Positions 1 to 64,000 of a DNA stretch of 64,000 nucleotides are shown piece after piece. Position 1 is the first letter of the stretch, and every line of letters begins with the position of its first letter. The stretch comes from Siphonodentalium dalli (taxonomy: Eukaryota; Mollusca; Scaphopoda; Gadilida; Siphonodentaliidae). The notes below the pieces were generated by a model. The model was not told the origin of the DNA. It saw only the letters and a list, made by a program, of their open reading frames with translations, and searched no databases. A program made the translations under genes and the position numbers. The stretch lies in the NCBI GenBank assembly GCA_032622095.1, contig CP136061.1, positions 4,520,505-4,584,504 of the forward strand, written 5' to 3'.

Positions 1-3000
1 AAAGGTCTCTAATAACAGCATGATGGCACACTGAATCAAATGACCTACTACTAATCACATCATCAGAAGTGAACATTAAGGCCTATATAAAGGTCTCTAA
101 TAACAGTATACCGACATACTGAATAAGATGACCTACGACTAACCACATAATCAGAAGTGAAAATTGAGGCTTATATAAAGGTATATAATAACAGCATGCT
201 GACGTACTCAATCAGATGACCAACGACCAAACACATAATCTGAAGTTAACGTTGAGGCTTATATAAAGGTCTCTAATAACAGCATGCTGGCACACTGAAT
301 CAAATGACCTACTACTAAACACATAATCAGAAGTGAACATTGAGGCATATATAATGGTCTCTAATAACGGCATGCTGGCGTACTGAATCAGATGACCTAC
401 GACTAAACACATAATCAAAAGTGAACACTGAGGCTTATATAACGGTCTCTAATAACAGCATGCTGGCATACTGAATCAGACGATCAACGACTAAACACGT
501 ATTCTGAAGTGAACATTGAGGCTTATACAAAGGTCTCTAATAAATGTATGCTGGTATACTGAATCAGATGACCTACGACTAAACACATATTCAGAAGTGA
601 ACATTGAGGCTTATATAAATGTCTCTAATAACAGCATGCTGGCGTACTGAATCAGATGACCTACGACTAAACACATATTCAGAAGTGAACATTGAGGCTT
701 ATATAAAGGTCTCTAATAACAGCATGCTGGCGTACTGAATCAGATGACCTACGACTAAACAGATATTCAGAAGTGAACATTGCGACTTATATAAAGGTAT
801 CTAATAACAGCATGCTGGCATACTGAATCAGATGACATACGACTGAACATATAATCAAAAGTGAACATTGAGGCTTATAAAAAGGTCTCTAATAACAACA
901 TGCTGGCATACTGAATCAGATTACGACTAAACGCATAATCAGAAGTGAACACTGAGACTTATATACAGGTCTCTAATAACAGCATGCTGGCATACTGAAT
1001 CAGATGACCTACGACTAAACACATAATCAGTAGTGAACATTGAGGCTTATATAAAGGTATCTAATAACAGCATGCTGTCATACTGAATCAGATGACCTAC
1101 GACTAAACAGATAATCAGAAACGAACATTGAGGCTTATATAAAGGTCTCTATTAACAGCATGCTGGCATACTGCATCAGATTACCTACGACTAACACATA
1201 ATAAGAAGTGAACATTGAGGATATATTAAGGTCTCTAATAACAATATGCTGGCATACTGAATCAGATGAACTACGACTAAACTCATATCCAGAAGTGAAC
1301 ATTGAGGCTTATATAAAGTCTCTAATAACAGTATGCTGGCATACTGAATCAGATGACCTACGACTAAACACATAATCAGAAGTGAACATTTAGGCTTATA
1401 TAAAGGCCTCTAATAACAGCATGCGGGCATACTGAATCAGAAAACCGGCGACTAAACACATAATCAGAAGTGAACATTGAGGCGTATACATGTATAAAGG
1501 TATCTAATAACAGCATGCTGGCATACTGAATCAGATGACCTACGACTAAACACATAATCAGTAGTGAACATTGAGACTTATATGAAGGTCTCTAATAACA
1601 GCATGCTGGCATACTGAATCATATGACATACGACTAAACACATAATCAGAAGTGAACATTGAGGCTTATATAAAGGTATCTAATAACATCATGCTGGTAT
1701 ACTGAATCAGAGGACCTACGAATAACACATAATAAGAAGTGAACATTGAGGCTTATAGAAAGGTCTCTAATAACAGTATGCTGGCATACTGAATCAGATG
1801 AAATACGACTAAACACATAATCAGAAGTGAACACTGAGGCTTATATAAAGGTATCTAATAACAGTATGCTGGCATACTGAATCAGATGAACTACGACTAA
1901 ACACAAAATCAGAAGTGAACAGTGAGGCTTATATGAAGGTCCCTAATAACAGCATGCTAACACACTGAATCAGATGACCAAGGACTAAAGACATAATCAG
2001 AAGTGAACATTGAGGCTTATATAAAGGTCACTAATAACAGCATGCTGACATACTGAATGAGATGACCTACGACTAAACACATAGTCAGAAGTGAACATTG
2101 AGGCTTATATAAAGGTCTCTAATAACAACATGCTGGCATACTGAATCAGATGAACTACGACTAAACACAGAACCAGAAGTGAACATTGAGGCTCATATAA
2201 AGGTCTCTAATAACAGTATGCTGGCATACTGAATCAAATGACCAACGACTAAACACATAGTCATAAGTGAACATTGAGGCTTATATAAAGGTATCTAATA
2301 ACAACATGCTGGCATACTGAATCAGATTACTACTAGACACATAATCAGAAGTGAACACTGAGGCTTATATAAAGGTCTCTAATAACTGCATGCTGACATA
2401 CTGAATCTGATGACATACGACTAACACATAATCAGAAGTGAACATTGTGGCTTATATAAAGGTCTCTAATTACAGCAAGCTGGCATACTGAATCAGATGA
2501 CCTACGACTAAGCACATAATCAGAAGTGAACATTGAGGCTTATATAAAGGTCTCTAATAACAGAATGCTGGCATACTGAATCAGATGACCTGCGACTAAA
2601 CACATAATCAGAAGTAAACATTATGGCTTGTATAAATGTCTCTAATAACAGCATGCTGGCATACTGAATCAGATTATCTACGACTAAACACATAATGAGA
2701 AGTGAATAATGAGGCCTATACACGTTTAAATGTCTCTAATAACAGCATGCGGGCATACTGAATCAGAAAACCAGCGACTAAAAACATAATCAGAAGTGAA
2801 CATCGAGGCGTATACATGTATAAAGTTATCTAATAAAAGCATGCTGGCATACTGAATCAGATGACCAACGACTAAAAACATAATCAGAAGTGAACATTGA
2901 GGCGTATATAAAGGTCTCTAATAACAGCGTGCTGGCATACTGAACCAGATGACCTACGACTAAACACATAATCAGAAGTGAACAGTGAGGCTTATACATG

Positions 3001-3880
3001 TATAAATGTCTCCAATAACAGCATACTGGCATACTGAATCAGATGACCAACGACTAAACACATAATCAGAAGTGAACATTGAGCCTTATACATGTATAAA
3101 GGTATATAATAACAGCATGCTGGCATACTGAATCAGATGATCAACGACTAAACACATAATCAGAAGTGAACATTGAGGCTTATATAATGGTCTCTAATAA
3201 CAGCATGCTGGCATACTGAATCAGATGACCTACGACTAAACACATAATCAGAAGTGAACAATGATGCTTATATAAAGGTATATGATAACAGTATGCTGGC
3301 ACACTGAATCAGATGACCTACGACTAAACACATAGTCAGAAGTGAACATTGGGACTTATATGAAGGTATCTAATAACAGAATGCTGGCATACTGAACCAG
3401 ATGACCTACGACTAAACACACAATCAGAAGTGAACATTGGGACTTATATAAAAGGTATCTAATAACAGCATGCTGGCACACTGAATCAGATGACCTACGA
3501 CTAAGCACATAATCAGAAGTGAACATTGAGGCTTATATAAAGGTCTCTAAAAACAGCATGCTGGCATACTGAATCAGATGACCTACGACTAACACATAAT
3601 AAGAAGTGAACATTGAGGCTTATATAAAGGTCTCTAATAACAGCATGCTGGCATACTGAATCAGATGACATACGACTAAACACATAATCAGAAGTGAACA
3701 TTGAGACTTATATAAAGGTCTCTAATAACAGTATGCTGGCATACTGAATCAGATGAACTACGATTAAACACATAATCAGAAGTGAACGTTGAGGCTTATA
3801 AAAAGGTCTCTAATAACAGCATGCTGACACACTGAATCAGATGACCTACGACTAATAAGAAGTGAACATTGAGTCTTATC
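1..3880. repeat. 88-bp satellite array, block 1
   Basis: About 44 head-to-tail monomers of about 88 bp fill this block; the first two GGTCTCT starts lie at 4 and 92. Each monomer carries the recognisable pieces GGTCTCTAATAACAGCATGC, CTGAATCAGATGACC, CTAAACACATAATCAGAAG and GAGGCTTATATAAA. Monomers differ by scattered substitutions and small indels, so the array is not freshly homogenised. Some monomers carry TATACATGTATAA in place of TATATAA (around 1490, 2815, 2995 and 3090). The long reading frames inside are by-products of the repeat. The array starts before the window. Confidence 0.97.
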
Positions 3881-4261
3881 TAAAATATGGATTGTAAATA
3901 CCATCCGAAAAAAGCTATGCCGAAACGGATTAAGGAAGACTACTAAAAGTGATCCATGGTATGCGGCTGTGACATAATTATGGAGATGACATTTCGGTGA
4001 TAATTGCATTAAAACGGGTCAAGTCACATCAATGTAAAATATGTACACGTATGCCCGCATCACATTCGACAAAGTCGCTGTGTGTTTCTATATACACAAG
4101 CTGGGCAACCCGTTGTTGCTCGGGTAAATATGTGTAACATACTAGGGCCCAACAAGTCATTTAAACTAATTATTAGTCACCGGAGGTAAACATCACCTAT
4201 TGCATGACATGTTTCGGATAAATTAATCTCAATAACATTACCTCTATCGCTTTAGTGGATA
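3881..4261. other. spacer, no gene seen
   Basis: Single-copy-looking sequence between the satellite and the foldback element. I see no coding region, RNA gene or repeat that I can name in it. Confidence 0.5.
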
Positions 4262-5770
4262 TAGTCCAGGATATATTGGTCGACCTCTGCACCCCCCCAG
4301 GACTTAACTTCACCCAACTAATTTTCTTCCTTAAGGTCTCCTCTAATTTTTTTCACTTGTTAACATTTTTTTTAAATGCACCAGGTCTCTTTGATCGCCG
4401 TTATAGTAAAGATGATGTCACATGCCGTCTTGTTTTCCGCTCGATTCGTTATGCTAATATACAACCCTTACAAATTAGCCAAAAATCGGACACCATAATC
4501 CAATATGGCGGCCAAGATGGCCGCCGAAATGTGAAAATATGCTATTTTTCTGACATGTTACCACCTTTCGACTGTCTCTGTTGGAAAATGTTAGAATGTT
4601 TGCGTCATGTTATACATTTATCATATAGAGGCGTCATTGGCGAACACATGGGGACCATAATATGCATTCACTGCTGGATATTTTTGTCCGATATCACGTT
4701 TTCCCAAATGCCGGTATCATAGGTCAAAGCCGAATCTCCGTTAATAACGCGATGTTATGTTTCGAATCAATGAATGTCATTGCTATTATAACAACACCCA
4801 TGCATATATATGTGCAGGAGATACTCAAGCTAGGATCCTCTTATACCTAAGTTGAGGAATATTTACCCAAATCCAAGATGACGGCCAAAATGGCCACCAT
4901 AAATAAAAAATCGCCGAAAATCGCCGATTTTAACATCAGTGAACATTTATTGTCATGAAAACTCCACACCTGCTTACTATTGTGAGTTGGGAACACTTAG
5001 GCGAAGAACTTTGCTTGTACCATATCCAAATAAAAGTCCCCCAAATCCAAAATGGCGCCCACAATGGCGGACATATTTTGAAAAATCACCGAAATTCCCT
5101 CATATTCACATCATTGGGCATTATTGTCGAGACAACTCCACCCATGCTTACAATTGAGTTGGAAATACTGAGGTGAGGTAATTACATCACATTTCATGCA
5201 AGAAATTGTTTTCCAAATCGAAGATGGCGGCCAAAATGGCGACCGAAATTTGAAAACAAGTCTACATTCCTTTACTTTCTTACGATGGGCGTTATTGTTT
5301 CGCGATTTCTATCCACCATTACATGTTGATATGGAATAGTAACATGAAGTATTCATTCATTCGGGTTTGGCAATTGATACTCACAGCCAAGATCGCTGCT
5401 AAATTGGCGTCTAGAAATTGAAAAGAAATCGATAATTTCACATATTAATTTCAACTTTTTGTCATAATATCGGTATGTATCCTCGTATCCTTCTGGAAAG
5501 ATGAAAAAACACCATTAATATCGCGATGTGGCATTTCGAAATCCAGTCTCCACTTAGCGCCGATAATGGCCGTAAGCGTAGGTGCGCCGAATAGTTATAT
5601 CAGAACAATTACCTGATAACAGATTCTGATTTGCCACGTCACGTCCATAATTATCTGGACCAGCTTCCATTTCTTTGTCTGATAAATCTAGGTCGCTCAC
5701 ACCGACAAAGTATTCACCACTTCCTGGGAGTAGGGTCCCTCTAATCATAACGTTTCAAACAATTCATTTT
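4262..5770 (+). repeat. left arm of the foldback element
   Basis: Left copy of the long inverted repeat. It is strongly similar to the right arm over the outer 1.35 kb and still clearly alignable to about 5770. Several short reading frames at 4255-5176 have near-identical counterparts on the minus strand at 8220-8865, which is how the inversion is seen at protein level. These frames overlap in different phases and lack domain signatures, so I do not call them genes. Confidence 0.85.
4500..5440 (+). repeat. about 175-bp diverged subrepeats with an AAGATGGCGGCC motif
   Basis: The left arm is itself built of diverged tandem subrepeats. Related cores begin near 4500, 4868, 5045, 5217 and 5385; the first gap is twice the usual spacing of about 170-180 bp. 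Each has the form AATCCAAGATGGCGGCCAAAATGGC followed by an AAATTTGAAAA-like stretch. The cores resemble the AAGATGGCGGC site of the factor YY1; that is a motif resemblance only. The right arm has the same layout in reverse. Confidence 0.7.
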
Positions 5771-7589
5771 CCGGTGTCTAGCTTACGATTTTAAATATTT
5801 GCTAAATATTATATTTGTCCGTCATCTTGAACTAGGAAGGCATATGGCCGATGAGTACAAGCTTACATAAGGTCATATCTATGTATGTGTCTCATACCCC
5901 ATGGGATAACGACATGTACACCTGGCGAACCAGTTAGCTAGTCACTTCTCAATAGATGGTTCGTCAACACACACTCAGCGAACGCATTGGCATATGTGGA
6001 CAACATCGACAGTGTTTCGAAGGTTGCTAGCTGTCTCATTCCATTGGACAGATGTCTATTGGCTAAAGAGAAGACCATAGTGTACAGACTACCCACACTT
6101 CTTTACCATTACCATTATCCGAAGCAAACTGTGTGACGCCCCGCAGTTGTCTCGTCGAATATCTCCCAGCAGACAAGAACAATGCTCGCGGTGCTAGTTT
6201 GTGGACATGCGCCATGATAGTGGGAATAAAATGGGCCACTGTATACACCACACCTACACCTGGTGTATGTTTAATATATCGAATGTCATGCGTGTCGGTT
6301 TTATTTGGTGTGGTAAGATTGTATTTCCACATCCGTTTCGAAGCCTTTCTGATTCAACTACGTACACTTTTGTCTGGATAATACTATGCTAGCCTCCCTC
6401 AAAACATGTCTTTATAGCATGAATATATGCGTGTTTTGTTATCCTCTCTCGCGGTTAGTGTCAGTATGTGGGCGGTATTATTCAAGAAAATGTCAGGAAC
6501 TGTTGTGCATTTATTTCACTATGTATTTAAAGAACAATTTACAGTCTCGATGGCAATGGCTGTGGACGTTGGGGAACGCGACCTTTATGATCATATAGCT
6601 TTATATATATAACTTTAGAATATAGTAGTTAATGTCTCGTGCAGGAAATGGTCGCAATGGTGATGTTACCAAGAAATCACTTGGTGTACCAACGTTTGTT
6701 GAACTGAATGCAAGAGCTCATCAACGTAACATTCCTCTGGATGTACTTCCCGTTGAACATTTCACCCTTTTGTTGATGGCATTTGTACTTTCTTGAACCA
6801 TACCACCCAGCGTGAGTATGACATACAAATGTATCAACCAACTGTCAAAGGTATCGCCTTTAAGACTACACCCAGTCTTGGTGGGGCTTATACAACAGTA
6901 GCCAATGGCATACTCCTGGTCCAGTTGTTTAAGAACGGCTTCCGAACGGATGGGAACATACAATCTTAGCATACAAGTAAAGCAAAGCCACACATGAGAT
7001 CCTGTCTGAATCTAAAACATGACAAAATAAGGGGCGGTGTAGTCATGGTCCAATTTCATTTCAACTATCATGACACATACCCAAAAACTAGCACCGTGTG
7101 TATTGTTATCATCTGCTTGGATCTGTTCGGTGAGACGATTGCTGGACGTCAACAAGCTTGTTCTTATGATCATGTTCAAGGAGTTTGGGTATGTTATGCA
7201 TTATGGTCTTCTACGCCTTAGCAGAAATGCATCCGTCAACTGTCGGGCTTTCAACATTCGAAGCCATGTACAGAAGTTGTCCGGGTACGTCAGTGCATTA
7301 GATGAGTATGTGAATTGATGAACCATATATTGAGAAGTGGCTGTTTGGGAAGATCACCAGGTGTGCACGTTGTTATCCCCATTAGGCCACCAAAGCTGAC
7401 AATACGCAGATAGATAGGTCCTTCTGAAAGCTAGTATACGCATCGACCGAATACCTTTATAGTGTATCGCACAAGATGACGCATATACCCCATATATAGC
7501 ATCTGAATTATACCATGAGCTATACCACGAATGCAGCTCGCTAAGAATTCCAAGCTTTCGAAACAAACACGTGAGCTGAACACCGGCAT

Positions 7590-9190
7590 ATGTATTGTTT
7601 GAAACATTCCGATTAGTGACACCCTTCTACAAAGAAGAGTAATGAACTGTTGTTGTGAGTGAGATAGATTAATCTGACGAAGAGACGGAAACGAGTCTAG
7701 ATAATGTTGAATGTGGCAATTCAGAATAAGCTCAGGTACTATTGTTTTGATTCTTGGAAGTCATAATATGACTATTCGGCGCACCTATATACGGTTACGG
7801 CCAGTATGAGCCCTTAGTGGAGAATGGATTTTGAAATACCACATCGCGATTGTGAGTTTTCATCCTTCCAAAAGGCTACGATTTACATTGGAACTAATAG
7901 ATGGCTTATATTATGTACCGTTTCGTTTATAAAAATCAATATTATGACATAAAGTTGAAATTAATATGTGATAATATCGGCTTCTTTTCAATTTCTGCCC
8001 GCCAGTTTGGCCGCCATATTGACTGTGAGTATCACTTACCAAACCCTAATGAATACTTCATACATATCAACATGTAATGGTGGATAGAAATCGCGAAACA
8101 ATAAGGCCCACCCTAAGAAAGTAAAGGAATGTATGCGTATTTTCAAATTTCGGTCACCATTTTGGCCGCCATCTTCGATTTGGAAAACCACTTCTTGCAT
8201 GAGATGAAAGGTAATTACTTCACCTCAGTATTTCCAACTCAACTGTACGCATGGATGGAGTTGTCTCGACAATAATGCCCAATGATGTGAATATGAGGGA
8301 ATTTCGGTGATTTTTCAAAATCTGTCCGCCACTGTGGGCGCCATTTTGGATTTGGGGGACTTTTATTTGGATATGGTACAAGCAAAGTTCTTCGCCTAAG
8401 TGTTCCCAACTTACAATAGTAAGCAGGTGTGGAGTTGTCATGACAATAATGCTCACTGTTGTTAAAATCAGCGATTTTCGGCGATTTTTTATTTCTGGTG
8501 GCCATTTTGGCCGCCATCTTGGATTTGGGTAAATATTCCTCAACTCAGGTATAAGAGGAATCCTAGCTCGAGTATCTCCTGCAAATATATGTGCATGGGT
8601 GTTGTTATAATAGCAATGACATTCATTGATTCGAAACATAACATCGCGTTATTAACGGAGATTCGGCTTTGACCTATGATACCGGCATTTGGGAAAACGT
8701 GATATCGGACAAAAATATCCCGCAATGAATGCATATTATGGTCCCCATGTGTTCGCCAATGACTCCTCTATATGATAAATATATAACATGACGCAAACAT
8801 TCTAACATTTTCCAACAGAGACAAACGAAAGGTGGTAACATGTCAGAAAAATAGCATATTTTCACATTTCGGCGGCCATCTTGGCCGCCATATTGGATAC
8901 TGGTGTCGGATTTTTGGCTAATTTGTAAGGGTTGTATATTAGCATAACGAATCGAGCGGAAAACAAGACGGCATGTAACATCATCTTTACTATAACGGCG
9001 ATCAAAGAGACCTGGTGCATTTAAAAAAAATGGCCGCCATGATGGACGCCATCTTGTCTGGAGTCTCTGCGGCCACTTTTTTTTCTTGTTAACAAGTGAA
9101 AAAAATTAGAGGAGACCTTAAGGAAGAAAATTAGTGGGGTGAAGTTAAGTCCTGGGGGGTGCAGAGGTCGACCAATATCTCCTGGACTAA
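7590..9190 (-). repeat. right arm of the foldback element
   Basis: Inverted copy of the left arm. Relative to it there is an extra stretch near 9030-9080 (another GGCCGCCAT/GCCATCTTG segment) and several small indels, so the arms have diverged since they formed or were assembled from variant subrepeats. Confidence 0.85.
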
Positions 9191-9446
9191 TAACAAACAC
9201 TTTTTATTGCTAATTATTAGAGGGTTATTAAATAATCGTATGTGAACGTCAAATGACCACAATGTGCCACATTGCCCACATATCTTCTGAGCTGATAATA
9301 AACGCTCTCCATTGAACATCTTTGTTTATAACATTTGTTTGTCGCCGTTAAAGTCATCTGAGATCAAAGGCGCCTATCCCGTAATATCTCCCTGGTCACG
9401 TGAGTCATGTGTACCAATGTTCATAATATCGTCTAAGATGATAATA
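9191..9446. other. no gene seen
   Basis: AT-rich sequence between the foldback element and the palindrome. I recognise nothing in it. Confidence 0.4.
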
Positions 9447-9590
9447 TAAATTACACGGCTTGTTGATGGGGGATACGGTGTGGTATGCCCCGGTAGATGA
9501 TAGTATCCCCCGAGGCGATAGCCGAGGGGGATACGAGAGTCGACCGGGGCATAACACACCGTATCCCCCATCAACAAGCCGTGTAATGTA
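9447..9590. repeat. nested palindrome, about 144 bp
   Basis: The outer arms 9447-9494 and 9543-9590 are reverse complements with only a few mismatches (ACACGGCTTGTTGATGGGGG against CCCCCATCAACAAGCCGTGT). Inside, 9505-9536 is a second palindrome of the form GTATCCCCC...GGGGGATAC. The whole can form a long stem with an inner GC-rich hairpin. It may be a MITE or a recombination or replication structure. There is no coding content. Confidence 0.85.
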
Positions 9591-10282
9591 TTTATCCCCG
9601 GTCAAAATTAACAAGATATTCCCACAGACATAAAGCGCGGAAACGAGCCACGAACAGTAACTCTATTTGATTAGACTGCTCATACGATGAATATATTTAT
9701 ATAGCTGTTTCCACAAGTTGTCTATAAATACTTGCTGGCCTCGCTTACTTTTGGAATCTATATGTTAGACGATATAAAAGAGAGCAATACACTTCAAAAA
9801 TAGTAATGGTAAATGAGTCAGACAACCTAAATAAATGAAGCAAGAGTAGCAAGATAACATCACACCAGGAATCAACGTGGCTTTGAAAGATGTACAATAG
9901 ACCCCCTCTACTCACATAATGTGGGTCACACAAAGCAAGAAATTCAATTAATTGAGGAAAAACACACTGTCCTGAGTGGTATTGATAAGCTATTGGGAGG
10001 GGGGTGTCTACCACTTCGCATGCAAAATAACACGAATGACACCAACAGCTTGGATGTGAGAATAATCCACCATATATGGTAGATTTTCAACCAGACTGTG
10101 CTTAAGTTTCTCAATTGGTGACTGATGTACATATACAGTACACACAAATAGTAATAACAATAAACGTTGTGATTTTGAAATTAACCATGCTAGAATATTG
10201 ACGGTAAGGTGGTATTAACTACTACGAGCATAATAATAGTACTATTCTTTTATACTATATGTGGGCATGCTGTATGGAAATA
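9591..10282. other. no gene seen
   Basis: Apparently unique sequence with no domain-bearing reading frame, RNA gene or clear repeat. Confidence 0.4.
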
Positions 10283-10741
10283 TTAAAGGTACTCAATCCG
10301 ATAAAACTCATCTCAATTACTATTTCAATGGCTTCGGGGGTCAAAAATATTTGATTCGAGTCGAGGAAGTCACCCATCAAAGCTCAGATTTGTTAGATAT
10401 CGATTTTAGAAATCTATTATTTTTCATTATCGGGAATTCTTTCTGGCCCAGAAGACATTCAAAATTGCGTACCCTGATTATAGAGTTATCCATCCTTGTC
10501 TGTTTGAATAGAGTTTTGGCGTAAAATCTCGAGCAGGTTACCAAATTAGTACTCATCTCGAGCAATTAACAAATTTCAAAAATCAATATCTAATAACTCT
10601 TGTTTGATGGTTTCCTCGACTCGAATCAAATATTTTTTACCCCCAAAGCCAAAAAAATAGTAATATAGGACCCTCTGATCGGATTGTTGTTGTTGGAATC
10701 TGTTGAGATGGGGACCCTCTTTTCGGATTGAGTACCTTTAA
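10283..10741. mobile_element. palindromic MITE flanked by TTAA
   Basis: The element 10287-10737 begins AGGTACTCAATCCG and ends with the inverted form CGGATTGAGTACCT, and is bounded by TTAA at 10283-10286 and 10738-10741. Inverted similarity continues deep inside (ATTTGATTCGAGTCGAGGAA at 10350 against TTCCTCGACTCGAATCAAAT near 10611-10630; TTAGATATCGATTTT against AAAATCAATATCTAA), so most of its 450 bp folds on itself. TTAA duplications are made by piggyBac and Kolobok transposases. The AGG terminus fits Kolobok a little better, which is inference. It has no coding capacity, so it is non-autonomous. Confidence 0.75.
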
Positions 10742-10806
10742 AGGACAAACCAATAGTTACAATACAATTATAACTGTTTTTTTTTAATTAAGAGCAAGAA
10801 GAGCTA

Positions 10807-11236
10807 ATTGTGCTTAAGCACAATAAGGGATATTCCTTATTGCGCTTATAAGCTCAATAAGGGAATCTCTATTGTGCTTAAGCGCAATAAGGGAATATTT
10901 AATTGCGCTTAAGCGCAATGAAGAATATTCAAATTTCGCTGATAAAGCCTAATAATGAATCTCTTATTAAAGAATAATATATTATATATAGTACATAAAC
11001 TCCTTATAATACAGATGGTGTAGTCCATCTCCATTCTCCATGGCACAATGGGTGGAACAAATATAGGATTATTCTACTATTTGCAGAAGGGTGATCTAAT
11101 GAGAGATATATTAATTGTGTTTAAGTGGAATGGGAAGTAATTGCGGTTAAGCATAATAAGGAATGTCTTATTGCATTCTCATTGGGCTTAAGCGCAATTA
11201 GAGATTCCTTAAGTTATTGCGGTTAATCGAAATTGT
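10807..11236. repeat. array of 18-bp palindromes, ATTGYGCTTAAGCRCAAT type
   Basis: Perfect or near-perfect palindromes centred on CTTAAG occur at 10807-10824, 10839-10858, 10871-10888 and 10902-10919, about 32 bp apart. Degraded versions follow near 11118, 11136, 11170 and 11215. They are separated by AAGGGATATT/GGGAATCTC-like linkers. The function is unknown. Confidence 0.75.
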
Positions 11237-11605
11237 CTATTAAATGTCAATTTTGATTCCCATAGAGATCATCAATGATGTCTATGCGCAAGGGCGACGT
11301 GCCAATCTTCTCTATTGGGATTCCAATTGTTGGCTCATTAAATATGCACATATGCTTAAGATACAGTCGCGCATGAAGCGCGCTCCCGTAAGTCGGGTTT
11401 TGGATCCCAGTTAATGAAAATATTATTGAAATAATCGGTTTTCCCCAATAAACAACCATATATTCAATATACATGTTTTGGAGCAGAATTAGGCAGTCCA
11501 TATTGGACGCCATCATGGAATTTATTTTTTTTGGTTTAATTTTCACACATATTTATTAGTTATGTTGATGGAGTTCTCATTAAACCTCACATCCTTATAT
11601 TGGTT
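11237..11605. other. no gene seen
   Basis: Contains an open frame on the minus strand (11247-11546) without recognisable domains, which I take as chance. A TCCATATTGGACGCCATCATGG stretch near 11496 echoes the motif seen in the foldback arms. Confidence 0.4.
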
Positions 11606-11736
11606 ACAGTAATGCCCAAAGTAATTGACCACTTAACCACATCAGAATTATTGGTAATTTTTCAGGATTTAAAATCCTGAAAAATTACCAATAATTATGC
11701 TGTGGTTAAGTGGTCAATTACTTTGTACATTACTGT
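11606..11736. repeat. 131-bp near-perfect hairpin, copy 1
   Basis: Two arms of about 65 nt meet at a TTTAAA centre. The left arm runs ACAGTAATGCCCAAAGTAAT...CAGGATTT and the right arm is its reverse complement with about three mismatches, ending at TACTGT. If transcribed it would form a long, almost fully paired RNA. It is most simply a tiny MITE. Confidence 0.85.
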
Positions 11737-11780
11737 ATGAGGATTGAGTTATCATTACACCTCAAATCCTTATATTGGTT

Positions 11781-11911
11781 ACATTAATGCCCAAAGTAAT
11801 TGACCACTTAACCACAGCAGAATCATGGGTATTTTTTCAGCATTTAAAATCCTGACAAATTACCAATAATTATGCTGTGGTTAAGTGGTCAATTACTTTG
11901 GACATTACTGT
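11781..11911. repeat. 131-bp near-perfect hairpin, copy 2
   Basis: Second copy of the previous hairpin, 175 bp downstream in the same orientation, with the same CCTCA...ATCCTTATATTGGTTACA leader. The two copies form a tandem duplication of hairpin plus leader. The arms differ at a few positions from copy 1. Confidence 0.85.
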
Positions 11912-12464
11912 ATGAGAATGGAGTTAAACCTCACATGAGTGTGTTGGGGATTTGGACCTTGACTTGGGACCTTTTGTTTTTAACGCGACAAATGCGCATA
12001 CACCTTATACACAAATTTCTTATGTAACCAGAGTTTTTCTTGGATAAGATGAGTTTGAAGCCTGCTTACATTTCAAAATGTCGTCAGTTTTATATTGTCT
12101 GCAGCGGAACTCAACGCGTTGAAGCAAAAGTTACAAAAGATAAAATGTGTATGTAACGAGACTATAATACAACTGAAAAAATAAATTGAGGGAGGGGTGG
12201 GCGATACAGGGAACTAAGGGTTGAACCGATATATATTTGTAGAGCAATAACGACCAATGTTGACACATTATGCATCTGAACTCAGAGATCAACTCTACTG
12301 TTGCAACAAGGCTTTAAAATAGGGGGGTGTCAGAATCTTAGTCATCTCTATATAGTGCCAGAATAGTCATTTATGGACTTCTATAAGATGTTGGTTTGGT
12401 TATATGGACTCGGAGAAAAAGTGGTTTGTACCGCGATGAACTGACATAAATTAGTGGAGCGATG
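11912..12464. repeat. diverged leading edge of the macro-tandem array
   Basis: Contains degraded versions of segments found inside the array that follows, for example GACCAATGTTGACA with a preceding GATAATGA-like block near 12250 and a TCTCTATATAGTGCCAGAATAG block near 12345. I read it as older, decayed units. No gene is seen. Confidence 0.55.
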
Positions 12465-14984
12465 TTGCATCGCGACTGTACTAAAGCAGCAATGATATCA
12501 AATTGGGGGGGGGGGTCTGAAATTATCTATCTCTATAGATGGCACCAGGATTATATAGAAAGGAATAGCAATTGATATACGTATACGGTATACTATAGTA
12601 ATACCATAGACATATAAGTGCAAGTATCACATGATAAAATATTACGTAACGTGACTATACCGATGAAAGAAAGAAATAAATTGGACTGGGATTAGAGGTT
12701 GGGTTGGTTATATGTTGATAATTGGATATGGAATTCATACCGATGAAACGATACAAATTAGTGGAGCGATAAAGACCAATGTTGACATTTATTTAGGCAA
12801 CGCGGGAGAAAATAGGGGTTTATACGATAGACCGAAATTAATTTGTCGGGTGATAATGACCAATGTTGACCTATAAAGTAACGCGACTGTACTGTCGGAT
12901 AATTATCAGGTGTAACCGGTCAAATATGGACTCTAGTGACCAATATAGAACAGCTCAGAAAACATTCGCAGGGCCCTAAAATTTATTTAACACTGCATTT
13001 GCCATTACAATCGATTTATGTCAATAAAACTGTCATTTTTCAAAATTTTAAGCTGAGACTTGGAGTGTGTGGGTGGGATACCTACATATTCCTAAAATGA
13101 CAGAGTACAGCACGTAATTATGTTTTAGATGGAAGAAATGAATTTTTTTCAATGATAAAATTTAACATGGAATTTACCATTAAAATCGATTTATGTCGAT
13201 AAAACTGTCTTTTTTTCAAACTTTTAGGCTGAGACTTGGTGCATGTGCGTGGGATACATATATGTTCCTAAAATGACAGAGTCCAGCGCGTAATTATGTT
13301 TTAGATGGAAGATATTGAATTTTGTTCGATGATAAATTTTAACATGGAATTGTCCCATTCAAATCTATTTATGTCGATAAAACTGTTATTTTTCCAAAAT
13401 TTAAGCTGAGACTCGGTGTTTCTGCGTGGAATACCTATATATTCCGAATACGGCAGGGTTAAGCACGTAATTATCTTTTAGATGGAAGAAATTGATTTGT
13501 TTCGATGATAAAAATCCAGCGTAAAATAATCGCCAATGGAGGCTTCTTGCATCGCGACTGTACTAAAGCAGCAATGATATCAAATTGGGGGGGGGAGGGT
13601 CTGAAATTATCTATCTCTATAGATGGCACCAGGATTATATAGAAAGGAATAGCAATTGATATACGTATACGGTATACTATAGTAATACCATAGACAAATA
13701 AGTACAAGTATCACATGATAAACTATTACGTAACGTGACTATACCGATGAAAGAAATAAATAAATTGGACCGGGATTAGAGGTTGGGTTGGTTATATGTT
13801 GATAATTGGATATGGAATTCATACCGATGAAACGATACAAATTAGTGGAGCGATAAAGACCAATGTTGACATTTAGTCAGGCTACGCGGGAGAAAATAGG
13901 GGTTGATACGATAGACCGAAATAAATTTGTCGGGTGATAATGACCAATGTTGACCTATAAAGTAACGCGACTGTACTGTCAGATAATTATCAGGTGTAAC
14001 CGGTCAAATATGGACTCTAGTGACCAATATAGAACAGCTCAGAAAACATTCGCAGGGCCCTAAAATTTATTTAACACCGCATTTGCCATTAAAATCGATT
14101 TATATCGATAAAACTGTCATTTTTCAAAATTTTAAGCTGAGACTTGGAGTGTGTGGGTGGGATACCTACATATTCCTAAAATGACAGAGTACAGCACGTA
14201 ATTATGTTTTAGATGGAAGAAATGAATTTTTTTCAATGATAAAATTTAACATGGAATTTACCATTAAAATCGATTTATGTCGATAAAACTGTCTTTTTTC
14301 CAAACTTTTAGGCTGAGACTTGGTGCATGTGCGTGGGATACATATATGTTCCTAAAATGACAGAGTCCAGCGCGTAATTATGTTTTAGATGGAAGAAATT
14401 GAATTTTTTTCGATGACAAATTTTAACATGGAATTGTCCCATTCAAATCTATTTATGTCGATAAAACTGTTATTTTTCCAAAATTTAAGCTGAGACTCGG
14501 TGTTTCTGCGTGGAATACCTATATATTCCGAAAACGGCAGGGTTAAGCACGTAATTATCTTTTAGATGGAAGAAATTGATTTGTTTCGATGATAAAAATC
14601 CAGCGTAAAATAATCGCCAATGGAGGCTTCGCTTCGCATGGTTGGCAATTATCACGATACACAGGGAACACTTTGACGTTCGTACTCATATTTCACCAAT
14701 TTTTGTACCTGGCTTTCCAATCCTAAGTTTCAAGGGGAAATGTCTAATTTTACTCTATTTGTCGTTATATACATATTATACATATTTATCACACCATTTA
14801 TTATTCATTTTCATAAAAATAAAAAATAAGAAGCCGAAGATGACATGTTTAAACGTGTGCTTTGATAATGGTTATAATTTTATTTTGCGATCAAACGTCA
14901 GTGCAGCCCAGCAGAAACGCATAGGCACTAGTTCGCGCTTCGCGCGTTGGTCAGTGGGTGAAAAATTATACTAGGGGCATACGA

Positions 14985-15268
14985 GATTGTTATGACCTTG
15001 TAAAATCTCTCTTCTCTATATGGCGACGACAATTTTTGCGGGGTAATATCACTTTTACACGGGGCATACGAGTAAAATCTGTCTTCTCTATATAGCGACG
15101 ACAATTTTTGCGGGGAAATATCAGTTTTACACGGGGCATACGAGATTGTTATGACCTTGTCAAATCTGTCTTCTCTATATAGCGACACGACAATTTTTGC
15201 GGGGTAATATCAATTTTACACGGGGCATACGAGATTGTTATGACCCGTGTAAAATCTGTCTTCTCTAA
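14985..15268. repeat. 87-bp minisatellite, embedded block 1
   Basis: About three copies of an 87-bp unit with GGGGCATACGAGATTGTTAT, CTTCTCTATATAGCGACGAC and AATTTTTGCGGGGTAATATC. It sits inside the first 2.17-kb macro-unit, directly after GCGCGTTGGTCAGTGGGTG. The second copy is shortened. Confidence 0.9.
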
Positions 15269-17147
15269 AATGACAGAGTACAGCACGTAATTATGTTTTA
15301 GATGGAAGAAATGAATTTTATTCAGTGATAAAATTTAACATGGAATTTACCATTAAAATCGATTTATGTCGATAAAACTGTCTTTTTTTCAAACTTTTAG
15401 GCTGAGACTTGGTGCATGTGCGTGGGATACATATATGTTCCTAAAATGACAGAGTCCAGCGCGTAATTATGTTTTAGATGGAAGATATTGAATTTTGTTC
15501 GATGATAAATTTTAACATGGAATTGTCCCATTCAAATCTATTTATGTCGATAAAACTGTTATTTTTCCAAAATTTAAGCTGAGACTCGGTGTTTCTGCGT
15601 GGAATACCTATATATTCCGAATACGGCAGGGTTAAGCACGTAATTATCTTTTAGATGGAAGAAATTGATTTGTTTCGATGATAAAAATCCAGCGTAAAAT
15701 AATCGCCAATGGAGGCTTCTTGCATCGCGACTGTACTAAAGCAGCAATGATATCAAATTGGGGGGGGGGGGGGTCTGAAATTATCTATCTCTATAGATGG
15801 CACCAGGATTATATAGAAAGGAATAGCAATTGATATACGTATACGGTATACTATAGTAATACCATAGACAAATAAGTACAAGTATCACATGATAAACAAT
15901 TACGTAACGTGACTATACCGATGAAAGAAATAAATAAATTGGACCGGGATTAGAGGTTGGGTTGGTTATATGTTGATAATTGGATATGGAATTCATACCG
16001 ATGAAACGATACAAATTAGTGGAGCGATAAAGACCAATGTTGACATTTAGTCAGGCTACGCGGGAGAAAATAGGGGTTGATACGATAGACCGAAATAAAT
16101 TTGTCGGGTGATAATGACCAATGTTGACCTATAAAGTAACGCGACTGTACTGTCAGATAATTATCAGGTGTAACCGGTCAAATATGGACTCTAGTGACCA
16201 ATATAGAACAGCTCAGAAAACATTCGCAGGGCCCTAAAATTTATTTAACACCGCATTTGCCATTAAAATCGATTTATATCGATAAAACTGTCATTTTTCA
16301 AAATTTTAAGCTGAGACTTGGAGTGTGTGGGTGGGATACCTACATATTCCTAAAATGACAGAGTACAGCACGTAATTATGTTTTAGATGGAAGAAATGAA
16401 TTTTTTTCAATGATAAAATTTAACATGGAATTTACCATTAAAATCGATTTATGTCGATAAAACTGTCTTTTTTCCAAACTTTTAGGCTGAGACTTGGTGC
16501 ATGTGCGTGGGATACATATATGTTCCTAAAATGACAGAGTCCAGCGCGTAATTATGTTTTAGATGGAAGAAATTGAATTTTTTTCGATGACAAATTTTAA
16601 CATGGAATTGTCCCATTCAAATCTATTTATGTCGATAAAACTGTTATTTTTCCAAAATTTAAGCTGAGACTCGGTGTTTCTGCGTGGAATACCTATATAT
16701 TCCGAAAACGGCAGGGTTAAGCACGTAATTATCTTTTAGATGGAAGAAATTGATTTGTTTCGATGATAAAAATCCAGCGTAAAATAATCGCCAATGGAGG
16801 CTTCGCTTCGCATGGTTGGCAATTATCACGATACACAGGGAACACTTTGACGTTCGTACTCATATTTCACCAATTTTTGTACCTGGCTTTCCAATCCTAA
16901 GTTTCAAGGGGAAATGTCTAATTTTACTCTATTTGTCGTTATATACATATTATACATATTTATCACACCATTTATTATTCATTTTCATAAAAATAAAAAA
17001 TAAGAAGCCGAAGATGACATGTTTAAACGTGTGCTTTGATAATGGTTATAATTTTATTTTGCGATCAAACGTCAGTGCAGCCCAGCAGAAACTCATAGGC
17101 ACTAGTTCGCGCTTCGCGCGTTGGTCAGTGGGTGAAAAATTATACTA

Positions 17148-17456
17148 GGGGCATACGAGATTGTTATGACCTTGTAAAATCTCTCTTCTCTATATGGCGA
17201 CGACAATTTTTGCGGGGTAATATCACTTTTACACGGGGCATACGAGATTGTTATGACCCGTGTAAAATCTGTCTTCTCTATATAGCGACGACAATTTTTG
17301 CGGGGAAATATCAGTTTTTACACGGGGCATACGAGATTGTTATGACCTTGTCAAATCTGTCTTCTCTATATAGCGACACGACAATTTTTGCGGGGTAATA
17401 TCAATTTTACACGGGGCATACGAGATTGTTATGACCCGTGTAAAATCTGTCTTCTC
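17148..17456. repeat. 87-bp minisatellite, embedded block 2
   Basis: Counterpart of the previous block in the second 2.19-kb macro-unit, here with the second copy full length, which explains most of the length difference between the two macro-units. Confidence 0.9.
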
Positions 17457-19041
17457 TAAAATGACAGAGTACAGCACGTAATTATGTTTTAGATGGAAGA
17501 AATGAATTTTATTCAGTGATAAAATTTAACATGGAATTTACCATTAAAATCGATTTATGTCGATAAAACTGTCTTTTTTTCAAACTTTTAGGCTGAGACT
17601 TGGTGCATGTGCGTGGGATACATATATGTTCCTAAAATGACAGAGTCCAGCGCGTAATTATGTTTTAGATGGAAGAAATTGAATTTTGTTCGATGATAAA
17701 TTTTAACATGGAATTGTCCCATTCAAATCTATTTATGTCGATAAAACTGTTATTTTTCCAAAATTTAAGCTGAGACTCGGTGTTTCTGCGTGGAATACCT
17801 ATATATTCCGAAAACGGCAGGGTTAAGCACGTAATTATCTTTTAGATGGAAGAAATTGATTTGTTTCGATGATAAAAATCCAGCGTAAAATAATCGACAA
17901 TGGAGGCTTCTTGCATCGCGACTGTACTAAAGCAGCAATGATATCAAATTGGGGGGGGGGGGGTCTGAAATTATCTATCTCTATAGATGGCACCAGGATT
18001 ATATAGAAAGGAATAGCAATTGATATACGTATAAGGTATACTATAGTAATACCATAGACAAATAAGTACAAGTATCACATGATAAAATATTACGTAACGT
18101 GACTATACCGATGAAAGAAATAAATAAATTGGACCGGGATTAGAGGTTGGGTTGGTTATATGTTGATAATTGGATATGGAATTCATACCGATGAAACGAT
18201 ACAAATTAGTGGAGCGATAAAGACCAATGTTGACATTTAGTCAGGCTACGCGGGAGAAAATAGGGGTTGATACGATAGACCGAAATAAATTTGTCGGGTG
18301 ATAATGACCAATGTTGACCTATAAAGTAACGCGACTGTACTGTCGGATAATTGTCAGATGTAACCGGTCAAATATGGACTCTAGTGACCAATATAGAACA
18401 GCTCAGAAAACATTCGCAGGGCCCTAAAATTTATTTAACACCGCATTTGCCATTAAAATCGATTTATATCGATAAAACTGTCATTTTTCAAAATTTTAAG
18501 CTGAGACTTGGAGTGTGTGGGTGGGATACCGACATATTCCTAAACTGACAGAGTCCATCGCGTAATTATGTTTTAGATGGAAGAAATTGAATTTTTTTCG
18601 ATGATAAATTTTAACATGGAATTGTCCCATTCAAATCTATTTATGTCGATAAAACTGTTATTTTTCCAAAATTTAAGCTGAGACTCGGTGTTTCTGCGTG
18701 GAATACCTATATATTCCGAAAACGGCAGGGTTAAGCACGTAATTATCTTTTAGATGGAAGAAATTGATTTGTTTCGATGATAAAAATCCAGCGTAAAATA
18801 ATCGCCAATGGAGGCTTCGCTTCGCATGGTTGGCAATTATCACGATACACAGGGAACACTTTGACGTTCGTACTCATATTTCACCAATTTTTGTACCTGG
18901 CTTTCCAATCCTAAGTTTCAAGGGGAAATGTATAATTTTACTCTATTTGTCGTTATATACATATTATACATATTTATCACACCATTTATTATTCATTTTC
19001 ATAAAAAAAAAAAAAAAAAAGCCGAAGATGACATGTTTAAA

Positions 19042-19329
19042 CTGTTTGAAGCACGAATTTGGCGATAACTTATCAGAGTACGTTATACTTGTGATAGTTA
19101 CGTTACGCACACGTGTTCCAATATCCTATTGCGATAATCGCTTAACCCTTCAGTTTTCAACGGCATTTCAATTGGTTGAAATTAAAATTTCCAGCTCAAC
19201 ACGAATCTAGTGACCTAATTGGTAGAAATACTTTAGCAGTAATTCTTAGTTTTATAAGTCATAACTCTAATTTTATTGACGATACGAGCTCAACATCATA
19301 ATATGTCACTGTTTATGGCGGTGTTATCC
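19042..19329. other. 288-bp insertion in one macro-repeat copy
   Basis: In the first two long units GACATGTTTAAACGTGTGCTTTG is continuous (14842, 17016). In the third copy it is split after GTTTAAAC by 288 bp and resumes at CCAAACGTGTGCTTTG. AAAC sits at both edges, compatible with a 4-bp target duplication. The insert has no coding capacity and no obvious terminal inverted repeat. A deletion in the other copies is the alternative. Confidence 0.6.
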
Positions 19330-19496
19330 AAACGTGTGCTTTGGTAATGGTTATAATTTTATTTTGCGATCAAACGTCAGTGCAGCCCAGCAGAAACGCA
19401 TAGGCACTAGTTCAATTCAGCAGAAACGCATAAGTCCTACGATTATAGTACACCCACTGAACGCGCTTCGCGCGTTGGTCAGTGGGTGAAAAATTA

Positions 19497-19868
19497 TACT
19501 AGGGGCATACGAGATTGTTATGACCTTGTAAAATCTCTCTTCTCTATATGGCGACGACAATTTTTTGCGGGGTAATATCACTTTTACACGGGGCATACGA
19601 GATTGTTATGACCCGTGTAAAATCTGTCTTCTCTATATAGCGACGACAATTTTTGCGGGGAAATATCAGTTTTACACGGGGCATACGAGATTGTTATGAC
19701 CTTGTCAAATCTGTCTTCTCTATATAGCGACACGACAATTTTTGCGGGGTAATATCAATTTTACACGGGGCATACGAGATTGTTATGACCCGTGTAAAAT
19801 CTGTCTTCTCTATATAGCGACGACAATTTTTGCGGGGTAATATAAGTTTTACACGGGGCATACAAGAT
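19497..19868. repeat. 87-bp minisatellite, block 3
   Basis: Four to five copies of the 87-bp unit, with alternation between GACCTTGTAAAATC and GACCCGTGTAAAATC variants. Confidence 0.92.
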
Positions 19869-20137
19869 GTGAAAAACATAACCATTTGCGGAAGAGATTT
19901 TTCACTGAAATAGGAGTTCACCAACCAATTTTCGTAAACTTTGAAGAAATAGAAAAGTTCATATTCCTCATGAAGGCTGAACACCCGAGCATATGCAATG
20001 ATCTGTAACATGGTTCGGCAGTTTTCCGCAAATAATTGAGAATATAGTGTTGAGTTACAAATACATGTTATATATATTTATATGAAATTGTCTTGACTTG
20101 TGTTTAAACTATCTGTATTATGACAATTGCCCCGCGT
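19869..20137. other. spacer interrupting the minisatellite
   Basis: About 270 bp of unrelated AT-rich sequence between two minisatellite blocks. No gene recognised. Confidence 0.5.
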
Positions 20138-20878
20138 GGGTGTCTTCTCTATATAGCGACGACAATTTTTGCGGGGTAATATCAGTTTTACACGGGGCAT
20201 ACGAGATTGTTATGACCTTGTAAAATCTGTCTTCTCTATATAGCGACGACAATTTTTGCGGGGTAATATAAGTTTTACACGGGGCATACGAGATTGTTAT
20301 GACCTTGTAAAATCTGTCTTCTCTATATAGCGACGACAATTTTTGCGGGGTAATATCACTTTTACACGGGGCATACGAGATTGTTATGACCCGTGTAAAA
20401 TCTCTCTTCTCTATATAGCGACGACAATTTTTGCGGGGTAATATCAGTTTTACACGGGGCATACGAGATTGTAATGACCTTGTCAAATCTGTCTTCTCTA
20501 TATAGCGACGACAATTTTTGCGGGGTAATATCAGTTTTACACGGGGCATACGAGATTGTTATGACCCGTGTAAAATCTCTCTTCTCTATATAGCGACGAC
20601 AATTTTTGCGGGGTAATATCAGTTTTACACGGGGCATACGAGATTGTAATGACCTTGTCAAATCTGTCTTCTCTATATAGCGACGACAATTTTTGCGGGG
20701 TAATATCAGTTTTACACGGGGCATACGAGATTGTTATGACCTTGTCAAATCTGTCTTCTCTATATAGCGACGACAATTTTTGCGGGGTAATATCACTTTT
20801 ACACGGGGCATACGAGATTGTTATGACCCGTGTAAAATCTGTCTTCTCTATATAGCGACGACAATTTTTGCGGGGTAA
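20138..20878. repeat. 87-bp minisatellite, block 4
   Basis: Eight to nine copies; unit starts at 20194, 20281 and 20368 show the 87-bp period. Because 87 is a multiple of three, each frame that lacks a stop stays open through the array, producing repeated 29-residue peptides on both strands. These are by-products, since frames are open in both directions and there is no start context. Confidence 0.93.
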
Positions 20879-21852
20879 TACGAAATAAGTGTTTCCTGTT
20901 TAGTTAACATATATCGAACAAGAACACCGGGATACGGCGTGGTATGGCCCTAGAAGACCAATGGTGCCTAAGAAGGCTTACAATTCTACAGAGGGGATAA
21001 GAACATTTCTGTATTGCTCACATATGATAATATAAGTTTTAAGTTGACCCCCAGCTGTCCCATGACACTCATCGGGTCAATTTGAATCAATGTGAATCAA
21101 TGTTGCGGATGGCACATAGTAACATTTGTAAATAAATAGATCATTGCGCCATCCGCATCTAATTCAATAATGTATTATCGAGTAAGATGCGTGTTGTGTT
21201 CTATTTATGTTGTATTTGTTTTAAGGTCACTCTCACAGGTCAAAGACATGAGATGAAATGCTCTTCACTTTATTGCTATACATGTACGATGTGTTCCATC
21301 GTTTTAATTATATTCAACGTGGGGGAATAACTTCCGGTATAGACGTAAACAATCGATGCACATCGCTCTCCGAAATTTTCGAAAATAGTGTCTGTTCCCG
21401 GGTGTCTACCAGCCTGAATTGTCCAGGACCATCAATTTACTTATTCTAGCATGGATTGGGAATATTGTTTATCAGTTTTCGTGTGTGGTTTTTCGAGATC
21501 GGTATGTGACTTTTGAAATTTAATACTCTACCATGTCAACCTCGAACCCTCTAAGTGCACAATTCAGCCCAAAAACAGTGATTTTGAACACAAGTCCTCG
21601 AAGTCGAAAATGAAGTCCAGCGCCCAATTTAGGATGAATCGGATCCAATAATTCCTGTGTTTCTATTCAACTAATTAATTACAGTGTCATAAAGCGTATT
21701 CACTCATTATGTCGTGCAGCACAACTCACCACAACGGTACTCGTGACGTAGTGACGACTTACTATGCTTCGCCGTGAGAAAAAGTATATTGTCCAGTGAC
21801 AACATAATACATTATGCTCAGTATATCACAACAACAACTTTAATTAATCGAT
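20879..21852. other. leader region of the LINE and upstream flank
   Basis: Single-copy-looking sequence. At 20925-20952 it carries GGGATACGGCGTGGTATGGCCC, very like the arm of the 9447-9590 palindrome. A GCGGATGGC / GCCATCCGC pair at about 21112-21165 could form a hairpin. Somewhere here the 5' untranslated region of the LINE begins, but no promoter motif fixes the position. Confidence 0.45.
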
Positions 21853-23474
21853 ATGGCGACAAGCAATACTTCGACTGATACCGACAAACGGAGCCTACAC
21901 GATTGTCTGTCAGATTGGTATGACAGTGTTGAGTCATTCCAGTACACTCGGCAACAGGATGACAGCCTCAAAATATATGACAATCTCAAACCAGTTCTCG
22001 CATTCATAAGCTCAACTACGTACGATATATTCACGGCAACAATAATTGAATTCGTCGGAAATCAGGACAAATTATTAGAAACACTAAGGGAGAATATATT
22101 CACTCACGCCAAGTCAAAGCAATATTTCCCATATGAGCAATCGTCTTCGATGAAACAACGAGTTGTCCGAAATCAATCTGGAAACCATGTGATTGATCGA
22201 AATAACAGAAACAAGCGAATGTCTAATGACATTTATAATATAATGAAGTTCATGGTAGATGAAGACAGTGACTCCATAATCGATGTTATTAGCAAAGGTA
22301 GCCGAAGCAAAGTGTTGGTCGACAGTCAATAGCCGGAAATGTAACCATTCTAGATGAAGATGACACCTGTACATCCAGTATCCACAATTCATTAGTGAAA
22401 ATTCAACGCGACATTTCATGCATGAAAACAGAAAACGAAATTTTCCACAAAGACATCAATCAACGAGTTCCCAAATTAGATTCATCAATTGCTAGCCTGG
22501 AGTCGCGATTCAGTAAAATCGAGGAGAAATTACAAATAGTAAACGACGTCGAGAAGGCTAAAACAGACATAACGACGATAAACAAAAAAATAAAAGAACT
22601 GGACGAACAAATTGAATCAGATACACTGACCATCGAGCGAATACAAGATGACAAATATACGGGTGTAAATAAACTAAAGGGTGACATAATCCAAATAAAG
22701 TCTGATATTGGCGAAATAGTAAGCGGTCTTGGTGAGTTCCATAAAAAACAGAAAAGTCTGGAAGGTCAAGTTGCTACACTGAAAGATTTAGTGAATAAGA
22801 AAAACATTCAACCGACTCATGCATGCGACAACATGGTTAATGAAACAATTAAACAAAACGTTACTATAATGAAAGATGAATTCAGAAGCTTCACTGCAGC
22901 GACAACCAACAGTTTGCAACAGTTTGTTGAAGTGGTCGACAGATCAATGGGTGAGATGGTAAAAACACAACGTGACATGGCTAAATTAATGGAGATGGCA
23001 ATGAACTACAGTTGCGACGATAATGTTTCACACTCAGCACACAGTGAACGAGAAGACATAAACAGTGAACGTGAAGACATAAACAGTGAACGAGGAGACA
23101 TAAACAATATATCTGTTGAATCAGAAGTTGCACCCGAATACCCGAATCACAGTTATAAACAGGCACCACCTAAACAGGAAGTTCACAGAAACTATGACCG
23201 TCAGTCCCAAAGTGATTCCTATTTTAACAGAATGGATGGACCAGTCAAAACATCACAAGTATATCTCGCCGGTTTTGACGATTCCGTAACAGTGTTCGAT
23301 ATCAAGTCACACCTTCTCCATTACAAAATTCGGTTCACAGTCATCAGAATGTTAAGAGGTAACGCAGCTCGAATCAACATTTGTGACAATGATATCGACA
23401 TAGTCCTCGGTCCGAAATTCTGGCCAGTTGGTGCAACTTGTAGGATGTGGGTCCGCAAAGAACCAGAATTCTGA
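21853..23474 (+). pseudogene. LINE ORF1, coiled-coil RNA-binding-type protein, one frameshift
   Basis: ORF1 proteins of LINEs bind the element RNA as multimers and accompany it to the target. This one starts at an ATG at 21853 and is open for 159 codons in one frame to 22332. The reading then continues in another frame (open from 22302, first ATG later) to 23474, so a single frameshift lies between 22302 and 22320. The second part is rich in heptad-like Leu/Ile/Lys/Glu spacing (about 22440-22800), typical of a coiled coil. It then has a short acidic repeat (ERED INS repeated near 23045-23105) and ends in a compact domain (about 23260-23474) with a WPVGATCRMW motif, reminiscent of the RNA-binding C-termini of related ORF1 proteins. 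No CCHC knuckle is present. ORF2 starts 79 bp later. The function is inferred from position and architecture. Confidence 0.82.
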
Positions 23475-23553
23475 AATAATTATGTTCGAATATCGACTAT
23501 CATATACCATTCTTTAATGTAATGATTCCTGATTCTTTTCTTCTTTTCTAGCG

Positions 23554-26500
23554 ATGTCTAATGTGCGCCATCTATGTATATCATTATTGTTTGTATTCAT
23601 ATTCGATTACCGTACACGAAATCAATACCATACCAGCTTATCGTATCCCACCAAGCTTAAATATATGGAGAACATGACATTAAATTTCCATACCTGGAAT
23701 TGTACGGGAATTATGTCATCAGGTGCATATATCACAGAACTAATGAGAAATGGTCATTATGACATTATGGGTCTAAGTGAGCATTGGTTATACCAAACCA
23801 ATGTATATTTTCTCGGAATGCTGGGGTCCAATAATGAATATCATGCTGTCTGCGATTATAGCCAACAAGTTCCCATCCATACCATAAAGCCAGGTAGACC
23901 CAAGGGCGGTGTGGCACTAATGTGGAACAACAGGCTGTCACACTGTATATGTCCGCTTGACATAGCAGATGATCGCATCATCGGGATTCAATTAAAGCTG
24001 CCAGGTGGGAGCTATTTGTATATCTTCCAAGTTTACTTACCATCCACGAATTATCCCGCTGAAGAATATATAGCATATATAAATACGCTTAGAGATATAT
24101 GCGATATATATAAAATACACGGTAACCTCATCATAATGGGCGATCTAAATGGTAATTTCGATAAATCAGATAAGCGAAACTCAGCATTCATTAAATTTGT
24201 TAAAGCCCTTGAATTGAAATCAGCCAATTATGAGATATCGCCTCGAGCTACTTGTTTACCATTTGGCCAGAGAGGCAAAAATAACGGCACAATAAACGAC
24301 CATATATTGATACCTGATATATTCATACATTTTGTACGCAGTATTGATGTAATGGACGATAACACTATAGATGTGTCAAATCATCGTCCAATATCCGCAA
24401 ATATTTCTTTGCCCGTAGATGATCGCACCATCGGAGGGCTAGATGCTAATGCTGATGGTGGGATCGACTGGAAGCGAGTGAGATCTCACCCAGAAATAAT
24501 CGAAGAGTATCAGAGATATCTTGATACTGAAATTATCAAAGTAAAAAACCGAGACCCCAATTTGTATCGAATTGACGCAGTATGTAGATATGCAGAAATC
24601 GTACAAGCAATTGCAAACGCATCGGTTGCGTGTTTTCCTCGTAAACGTTTCAAACGAAATCTTAAAACCTTCTGGAATGATGAGTTAAAAGCGTTACACG
24701 AAAAAATGCGTGCACATCGGAGAAAATGGATAGAGTCAGGAAGACCCAGAGAACAAAACGAACTCGATTTCGGAACTTATGTTGAGTATAAAGATGCCAA
24801 ATGCAACTTTCGTAGACTCTATAGGAGAGCATCTCATAAACACATGACAGAAGTGGTAAACGAAATAGATGAACGCGCTGAGGTCGACCAAGATTACCTT
24901 TTCCGCATGTTAAACGCGAAAAAAAAAACTTACACGCTAACAAAAATCCATTGTTCGTACACAATGGAACTGTTCTTCGTGAGGAATCTGAAATAACTGA
25001 AGGTTGGGCGACATACTTCGAAAATCTCTACTCGCCGTTATATCAACCGAGCTTTGACTCAGTACAATTTAATCGTGTTAATTCTTTTGTTGACCGAGAA
25101 GTGACCAATACAAGTGCAAGTAAAATTGACAAGAATATCATATTCCCGGTAACAGCCAGCGAACTGGCTGATATTTGTCGAAATCTTAATCGCGGTAAAG
25201 CAGCAGGGTGGGATCTCATCGCAAACGAACATATTATATATGGTGGTCCTGTGTTAATCCAGGCGGTGTCAGACCTACTTACTGATATTATTACAGAACA
25301 GACAGTCCCTGAACATATGAAGCGCGGCGTTATTATTACTTTATATAAAGGAGGGTCCAAACCAAAAACAGATTATGATAGTTATAGAGCAATCACATTG
25401 ATGCCTGTACTTTACAAAATACTTGAAAAAATAATCCAGACTCAATTAGAGCGATATACACCATACTTACTCGAAGTTAACCCATTGCAGCACGGATTCC
25501 AAAAAGGAATAAGTGCAAACATGACCTCCTACTTGATGAGAGAATGCATTTCATACGTATCCGAAAGCAAACAAAATTTTTATTCGTGTTTCCTCGATGT
25601 GTGGAAGGCCTTTGACACCGTCTGGGTAAATGGTCTATTGTACAAACTTTACGAACGCGGGGTACAGGGACATTTGTTCACATTATTATACAACCTTTTG
25701 ACAAATGTATCATGTTCAGTTCGATACCAACATACTTCATCTCAGTGGTTTAAAGTATTACAGGGAGCTAGACAAGGAAGTATATTATCGCCATTTTACT
25801 ATATGATTTACGTAGACGAATTGATCAATCAATTAGCCAGCTCAGGATATGGACTACAAATGTTGTGCATAAATTGCACCAGCCCTACACACGCGGACGA
25901 TATGGTGTTATTGTCCCTCAGTAAAAAGGGATTACAAAAACTTTGTGAAATATGCGTTTCTTACAGTAACACATGGAGGTACAGATATAACCCCAATAAA
26001 TGTTGTATAATTGTTTTAATGAGACAAAAGCGAATTATACTCGTCAAAATCGCACATGGAATCTAGGGGAATCGCAGATCAGGGAGGATACGCGAACAAC
26101 TCATCTGGGGATACCACTCGATAAATACGATTTCAACGGTGCCTTTGTTGAAAATATTTGCGAAAAAACTAGAAGTACATTTATGATGCTCACAAATGCT
26201 GGTATTCATCCGGGTGCTATAACTCCAAAGAGTTGTTCGATTATCTACTCGTCTGTGGTACTTCCGAGGGGATTGTACGGTTCTGAATTACTTTGGAATT
26301 TGTGCCAGAATAACCGTGATCGTCTAGAAAGAACACACCGATTTTGCGTTAAATTTTTCCAGGGTCTACATACACGCACAAAGACAGAAATAGCCCTTGG
26401 GTTAGTCGGTCTGCCTCCACTCATGTCTTTAATCGATAAACTCAAACTATCATTCTTTGGCTCGCTGTGTAATCTGTCGCAAAACAAAACTGTTAAATCT

Positions 26501-27183
26501 ATTTTCTTAACCCATTTGTATCAATATGTCGTGGGGTGCTCAGAGATAAGTGATAAAAATTTCATAGCTGACATGATTACAACACTCCAGAAATATAACA
26601 TGGTCGACTACCTGATAACTTTTATTGATTTACACAAATTCCCGAATAAACTAACATGGAAAAATATATTGAGAGACAAATGGAAAATCGGGTGTTCTGA
26701 AGAGTGGACAGCAATTATAAATGGCGACAATAGACTTGCTCGTTTCGCTGCCATACAACAAGAATTAACCATGTCTCATCTTTGGGGAAAATGTCGATGC
26801 TTCCCAAAATATAAATCATCGTACACGCTTGTTGCTCGCCTTATGGCTATGTTACCTGGTTAGAAACAGGTATGTCCTCTCTGCAGTCGCGAACACAGCG
26901 ACGTTGTTAAACATACCATATGTGAATGCACGTCAATAACATCGGAGAGGAACCTTGTGGAATTCGACATTTTGAACAACTTTGATATCGAATTATACCT
27001 AAAATTCGATAAACTGAGTCCAGAATCTAAAACTCGACTTTTTCTTTCTGGATTATCAGATTTTATGACGATTCCACTGGAATATACGGAAGACCCAATT
27101 AATTTTTTTGTTAAAAAGTCCGCTGATCTATGGAAACGCTATGTTGACTTAATAATATTATCTGAGAATGCAACGAATTAAGC
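23554..27183 (+). pseudogene. LINE ORF2, endonuclease-reverse transcriptase, disrupted
   Basis: ORF2 nicks the target and copies the element RNA there. The first frame (23554-24996) encodes the endonuclease: N49 (TWNCTG), E76 (GLSEHW), Y161, D197/N199 (GDLNG), D249 (NDH) and H277 (SNHRP) all match the expected catalytic set. Within an A-run at about 24917-24928 the frame changes. The next frame (to 26066) holds the RT: GKAAGWD, LITLYKGG-like, the FLDVWKAFDTVW motif A, GARQGSILSP, and the HADDMVL catalytic motif. A second shift near 26010-26020 leads to a third frame ending in an in-frame TAG at 26861-26863. The same frame then continues for about 105 codons with CPLC...H...C (26873-26930), the usual zinc motif, to the final stop near 27181. 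Three lesions make it non-functional as read. Confidence 0.92.
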
Positions 27184-27699
27184 GACATTATCAGCTCCAG
27201 CACGTCAGTGAAGGTTGACATATTCAATATACAACTAAAGGAAATATACATGCATACATGTATTATAACAGCTATGTTCGGTGGGCGTTATTCGCAAATA
27301 CCACACACTTATGGCACCAAATGGTCGCAAAACATTGAGGTTGTTTTCGGCGATACGTTTACCCGATAATGCTTGGATTACATTTACATCGACAATCATT
27401 TTATGTATATGTGCATGTAGATCATGCATTATAGATTCGTGTAAGCTCACATGGTGCATACAATGTGTATGTAATCGATCATGACCGCGCCAATGTTCTA
27501 CTTGCATTGTATCCCTAACATACTTGTGTAAATTTCCGAATCTGATTATGTATGTCTTACATTTTGCTGCACTCCGATTGGAGATGTCATGAACTTATAT
27601 TGACATCTTGGCCTAATCTGTGCTAGACCGGAGTAGCATCCATGCATGGTGTGTAGTAATACTCGATAGTTGTGTGAGTGTATGTGGGCTAAGGTGTGT
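27184..27699. other. LINE 3' flank, no gene seen
   Basis: Probably includes the LINE 3' untranslated region. No polyadenylate tail is visible; the next clear feature is a microsatellite. Short reading frames on both strands lack domains. Confidence 0.4.
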
Positions 27700-27786
27700 G
27701 TGCGATATATATATATGTATATGTGTGTATATGTGTATGTATATGTATGCATGTATGTGTGTATATATATATGTATATGTATGTAC

Positions 27787-27841
<55 letters not shown>

Positions 27842-27876
27842 GGTATATGTATATGTATGTGGGGATATATATATAA
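27700..27876. repeat. TATATG/GT/AT microsatellite
   Basis: Imperfect TATATGTG/TATG repeats passing into an uninterrupted (AT) run at about 27797-27835. Translated frames here are only alternating Tyr/Ile/Val/Cys strings. Confidence 0.95.
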
Positions 27877-27879
27877 TAA

Positions 27880-28170
27880 TAATGTATAGCATTTTTAAAG
27901 CGCCTTATCCCATGAGGCCCAAAGCGCTCAATGATACAACAAATGACCGAGCTCCAGCACATTTAAACACATATACGCATGTACACACAAACAATAACTA
28001 CAATGAAATAAATCAAACAATTCATATACAAATCAGGATGAAGGCTGTGAGTATTGTATAAAACAATGCAGGAAATGTGTGCTCAGCTTTGGTCGTCGTC
28101 GTTGCCATAGTGAAGTTTAAACAGATACGTTTTGAGTTCTGTTTTGAAAGATTCCAAAGTAGCAAAATTC
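27880..28170 (+). repeat. interspersed repeat fragment with AAAGCGCC...AAAGCGCT motif
   Basis: The segment starts TATAGCATTTTTAAAGCGCC and continues GAGGCCCAAAGCGCTCAATG, then about 150 bp later GTTTAAACAGATACGTTTTG. This layout, two AAAGCGC words around a short loop followed by an A/C-rich stretch, is familiar from dispersed repeats of marine invertebrates. I cannot name the family. It lies between two microsatellites, which often mark element ends. Confidence 0.5.
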
Positions 28171-28312
28171 CTATATGTGTGTATATATGTGTGTTTGTAT
28201 ATGTATGAGTGTGTATGTATGTATGTATATATATATATATATAATATATGTATATATGTATATGTATATATACATATATATAGAGGGAGGGAGAGAGAGA
28301 GAGAGAGAGATG
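28171..28312. repeat. TATG/AT microsatellite ending in a GA run
   Basis: Imperfect GTATATGTGTG/TATG repeats, an AT run (28227-28243) and a GAGAGA run (28282-28310). Confidence 0.93.
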
Positions 28313-28778
28313 TCAGGCACGCTTTGAAATAAGAATTGTTCGATTTACAATATTGCTATATTTTTATCATTTCATTGTGAATAAATAATATATGGCGCTA
28401 TGTCCTATGTGCTTATATTGCCATTTTTGTGTTGATATATTTGTTTTTGTGTGAATTAATTGTATATGTATCAATGATCTCCCATGAGGAGGAAATAAAG
28501 ATATATATATATATATATTATTAATTTAATGGAAGTTGATGTGGTATAACTGTACCACGTGTACCGTATTATTAACTTAGTATGAGTCCTGGGATATTTC
28601 AGAACTTAGAAATATGATTTTACTACTGGTACTTAGAGTAATTAAGTGCATTTAGGGATAGCCTATGATACGATTGGTAAGATTAGTTTATAGAATTGAT
28701 GTAAATCCATACGTCGGCGCCTGATAACTTATTCATAGCCTCTCGTTGCAAATAGAGATATAGTGGTGTTCTGGATAC
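28313..28778. other. no gene seen
   Basis: AT-rich flank of the next element, with a short AT run at 28501-28519. Ends with the target duplication of the downstream element at 28779-28784. Confidence 0.4.
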
Positions 28779-28784
28779 GCAAGG

Positions 28785-29252
28785 TGATGATGATAAGGCC
28801 CCCAGTTGGTGGTATTTCAGGAACGATAACTCTATCCGAAGTACACGACCTATATTCTCAGCAGTACTCCTGTTGGTGTTAGTCTAGACAGTTTGACCTA
28901 TATTCTCCGCCCACGCATTGCATCATGGTGTATGTGTATACCGGTTGGGCATGTCCAAAAAAATTCAAAAACTTCAAAAATTTCAAAAATTTCACAAATT
29001 TCAAAAAAATTCAAAAATTAAACAAAATTCAGGATTTAGTCATAAATGTGACCCGCCATATCAAATCCAGTCGGAAGTCGGGATTTTTTTATCCTGTGCC
29101 AATGCATTCTCTTATATATGCGAGTCGACAAGCCGCCGGCGGCGGCGGCGGCCGTAATGCGCATGTCAACGCCGCTGCAACCGGCGGCGGCGGCGGCAGC
29201 AACTAAATAATCCTATGGCATGCAAAGAAATTGGCGGCGGCGGCGGTGTTTG

Positions 29253-29304
<52 letters not shown>

Positions 29305-29411
29305 ATTGATATTAATATGTTTGCCAATAATTTACACATCCATGAACCTATCTGAAAACATTATGGTTCATTGTCAACATTTTTGACGAGTAATGGTCAA
29401 TATTTAGACAT
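28785..29411 (+). repeat. left terminal inverted repeat of the Bcl-2-like element
   Basis: In order from outside: a 160-bp unique-looking end; GGGCATGTCC; a run of 9-mers of TTCAAAAAC/T type (28960-29025); a GTGACCCGCCATATC block; (GGC)n tracts (about 29132-29153, 29181-29200 and 29232-29245); an AT run (29258-29300); and a block ending GTCAACATTTTTGAC. The innermost 25 bp or so (29387-29411) are an inverted copy of the last codons of the internal gene. Confidence 0.85.
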
Positions 29412-29534
29412 GCGTATGCCGCTCTCACCCCCCTCCCCTCCGCGCGCGCGCCAATTTCACCAAAGATCAATGTCGGCACATTTAACATCTAAAATTAGAA
29501 ATGAAACGTGTCGGAACACGTTAATATCATGCAT

Positions 29535-29582
29535 TTTGATTGGTTAGCTGGCTCAACATAATAAAGGGACTGCTGATATTTT
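29535..29582 (+). promoter_or_regulatory. candidate promoter of the Bcl-2-like gene
   Basis: A GATTGG box (inverted CCAAT) at about 29538 is followed by a TATA-like AACATAATAAAGG at about 29555-29567, 16-28 bp ahead of the ATG. Both lie inside the unique core, not in the arms. The TATA-like word is close to the ATG, so the leader would be very short. No experimental support. Confidence 0.4.
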
Positions 29583-30116
29583 ATGTCTGACGTAGAAGGG
29601 AACAAAAATAATAATCGATACACAGCTCAAGAAATTGAACAGTATGGAAGTTGGCACAGTTACGAAATATTTGATGAAAGTTATGTCAGACATATCATTC
29701 TGAGAAACGGCTTTCATTACCCAGACACTAATAACTTTTATTTAGAGTTAGATGAAATACGTGACTGTACCAGAAGAATACTTCAAAAGCTGGAAAATTA
29801 TAACATGTGGCTGTTAAATGAGCTGACAGGGAAATTGGACAGTTACGATAGGGATCATTTTCCCTATATATTTAGTGACTTGTTGGACAATATATTTCGG
29901 GAAGATGGCCCCTACACATGGGAGAGATTAATGGCTGCATTCCTGTTCACAGGAACAATGTGTTTAAAAGCATACAAAGACAACGACTTCTCATTGGTCA
30001 GCGAAATTATGCAATGGGCACACACTATCGTGACATTATACACTGACCAATGGGTCGAACGGGAAGGCAGTTGGGATAATTTCTTCCAGGAATGTCTAAA
30101 TATTGACAATTACTAG
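29583..30116 (+). CDS. Bcl-2-family-like protein, 177 residues
   Basis: Bcl-2 proteins control mitochondrial apoptosis by binding BH3 helices of partners in a groove built by BH1-BH3. Residues 108-130 (DGPYTWERLMAAFLFTGTMC and on) fit BH1: W113 and R115 sit where the family has the Trp and the Arg that salt-bridges the BH3 Asp, followed by the hydrophobic AFLFTG helix. Residues 157-168 (WVEREGSWDNFF) fit BH2: W157, G162, W164 and F167 are all in place. Residues 89-107 match the helix before BH1 (HFPYIFSDLLDNIFREDG), and 31-46 look like the BH4 helix. No convincing BH3 is visible. The usual BH1 Gly after Trp is Glu114. The chain ends nine residues after BH2 with no membrane tail. It is intronless, like virus-carried Bcl-2 homologues. 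The start is the first ATG after a CCAAT/TATA-like region. Pro- or anti-death activity cannot be read from sequence. Confidence 0.83.
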   Translation: MSDVEGNKNNNRYTAQEIEQYGSWHSYEIFDESYVRHIILRNGFHYPDTNNFYLELDEIRDCTRRILQKLENYNMWLLNELTGKLDSYDRDHFPYIFSDLLDNIFREDGPYTWERLMAAFLFTGTMCLKAYKDNDFSLVSEIMQWAHTIVTLYTDQWVEREGSWDNFFQECLNIDNY

Positions 30117-31140
30117 TCAAAAATGTTGACAATGAACCATAATGTTTTCAGATCGGTTCATGGATGTGTAAATTATTGGCAAACATATTAATATCAATTG
30201 TGTATATATATATATATATCCGCAAACGCCGCCGCCGCCGCCGCCGCCAATTTCTTTGCATGCCATAGGATTATGTAGTTGCCGCCGCCGCCGCCGCCGG
30301 CGGCCGCGGCGTTGACATGCGCATTACGGCCGCCGCCGCCGCCGGCGGCTGGTCAACTCGCATATATAAGAGAATGCACTGGCACAGAATAAAAAAATCC
30401 CGACTTCCAACTGGATTTGATATGGCGGGTCACATTTATGACTAAATCCTAAATTTTGTTTAAGTTTTTTGAAATTTGTGAAATTTGTGAAGTTTTTGAA
30501 GTTTTTGAAATTTTTGAAGTTTTTGAAATTTTTGAATGTTTTTTGAAGTTTTTGAAATACTTGAACTTTTTGAACTTTTTGAACTTTTTGAACTTTTTGA
30601 ACTTTTTGAACTTTTTGAACTTTTTGAACTTTTTGAAATTTTTTGGACATGCCCAACCGGTATACACATAGACCATGCTGCAATGCGTGGGCGGAGAATA
30701 TAGGTCAAACTGTCAAACCGACTAACACTATGTCGACTCGAAAAAATATAAGAGAATGCACTGGCACAGGATAAAAAAATCCCGACTTCCGACTGGATTT
30801 GATATGGCGGGTCACATTTATGACTAAATCCTGAATTTTGTTTAAGTTTTTTGAAATTTGTGAAATTTGTGAAATTTTTGAAGTTTTTGAAATTTTTGAA
30901 GTTTTTGAAATTTTTGAAATTTTTTGAAATTTTTGAAATTTTTGAAATTTTTGAACTTTTTGAATTTTTTTGGACATGCCCAACCGGTATACACATATAC
31001 CATGATGCAATGCGTGGGCGGAGAATACAGGTCAAACTGTCTAGACTAACACCAACAGGAGTACTGCTGAGAATATAGGTCGTGTACTTCGGATAGAGTT
31101 ATCGTTCCTGAAATACCACCAACTGGGGGCCTTATCATCA
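30092..31140 (-). repeat. right terminal inverted repeat, with internal duplication
   Basis: Inverse of the left arm, but longer because the module from the GGC tract edge through the 9-mer run and GGACATGCCCAACCGG to the GTCAAACTGTC block occurs twice (about 30365-30715 and 30750-31035). The inner copy has a longer TTTTTGAAC run (about 8 perfect 9-mers at 30563-30635). The innermost end overlaps the last eight codons and stop of the internal gene. Confidence 0.85.
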
Positions 31141-31430
31141 GCAAGGAGTGTAAACTAGAAAGTAATATGTTAATACAATAGGACAAGTTACTGACTTATG
31201 CAGAAATATATTGGATCAATTCCTCTGGTAGCAGAACAATTACCGGAGCGTTTGACCGACGGCTTGATATTCCGAAGGTCCGTTAGTCGGAAGGTTCAAT
31301 TGTTGGGTTGAAAATATACACTGCGAATACAGTCAAAATGATTCCATAGTCCGATATTCTGAGAGTGATTTGAATGAAGTGAAATAAATCAATGAAATAA
31401 CTAGAAATAACGAGACAAAGGGTCACATGC
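31141..31430. other. right flank of the element
   Basis: Begins with the target duplication GCAAGG (31141-31146). No gene seen. Confidence 0.5.
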
Positions 31431-31520
31431 AAATGTGAACACTACCATGGCAACGTATATAAATGTGAATACTACCATGTCGACGCATATAAATGTGAAC
31501 ACTACCACGTCGACGCATAT
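31431..31520. repeat. 30-bp tandem repeat, three copies
   Basis: Copies at 31431-31460, 31461-31490 and 31491-31520, each AAATGTGAACACTACCATGT followed by CGACGCATAT with one to three changes. Confidence 0.95.
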
Positions 31521-33045
31521 AAACATTTATCACATAAGTAGCCCCTACATCCGGCCTAATATTATTTAGTAAGATACACGGGTATTATCGGCACACACAT
31601 TGATATAAGAGCTTAGCGCAATGATAACGATGTCAATGCCGGAAGTTTAGTATTATGTTAATTAGAATATAATTATGATATTCAATTCGTGTTGGGCTAT
31701 TTGGTGTTGGCTGTGAGATAAGCAAGGTAAAACACTTTTGTTAGCACGAAAAGACACATTTATAATGCAACTATATTATGTCTTGAAGGTGTATTTACTT
31801 CCTCTTTGGTTGTGATAAGGGTATCCAACCGTTTCAAGATCGTTTTCCTCCCTTGGTAAAATGTGATTATGTGGTAACGTGGATCTCAAATGCACTCAGT
31901 TCATAAATTGTGTATATAATTGCGACTAATCAGACATCCTGTATATATCACATACATGTAGCTAAGTCGAATGGCACACATATTTCTGTCAGTTTTATTT
32001 TTGACAATGTTCGATGAAGACATATGTTAACAACCTGGACTATTTATTTGTAATTGGAGTGGTTGCCTTGATATTTTGGTTTTATGGTGGCGGAATTAAT
32101 GAATTTGTTTAATTGTTATCACCTGAATAGCACTGTTAGTATATATTGTTGTCTGGTCAATTGCTATCAAAAGGTAACTTGTCTGACATACGATATATGA
32201 AGAGGGAATTTGCTATATCATGCGAGGTAGCTATGTCTCATATTAATCTTTCAAACTGAGTTCTCCCTTTTGAATGACATAAACTAATGTATGTATGCGC
32301 ACGAGCTCTGATGCGTATTATATATACACACTAACATGTGTATACGCTGCCTGGGTTCAGAAAGATTTATATATTAAGTCAGGCGGCATTTAAAATTATG
32401 TGAATCAGCGAACAGATGACATGACCTGCTGCCAAGTTACATGTATCAAAGTATATCGGTACATAACATAGGCACTAACTATATATAAACATACATGTAT
32501 AGTATAAAACAACACATTTTTGAATCGAAATTCTTACCCACCTCTTGCCTATGTTTTAAAACATGTAGCACGCGTAGATGGATTACACACCAGGGAGTAT
32601 TTGCGTTCGATATGGCGAAACTCTCTCAGAAAGTATAAAATGGAACAAAATACTCCTTACTGGAAATATTAATTGTTTTTGAATCATCATTTAAACACAT
32701 AATCTTGACTAAGTTGTGTGGGTATAAATTTGAATTAAATATATGGTATTTTCTAAGGTGTTACTAGTTAAATGTCTTTGTGTTTTGTCCCTAAATAGTT
32801 GCACTCAACTTGTGTTACATGATGCGTATCTATATTCTTCATAATCACATACCTACCACAATGTTACTAATTTGACCAATCTTATATATGAAACTGGGAG
32901 AGCCCCGAGTTCTGCACGGCGTATCCATTGAATAGCATCCATACTCATGGACATCTTCTGTAAGAGCCCAAAATCTAACAAAATTACTGTATTGTCTGTG
33001 TTGATATCAATTCAGTTAAATGTATTTGTCACATACTTATGGTTA
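31521..33045. other. no gene seen
   Basis: AT-rich, apparently single-copy sequence. No long reading frame, domain, RNA gene or clear repeat. Confidence 0.45.
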
Positions 33046-33360
33046 AGGGATCGCGGTGTGGCTCGGTCGGTAAGGGGTACATATCCAAAGCTATTCGCCC
33101 TTCAGTGATGGCGATACGGGTTCAAATCCACATGTTTTCATATTGGACTTTGTAACTCGAAATCGTTATATGGTAGAGTTGCCATTTACTCGCCGATTGC
33201 CGGTGGTTTGCCGCCCATGGTCGAATAGTTAATGAGCTATTGAAATCACTCTTATATTAGCCGTAAGTGTGTGGATATCCTCCACGACTAAAACTGGCAA
33301 TGTCGTGATATGGCCTTAGTTGATGAAAGCGACATTAAACCTCAATCAATCAATCGATCA
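33046..33360 (+). repeat. tRNA-derived SINE
   Basis: An A box TGGCTCGGTCGG (33059-33070) and a B box GGTTCAAATCC (33119-33129) are spaced as in an internal RNA polymerase III promoter. The head does not fold into a full tRNA and has no anticodon arm I can identify. The body runs about 200 bp and ends GACATTAAACCTCAATCAATCAATCGATCAA, a simple tail typical of molluscan SINEs. No clean target duplication is visible. Confidence 0.75.
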
Positions 33361-33519
33361 ACTGAGGCTTAATTGTACAAATACCGGTATTGTGAGAAAA
33401 ATTTATTTAGTTATTTTTATTATTGGCTTTTTGAGAAATTGTCGTAATAAGGTATCGGTATTTGATGTGATAGCACATATACTTTAATTCGTCAACAACA
33501 TTTAGTTAGATATTCAAAT

Positions 33520-33910
33520 TCGAAAAATGGGCATAGCTCCATCATAAAAGGTCGGACTGAACCAAAATTCGAATTTGACCTGTATTTTCATGTTATTAAT
33601 CCACATAATCATTTTAATTTGATAGGTATCCATGTAATCATAACATATATTATCATCCGGATAAAAAGTTGATAAGAAACTCTGCCAGAAATGGTCGGAT
33701 CGAATCAAAATTCAATGGTCGGATCGAATCCAAATTCAAACTTGGTCGGAACTTTCTCATATGAAGGCCAAATACCATGCTTCATCAAATTCTGTCAAAT
33801 ACTATAATTCATATTGACATCCGGACAACAATCTAATCGGCAAATTATAAGCCAAACAAGAGACATAACTCCGTCAGTACTGGTCAGAGCGCACCTTAAT
33901 TAAGACGGAC
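33520..33910. repeat. three diverged copies of a CATAACTCC...GGTCGG repeat
   Basis: Related blocks lie near 33527 (CATAGCTCCATCATAAAAGG then TCGGACTGAACCAAAATTCG), 33680 (ACTCTGCCAGAAATGGTCGG then ATCGAATC...AAATTC, with an extra short duplication at 33697-33752) and 33860 (CATAACTCCGTCAGTACTGG). Spacing is about 155-180 bp. Non-coding. Confidence 0.65.
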
Positions 33911-33979
33911 GGATACCGTTCAATTCTATAGTCTCCCGAATTTATTTTTCTGTCAACAATTTTAACAATCAGCATCAGA

Positions 33980-34756
33980 TCCATTCAACACAGCCACTGC
34001 CACCATATTACATTTATTACATTCGTGTTTCACTCGTATCAACACAGCCACTGACACCATATTACATTTATTACACTCGTGTTTCACTCGTATCAACACG
34101 GGCCACTGACACCATATTACATTTATTACACTCGTGTTTCACTCGTATCAACACAGCCACTGACACCATATTACATTTATCACATTCGTGTTTTCACTCG
34201 TATCAACACAGCCACTGACACCATATTACATTTATTACATTCGTGTTTCAACGTATCAACACAGCCACTGACACCATATTACATTTATTACATTCGTGTT
34301 TCACTCGTATCAACCCAGCCACTGACACCATATTACATTTATTATATTCGTGTTTCACTCGTATCAACACAGCCACTGACACCATATTACATTTATTACA
34401 TTCGTGTGTCACTCGTATCAACACAGCCACTGACACCATATTACATTTATTACATTCGTGTTTCACTCGTATCAACACAGCCACTGACACCATATTACAT
34501 TTATTACACTCGTGTTTCACTCGTATCAACACAGCCACTGACACCATATTACATTTATTACATTCGTGTGTCACTCGTATCAACACAGCCACTGACACCA
34601 TATTACATTTATTACATTCGTGTTTCACTCGTATCAACACAGCCACTGACACCATATTACATTTATTACATTCGTGTTTCACTCGTATCAACACAGCCAC
34701 TGACACCATATTACATTTATTACACTCTTGTTTCACTCGTATCAACACCGGCCACG
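33980..34756. repeat. 54-bp minisatellite, about 14 copies
   Basis: Unit CGTATCAACACAGCCACTGA plus CACCATATTACATTTATTAC plus ATTCGTGTTTCACT; starts at 34035 and 34089 show the 54-bp period. As 54 is a multiple of three, long frames stay open on both strands; these are not genes. It lies in the intron just downstream of an SRCR exon. Confidence 0.97.
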
Positions 34757-34821
34757 GGGCTCTTCAACACGATCCAATAACACATACAAGCTTCTATCCA
34801 ACTGTTACATATTGTACTCAC

Positions 34822-35121
34822 CCTGGCAGTCAACTCCAGCGTCGTGCGAGTGGTAACAGATGAATGTCCGCGAATGGGAGCAATCCCATATTGCAGCCTC
34901 CTCCCCGGTACACGCGACGTCTCTCATCCAGATAGGTCCCGTACCTTGTCCGTAGGTTACTCGCCCTCTGGCGATGCCTCCTCGAAATCCCAGCATCTTG
35001 CACACGACAGATGCATCAGAGTCATCCCATCCCACGTCGCACACTGTTCCCCATTGGCCGTTCATATAGACCTCAACTCGACCAGATGTTATTATTGATC
35101 CACTAACTATGCGAATGTTTT
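34822..35121 (-). CDS. SRCR domain exon (partial gene)
   Basis: SRCR domains bind ligands such as microbial surface molecules in secreted or membrane receptors. Read on the minus strand, an acceptor (TTGCAG just outside 35121) opens a 300-bp exon encoding one full domain: the GRVEVYMNGQWGTVC start, GWDDSDASVVCKMLGF, GQGTGPIWMRDVACTG, WDCSH, and AGVDCQ. It closes at a donor (G/GTGAGTAC, intron from 34821). Six cysteines match the group-A pattern. The exon enters with two bases and leaves with one, so it is a symmetric phase 1-1 module. It follows the exon at 38416-38712 after a 3.3-kb intron. Neighbouring exons lie outside what I can recognise, so protein size and topology are unknown. Confidence 0.88.
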
Positions 35122-35204
35122 CTGCAACTGATAAAACACATCAATTGGTCGATTTCACTCGATGTGTCGCAGTTACGACCTCATGTGAACCGATGTGCAC
35201 CATT

Positions 35205-35500
35205 ACTGTCTGCTTAATATGTTAAATTCAATGTTGATGCCCGGTGTATATCGATGTATATAGTTACTGTCTGCATAATATATTAAATTCAATGTTGATA
35301 CCCGGTGTATATAGAAGTACATTCTTGCAGTACTGTCTGCATAATATAATAAATGCAACGTTGATGCCCGGCGTATATCGATGTACATCCTTGCAGTACT
35401 GTATGCATAATATATTAAATTCAATGATGGTGCCCGGTGTATACCGTTGTGCAGGCTTACTGTCTGCATAATACAATAAATTCAATGTTATGTTTGTGCC
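35205..35500. repeat. 62-67-bp minisatellite, about five copies
   Basis: Repeats of CTGTCTGCATAATATATTAA, ATTCAATGTTGATGCCCGGT and GTATATCGATGTACATCCTTG; some copies lack the TTGCAGTA end. It sits in the intron upstream of the 34822-35121 exon. Confidence 0.92.
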
Positions 35501-37936
35501 CGGTGAATATCGTTGATGTACATCAACCCATTGAAATGGACTATTGATGAGTTATATTGGAACCATTCATTGGCCAAACGACTGATTCCGTAATGATGGA
35601 GTTTTCGTAATATAACTCCATGAGTAATCATATACAATTATCTGGAAAAGTCATTGAATGTTAACAACATGGCAATTCCTTGATTCTTTAGTGTTTTATG
35701 TAGCTATGTTATACAGTATTGTATGACAGATGTGCACTGTTGAGCTGTCAGCTCTAAAGCCATATTCGTGTTTGTGACGGACATTATATAGTCTGCTTAA
35801 CGTACCGTCGCATCAAAACTAAACTGCTTTATCTACATTTTGGCGGGAAAATCAAATATTGGTATATTTCGTTTCGGTGAGGGATTTCCTGTCCGAAAAT
35901 CACCAGATATCGGTCTACCAAATTTGAAAGCAGAGCTTGTGTAAATCTGTTCATCTCAAAATCTCACTTTTTTGACAGCGCTATATTGTTCTATCTCCAC
36001 TGTGAACCAATTAATCTATTTATTTTGTACCACGTGATTATATAAATGTCAGTGCTAAAATGTATCTCTGACCATCAATGAACAAAATAGAACCAAAACT
36101 TGACAGAATGCCAGCGAAGTGACTAGTTTGAAATACTGCTTTTTCGCTCCTTGGTGTGAACATCTTATTTCTAGGATAATAACTTGATTAAAATAACACA
36201 GAAATGGCGTGATTTGGGATTTTTGCAGGTTTATATGATTGAAGAACACAAACAACACTTAAGAACGAAAACAAAAACAGAACAGTAATGTTTACACAAA
36301 TTGTTCTATCTCCAGTTCGTGATTGCACACAAGATATCACATGTTTTGTTTCGAGACTCGTCATATAATAGTATTTTACACCAGCCATCATACCCGCTGT
36401 GTAACATCTTCCAAAACAGAATGAGAAGATGTGAACCGGGGGGACCAAACTTTAAACTCGATTTCCCACAAAAATGAAAATATGGAGAGAACACATTAGT
36501 TCTGACGCGACGATAGCTTTCTATAATATTGCATGGAAATGTTGGCAATATTTCTATCGGTCGATAGTTATCGAAGTTGTGTTTGTCCACTGATTTATAC
36601 CCTGGAATGGCGCTGGCTATAGTATGTTCGCCCTAATTATGTGGTGCTATTCCAGGTGCGAACGATCTGTTGATTATATGAGATTATGGAGTGGAAATAT
36701 AGTGGATCATCTCTGTAACAAGGATAACTGAAACTGTATTTTGTATTCCATCGTGTTACAAGGGAAATTATTTCTCCCCGTGTGGTTGCTGTGATGAGTA
36801 TACTATTTCCTTCATGTGAAAATATTAAGTTAAAGGGGTAATGGCTGTCGTAAAATTTGAGAATGAATTCATTCCGGAGAAATCGCTGATAACGTGATAT
36901 GATGAGCTTATTTATTTGAGGGATTTGGCGGCTAAAACTTCATAAGTAAACTCTAGAGAGTTTGAACCGGGAACATTGAACTTGTCAAGCATTCACATAT
37001 GAGAAAACATACACTGGAAGTGAGCATGTAATTTGCAACACTGAAAAGAAAACATCCAGTAATGTGGCACAATGAATTAGAGCGTCAAACTTATCCTAGT
37101 CATAACTCAGTAGTTTCACGATCCGGTGGTCCAAAGGGTCGATAATGAACTAAACATAACGAAATACTCATGTGCTTTGTAACGATCTAGAGAAGTGATA
37201 GGGAGTGATATTAACTTTTATTGTGTTTTTCACGAAAACGCTCTTTACTGTTTACCACATCAAAACATCCAGAAACGCTCTGTATTGTCCGGTAAAATTG
37301 GAAGCTCCTCGAACAACAAGTAAAATGACTACCGCCCAATAGCCAACGAAACGGGGCAATTCTAGGTAACAACACTTGTGCCCAAACTCATTTGTAAATT
37401 TTGCAAACCCATTTTGCAATGAAGTTAAAAAAAATATGACAATATGATAGACCGAACCAAGACAGATATTAATAAACAAGTGAATATCAGGAACATGTTC
37501 AACAAATAATTACCTTCACAATTAACAATGGCATTATGTATGTCGTATATGTATGGATATATCCATTTAGTATATTAGATCAGATAATACAGCATACATA
37601 GATTGGAGACATGCACCGAAGAAACTCTCTATCTCATTGTCCGGGGAGTGTTAATTAGGCATCATGCATACATGTGTATATGGCTACTGTTTGCCAGTTA
37701 ATCAAGACGACATTGGCAGTTAGTTATCCCGAAAATTGTCGTTGTCCTAGTGAGTCTTATAAGTATGTTATAACATGGTGATAATCGTTTTCTTGAAATC
37801 GCCTCTTGTCAAGGAATCGTGAATATTTTTCGTATACGATTCTCTATGATGTAATGTACACATCAGTGTATTCCGAATATCATTTATATTAATAAATGTA
37901 AGTTTGGTAGAAAACTTTTATTAACAGTTTAATTTG
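35501..37936. other. intron interior, no gene seen
   Basis: Part of the 3.3-kb interval between the two SRCR exons. Two TTGTTCTATCTCCA words (about 35987 and 36300) hint at an old repeat. Minus-strand frames at 36055-36590 have no domain and no splice logic. Confidence 0.45.
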
Positions 37937-38036
37937 CATGTTGTTGCTCTTCTTCGCTATGCTATGCTTTAATTGTCAAAGCTGCAGATTAATGCAGAAC
38001 ATGGATATATACATATATACAATGGGGTCACTTACA

Positions 38037-38265
38037 TTATCATCATCATCATCATCATCATCGAAGTCCCCATCGTCATCATCGTCCTCGACATTGTCTC
38101 ATCATCAGTTTCATCATCATCATCATCATCACCATCCTCATCATCCTCATCATCATAATCATCATCATTGTCCATCATCATCATCATCATCATCATTATC
38201 ATCATTATCGTCATCGCCGTCGTCATCATCATCGTCATCATCATCATCGTCGTCGCTAATCATCT
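38037..38265. repeat. ATC/TCA trinucleotide microsatellite
   Basis: Nearly continuous (TCA)n with CTC and GTC interruptions. It lies 150 bp downstream of an SRCR exon, in its intron. The Ser/His/Asp/Met strings in all frames are not genes. Confidence 0.97.
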
Positions 38266-38415
38266 TCATCTTGGCATCTTAGTGATTGTCGTCCTGGCAA
38301 CGTTTATAACGTCATCATCAATATCGTCGTAATTTGTTTTCTCATTTTGTAGATTAGGTACACATGATGTGTGTTCCTTTATACATAAGTATGATGTATA
38401 CAATCATTAACTTAC

Positions 38416-38712
38416 CCGGACATTCCACCCCAGCATCCTGGGTGTGTTGACAGCTATTTGTTCCCCATCCGTTGTGATTGCAATCCCACACTGAAGTCTC
38501 ATTTCCAGCGCATGTGACTTCGTCCAGCCAGATTGGTCCCGTCCCTTGTCCATAGCTTCTGGCAATACCGCCTTGGAAACCAAGAGTCCTGCACACGATA
38601 GCTGCATCAGTATTATCCCATCCGTTGTTGCACACCGTTCCCCATTGGTCGTCCCTATACACTTCAACTCGACCAGATGCTGTACTATTTCCACCAACTA
38701 ACCGAATATCGC
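38416..38712 (-). CDS. SRCR domain exon (partial gene)
   Basis: Same type of module as 34822-35121 and, in transcript order, upstream of it. The acceptor is CATTTTAG just outside 38712; the donor is GTAAGT from 38415. The 297-bp exon encodes DIRLVGG, GRVEVYRDDQWGTVC, GWDNTDAAIVCRTLGF, GQGTGPIWLDEVTC, WDCNHNGWG and AGVECPG with six cysteines. It also enters with two bases and leaves with one. Similarity to the other exon is high (QWGTVC, GIAR, YGQGTGPIW shared), as expected from tandem domain duplication. No signal peptide or transmembrane exon could be placed. Confidence 0.88.
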
Positions 38713-40095
38713 CTAAAATGGAACACACATGAAGTCGTTTAGTATCAAGCAAGTATGTGTATGTATATTTATTTTGTTGCTATTATTTTTGTAATGTGTT
38801 GGCCGTGCGCTCTCATGTGTACACATATGTTGTAGATATTGCTAGACATCTACTTCTATTTATAACACGCCAATCAGCCCTCGGCCAATTGAAGAAATCT
38901 AATGAGGTTCGGTGACCGACCTTTATTTACTGTAAAATCTTTTAGTCGTCGCCTGTTCTATCAAACGGTCTGTCGTGATCATAATACAATTCTGTATTAT
39001 ATTCGCGGCGCAGAGCTTGATGACCAATTATATGCATTCCCGATCATTCAAACAAATAATTGGTTCAGCGAGGTGAGCATTACTAACATGGGCTGTGATA
39101 CCATGTTTTTCACAACAAGCAAATGGAGGGACCAAGCGACATGGAAAACAGGAACGAAACATCATGCCAAAGAAGATATAAACGTTAATAAAATGAAATC
39201 AGAACAGTTTGTAATAGCAAATATACTATACAAAATCTTCAGATCGATGGGGTGGTATATTCGGACGGATTGCATGGGCATTTGCTTTGTCGGGGAAATC
39301 TTGAAATTACTATCCTGAACAGTGGCAAATTTAGACCCCCACTCACCAACACAATAAAAAATGCAACCAACGACAGCCCGTTGTACAGCACAGGCAACAA
39401 CTAACAGACATTCAGAATAAAAAGGTCGATAACCGGATCCCATTGGATAACTTGCGTCGGTCGAAAGTGCTGCTTGTGATATTATAAATCCGGCTTCGGA
39501 TGTATATGTAATACATACATCCGATACGTAGAAATAATCACAATAGAAGAGAAGAGTAGTGGGATACTCTTTAATTAATCCACGATCAACACACAAATAG
39601 ATATAAATATAGTTCACTGAAATACTGAAGATGGAGCGCAAGGCGTTTTCCCGTGTGGATGTACACCAATGTATTGGTCGAGGGCGGTAGAATAACTGTA
39701 AACACATACTCCATTATAAGATATGTGACAATGCGTTGAAATGTACGACCCTGTACGACCCTGAATTCTCGTGATATATTATGGCAATACAGGTATAAAT
39801 TCCAGGTCATATGTGGTGGAAATTCAGTTCGTTGTTATCACGGATGACCTGATATACATTAGGCTGATCGGGGAAGAGGGGTTCCTAAATTTGGACCTCA
39901 CATCAACCACGGCGCCACGACCACTTCAAGACCCTTCCAGTCCGCAATTTCATTTCAATGCGATTTCGGCAGGAAGACAGTCTTGCCAGATTATGCCACC
40001 CCCCACATTATACGACAGAATTATCCATAATTGTCATCATTATTATGTAATATGTATGTGCAGGGACGTGGCTAGAGGGTCTCCGTTGGGGGTGT
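38713..40095. other. no gene seen
   Basis: Holds a 138-codon frame (plus, 38902-39318) and a 181-codon frame (minus, 39162-39707) that overlap each other. Neither shows a recognisable domain, so I leave both uncalled. Upstream exons of the SRCR gene might lie here but cannot be seen. Confidence 0.35.
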
Positions 40096-41070
40096 CCACC
40101 TTGATAATTCCAACTGCACCCCCCTTGAATCAAATCAAACCAGAGCCAAGGTTGTGAATAATTCCATTTTCACCCCACCTCCTTGAATCAAACAAGGTTG
40201 TGCATAATTCAATTTGCACGCCCCCCTTGAATCAAACCAAAACACCCTTTGAATCAAACCAAAGGTGTTTGCATAATTTCATTCCCCCATTGCACCTAAC
40301 TGTTCACAGGCCTAATAGCCTATTTATAAACCATGGTTCTATCTACCCGGTAAGATAATATTCATATATTTTGAACCTGAAAATTGCACAAATCCTAACA
40401 TCTACTGGTATAACTCCAGACAAATGCACACGACTACGGGCAATAGAACAGGACACACCGGGCCGACCATAGTTGTTCGGCCCGGTGTGAGAAAATTTTG
40501 AAAACTAAACAAGAAAACCGCAAAATCCTAGCGTGTAGACTGACCTCAAGCTTTCCTAGTGTTGGAAATTTCAAACCTCATACTCTCCCTTAGTTGTTTT
40601 TTATTGGCCACGGGGAGGGACCAGGACACACCGGGCGGACCATGGTTCGTCGGGTGTGCGAAAATCGCAAAATCCTGGCATCTAGACTAGCCTCAAGCAT
40701 TCATAGAGTTCGAAATTTCCAACTGATGACAAATCCAGTGACAATTGTGACCAAATGTAGGACAATATTATTTTCTTAAATTAACTATAAGTTTTTGACT
40801 GGCCACGGGGAGGGACCAGGACACAAGCGTTCCAAGTGTTGGAAATTTCCAACCTGACACCCCTAAGGTTGGAAAATTTCTAACTGATGCCCATTTCAGT
40901 CCAAAAGTTTTATCAAAAGAAGGAAAATATGCAAATATTGGTCCAAATAAATTGTTTGAAAATCAAACTACAAGAACATTTTCAACCTATTGTTGGTGTG
41001 AAATTTGCAACTAATGTTGTGTCAGGTATGAAATTTCCAACTGTTGAAAATTTTGACCAAAGTTGGGGGG
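40096..41070. repeat. cluster of short degenerate repeats
   Basis: Three or four copies of a CACCCCCCTTGAATCAAACC unit (40118-40265), then three copies of a CCACGGGGAGGGACCAGGACACACCGGGC-related unit (about 40445, 40607 and 40801), each followed by GGAAATTTCCAACCTGA-type words. A hairpin CACCGGGCCGA...TCGGCCCGGTG lies at 40458-40487. Non-coding. Confidence 0.65.
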
Positions 41071-41662
41071 TGAGACACGTCTCTGTGTATGTGTATTGGA
41101 AATAATATATCCTATCCTATCCTATCCAGGCCTATCACCTCTTTGGGTTTAGGAAATCCGACATAAGGTTGGTGTGCTCGCTCAAATCGAAACAAAGTCG
41201 ACACGGTGATGTCGGTGGGTGTGCCAAATATTCTTTTAGTACCACCAAATCCATGTCAGTCGTGTATTTTTGGCGAGTGGTTTCATAGTGCACTTCTTTA
41301 TATTACTGCAAGGTCTTGTGTCGCAGCCAGCTATGACAATATATCCGTTGTGAATAGCGATCTTATTTCGCGGGAAGCTCGAGATTCACGACGACGAGTA
41401 GAGTGATTGCCAATCTAAACTGCACACAGAGGTCGTAGCTCAATATATAACTGGATGGTTTGCATGATATACATATACAGTCTCGAACGGAGTAAAGTGA
41501 TATATTGCAGAAAATAAATTTCAGGTGTTATTTGAGCTTATTAGAAACCATGAAATCGTAACCGTTATTGCGGATAGTAAAATACGACAACGATTAGAAA
41601 GTACACAACTGTTGGTGACGTAGTACCCTATCCGTATCCGTAATCGCAAACGTGAGTTTTGC
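41071..41662. other. no gene seen
   Basis: Contains a short TATCC repeat (41108-41130) and otherwise nothing I recognise. Confidence 0.4.
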
Positions 41663-41975
41663 GAAAGGTCTCTAATAACAGCATACTGGCATACTGAATC
41701 AGATGACCTACGACTAAACACACAATCAGACGTGAACATCGAGGCTTATATAAAGGTATCTAATAACAGGATACTGACATACTGAATCAGATAACCTACG
41801 ACTAAAAACTGGCATACTGTGTTCACTGGCATACTGAATCAGATGACCTACGACTAAACACATAATTAGAAGTGAACAATGAAGCTTATATAAAGGTATC
41901 TAATAACAGCATACTGTCATACTGAAGAGATGACCTACGACTAAACACATAATAATCAGAAGTGAACAGTGAGGC
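41663..41975. repeat. 88-bp satellite, block 2
   Basis: About three and a half monomers of the same satellite as at 1-3880, one of them broken near 41808-41830 by an out-of-register fragment. It ends abruptly against coding-like sequence at 41976. Confidence 0.93.
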
Positions 41976-42098
41976 TTCGAGAAGATACTGTCTAAAACAT
42001 TTCACGGCACCGGTTGTCACCCTCTTGGTATTTGTGGCATCCTTTGTGTCCAACAACCCTTTTATATATTCCTCGGAAGGTTTCGTGAATCGAGCCAT
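41976..42098 (-). pseudogene. truncated N-terminus of a Crypton/QRICH1-like protein
   Basis: On the minus strand an ATG at 42098 opens 41 codons (MARFTKPSEEYIKGLLDTKD, then ATNTKR...FRQYLLE) that run straight into satellite sequence at 41975; the frame stops at 41886. Short N-terminal segments of this form, a Glu/Asp-rich start followed by a DSKNTKR-like motif and a helical F..YL end, are familiar from Crypton-derived tyrosine-recombinase-like (QRICH1/ZMYM/DUF3504) proteins of marine invertebrates. The assignment is from memory of the pattern and is moderate. No catalytic domain remains. The satellite junction, not a splice donor, ends the similarity. Confidence 0.45.
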
Positions 42099-42440
42099 GG
42101 TGAACACTCATCTGCGCTGAACAGACCGCGGGAAAAATGTTGCGAAAGTATTTACTATGGGAGGTAATTCTATTAATAGTTCTAACAGAAGGAATTTCCG
42201 ATATTTTAATTAATAGTAAACGGACACCGCGGGATGGGTTTTTCTGAAAGCGTTTGGTGTTTAGTGAGAACTCGGCAACGATGGGTGATGGGACCCACCT
42301 CGATAGAAGTATTGCTACCTAAAACACACCGGGCGACAGTGTACTTGTCGCCCGGTCACCCGCGACAGCGTGATTTGTCGCCCGCCATGTGATGCGGTTC
42401 CAGCCAATAGAAAGTGGAGGTTGTGGGTAGCAGGGTGACA
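42099..42440. other. non-satellite island, possible 5' flank of the fragment
   Basis: Unique sequence between satellite blocks. It holds two GGGCGACA...TGTCGCCC hairpins (about 42329-42355 and 42360-42382). If the 41976-42098 fragment is the start of a gene, its promoter would be here; no TATA box is evident. Confidence 0.45.
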
Positions 42441-44148
42441 ATGAGGCTTATATAAAGGTATCTAATAACAGCATACTGAATCAGATGCCCACTGAATCAG
42501 ATGACCTATGACTAAACACATAATCAGAAGTGAACATTGAGGCTTAATAGTCTCTAATAACAGTATGCTGGAATACTGAATCAGATGACCTACGACTAAA
42601 CACATAATTAGAAGTGAACACTGAGGCCTATATAAAGGTATCTAATAACAGCATGCTGGTATACTGAATCAGATCACCTACGACTAAACACAAAATCAGA
42701 AGTGAACATTGAGGCTTATGTAAAGGTCTCTAAAAACAGCATACTGGCATAATGAATCAGATGACCTACGACTAAATACATAAACAGAAGTGAACATTGA
42801 GGCTTATATAGAGGTCTCTAATAACAGCATGCTGGCATACTGAATCAGATCACCTACGACTAAACACAAAATCAGAAGTGAACATTTAGGCTTATATAAA
42901 GGTCTCTAATAACAGCATGCTGGCATACTGAATCAGATGACATACGACAAAACACATAATCAGAAGTGAACATTGAGGCTCATATAAAGGTATCTAATAA
43001 CAGCATTCTGACATACTGAATCAGATGACCTACGACTAAGCACATAATAATCAGAAGTGAACAGTGAGGCTTATATAAAGGTATCTAATAACAGCATGCT
43101 GGCATACTGAATCAGATGACCTACAACTAAACACATAATCAGAAGTGAACATTGAGGCTTATACAAAGGTCTCTAATAAAACCATGCTGGTATACTGAAT
43201 CAGATCACATACGACTAAACACATAATCAAAAGTGAGCATTGAGGCTTATATAAAGGTATCTAATAACAGCATTCTGACATACTGAATCAGATGACCTAC
43301 GACTAAGCACATAATAATCAGAAGTGAACAGTGAGGCTTATATAAAGGTATCTAATAACAGCATGCTGGCATACTGAATCAGATGACCTACGACTAAACA
43401 CATAATCAGAAGTGAACATTGAGGCTTATATAAAGGTCTCTAATAAAACCATGCTGGTATACTGAATCAGATCACATACGACTAAACTCATAATCAAAAG
43501 TGAGCATTGAGGCTTATATACAGGTATCTAATAACAGCATGCTGGCAGACTGAATCAGATGACGTACGACTAAACACATAATCACAAGCGAACATTGAGT
43601 CTTATACATGTATAACGGTCTCTAACAACAGCATGCTGGCATACTGAATCAGATGACCTACGACTAAACACATAATCAGACGTGAACATTGAGGCTTATA
43701 TAAAGGTCTCTAATAACAGCATGCTGGCATACTGAATCAGATGACCTACGACTAAACACATAATCAGAAGTGAACATTGAGGCTTATATAAAGGTCTCTA
43801 ATAACAGCATGCTGGCATACTGAATCAGATGACGTACGACTAAACACATAATCACAAGCGAACATTGAGTCTTATACATGTATAACGGTCTCTAACAACA
43901 GCATGCTGGCATACTGAATCAGATAACCTACGACTAAACACATAATCAGAAGTGAACATTGAGGCTTATATAAAGGTCTCTAATAACAGCATGCTGGCAT
44001 ACTGAATCAGATGACCTACGACTAAACACATAATCAGAAGTGAACATTGAGGCTTATATAAAGGTCTCTAATAACAGTATGCTGACAGACTGAATCAGAT
44101 GACCTACGACTAAACACATAATTAGAAGTGAACATTGAGTCTTATAGT
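42441..44148. repeat. 88-bp satellite, block 3, with trimeric higher-order repeats
   Basis: About 19 monomers. A variant set recurs as a group: CAGCATTCTGACATAC at 43004 and 43271 (267 bp apart), and GACGTACGACTAAACAC at 43561 and 43831 (270 bp apart), that is three monomers per higher-order unit. Variants with ATAATAATCAG and TATACATGTATAACGG keep their place in the unit. Confidence 0.95.
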
Positions 44149-45029
44149 AACCACCCCAGTGGGTGTTTATACCTAAATGCATGTGTATTATGACGTCATA
44201 TAATTTTTATATATTTCTATATACCATGAGAGAAATTACCGTGTACGTTTATTTGTGAATTTAACACGTGACTTCCGGGTGGTGACTGCGCAGAATCCAG
44301 CAGAAACTACAGGGTGCTCCGATATAACGGACGAATATGCAGACAACAACAACAACTGATCAAATTCATTCCCAGATTCTAGAATGTACCCGACTTTCAA
44401 GTTTAGCCTATTCAGTTCTTTCTGAGGATTAATTACAGCCTTTTCATCTGATAAAAAACATTGGTATATCACCTGGCATAATAATTAATTACCCCCCGTC
44501 AAGCGACCGTCCTGTCAGTGTCATCCGGCTTACGGCAGTTACTTGATCGGAAATTACTTCCGTATATCCCATAGACCGATAAGGCCTTCACCTTCGCTTC
44601 ATGGCAAACAATTTTCACAAATGTACGAGTGTACGTAGATTAATTAATCGCTTGATTTCGTGACAATCGACAGTTACTGCGTTAGGCTTCACTGTAAACT
44701 GTTACAGACAACAATGATCAAGATTCCAGAATCATTCAATCAACCAAAAAGTTCGAAGTTCAAAGAAAGATAAAAAAAATGAAAGAACGAATTCTGTGTT
44801 ACGTGTAAATTGTGATACTAAAATTGTAGTATGTTTCCTAGTTACCATCTTCAACTTCAACTTAAGTTCAAGGAATTGATATCTGATGAGGATTCTTGTG
44901 GAGTTGTGAACACAACAACACAATGCGTGCTCCTGGAGGCATTTTTCTCCAAATCCCAGATTTTTTTAAAGGTAGGTCTGTTTGCTTTAAATTAAAAATT
45001 AAATTTTTATTATTATTTCATTTAATCAT
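44149..45029. other. no gene seen
   Basis: Non-satellite sequence with short minus-strand frames that carry no domain. Nothing else recognised. Confidence 0.4.
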
Positions 45030-45770
45030 TTTTGATCATTTGACAATTTGTCGTGGTCATTCGTTGGTCATCAGTGTCACAGTCAGTGTGTTTGTCGTCA
45101 TTCGTGTTTGGTTGTCGTCTGTCGTTTTTCGTCCTTGGTAGTTTGTCGTCGTGTTTATTGTTGGTCGTTTGTTTTCATCCTTTGTTCATTTGTGATCAGT
45201 CGTGGTTTTTGTGGCAAGTACACCGCAGCCCAAATGTAGTTAGCCAGTGGAGCCGCGGTGTACAATGTAGTGCATTTCGGCCGCAGTGGCAATGCTAACT
45301 GCACCGTGGTCAACTGGAAACTTGTTTTGTCCAGCAGGGTACATTATATCCCGTAGATTTGGACTAGGATTACCTAAGCACAAACCAGGCGAAAAAAAAA
45401 TACATGTACTGTACATAGGTTACACATAATTTTGAAACCTGCAGGCCTGGGTCGATGTGTTTGTCATCAAGACATTTTTCGTCATCGATCATTCGACATC
45501 GTGTTCATCTTTGGCTGTTTGTTTTTCGTCATCAGTAATTTTTCGTCATCGATTGTTCGACATCGTGCTAGTCGTTGGCCATTTGTTTTTCGTCATCAGT
45601 CATTTTTTGTCATCAGTCGGTATTTTTCTTCGTTGTTGTTTGTTGCCATTTGCCATCGTCATCCTCGCCATTTATCTGTCATTTGCCACCATTCGTCAGC
45701 CGGTGTGTTTTTTCGTCAGTTGTTTTTCATCATCGGTCATTTGTTCATCGGTTGTTTTTCGGAAATTATG
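45030..45770. repeat. TCGTCA-rich degenerate minisatellite
   Basis: Low-complexity sequence built of TTTTTCGTCATC, CATTTGTT and TCGTGTT words. The clearest tandem pair is TTTTTCGTCATCGATCATTC (from 45474) and its repeat TTTTTCGTCATCGATTGTTC (from 45537), each followed by GACATCGTG and a CATTTG/TGTTTG stretch. A MITE copy (45208-45341) interrupts it. The open frames are by-products. Confidence 0.65.
45208..45341. mobile_element. MITE fragment, CCGCAGTG family, copy 1
   Basis: Short copy with GTACACCGCAGCC, GGCCGCAGTGGCA and the right terminus CTTGTTTTGTCCAGCAGGGTA. It lacks most of the interior found in copies 2 and 3. Confidence 0.6.
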
Positions 45771-45780
45771 TCTGTGTGTG

Positions 45781-46134
45781 GGACCACTTAACTGCGGTGC
45801 GGTTTATAGCATTGCCACCGCAGCTGAAATGCAACTACACCGCGGCGCCACCGGCTAACAGTTGGGTCGTGATTTAATTGCCATTCGGCATGGTGTATTT
45901 GCCACGGTGTACTTTCATCAAACTGAAAAAAGACAATACAAACCAGAAATCTAACCACGGTGTACATGCCATTCGACCGTGAGGGAAGTTGCCTTTCGGC
46001 CGCAGTGAACTTGCCGTTTGGCCGCAATGTACTTGCCGTTCGGCTGCGGTGCTCAACTGCAGTTACAAACTCACCGCAGCCGAACAGCAAATACACTGCG
46101 GTGCCAATGGATACTTGTTTTGTCCAGCGGGGTA
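45781..46134. mobile_element. MITE, CCGCAGTG family, copy 2 (left end lost)
   Basis: About 350 bp matching copy 3 in the same orientation throughout (CCACCGC...GAAATGCAACTACACCGCGG, ACTGAAAAAAGAC, ACAAACCAGAAATCTAACC). The right end is CTTGTTTTGTCCAGCGGGGTA; the corresponding left terminus is missing. Confidence 0.75.
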
Positions 46135-46141
46135 CATGTAT

Positions 46142-46400
46142 TGTATGTCTACTTAGATCCCGGAAATGGGCGGGTCCAATTTCATGAGTGACCATGTCCT
46201 TGACCATGACCTCGCTCATATACATGTAGGTACATAGAACTTCTGTCTCTGTGTGTTATAGACTTGAAAACTGCACGACTGATCGGACTAACATTTGGTA
46301 TTAATGTACCAAAGGCCTACTTTGATCCCGGGAACTATATGGGTGGGTCCAATTTCATATGCGACTGTGTCCTTGACTGCGACCTCGATATATACTCATA
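46142..46400. repeat. two direct copies of a GATCCCGG...GGGTCCAATTTCAT segment
   Basis: About 46145-46225 and 46315-46400 are diverged direct repeats (CTACTTAGATCCCGGAAATG against CTACTTTGATCCCGGGAACT, then GGTCCAATTTCAT and GTCCTTGAC). Non-coding. Confidence 0.65.
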
Positions 46401-46474
46401 CATTGTACATGTATACCGGTTGGCAACGTTGTTCCCTAAAGAGCCCGGATGAAGTCAGGCACATCAGCTAAGTG

Positions 46475-47107
46475 TACCGGTACAGACTTTCATTTTTGAG
46501 GCGCGCGATCGCTCTTGCGCACCATCGCACGGCTAAAACTGAAAACCAGCGAGCGATCGATTGCGCATCTAGGCCAAATACAGAGAGCGAACCTGATAAC
46601 GCTATTATCAGTGTCTACCCAGACGAGGTCACACGGTGTGACTGTGACGTGTCAAATGCACTATCTGTCTGAGACTGAATGATTCGAAGCTAAAAATACA
46701 TTTCTATGTACCGGTATGGCTTATGACGTCACATAAATTCCTCGAAAATCAAATCGAGACCACGTGGCCGGGAGATGTTGATATTTATTCTGTCTGCTTG
46801 GAATCTGAGTATTAAATTGATTCCTTATTAATTATTATGAATTACATTTAATATAGGAGCATGTAGAATATAAAACATAGTGTGTAACATTCACTTGTGC
46901 TTATGGATAGCGGATTAAGCAGTGTTAAACCATCAAAGAGATTCACTGGACATCGATCGTGAGTTAACAAATTCAATTTACGCGGCATTTATGAATGTAT
47001 TTCCGCTGTTTATTTTATCTTGATAGAAACCGCGCGCCTGGCCAAAACCCAGCGAGCGGGACTCTGCGCGCCTACATTTTCTAAAAATGAAAGTCTGCCG
47101 GTATACA
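46475..47107. mobile_element. inverted-repeat element, about 630 bp
   Basis: TACCGGTACAGACTTTCATT at 46475 is matched in inverse by AATGAAAGTCTGCCGGTATA near 47085-47104, with two or three differences. Similarity continues into GGCGCGCGATCGC / CAGCGAGCG on the left and its counterpart around 47030-47070 on the right. No coding content. Confidence 0.55.
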
Positions 47108-47109
47108 TG

Positions 47110-47488
47110 TACCCTGCTTGACAAAACAAGTGTCCACCTAACCGCGGTGCAGTTAGCGTTGCCACCGCGACTGAAATGCAACTACACCGCGGCTCCACCG
47201 ACTAACTACAATTGGGTCGCGGTGTACTTGCCGTTCAGCCATGGTGTAGTTGCCACGGTGTACGTTCATTAAACTGAAAAAAGACGATACAAACCAGAAA
47301 TCTAACCACGGTGTACATGCCGTTCGGCTGCAGTGTAGTTGCCTTTCGGCCGCAGTGTAGTTGCTGTTGGGCCACGGTGTACTTGCCGTTCGGCCGCGTT
47401 GCTCAATTGCAGTTACAAACTCTGACACCGCGACCGAACGGCAAATACACCGCGATGCCAATGGACACTTGTTTTGTCCAGCGGGGTA
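47110..47488. mobile_element. MITE, CCGCAGTG family, copy 3 (complete)
   Basis: Ends are TACCCTGCTTGACAAAACAA (47110) and the inverse TTGTTTTGTCCAGCGGGGTA (to 47488), a terminal inverted repeat of about 28 bp that continues into GTGTCC/GGACAC. The interior consists of repeated CCGCGGTG, GTGTACTTGCCGTTCGGC-type words in both orientations. No coding content. No clear target duplication. Confidence 0.78.
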
Positions 47489-49260
47489 TGTGTACATGTA
47501 CATATGTACATGTAATAAGTAATAATTTAGAAATAACAGTTACCAAATTATGAAAGTTTCCTCAATAATATCCTAATAGTATACATGTAGAATAATGATC
47601 ATATTAAGAATGCGTTATTTTCCGCAAAACACTTTGTGTGAGCGGAGCGTTTGTATATATACAGCATGTAAATAGTGAGCGATAAGCAAAACACTGTGGT
47701 GATTGATTAGGTTGAGAGTGATTCATGGTGACCCATTCAACACCAAAATCGGAGATTTAGCTTATTAAATGGCTATACCGGTAATGCGGTATGTTGTAAA
47801 TAAGTTCATGATTCCACTGGATTGTAGGGGCTATGAATCATTGCTGCCGTATCGTAGCGAACATTTGATATAACCCTTTCTTTACTAAATGGATTCTCCC
47901 ACCAAGTAAAACAGAATTTATTTGAATGATCTATTATTCATTCAGAGGGGTGTTCAGGAAATGCAAGCAGATGACAACAGACTAACAGATAATACATACA
48001 TGTACATGTGTAGAAGGATATCTATTAATTGGTTGGAAATGTTCAGAAAAGTTCAACAAACGATTTTATCTGAACACTTCCCACAACATCTACTTGTCAA
48101 TAAGCATTTAGTAAATGAAGGGTTAATATATGATTCTCAATAGAACTAGAGGTGGGCGGTCCCCAAGTCTGAATTTAGTGTGGCTGACATTTGCGGAATG
48201 AGGTCCCCAGAGGGCTAGCATCACCAAATTCACCCTCTGGGAACCTCATTCAGCTTAGGCCTCTCTGTATGGGAGGCATTGGGTCAGATTCCACAGTTGA
48301 AGTTGGTGATGTTCAGCCATTAATTACTTTGATTATGCGATTTAACTTGGATGAAATTAAATTTTAATTGGAAATACCCATGATCAATGTGTTGGTGAAC
48401 TGCTTGGTGAACTTCCAAGCACCGTACATCTATAAAATGGCTTTGTTGATGTCAAATGATCCAATATTCCCAAAACTCAATAAATTGTGACCTACAAAAC
48501 TTGAAAATATAAGGGTACATGTAACATAACTTGCTGAATGCTGATATAAGCCCAAGTTGCCAGGAAATGATATGGGGGCCATTGGTTCATTTCTTTCACC
48601 TTTCATATGCTTCAGAACAACCAGACAGCCCCCATTTTAGGTTTACTTTAAAAAGTACCCCCAATAGTCACAAGGGGGTACCCCCCCCCTCGCTCAAACC
48701 TATCACCTCTGTCCCCCAAAATGTCCCCAAATTAGCCTAATCTAAAGGCGTGAAATAACGGTGGTATTTCTAAAAAAAATTCATATACATGTATATGCAG
48801 TGGGGGTCTACTCGGTGTTGAGTGTTTTGTTTATCGCATACTCTTTACATACATGTAGATGTACTGTTTGCTTACATACAATGTAACACAAAGTACTAAC
48901 ATAACAACATGCTGAAATTAATGTGATACATGTATTTATGATTGGTATAAGAACAAGGTTTGTTTATAATATTAATTATGTTTATGGCGGTTTTAACGGA
49001 TGTGACTGTTTTAACAGCTATACCCAGCGCCAACACTTACCCAATCTTTAAAAAGATCCTCATGGACATATATCATAATTTTCTTCAACGTCTGGTGTGA
49101 CAACCCGCTAATACCTGTAGGGCTGTAGACCGTGTATCATAACCTAACGGCATGTATCGTAACTCCACCGCAGTGACCCTTTCCATACTGCTTTCATTGC
49201 CAATTCATTTGATTAAAAGCGACACATCACATATTCATTATTAGCTCAACGACGTCCATG
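47489..49260. other. no gene seen
   Basis: Apparently single-copy sequence except for a hairpin at 48196-48251 and several TACATGTA words. No supported reading frame. Confidence 0.4.
48196..48251. repeat. 19-bp inverted repeat hairpin
   Basis: GAATGAGGTCCCCAGAGGG (48196-48214) pairs with CCCTCTGGGAACCTCATTC (48233-48251) with one mismatch, leaving an 18-nt loop. It could be a tiny MITE core or an RNA hairpin; nothing else identifies it. Confidence 0.8.
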
Positions 49261-49289
49261 TGTGCGTGTGTGTGTCCGTCAACAATGTC

Positions 49290-51025
49290 CTTTGGCGCGG
49301 GCTACAGGTCGTACCTTTGGTCTGATCTTTATCAAATTTGTCATGAATGTTCACATTGACATGTAGATGGGAACATGTCATTTTGGGTCATTGGCCAAAA
49401 AACATGGCGGCTGACAGCCATCTTGGATTTCAAAATTAAATCGATTGGCGCGGTCTACATGTCTTACTGTTTGTCTGATCATCATGAAATTTATCATGGA
49501 TGTTAACGAGTCATTTTGTGGTTGTTCGACCAAAAAACATGGCTGCCAGCAGCCATCTTTGATTTTACTCTTTGCATGACTAAATCCTTTGGCGCGGGTT
49601 ACAGGTCGTAGCTTTGGTAGGATCTTCATGAAATTTGTCATGGATGTTAACAATGACATGTAGATTGGAAAGAATCCTTTTGGGGTCATTCAGCCAAAAA
49701 TCATGGCCGCCAGCAGCCATCTTGGATTTCACTCTTTGCATGACTAAATCCTTTGGCACAGGCTACAGGTCGTACCTTTGGTCAGATCATTATGAAATTT
49801 GTCATGAATGTTGACATTGACATGTAGATGGGAACGAGTCATTTTGGGGTCATTCGGCCAACAAACATGGCCGCTGGCAGCCATCTTGGATTTCAAAATT
49901 AAATCGATTCGCGTGGTCTACAGGTCATACTGTTCGTCTGATTATCATGAAATTTGTCATGGATGTTAATAATGACAGGCAGATGGGAAAGAGCCATTTT
50001 GGGGTCGTTCGGCCAAAAAACATGGCCGCCAGCAGCCATCTTGGATTTTACTGTTTGCATGACTAAATCCTCTGGCGCGGGCTACAGGTCGTAGCTTTGG
50101 TCGGATATTCATGAAATTTGTCATTGGTGTTAACAATGGCATGTAGATTGGAACGAGCTGTTTTGTGGTCATTCGGCCAAAATACATCTTGGATTTTACT
50201 CTTTGCTTGACTAAATCCTTCAGCACAGGCTCTAGGTTGTACATTTGGTCATATCACATTATGATATTTGTCATCGCTATTGACATGTAGATGACATTGA
50301 CATGTAGATGTGAACGAGTCATTTTGGGGTAGTTTGACCAAAAAACATGGCCACCAGCAGCCATCTTGGATTTTACTCTTTGCATGACCAAATCCTTTGG
50401 CACAGGCTACAGGTCCTTACTTTGGATCATTATGAAATTTGTCATGAATGTTGATGTTGACATGTGGATGGGAGTGAGTCGTTTTGGGGTCATTTGGCCA
50501 GAAAACATGGCCGGCAGCGGTCATCTTGGATTTCAAAATTCAATCCATTAGCACGGGCCACAGGTCGTATCTTTTGTCGGATCATTATTAAATTATCATG
50601 GACGTTAAAATGGACATGTAGATGGGAAATGAGTAATTTTGGGGTTGTTCGGCCAAAAACATGGCCGCCAGCAGCCATCTTGGATTATACTCTTTGCATG
50701 ACTAAATTCTTTGTCAAGGGCTACAAGTCGAATCTTTGGTCCAATCATCATGAGATTTGTAATGGATGTTAACAATTACATGTAGATGGGAAAAGGTTCA
50801 TTTTGAATTCAACCAAGAAACCTGGTCGCCAGCAGCCATCTTGTATTTTACTCTTTACACGACTAAATCCTTTGACACGGGCTACAGGTCGTATCTTTTG
50901 TCCGATCATCATGAAATTTGTGAAGGATATTAACAATGACATGTAAATAGGAAGGAGTCTTTTTTGTGTCATTTGGCAAAAAAACGATGGCTGTCGCGGC
51001 CATCTTGGATTTTAATCTTTGCTTA
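49290..51025. repeat. about 160-bp tandem array with GCAGCCATCTTGGATT motif
   Basis: Eleven or so diverged units; GCCATCTTGGATT occurs near 49419, 49551 (as TTTGATT), 49717, 49880, 50036, 50360, 50520, 50678, 50837 and 51000. Between them every unit has CTTTGCATGACTAAATCCTT, a GGCTACAGGTCGTA core, ATGAAATTTGTCATGGATGT, and ACATGTAGATGGGAA. One or two units are internally deleted (around 50180). Reading frames on both strands are shadows. Confidence 0.9.
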
Positions 51026-51255
51026 ACTAGGCCTTTCAACTTTCCACATTCCTAATCGCTCCATTAACTGTAACACATGAAATTATTCCCTTTCCTCATT
51101 GAGCTACAGTGTCATTGACACTTTCATAATTACATTTCAGTCAATTCACATTTTCAGCTGCATATACATGTATACCGGTATGTGAACCAATTTCATCATT
51201 ACAGAAATTGCAAATTCATCGTTGATTCCATCATCTCAACATTTCATTAAAGTGA
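51026..51255. other. no gene seen
   Basis: AT-rich stretch between two tandem arrays, with nothing recognised. Confidence 0.4.
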
Positions 51256-51645
51256 GACTTTATGTTCACACATCGATTCATTCAGGCAACATTTTTTTTC
51301 CATTTCTACACTGGTCATTGCATTGATCGTCTTAAATGGGGATAATCTATAATTATATATGTATATCATTTTTAACTATTAAAGTAACATTTCTCTTCCT
51401 CCCAATCGATATTGCATTAAAATGACGCTTCATATTCATTACACTTCATTCAATAATTTCTGTTTCTACATCACTTATTGCATTGATTGCCTTCAGGTAA
51501 GGTAAGCTATGTCCGACTCAAATATTAAAGTGACGCATCATATTCACTACACTTTATTCAATAATTTCTTTTTCTACATAGTTTACACGTATTGCATTGA
51601 TTGCCTGCAGCTAAGGTAATCTATGTCCGACTCAAATAATACAAA
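51256..51645. repeat. diverged tandem repeat, about 108-117-bp unit
   Basis: The two clear copies are 51420-51525 and 51527-51640: GACGCTTCATATTCATTACA against GACGCATCATATTCACTACA, ending GCTATGTCCGACTCAAAT in both. A more decayed copy precedes them from about 51256. Confidence 0.75.
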
Positions 51646-51722
51646 TATTAGAGGCATTCCATTTCCATCTATTAATTCTAAGGAAACTTCTGCTGTGATA
51701 AATATATATGTATATATACATA

Positions 51723-52243
51723 CAGGGTACTACATTTGCTACACCACTCGAAGAAATGTCTGTGTCATCACACTAAAATACCATGTTAGAACTTGAATTG
51801 ATATATTCGTAATCGTATATAGTCACCAATAGCCGGGTTACTACCGTAGTACCTGACAATGCCTATCTAGTGAACCATTCAAACCCAACAGGCCTGGTTG
51901 ATTTCACTGTGGGATGATGGTTCACTTCCATCCTCAGGCTACTTTTCTTTTCTGACGTGCAGGGGTAGACATGCTTGAGGCCCCACCACAGTTAAATTCG
52001 CACCAGGTTCTCAGCTATTATTATCTTATGTTCGAACTTTACTCATACGTTTGGACTGATCATAACCATGATTTCAATGCTGGGTTTGAATAGTTCACTA
52101 GATGGGCAATGTCCGTTACTACGGTAGTAACCCGGCTATTGGTGACTATATACGATTACGAATATATTAATCCAAGTTCTAGCATGGTATTTGTGTGACG
52201 ACACAGACATTTCTCCGAGTGGTGTAGCACATGCAGTACCCTG
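51723..52243. mobile_element. 521-bp MITE with about 155-bp terminal inverted repeats
   Basis: CAGGGTACTACATTTGCTAC at the left end is inverted at the right as GTAGCACATGCAGTACCCTG; arms run to about 51880 and from about 52090 and include GTCACCAATAGCCGGGTTAC and its inverse. TA directly flanks both ends, compatible with a TA target duplication of Tc1/mariner type, but two bases are weak evidence. The core has no coding frame. Confidence 0.78.
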
Positions 52244-52331
52244 TATGGTACATCATATAATTATTGTAACGTTGAACTTAATGATCAACTTGGTGGTTGC
52301 TCCATTACGTGTCACGTACGATCATATTATA

Positions 52332-54596
52332 AAGGTCTCTACTAACAGCATGCTGGCATACTGAATCAGATGACCTAGGACTAAACACATAATCAGAAGT
52401 GAACATTGAGGCTTATATAAAGGTCTCTAATAACAGCATGCTGACAGACTGAATCAGATGACCTAGAACTAAACATATAATCAGAAATGAACAGTGAGGC
52501 TCAAATAAAGGTCTCTAATAACAGCATGCTGGCATACTGAATCAGATGACCTACGACTAAACACATAATCAGAAGTGAACATTGAGGCTTACCCAAAGGT
52601 CTCTAATAACAGTATGCTGGCATACTGAGTCAGATGACCTACGACTAAACACATAATTAGAAGTGAACACTGAGGCTTATGTAAAGGTCTCTAAGAACAG
52701 CATACTGGCATACTGAATCAGATGACCTACGACTAAACACAAAATCAGAAGTGGACATTGAGGCTTATATAAAGGTCTCTGATAACAGTATGCTGGCATA
52801 CTGAATCAGATGACATACGACAAAACACATAATCAGAAGTGAACATTGAGGCTTATATAAAGGTCTCTAATAACAGCATTCTCGCATACTGAATCAGATG
52901 ACCTACGATTAAACATATAATAATCAGAAGTGAACAGCGAGGCTTATATAAAGGTCTCTAATAACAGCATGCTAGCATACTGAATCAGATGACCTACGAC
53001 TAAACACATAATCAGAAGTGAACATTGAGGCTTATATAAAGGTCTCTAATAACAGTAGGCTGGCATACTGAATCAGATGACCTACGACTAAACACATAAA
53101 CAGAAGTGAACACTGGGGCTTATATAAAGGTCTCTAATAACAGCATGCTGGCATACTGAATCAGATGACCTACGACTAAAACACATAATCAGACGTGAAC
53201 ATTGAGGCTTATATAAAGGTATCTAATAACAGCATGCTGGCATACTGAATCAGATGACCTCCGACTAAACACATAATCAGACGTGAACATTGAGGCTTAT
53301 ATAAAGGTATCTAATAACAGCATGCTGGCATACTGAATCAGATGACCTACGACTAAACACATACTCAGAAGTGAACAATGAGGCTTATATAAAGGTCTCT
53401 AATAAAAGCATGCTGGTATACTGAATCAGATGACATACGACTAAACACATAATCAAAAGTGAGTATTGAGGCTTATATAAAGGTCTCTAATAACAGTAGG
53501 CTGGCATACTGAATCAGATGACCAACGACTAAAACACATAATCAGAAGTGAACATTGAGGCTTATATAAAGGTATCTAATAACAGCATGCTGGCATATTG
53601 AATCAGTTGACCTACGACTAAACACATAATCAGAAGTGAACATTAAGGATTATACATGTATAACGGTCTCTAATAACAGCATACTGACATACTGAATCAG
53701 TTGACCTTTGACTAAAATACATAATCAGAAGTGAACATTGAGGCTTATATAACGGTATCTAATAACAGTATGCGGACATACTGAATCAGATGACCTACGA
53801 CTAAACACATAATCAGACGTGAACATTGAGGCTTATATAAAGGTCTCTAATAACAGCATGCTGTCAGACTGAATCAGATGACCTACGACTAAATACATGA
53901 TCACAAGTGAACATTGAGGCTTATACATGTATTACGGTCTATAACAACCGCATGCTGGAATACTGAATCAGATGACCTACGACTAAACACATAATCAGAA
54001 ATGAACAGTGAGGCTCAAATAAAGGTCTCTAATAACAGCATGCTGACATACTGAATCAGATGACTTACGACTTAACACATAATGTGAAGTGAACATTGAG
54101 GCTTATACATGTATAACGGTCTCTAACATCAGCATCTTGGCATACTGGATCAGATGACCTACGACTAAACACATAATCAGAAGTGAACATTGAGGCTTAT
54201 ATAAAGGTATATAATAACAGCACGCGGGCATACTGAATCAGATGACCTACGACTAAACACATAATTAGAAGTGAACATTGAGGCTTATATAAAGGTCTCT
54301 AATAACAGTATGCTGGCATACTGAATCAGATGACCTACGACTAAACACATAATCAGAAGTGAACATTGAGGCTTATATAAAGGTCTCTAATAACAGCATG
54401 CTGACAGACTGAATCAGATGACATACGACTAAAAACATAATCACAAGTGAACATTGAGGCTTATACATGTATAACGGTCTCTAACAACAGCATGCTGGCA
54501 TACTGTATCAGATGATCTACGACTAAACACATAATCAGAAGTGAACATTGAGGCCTGTATAAAGGTATCTAATAACAGCACGCTGGCATACTGAAT
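52332..54596. repeat. 88-bp satellite, block 4
   Basis: About 26 monomers of the same satellite. The last monomer is cut after CATACTGAATC at 54596, where the LTR element begins, so that element most likely landed inside the array. Confidence 0.96.
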
Positions 54597-54933
54597 CCGG
54601 TCCGAATCGACATCTCACGACATACCATCCGGTTACAACTACAGTGTACTGTGCAAAATAAATATTCGGGTCAATCTCTAGATACATGGTCATATTGGCA
54701 TAGCTTCCCGGCTTATTTTAGTGATTTCCCAAAACTCATAATAAATTCTGTTGTTGCTGCAATTCCGCTTAAATTTCCTCGCAAATCGCCAGAATCGTGC
54801 CGATCAGCACTTATAAAGTTAGTAGCCCGACACGGCGTTTACAAAACTCCGCGTGAGCTTGGACATCCATATCAAAGGAAATCATCCCACACGAAACCAA
54901 CAACAAGTGACTAAGCAAATTAATTAAACTTCA
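54597..54933 (+). repeat. 5' LTR candidate (left edge uncertain)
   Basis: The interval between the broken satellite monomer and the primer-binding site should be the 5' LTR. It ends CTTCA (CA at 54932-54933), as LTRs do. The left edge is unclear: a TG appears at 54643 (TGTACTGTGC) but not at 54597. An AATAAA is at 54657. An 87-codon frame (54651-54914, no ATG at its start) spans most of it. Confidence 0.5.
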
Positions 54934-54951
54934 TGGAATCACCGCCACCCG
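54934..54951 (+). other. primer-binding site candidate
   Basis: TGGAATCACCGCCACCCG begins directly after the CA that ends the LTR candidate. TGG matches the CCA end of tRNA, and the 18 nt would pair with a tRNA 3' end. I cannot say which tRNA. Confidence 0.55.
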
Positions 54952-55001
54952 AATAAGTGGAATATTCAAACCAAGATAGTTTATTTAGTCGCAGTTTTAC
55001 C

Positions 55002-56138
55002 ATGGAACGAGAACGACACCTCCACGCGGCCAGTAATGCAAACATGCACGACATTAATATACCAAATCCCTCCTTTCAAATGCCGAGCGCACAAGACACA
55101 CAGAATACCCTCATATCTCAATTAACGCGAGAAATAGGTCAATTTAACGTGACAATGCGTGAGACTTCTGCCGCCACACATTCACAGGCCACAGTATCTG
55201 CCATTATAGGTATGAACGCAATGGTTACATCATTTGATGGCAAACCATCAGAATTTTTAAATTGGATGCACGAAATTGAAAAATATTCTTCGACACTTGG
55301 GGCAGAGGATGAAACAATAATTAAAATAGCCGCCCAGACAAGTCGTTCATCTGTTTCCGAATTCGTGCAACGATACATCAATGACAATACGGTTAACGGC
55401 ACACTAACGGTCACATGGCCTGATTTGAAAGCGCAGTTGCGATCCCGTTTCAGCGCGATAAGTGACGCACCACAGGCTCTGGCCATGTTGCGATCATTAA
55501 AACAAACACACCAGGAAACACTACCTATGTTTGCAATGAGAATTAGATCACTCGCAAACACTGCTTTTATTGATGAAATAAATACACAGGCGGTACAAAC
55601 ACAATTGGTAACATTTTTTGCGGATGGCATACGCGATGACCATATCAAATACACTTTAATTAAAGATGACCCAACGTCGCTCGACCGTGCCAACGAGATA
55701 GCAATGAAACAAATGAACATTAAACAGAGGTTCAAACTTCGCTATGGTGATAGAACATCGAGATCAAATGAACAACACCAAATACACGACTCCTTCCCAC
55801 AACCCATGGAGGTTGACCATTTTAGGCGACGTCCCATACTATGGAAACCGCGCAATAATATATCCGATAGCTCTGCAACTAACAAACCAGTGCACCGTGC
55901 AAATCATCTCTCAAACCCACCATTCCGAATGCCACCAAGATTTCAAAACACTAACTTTAATAGACAAAACAATGACATCCGCCAGGATCGGATAAACAAT
56001 ATAGACTACAACTCAAACCGGCCAAACTTCCCAAATCAAAGGAAACGCCAGTTCTGCACACTATGTAAGATGAACAACCACGATATACAAAATTGCCGAA
56101 GACGGATCGCCAATAACAAACAATATTTAAACAGGTAA
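55002..56138 (+). CDS. Gag polyprotein, 378 residues
   Basis: Gag forms the particle shell and binds the element RNA. I start at ATG 55002 (TTACCATGG, good initiation context); the frame is open a little further upstream but has no earlier ATG. Residues 1-75 are polar and probably disordered. About 75-240 is an alpha-helical capsid-like region (FDGKPSEFLNWMHEIEKY, then TWPDLKAQLRSRFS and ALAMLRSLKQ), the pattern of retrotransposon Gag families. An Asn/Arg-rich stretch leads to one zinc knuckle, CTLCKMNNHDIQNC (C-X2-C-X4-H-X4-C), at about residues 346-359. The stop at 56136-56138 lies 3 nt after a slippery heptamer, so most ribosomes would finish Gag here. Confidence 0.92.
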   Translation: MERERHLHAASNANMHDINIPNPSFQMPSAQDTQNTLISQLTREIGQFNVTMRETSAATHSQATVSAIIGMNAMVTSFDGKPSEFLNWMHEIEKYSSTLGAEDETIIKIAAQTSRSSVSEFVQRYINDNTVNGTLTVTWPDLKAQLRSRFSAISDAPQALAMLRSLKQTHQETLPMFAMRIRSLANTAFIDEINTQAVQTQLVTFFADGIRDDHIKYTLIKDDPTSLDRANEIAMKQMNIKQRFKLRYGDRTSRSNEQHQIHDSFPQPMEVDHFRRRPILWKPRNNISDSSATNKPVHRANHLSNPPFRMPPRFQNTNFNRQNNDIRQDRINNIDYNSNRPNFPNQRKRQFCTLCKMNNHDIQNCRRRIANNKQYLNR

Positions 56139-56168
56139 GAATGTCTTTGAAGAAGCCGCAAGGACATT
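56126..56168 (+). promoter_or_regulatory. programmed -1 ribosomal frameshift signal
   Basis: TTTAAAC at 56126-56132 is read as T TTA AAC in the gag frame, the canonical X XXY YYZ arrangement. After a 7-nt spacer a stem of nine pairs follows: AATGTCTTT (56140-56148) with AAGGACATT (56160-56168), one G-U pair, 11-nt loop. The pol frame is -1 relative to gag and is open from 56117, so it overlaps gag across this site. This would give Gag-Pol in a minor fraction of translation events. The alternative is reinitiation at ATG 56141, 2 nt past the gag stop. Confidence 0.75.
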
Positions 56169-59100
56169 CTATAAATCATAATCGTCATCATCATAATACA
56201 TCACATCAGAGCGCGATATATCAAACCAAAACCGTCTTCAAGACACCCTCAAAATTTACGACCATAAATAGATTTGCACCTAATTACCCAAAGCAAAATA
56301 GTTACGCAACTAAGCCAGCGACTGGTACCCTAGACACCAGAGCAGCACGTGTTACTATAAAAGAACAGAGACATCGTTCAGACCAGGCCAATAAATTGAA
56401 ACCTAATACATCTTATCATGCTGATACGAACACGAACAAACACGTGCATTCTCCAATTATAAATATAAATTCCGCTGGTCACGTTAGAACAGATATGAAT
56501 AAACGATTACATAAGATCGTTCCCAAACAAAAGGACATTCATAGTGAAGTAAACACTAAAACTCGAAACCAACGACAAGCTAATCGAATTGCAACGGTTT
56601 ACCAAAATAATAATAATAATGAGCCGAGTAAAAACTGTCAAAGTATAAATAACCAGTCTGAACAGATGCAATTGCATACATTACCTAAACTCAAATACCA
56701 TGCAGAGATTGCACAAGGACTGCAACAGCAAACGCCTTGTTCAACAATTATTAAAATTGGTAACCAACGCATTAGGGCATTACTTGACTCTGGTGCAAGT
56801 ACAAGTTGCTTAAAATATGACGTATATCGATCCCTTCCAAATAAGCCCCCGTTAATAAAAGAAAAAATAATTCTGACCTCAGCAACAGGCCAAAATATGC
56901 AAGTAAACGGCAGTATACATTTGCCCTTCAAAATTGGATCAATGTCATTAGTACATAAATTCTTTATATTACCCAACCTAGCAAGATCAGCGATATTTGG
57001 TCGCAATTTTTTAACAGACAAACATGTAAGACTCTATTTCGATTTGAATGCATTTAGAGTAGGCAACAAAACATTTCCCATGTTACAGGATTTACATATA
57101 GCATCATTGCTACGTTCGCGGCAAGATATCAAATTACCACCCCATTCATGTGCATTGGTGAACACAAAAATAATTGGTACACCAGACATGTATGAGACAC
57201 CATATCTTGGAGTAAGTCACGCCGATATCGGCATATTTAAGGATGAACCTAATGTGTCCATTATGGACGGGATAGTGTCTGCATCAAAACGAGATATACC
57301 GGTCATGATCATGAATAATTCAGACTCGTATATGTCTATATTTAAAGGTAATATAGTTGCGAAAACACATGGCCTAAGTTCAGACCAGATCTGTCAAACA
57401 AAGGCTAAGGTACCCACCACAAATAAAATGAATGATTCTCAAGAAGTATTTAGTATAGAAAATCAAACAAAAATATCTAAGGCTGGCCAGAAACCTTTCA
57501 AATGGGACGATATATGTGCCCCCGACTACCACAAAATTGAACTACTTGAACTGATCTCCCAATATCAAGATGTGTTTACAAACGATCCAAATAAGGTAGG
57601 ATTTTGCGATAAAATAGTCATGCGTGTTGATACCAAACCAGATGCAGAACCTATCTTTTGTCGTGCTTATCCTACTCCATTACATAGACGCGAACACATG
57701 GAAAAAGCACTTCAAAAATTATTAGACGCTGGTATTATAAAGAAAACTACAAACGCGAGTTGGTCATTTCCTGCCTTATTGATCCGTAAGGGAATCGTAG
57801 ATCCTAATGGAAATCAAAATTATAGACTATGTATAGACCTGAGAAAGCTAAATAAAATCACCGTCCCATTACGATGGTACCTCCCCTCTTTTACCGAAGT
57901 TTCCAGCCGCCTCCAAAAATCCAAAGTTTTTTCCACAATCGACATTAGCCAAGCTTATCATGTTATCGGTGTTCTCAAAGAACATCAAGAAAAGTTAACT
58001 ATGAACACAGATTTTGGATTGTTTTCTTTCACAAGGGCCCCATTTGGCTATTGCAACTCGAGCGTGACGTTTTTGACATTAATCCATAAAGCATTGGAAG
58101 GGTTAAGTTTTGTTGACAGCTTCGTCGACGATTTAATTTGTCACAGCGAAACGGAGGCCCTCCATAAACAGCACCTCAAAATAGTATTTGAACGACTCAG
58201 AGAGTATGGATTAGTAGCACGATTAACAAAGTCCCAATTTTATATGAAAGAAGTAAAATTTTTAGGGCATATCGTATCACAAAATGGAACCCGCCCAGAT
58301 CCCGCCAAAGTTAAAGCCATACAAGATGTGCCAGCCCCAACATCAGTGAAAGAAGTCCGTAGAGTATTAGGGATTTTTAATTTTTATCGGAACTATTGTA
58401 AAGATTTCTCCGACACTGCTGCATCATTAATTAAATTAACTGCTCGTTACGCAAAATTTGCATGGTCCGAAGAATGTCAAAATGCTTTTGATACACTAAA
58501 ACAAAATTTGCTTAAAGTACCTACTCTGGCCTACCCTGATAGGAACAGGAAAATGATCTTATATTGCGATGCATCAATGCATTCAGTGGGGGGATCATTA
58601 GTCCAGCCATACCCAGAAAACAAATTAGAAACTGATATCAAAACCCCGGAATTTCCAATTTGCTTTGTTAGCAAAAAGTTGAATCACTCTCAACGAAATT
58701 ACAGTACTACAGAGCGCGAAGCACTCGCCATATATGTATGTCTAAAGAAACTCAATTTCTATCTAGAAGGATCGGACGTAGAATTACGAACAGATCATTT
58801 ACCCCTAGTTTCTATGTTTCAAAATACTCAGATGGATAATAAACGTATTCAAAAATGGTTTATTGAAATTTCCGCATACAATCCAAAACTTACTTATATA
58901 CAAGGGTTTGAAAATATCGCCGCTGACTTTTGTTCCCGGGTGGACCCGACAAACCAACAGAGTATGTCAGAGTGTTCAATGGAGAGCGAAGAGAAAACGC
59001 CATATGACATAGCGATCAATGACGGATCACTAAACATATTAGATTCACAGAAAATAAAAAATTACGTCAAGACAATAGGTAAACAAAAAGTGCATACGTT

Positions 59101-60874
59101 GCCCGATACTATATTAATTTCCGAAAATGAACAACTAAATGTACCTACCAATATCGAAGAAATGCAAAAAGACGACCATATTATATCAGACATAATTCGA
59201 AAATTAAAATCCGATAAACCACCCGAAAAGATAACAAAGCAATATATATTGAAAGACGGAATTCTATACTATATGTCTGTATTTAATGAGCAAGCATCAG
59301 AACGCATTTATGTCCCGGAAAAGCTGACTAAGCAGATAATTTCTGAATATCATATTGTCGGTCATTATGGATCCCAACGAATGTACCATACCATACGTTT
59401 GCGATATTATTGGCCACGAATGTTCCCAATGATAGTCAGTTTCGCCAACAATTGCCACATTTGTAAACAAAGAAATCAAAATACTGCCCGTATTCCAAAT
59501 CAAATGACGGATATACCGAGCCGACCAGGGGAAATGATCGCGATAGATTTAATGGGAAAATTTAACCCACCCACAGCCAGCGGCAATTCCTACATTCTAA
59601 CGGTCATAGATTTATTCAGTTTACACAAAATGGCATATGCGCTTCCCACAAAACATGCCGAAGTGGTCGCTGAAAGACTTATGACTCAGTATTTCACCAT
59701 ATTTGGTTATCCAGCCTGTCTGGTCTCAGATAATGGCAGTGACGTATGCAGTGAGGTATTCAAAATAATATCTAACTACTATGTTATTCAGCATCGCAAG
59801 ACCTCGTTCTATGCGCCTTTCAGCAACGGATCAAGTGAACGATCTCATCGCGACTACAATGGAATATTAGCCAAATTAACTGAAGGAAATCCAACATCAT
59901 GGGACCTATTTCTCAATTTCGCATCAGAAGCCATGAATTTTCATGTCTCAGCAACAACTCAATTTTCTCCATATTTTTTAACTTTCTGCAGACACCCCCA
60001 AATAAATATTGACAAGATACTGACACCGCGACAGAAATACACGGGTGAATGCCTCATCCAACAGTTACTAGAGAAGCAGCACTTCGCATTTCAATTAGTT
60101 AAACAAAATATGAAACAAGTCAAGACGAAACGAAACGAAAACAGTAAAGGTAAAATACCGGAATTTCCCATAGGTTCCCAGGTCTATGTTAAGAATCACA
60201 GACAAACCCATAAACTAGGTATGAAATATGATCCATTTTGGGTGATAATTAAACAAACAGGACCAGTTTCATATGTGATTCGTAATCAAATCACAGGCAG
60301 TTTATCTAAAAGTCATGCCAAACATTTAAAATTAGCGACGACTAAATGGCATACACCACAATTACAAGAGAACCAGAAAGTTCGGAAAAGCAGATTTGTA
60401 TTCCCACATAATTCATCAACACAAAGCTCAGATGCTGACATATCGAGTAATAGTAACAATTCGGACACCGAAAATGAGAACCACGATACAGCCCCCTTAA
60501 CACAGTTAATACGACAAAACCGCGTCATCCAGGACGGATCGGATTCAAATGAACCAGTGCCCCTACCAGAGATGGCACATAAGTTAATAGCATCAAAACG
60601 CGAACATGAAAAACAATCATTTTCATCAACCGAACCATATAACCCTTATGAAATGCTAACTCAAAACGATGAAGCAAGAATGTACAATGCTAGTTCATCA
60701 ACCGAGCCATACAATCCGTATGACATGTCAACCCAACAATTAGTACAACAAAACAAGCGTAAAAGCAAGTCCAGTTGCGATACATATAACATGTCAACCG
60801 AAAATTATGATCCTTTCGATATAACCACTCAAACCGACAAAAATAGCACAGACGAACAGATCATGTCGATATAG
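56141..60874 (+). CDS. Pol polyprotein: protease, RT, RNase H, integrase
   Basis: Pol copies and integrates the element. The position is from ATG 56141, though entry is probably by frameshift from gag. Residues 1-200 are basic and low-complexity. The aspartic protease has LLDSGAST with D216. RT has the catalytic FVDD at 661-664 (Phe in place of the usual Tyr), with LCIDLRKLN and FSTIDISQAYH upstream. RNase H starts near D810 (YCDAS) and includes STTEREALA and RTDH. The integrase zinc domain (H-H-C-C) lies near 1071-1110. The catalytic triad is D1136, D1197 and E1233, with D-X35-E spacing. A GPY/F module follows near 1374 (TGPVSYVI). There is no chromodomain. The last 180 or so residues are polar, with three to four imperfect repeats of an STEPYNPYDMSTQ motif (about 1495-1570), which I do not know from other pol proteins. 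Full length, no lesion. Confidence 0.95.
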   Translation: MSLKKPQGHSINHNRHHHNTSHQSAIYQTKTVFKTPSKFTTINRFAPNYPKQNSYATKPATGTLDTRAARVTIKEQRHRSDQANKLKPNTSYHADTNTNKHVHSPIININSAGHVRTDMNKRLHKIVPKQKDIHSEVNTKTRNQRQANRIATVYQNNNNNEPSKNCQSINNQSEQMQLHTLPKLKYHAEIAQGLQQQTPCSTIIKIGNQRIRALLDSGASTSCLKYDVYRSLPNKPPLIKEKIILTSATGQNMQVNGSIHLPFKIGSMSLVHKFFILPNLARSAIFGRNFLTDKHVRLYFDLNAFRVGNKTFPMLQDLHIASLLRSRQDIKLPPHSCALVNTKIIGTPDMYETPYLGVSHADIGIFKDEPNVSIMDGIVSASKRDIPVMIMNNSDSYMSIFKGNIVAKTHGLSSDQICQTKAKVPTTNKMNDSQEVFSIENQTKISKAGQKPFKWDDICAPDYHKIELLELISQYQDVFTNDPNKVGFCDKIVMRVDTKPDAEPIFCRAYPTPLHRREHMEKALQKLLDAGIIKKTTNASWSFPALLIRKGIVDPNGNQNYRLCIDLRKLNKITVPLRWYLPSFTEVSSRLQKSKVFSTIDISQAYHVIGVLKEHQEKLTMNTDFGLFSFTRAPFGYCNSSVTFLTLIHKALEGLSFVDSFVDDLICHSETEALHKQHLKIVFERLREYGLVARLTKSQFYMKEVKFLGHIVSQNGTRPDPAKVKAIQDVPAPTSVKEVRRVLGIFNFYRNYCKDFSDTAASLIKLTARYAKFAWSEECQNAFDTLKQNLLKVPTLAYPDRNRKMILYCDASMHSVGGSLVQPYPENKLETDIKTPEFPICFVSKKLNHSQRNYSTTEREALAIYVCLKKLNFYLEGSDVELRTDHLPLVSMFQNTQMDNKRIQKWFIEISAYNPKLTYIQGFENIAADFCSRVDPTNQQSMSECSMESEEKTPYDIAINDGSLNILDSQKIKNYVKTIGKQKVHTLPDTILISENEQLNVPTNIEEMQKDDHIISDIIRKLKSDKPPEKITKQYILKDGILYYMSVFNEQASERIYVPEKLTKQIISEYHIVGHYGSQRMYHTIRLRYYWPRMFPMIVSFANNCHICKQRNQNTARIPNQMTDIPSRPGEMIAIDLMGKFNPPTASGNSYILTVIDLFSLHKMAYALPTKHAEVVAERLMTQYFTIFGYPACLVSDNGSDVCSEVFKIISNYYVIQHRKTSFYAPFSNGSSERSHRDYNGILAKLTEGNPTSWDLFLNFASEAMNFHVSATTQFSPYFLTFCRHPQINIDKILTPRQKYTGECLIQQLLEKQHFAFQLVKQNMKQVKTKRNENSKGKIPEFPIGSQVYVKNHRQTHKLGMKYDPFWVIIKQTGPVSYVIRNQITGSLSKSHAKHLKLATTKWHTPQLQENQKVRKSRFVFPHNSSTQSSDADISSNSNNSDTENENHDTAPLTQLIRQNRVIQDGSDSNEPVPLPEMAHKLIASKREHEKQSFSSTEPYNPYEMLTQNDEARMYNASSSTEPYNPYDMSTQQLVQQNKRKSKSSCDTYNMSTENYDPFDITTQTDKNSTDEQIMSI

Positions 60875-61413
60875 GAAAATAAAATATGTAAACAACTACC
60901 ATAATTAGATAACATACATAATCATAAAAGCAACTAACCTCATAAACTCAACTCTATATCCAAAAGCACGAAACGAAAACAGCTCACACATGTATTAACT
61001 TTAACTGAATAAAACTCAACAACTTAACTCCAGGAAACAAACTGACAAAGTAAAAAATTACCAATTTCTAACAAAGACGACCAGATCTATACCGCGCGAA
61101 ATGCAACGAATATTATTGGACAATCTCCACCTATCATAAATAAATAGCACCCTGTCGTAAAAAGACGCAATACAAAGCAACAATTGTCATCGCGCAAAAC
61201 CAGGTCTACCAGACCAGTGTATGTAACTCGATATGGCAATCACACATGTAGGTGACAAGTACAGACGCCTTTTCACTAACCCGCCCAGACGTACAAATCG
61301 ACGACTCAATATAATCAAACAGAGCCGCTCTGAAACGTACAACACAGGGGGGTCAATGATACAGAAAATAAATTCTGAACCACGACCCAGTCTATCTCAC
61401 GCAGATGGCCCTA
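60875..61413. other. region after pol, no sense gene
   Basis: Begins just after pol. No sense-strand gene is called. Its AATAAA words (60880 and 61009) are common by chance in such AT-rich sequence. Confidence 0.4.
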
Positions 61414-61683
61414 TCAAAGCAATGCACTTTGCGATCTCCACGAAGACATTACCCTACGACGAACCCGTCGTACCTCTCGCCTGATTTCAACAATCTGGGA
61501 GACCCGAATAACCTCGGCCTCCACAAACTGCCGGCGAACTTGCTGACAATAGCAAAGGCCCGATTGTGCCTTCAACCAAGCCAACTCATTTAACAATGGG
61601 TCAACATAGCTTCGATCGACCCAAGCGCCAGTGTGCTCCAAATGGGCCAGAGCTCCGTTTAGATAGACTAAATAATCGCACAT
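61414..61683 (-). CDS. antisense small ORF B, 89 residues, unknown
   Basis: Lies between pol and env on the opposite strand to the retroelement. ATG at 61683, stop TGA at 61414-61416. The predicted chain is helical: LNGALAHLEHTGAW near the start, Y-V-D-P-L-L-N-E-L-A-W-L in the middle, and a strongly charged Arg/Glu end (VEIRREVRRVRRRV). It aligns along its length with antisense ORF A (62909-63220): the LxGxLAxL start, VD..Y.D, and E..R..Q/E.V..R...R..RR. A TATA box lies 57-64 bp upstream of the ATG with an initiator-like TCATTT about 30 bp after it. I recognise no family. A small regulator or coiled-coil partner is possible but not shown. Confidence 0.5.
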   Translation of the reverse strand: MCDYLVYLNGALAHLEHTGAWVDRSYVDPLLNELAWLKAQSGLCYCQQVRRQFVEAEVIRVSQIVEIRREVRRVRRRVMSSWRSQSALL

Positions 61684-61739
61684 CTTAATTTAAATTCGAA
61701 ATGAAAATCAAGAAAATGAATCATTTTGATGCATCCAAG

Positions 61740-61747
61740 CTTATATA
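61740..61747 (-). promoter_or_regulatory. TATA box ahead of antisense ORF B
   Basis: On the minus strand GGTATATAAGC is centred here, 57-64 bp before the ATG at 61683. TCATTT, fitting the TCAKTY initiator, has its A about 30 bp downstream of the first T. TATATAAG is common in AT-rich DNA; the spacing to both initiator and ATG is what makes it notable. Confidence 0.45.
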
Positions 61748-62908
61748 CCAAATCCATAAATTGACAGACTCTCTCGCATCATTAGCACTCAGCAAGTAGC
61801 ACGTGTCACGACCGACACATATGCTAATTAAATTATTTACGCCTCATCTTCGGAATTACTACCACAGACATTAAATTGGCGATTACGTCACAATGAACCG
61901 TATTAATCATGCCAACGAAGAAACTCATAATTCTATATTATACACTTAAACCTGTGTAGCTACCTTCCCTCGTGTTCAAAAATGCGAAAGCGATGATTCA
62001 TGATCACAATTATCACTACATCCGGCCGGGTAAAATAGGATCCTTACAAGGGATCCTGTAAAAAGGGCAAATCAAGTCTGATCAACTGGATTTCACAAAG
62101 ATAGAATGAATCAATTAGGTATAGCGGCCGGAAAACGCATCCGAACATATCCGTGTAATTTTCTCACAGGCAGTAAATCATTATTCGTTACATCCCCCAA
62201 TATAAATTTACCGGTTCAAAGCAGTTAAATAACAACAATATATACCGCTTGTAAAATATCTTAATTCCCAGTGTCAAAATCACCCCCGCTACATCGACAA
62301 TAGCATTGTTACATGGCGGGGTCTGACCACAACATGGGCCGATATGATGGCTCACATTAAGAAACAGGCGCATATATCTTCAAGAAATAACCATAATTGC
62401 GATGTGGCAATATCAAAGCCCATATATATATAGCAAGTATAGATCTTGCTGATTCTTATGTGATACATCATAGATGTATTAACATGCGACAACTATAGTA
62501 CCATTTATGTGGAGACCAGCAGGACTTAATGGTCATCAATATAGGAACTGCATGGCGAGATCTACACTCAGTCAGGTGCGATACTCTAACCCCCGCCTCG
62601 TCCTATATGCACATACCGATATTAGTTCATGACTCACCAGGAGCCTTCCCTTTACCACAGGGACGCAACACCCTCTACTACCCATTGGGATAAAACATAC
62701 ACATGGCTTTATTAATGATAAATCACACAACAACAAAAACAATACACAAATACAGGTTGACATCGTGCTGTGTAGCCACGAAACCCCTCCAAGCAAAATC
62801 TCTGCCCTGGTTATTAGCAGCAGGACTTGGGATTTCACCCATAGGGGGTCCGCGCAATTCGCTTCCTTGAATTAAACATCAAGGGGACCCATCTTCATCG
62901 CCTGTCTG
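61748..62908. other. between the two antisense ORFs, no gene called
   Basis: A short inverted repeat AGGATCC...GGATCCT sits at 62038-62059. A minus-strand frame at 62572-62838 has Cys/Leu-rich sequence but no partner or domain, so it is left out. On the minus strand AATAAA is at 62709-62714, about 195 bp after the stop of ORF A. Confidence 0.4.
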
Positions 62909-63220
62909 CTACCATGTGCCTTGTTCTACCTCCCAGATTTGCATAATTAAACGCCTCTGTTCCCGGATAAGTTTTCGAACCTTCACGACTTCCAAAATTC
63001 TCTCCGACTCCTCTATCCAGTAATCTTGCAGCAACTTATTATTGCTACTTGGATTCAGTGACCCAGCCGTCACGAGATCCTTCAAAATCGTATTCACAGC
63101 ATCTAAGTATGTATCGTCCACGGGGACGCCAGACCCGCTTTGACCGAGTTTCATCAAACTCGCCAATTTCCCTTCCAACAAGGACAAAGTCATAAACAAA
63201 CTTTTCTTATCTTGACTCAT
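62909..63220 (-). CDS. antisense small ORF A, 103 residues, unknown
   Basis: Opposite in direction to pol and env, ATG at 63220. The chain is helical and charged: MTLSLLEGKLASLMKLG, then VDDTYLDAVNTILKDL, a polar SLNPSSNN linker, and a basic-acidic end with W and RREQ-like residues (EVVKVRKLIREQRRLIMQIW). It matches ORF B in order and spacing of motifs, though identity is only around 30% by eye. A TATA box (TATATATG) lies 44-51 bp upstream of the ATG. A minus-strand AATAAA follows 195 bp after the stop. It is divergent from env, with 245 bp between the two ATGs. No family recognised. It could be a chance frame, but the pairing with ORF B argues against that. Confidence 0.55.
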   Translation of the reverse strand: MSQDKKSLFMTLSLLEGKLASLMKLGQSGSGVPVDDTYLDAVNTILKDLVTAGSLNPSSNNKLLQDYWIEESERILEVVKVRKLIREQRRLIMQIWEVEQGTW

Positions 63221-63263
63221 AATGATAATTAAGATAAATACTCCATATTCACCACGGACAGTG

Positions 63264-63271
63264 CATATATA
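63264..63271 (-). promoter_or_regulatory. TATA box ahead of antisense ORF A
   Basis: On the minus strand GGTATATATGC lies here, 44-51 bp before the ATG at 63220. It shares the GGTATATAWGC form with the box ahead of ORF B. An out-of-frame ATG lies between (63244-63246). Confidence 0.4.
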
Positions 63272-63448
63272 CCAGCGACTATTTAATTAAGTAATGCGAT
63301 ACTACATCATAGATTTCACACATCGTAACACTAATCAATGTACCACAGCGATAGTGGGGGGACCCCATTCAAATTCACAGGTATCGCAGCCAAGAGAATC
63401 GACAGATAAAAACAGACAAAATATTAACAATATTTATATCTCATTGTA

Positions 63449-63464
63449 GGCCATATGCGCCAGA
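63449..63464 (+). other. candidate splice acceptor for env mRNA
   Basis: TTTATATCTCATTGTAG/G ends at 63449, 15 bp before the env ATG. Envelope messages of such elements are spliced from the leader, so an acceptor is expected here. The pyrimidine run is weak. A donor in the gag leader was not identified. Confidence 0.4.
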
Positions 63465-64000
63465 ATGAGGACTTCTTCAGTGATATTTCTTATTGCGATC
63501 ACAATATGGTGTGTACAAAGCATATTAACGAGACAGAATATATTTTTCAACCATCAAAACCAAATTGCCTTGTCTAGCGAAGACTGGAAATTGAGTTTCG
63601 TTACCGACTTGCAACCGTTCGAAACATTCCTAACCCAAACATCTCACCTTATTCATTCAGCAAAGAAAGACCTAGAAAATATTTGTTCAAAGGAACATTA
63701 TTCCACATATCATAACAATCTTTGGAATGCCCCAGCCGCGACTAATAAGGCTCATAAGTTTAACAAAAATTACATATTCACCTTGTCAGACATGATTACC
63801 GAAATCACAGCTATTCAATCCCAACTCCTAACAATCACATATAATTTCGCGTCATATCGAACTATCCACCGTGCAAATCGTGTTAAAAGATCACTCCTAC
63901 CTTTCGTGTCCACAATTCAAAAATGGCTATTCGGCGTTCCGTCAGAATCAGACCTTGAACTAGTTCAAACAAACATCCGAACATTATATCATAATCAAAA
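63465..64000 (+). CDS. envelope-like fusion protein, partial (runs off window)
   Basis: Open from ATG 63465 to the window end (178 codons and more). Residues 1-19 form a signal-peptide-like start (short basic end, then a hydrophobic IFLIAITIW core). A furin-type site RVKR lies at 139-142 and is followed by a hydrophobic segment ending KWLFG (143-157). That layout, a small N-terminal subunit, basic cleavage site and KWLFG/KYLFG-like segment, matches the envelope/F proteins of errantivirus-like elements and baculoviruses (Baculo_F family). It would be a class I fusion protein on the particle surface. The membrane anchor lies outside the window. It is described only as found; no completion is attempted. 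Confidence 0.75.
   Translation, partial: MRTSSVIFLIAITIWCVQSILTRQNIFFNHQNQIALSSEDWKLSFVTDLQPFETFLTQTSHLIHSAKKDLENICSKEHYSTYHNNLWNAPAATNKAHKFNKNYIFTLSDMITEITAIQSQLLTITYNFASYRTIHRANRVKRSLLPFVSTIQKWLFGVPSESDLELVQTNIRTLYHNQ

Follow-up and report, generated by a model that had tools for sequence, protein, structure and literature searches.

The 64,000-nucleotide stretch of Siphonodentalium dalli DNA analysed here (the window) contains, at 28785-31140, an inverted-repeat element carrying a gene of the Bcl-2 family, whose proteins govern the survival or death of animal cells. The element probably represents a non-autonomous mobile foldback element of a large Maverick/Polinton-related family, which would have originated by snap-back copying, be driven by a helper and retain its Bcl-2 gene as a protection against cell death. 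Its limits were set from the sequence and its inverted repeats; it begins with (TGA)3TA, ends with TA(TCA)2 and is flanked by two copies of a 6-bp target-site duplication, GCAAGG, read directly at 28779-28784 and 31141-31146, so that the duplication-bounded inverted-repeat structure first recognized in a sequence-only reading of the window is confirmed. Other copies carry (TGA)2; in the window copy the left end (28785-28795) has one triplet more than the right, a difference that slippage during replication of the ends would yield.

The left arm (28785-29411, plus strand) contains AAATTTCAA-type 9-bp tandem repeats, GCC/GGC repeats and a TATATA stretch. The right arm (30092-31140, minus strand) is longer because of an internal duplication (30364-30593 and 30746-30975, 89%). 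The outer portions of the arms (28785-29031/30897-31143) are 96% identical, the middle portions (29013-29278/30203-30468) 92% and the inner portions (29284-29411/30092-30219) 98%. The segment at 29260-29411 (minus strand) is an inverted relic of another Bcl-2 copy, that of the left arm, comprising its 3′ end and the sequence downstream of it, and is 96% identical to both arms of another element in the same genome, L023, with both arms of which window positions 29440-30219 also align (95.5%). Because both segments match the L023 arms, the window copy reads as a collapsed palindrome from which most of one Bcl-2 copy has been lost. The gene had been described as the sole cargo of the element, a description that needs qualifying since the remnant indicates that a second copy once faced it. 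The promoter-like region also attributed to the gene was not established as a promoter; a TATA-like arm motif occurs in 10 of 22 loci, at no constant position before the gene.

The Bcl-2 ORF (29583-30116, plus strand) starts with ATG, comprises 177 codons and requires no intron. Its product matches Pfam PF00452 over residues 64-164 with 51.4 bits (E 1.7e-13; curated cut-off 31.4 bits), the protein of L023 scores 53.7 bits against the same profile, and the top PDB sequence matches of the window protein are Bcl-xL (E 1.4e-8), which secures the identification originally made from motifs. In a Foldseek search with a low-confidence model, the best 50 of 419 rows (E up to 10) were all Bcl-2 family structures (best E 1e-3); Bcl-named models among the best 50 models of a viral fold library were weak (E 0.11 and 0.89). 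Two segments, TWER...FLFTG and W..REGSWDNF, are taken here to be BH1 and BH2, respectively. Both signatures are therefore present as first read, but alignment with PDB sequences reveals that BH1 retains the arginine of NWGR and has its glycine replaced. The intronless 177-codon gene likewise stands as an open frame, with the exception of its N-terminus: residues 33-177 are conserved among copies, but residues 1-32 lie in a reading frame unlike that of many other copies, and only the former can be trusted. A BH4 helix at the N-terminus was rejected on the same grounds. In L023 and L017 the ORF encodes 203 amino acids, with a stop 25 codons beyond that of the window copy. A hydrophobic C-terminal tail or membrane anchor is absent from both the window protein and the longer version (best 19-residue average 0.03 in the last 30 residues). 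Relatives of the protein were found neither in 5.8 billion proteins, whether queried with one sequence (14 candidates) or with an alignment (7995 candidates scored, E up to 10), nor among viral contigs; this absence is weak evidence since such searches depend on shared short words.

A protein search of the same 2.2-Gb genome (150 of 307 first-look candidates scored; best 150 of 153 matches taken) placed the listed matches, some of them fragments, in at least 97 clusters (joining distance 6 kb) on all nine contigs, a dispersal clearly at odds with a single host copy in a conserved place. Of these matches, 107 reach 430 nt or more and 92 of the 107 contain no stop; 25 clusters held ‘-+’ pairs and one a ‘--+’ arrangement, the paired copies being separated by 315-322 bp in 17 of 26. 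A Bcl-2 profile search (150 of 151 candidates scored) gave 128 matches, sorted by eye into 123 of the mobile family and five putative host matches, or about 25 per host match; the latter are those missing from the mobile-protein match list, and one has stops. At L026 a Bcl-2 copy adjoins a run of N (1-4379), and an apparent 1781-aa frame there was discarded as merely this run.

The sequence-only reading had inferred mobility and proposed a search for further copies with different 6-bp duplications, and such copies are present. The sample comprised 22 independent sequences, namely the window copy and L009-L030 without the duplicate L015, of which 13 possess both ends and a 6-bp duplication of their own, exact in 12 and with a mismatch in one, as in Maverick/Polinton elements; 12 of these insertions carry Bcl-2 and one (L029) an ATPase. 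When left and right flanks were mixed between insertions, agreement was seen in none of 156 pairs. Duplications of this length were not found at L010, L013, L014, L018, L020, L025, L026 and L030, and that at L027 is weak. The L024 element lies in a satellite array with a repeat of ∼174 bp, and when its flanks are joined with a single CACGGC all 600 bases align to 20 satellite stretches, and only one of the 20 alignments is gapped close to the junction; the array thus provides an exact empty site. The joined flanks of L011 have a spanning match (71%) to a repeat family at window positions 5063-5315, and those of the other 10 of the 12 insertions tested have none in the sequence at hand. The family matched by L011 is that of a second large inverted-repeat element in the window (4293-9159), whose arms of ∼1.2 kb are 83-99% identical in pieces and which has no recognisable gene. 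Given the 97 dispersed clusters, the 13 insertions with different duplications and the exact empty site, the element family is mobile.

The same evidence bears on whether a host Bcl-2 family has instead grown by segmental duplication, with the inverted repeats incidental. Local duplication has occurred, L015 being a duplicate of the window insertion together with its flanks 53.6 kb away (matching pieces 96.6-99.2% identical), and tandem arrays are found at L010 and L018; for the family as a whole, the 13 different duplications and the empty site refute this explanation, which is scarcely credible. The repeat unit of the arrays, which lie on two different contigs and are 95.5% alike over 7.5 kb, spans ∼3.0 kb and combines Bcl-2 with an ATPase remnant and a single terminal repeat. 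The segment duplicated at L015 extends into the first of two minus-strand frames with scavenger-receptor cysteine-rich domains (34805-35140 and 38354-38779). Elsewhere the window contains a LINE-type element whose endonuclease and reverse transcriptase domains lie in frames that overlap (21844-26863), a Ty3/Gypsy retrotransposon in which gag (393 aa) and pol (1585 aa) are both long open frames (54957-60874), and one 88-bp satellite in three blocks (1-3855, 42438-44146 and 52328-54597).

Among the elements read, the most frequent form is an almost perfect palindrome of 5.4-6.1 kb with one outward-facing, intronless Bcl-2 gene per arm, so that the earlier notion of a 2.36-kb package moving with one gene is upheld as regards movement but not as regards the usual unit. 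Short forms of 2.2-2.5 kb, each with its own duplication, were also found (L012, L019 and L028). Identity between the two arms of a palindrome, measured in five, is 97.7-99.9%; when arms from different elements are compared, it is 91.5-96.9% for sequence outside Bcl-2 and 99.4-99.8% for Bcl-2 itself. The ends are TGATGATA, a repeated TGA triplet, in 13 elements and L015, partly by construction since the script used for target duplications sought the TGA motif; arm boundaries found independently of the motif gave the same ends in most elements printed.

Non-coding sequence beside the gene is ∼99% identical between elements; Bcl-2 therefore exceeds its surroundings in conservation by a narrow margin only, and much of the intactness of the ORF is explained by recent spread. 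For 18 of 31 aligned copies, dN/dS was 0.37 over pairs and 0.35 against a majority sequence (pooled counts), and rose to 0.62 when each distinct change was counted once (13 synonymous, 35 nonsynonymous); the majority-sequence counts rest on a majority string of 438 nt of the Bcl-2 core, of which the pairwise count is independent. Purifying selection on the mobile gene is thus suggested, although weakly. Such even conservation of gene and surroundings, the foldback anatomy with internally repetitive arms and the presence of a Bcl-xL-like host gene would all fit an ordinary cut-and-paste or foldback transposon, of no specified superfamily, that took up a processed host Bcl-2 by chance and has no use for it. 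The one readable host exon is a typical Bcl-xL (E 3.7e-35 against PDB), but this best host exon is just 28.6% identical to the window protein over 77 aa, and any capture of that gene was consequently not recent. The host exon diverges from the mobile family directly after GGW in BH2, the position at which known Bcl-2 genes carry an intron; the mobile gene reads straight through this point and is accordingly intronless there. The open frame in most long matches and the virus-type ATPase of sister elements, described below, also argue against chance capture, which is judged improbable. That a putative anti-apoptotic action is the reason for the presence of the gene in the element can be proposed only tentatively, the replacement of NWGR by TWER in BH1 and the non-hydrophobic C-terminal tail being features that speak against a simple assignment of this kind.

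Sister elements connect the family with virus-like elements. L029 has homologous ends, its own duplication (AATGAA) and a C2H2 + ATPase gene in each arm, and in both arms the ATPase passes the Pfam cut-off for Pox_A32. L041 and L043 resemble L029 with deletions, L030 has one ATPase copy, and the hybrid L044, which was read without its outer ends, has one arm with the ATPase and one with Bcl-2; in these four the ATPase was assigned by similarity, L030 alone scoring below the Pox_A32 cut-off. The A32-like packaging ATPase of Maverick/Polinton elements is in this way found in sister elements and is absent from the window copy. In the unit of L010, Bcl-2 is followed by the 5′ portion of the ATPase gene, a junction, the 3′ portion of that gene and the terminal repeat, in this order. 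Because this unit and L044 join the two genes, Bcl-2 and the ATPase are members of one element family. L042, chosen for its unpaired end, has one terminal repeat and a tandem repeat, with neither ATPase nor Bcl-2.

A genome search with the ATPase gave 3907 first-look candidates, and all 110 that were scored matched; these 110 fall into 76 clusters, of which 34 are paired. A count by eye puts more than half of the scored matches in an open frame of 574 aa. ATPase copies may number in the thousands and constitute a very abundant young family with no visible replication genes. Protein relatives of the ATPase number 243 at E 0.001 or better, the named organisms among the best 120 of the 243 being bivalve molluscs with the exception of one bacterial bin, and in gene models of Mya and Mytilus the ATPase is fused to a chromodomain tail; these relatives would by themselves point to a probably molluscan host. 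The packaging-type ATPase, the snap-back shape and the distinct target duplication of each insertion would also be expected if an exogenous Maverick- or adinto-like virus had left its defective genomes in the germ line in separate integration events, with no transposition from copy to copy. The thousands of ATPase first-look candidates and the structured subfamilies look more like long-term genomic amplification, however, and neither Bcl-2 nor the ATPase found a match among viral contigs, which makes independent viral integration a quite remote prospect.

Descent from a Maverick-type parent, the origin first raised from the length of the target duplication, is supported but not proven by the homologous ends, the 6-bp duplications, the A32-like ATPase and the element uniting both genes. 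Polymerase and integrase genes were sought in the elements, and PolB genes also across the genome. PolB ORFs are absent from the elements for which ORFs were listed (window, L023, L017 and L029), and an integrase ORF was not seen in the same four, part of whose ORFs were profile-scanned. The genome contains many open-frame PolB genes (149 matches, 69 of 1596 candidates scored), but none of the 69 scored PolB places is within 120 kb of the 110 scored ATPase places. As helpers these PolB elements were rejected: when ten PolB loci and two stretches upstream of such loci (L031-L040, L045 and L046) were compared with the elements of the window, L023 and L029, no sequence in common was found. The open PolB frames (L031-L040 and L046) fall into two groups of ∼952 aa and 1312-1330 aa, and one is preceded by a 585-aa frame. 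Ginger2 was also discarded, as TGTNR ends and RTATAY targets would be expected and the ends here are TGATG with varied targets. Because no helper was found in the elements read or among the scored PolB places, the family is labelled non-autonomous and Maverick-related and is not filed as Maverick.

Under the favoured reading, that of a helper-driven, Maverick-related foldback element, the linear, protein-primed genome of a virus-like parent would have folded back during replication so that one end was copied back on itself, giving a palindrome with the same genome end twice. An integrase acting on the ends alone would allow such palindromes to integrate and spread, a full-length helper supplying both integrase and polymerase in trans. 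Bcl-2 would be a former accessory gene of the parent; in vertebrate Mavericks the core genes are bordered by accessory regions, according to the available text of PMC8097293. It might have been retained because it keeps cells alive while the element replicates in them, and in the window copy an internal deletion would then have removed most of the Bcl-2 gene of one arm. A more specific version of this proposal is possible but unlikely: the palindromes would be genome-resident ‘snap-back satellites’, derived from Mavericks and devoid of replication genes, that persist through Bcl-2 in both arms as an aid to host-cell survival during helper replication, in which case a selfish element would have disseminated an anti-apoptotic function across the genome of an animal. 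If the favoured reading is correct, a complete Bcl-2 gene on a small palindromic DNA element at about 100 places would make cell-death control a mobile cargo, Maverick-type elements would give rise to defective satellites within the germ line, and hosts would have ready-made copies of Bcl-2 available for co-option.

Large viruses are known to encode apoptosis blockers, and viral Bcl-2 proteins reside in large viral genomes. The Bcl-2 proteins of herpes- and poxviruses resemble the present case as a Bcl-2 fold on a parasite, and no close sequence relation to them was found. With Maverick/Polinton elements and adintoviruses the family shares 6-bp target duplications, long terminal inverted repeats, a short repeated end motif and, through its sister elements, the A32-like packaging ATPase. 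The elements read here differ in that they show no polymerase, integrase or capsid gene, are palindromic, measure 2-6 kb versus 12.7-24.6 kb, and carry Bcl-2. The end triplet is also distinct, being TGA here and AGT in vertebrate Mavericks, for which (AGT)2//(ACT)2 ends and 6-bp duplications are described in the portion of PMC8097293 consulted. Long, internally repetitive inverted arms are a feature of foldback-type transposons and are possessed by the elements here. As presented in the accessible text of PMC3573991, Galileo and Drosophila Foldback share with the present family these long repetitive arms and structural instability. The present family is set apart by the virus-type ATPase of its sisters, the complete gene in its arms and its 6-bp duplications. 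Target duplications of Galileo and Foldback have other lengths. The literature searched yielded no description of Bcl-2 as cargo of a palindromic or Maverick-related DNA element, and ‘bcl’ is absent from the main text, as available, of PMC11071296 and PMC11071308. A BCL2-like motif in transposable elements has already been published, together with a BIR motif, for the giant Gypsy-like Burro retrotransposons of planarians (PMC6431247, in the sections seen); Burro is an animal transposable element in which the motif belongs to the polyprotein, thousands of residues long, of an LTR retrotransposon, in contrast to the stand-alone gene in a DNA palindrome described here. A parallel in shape is the snap-back defective genome of AAV, in which, in the part of PMC8235507 available, one portion of the viral genome is likewise folded on itself, although these genomes occur in exogenous virus particles whereas the palindromes of S. 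dalli are integrated and dispersed.
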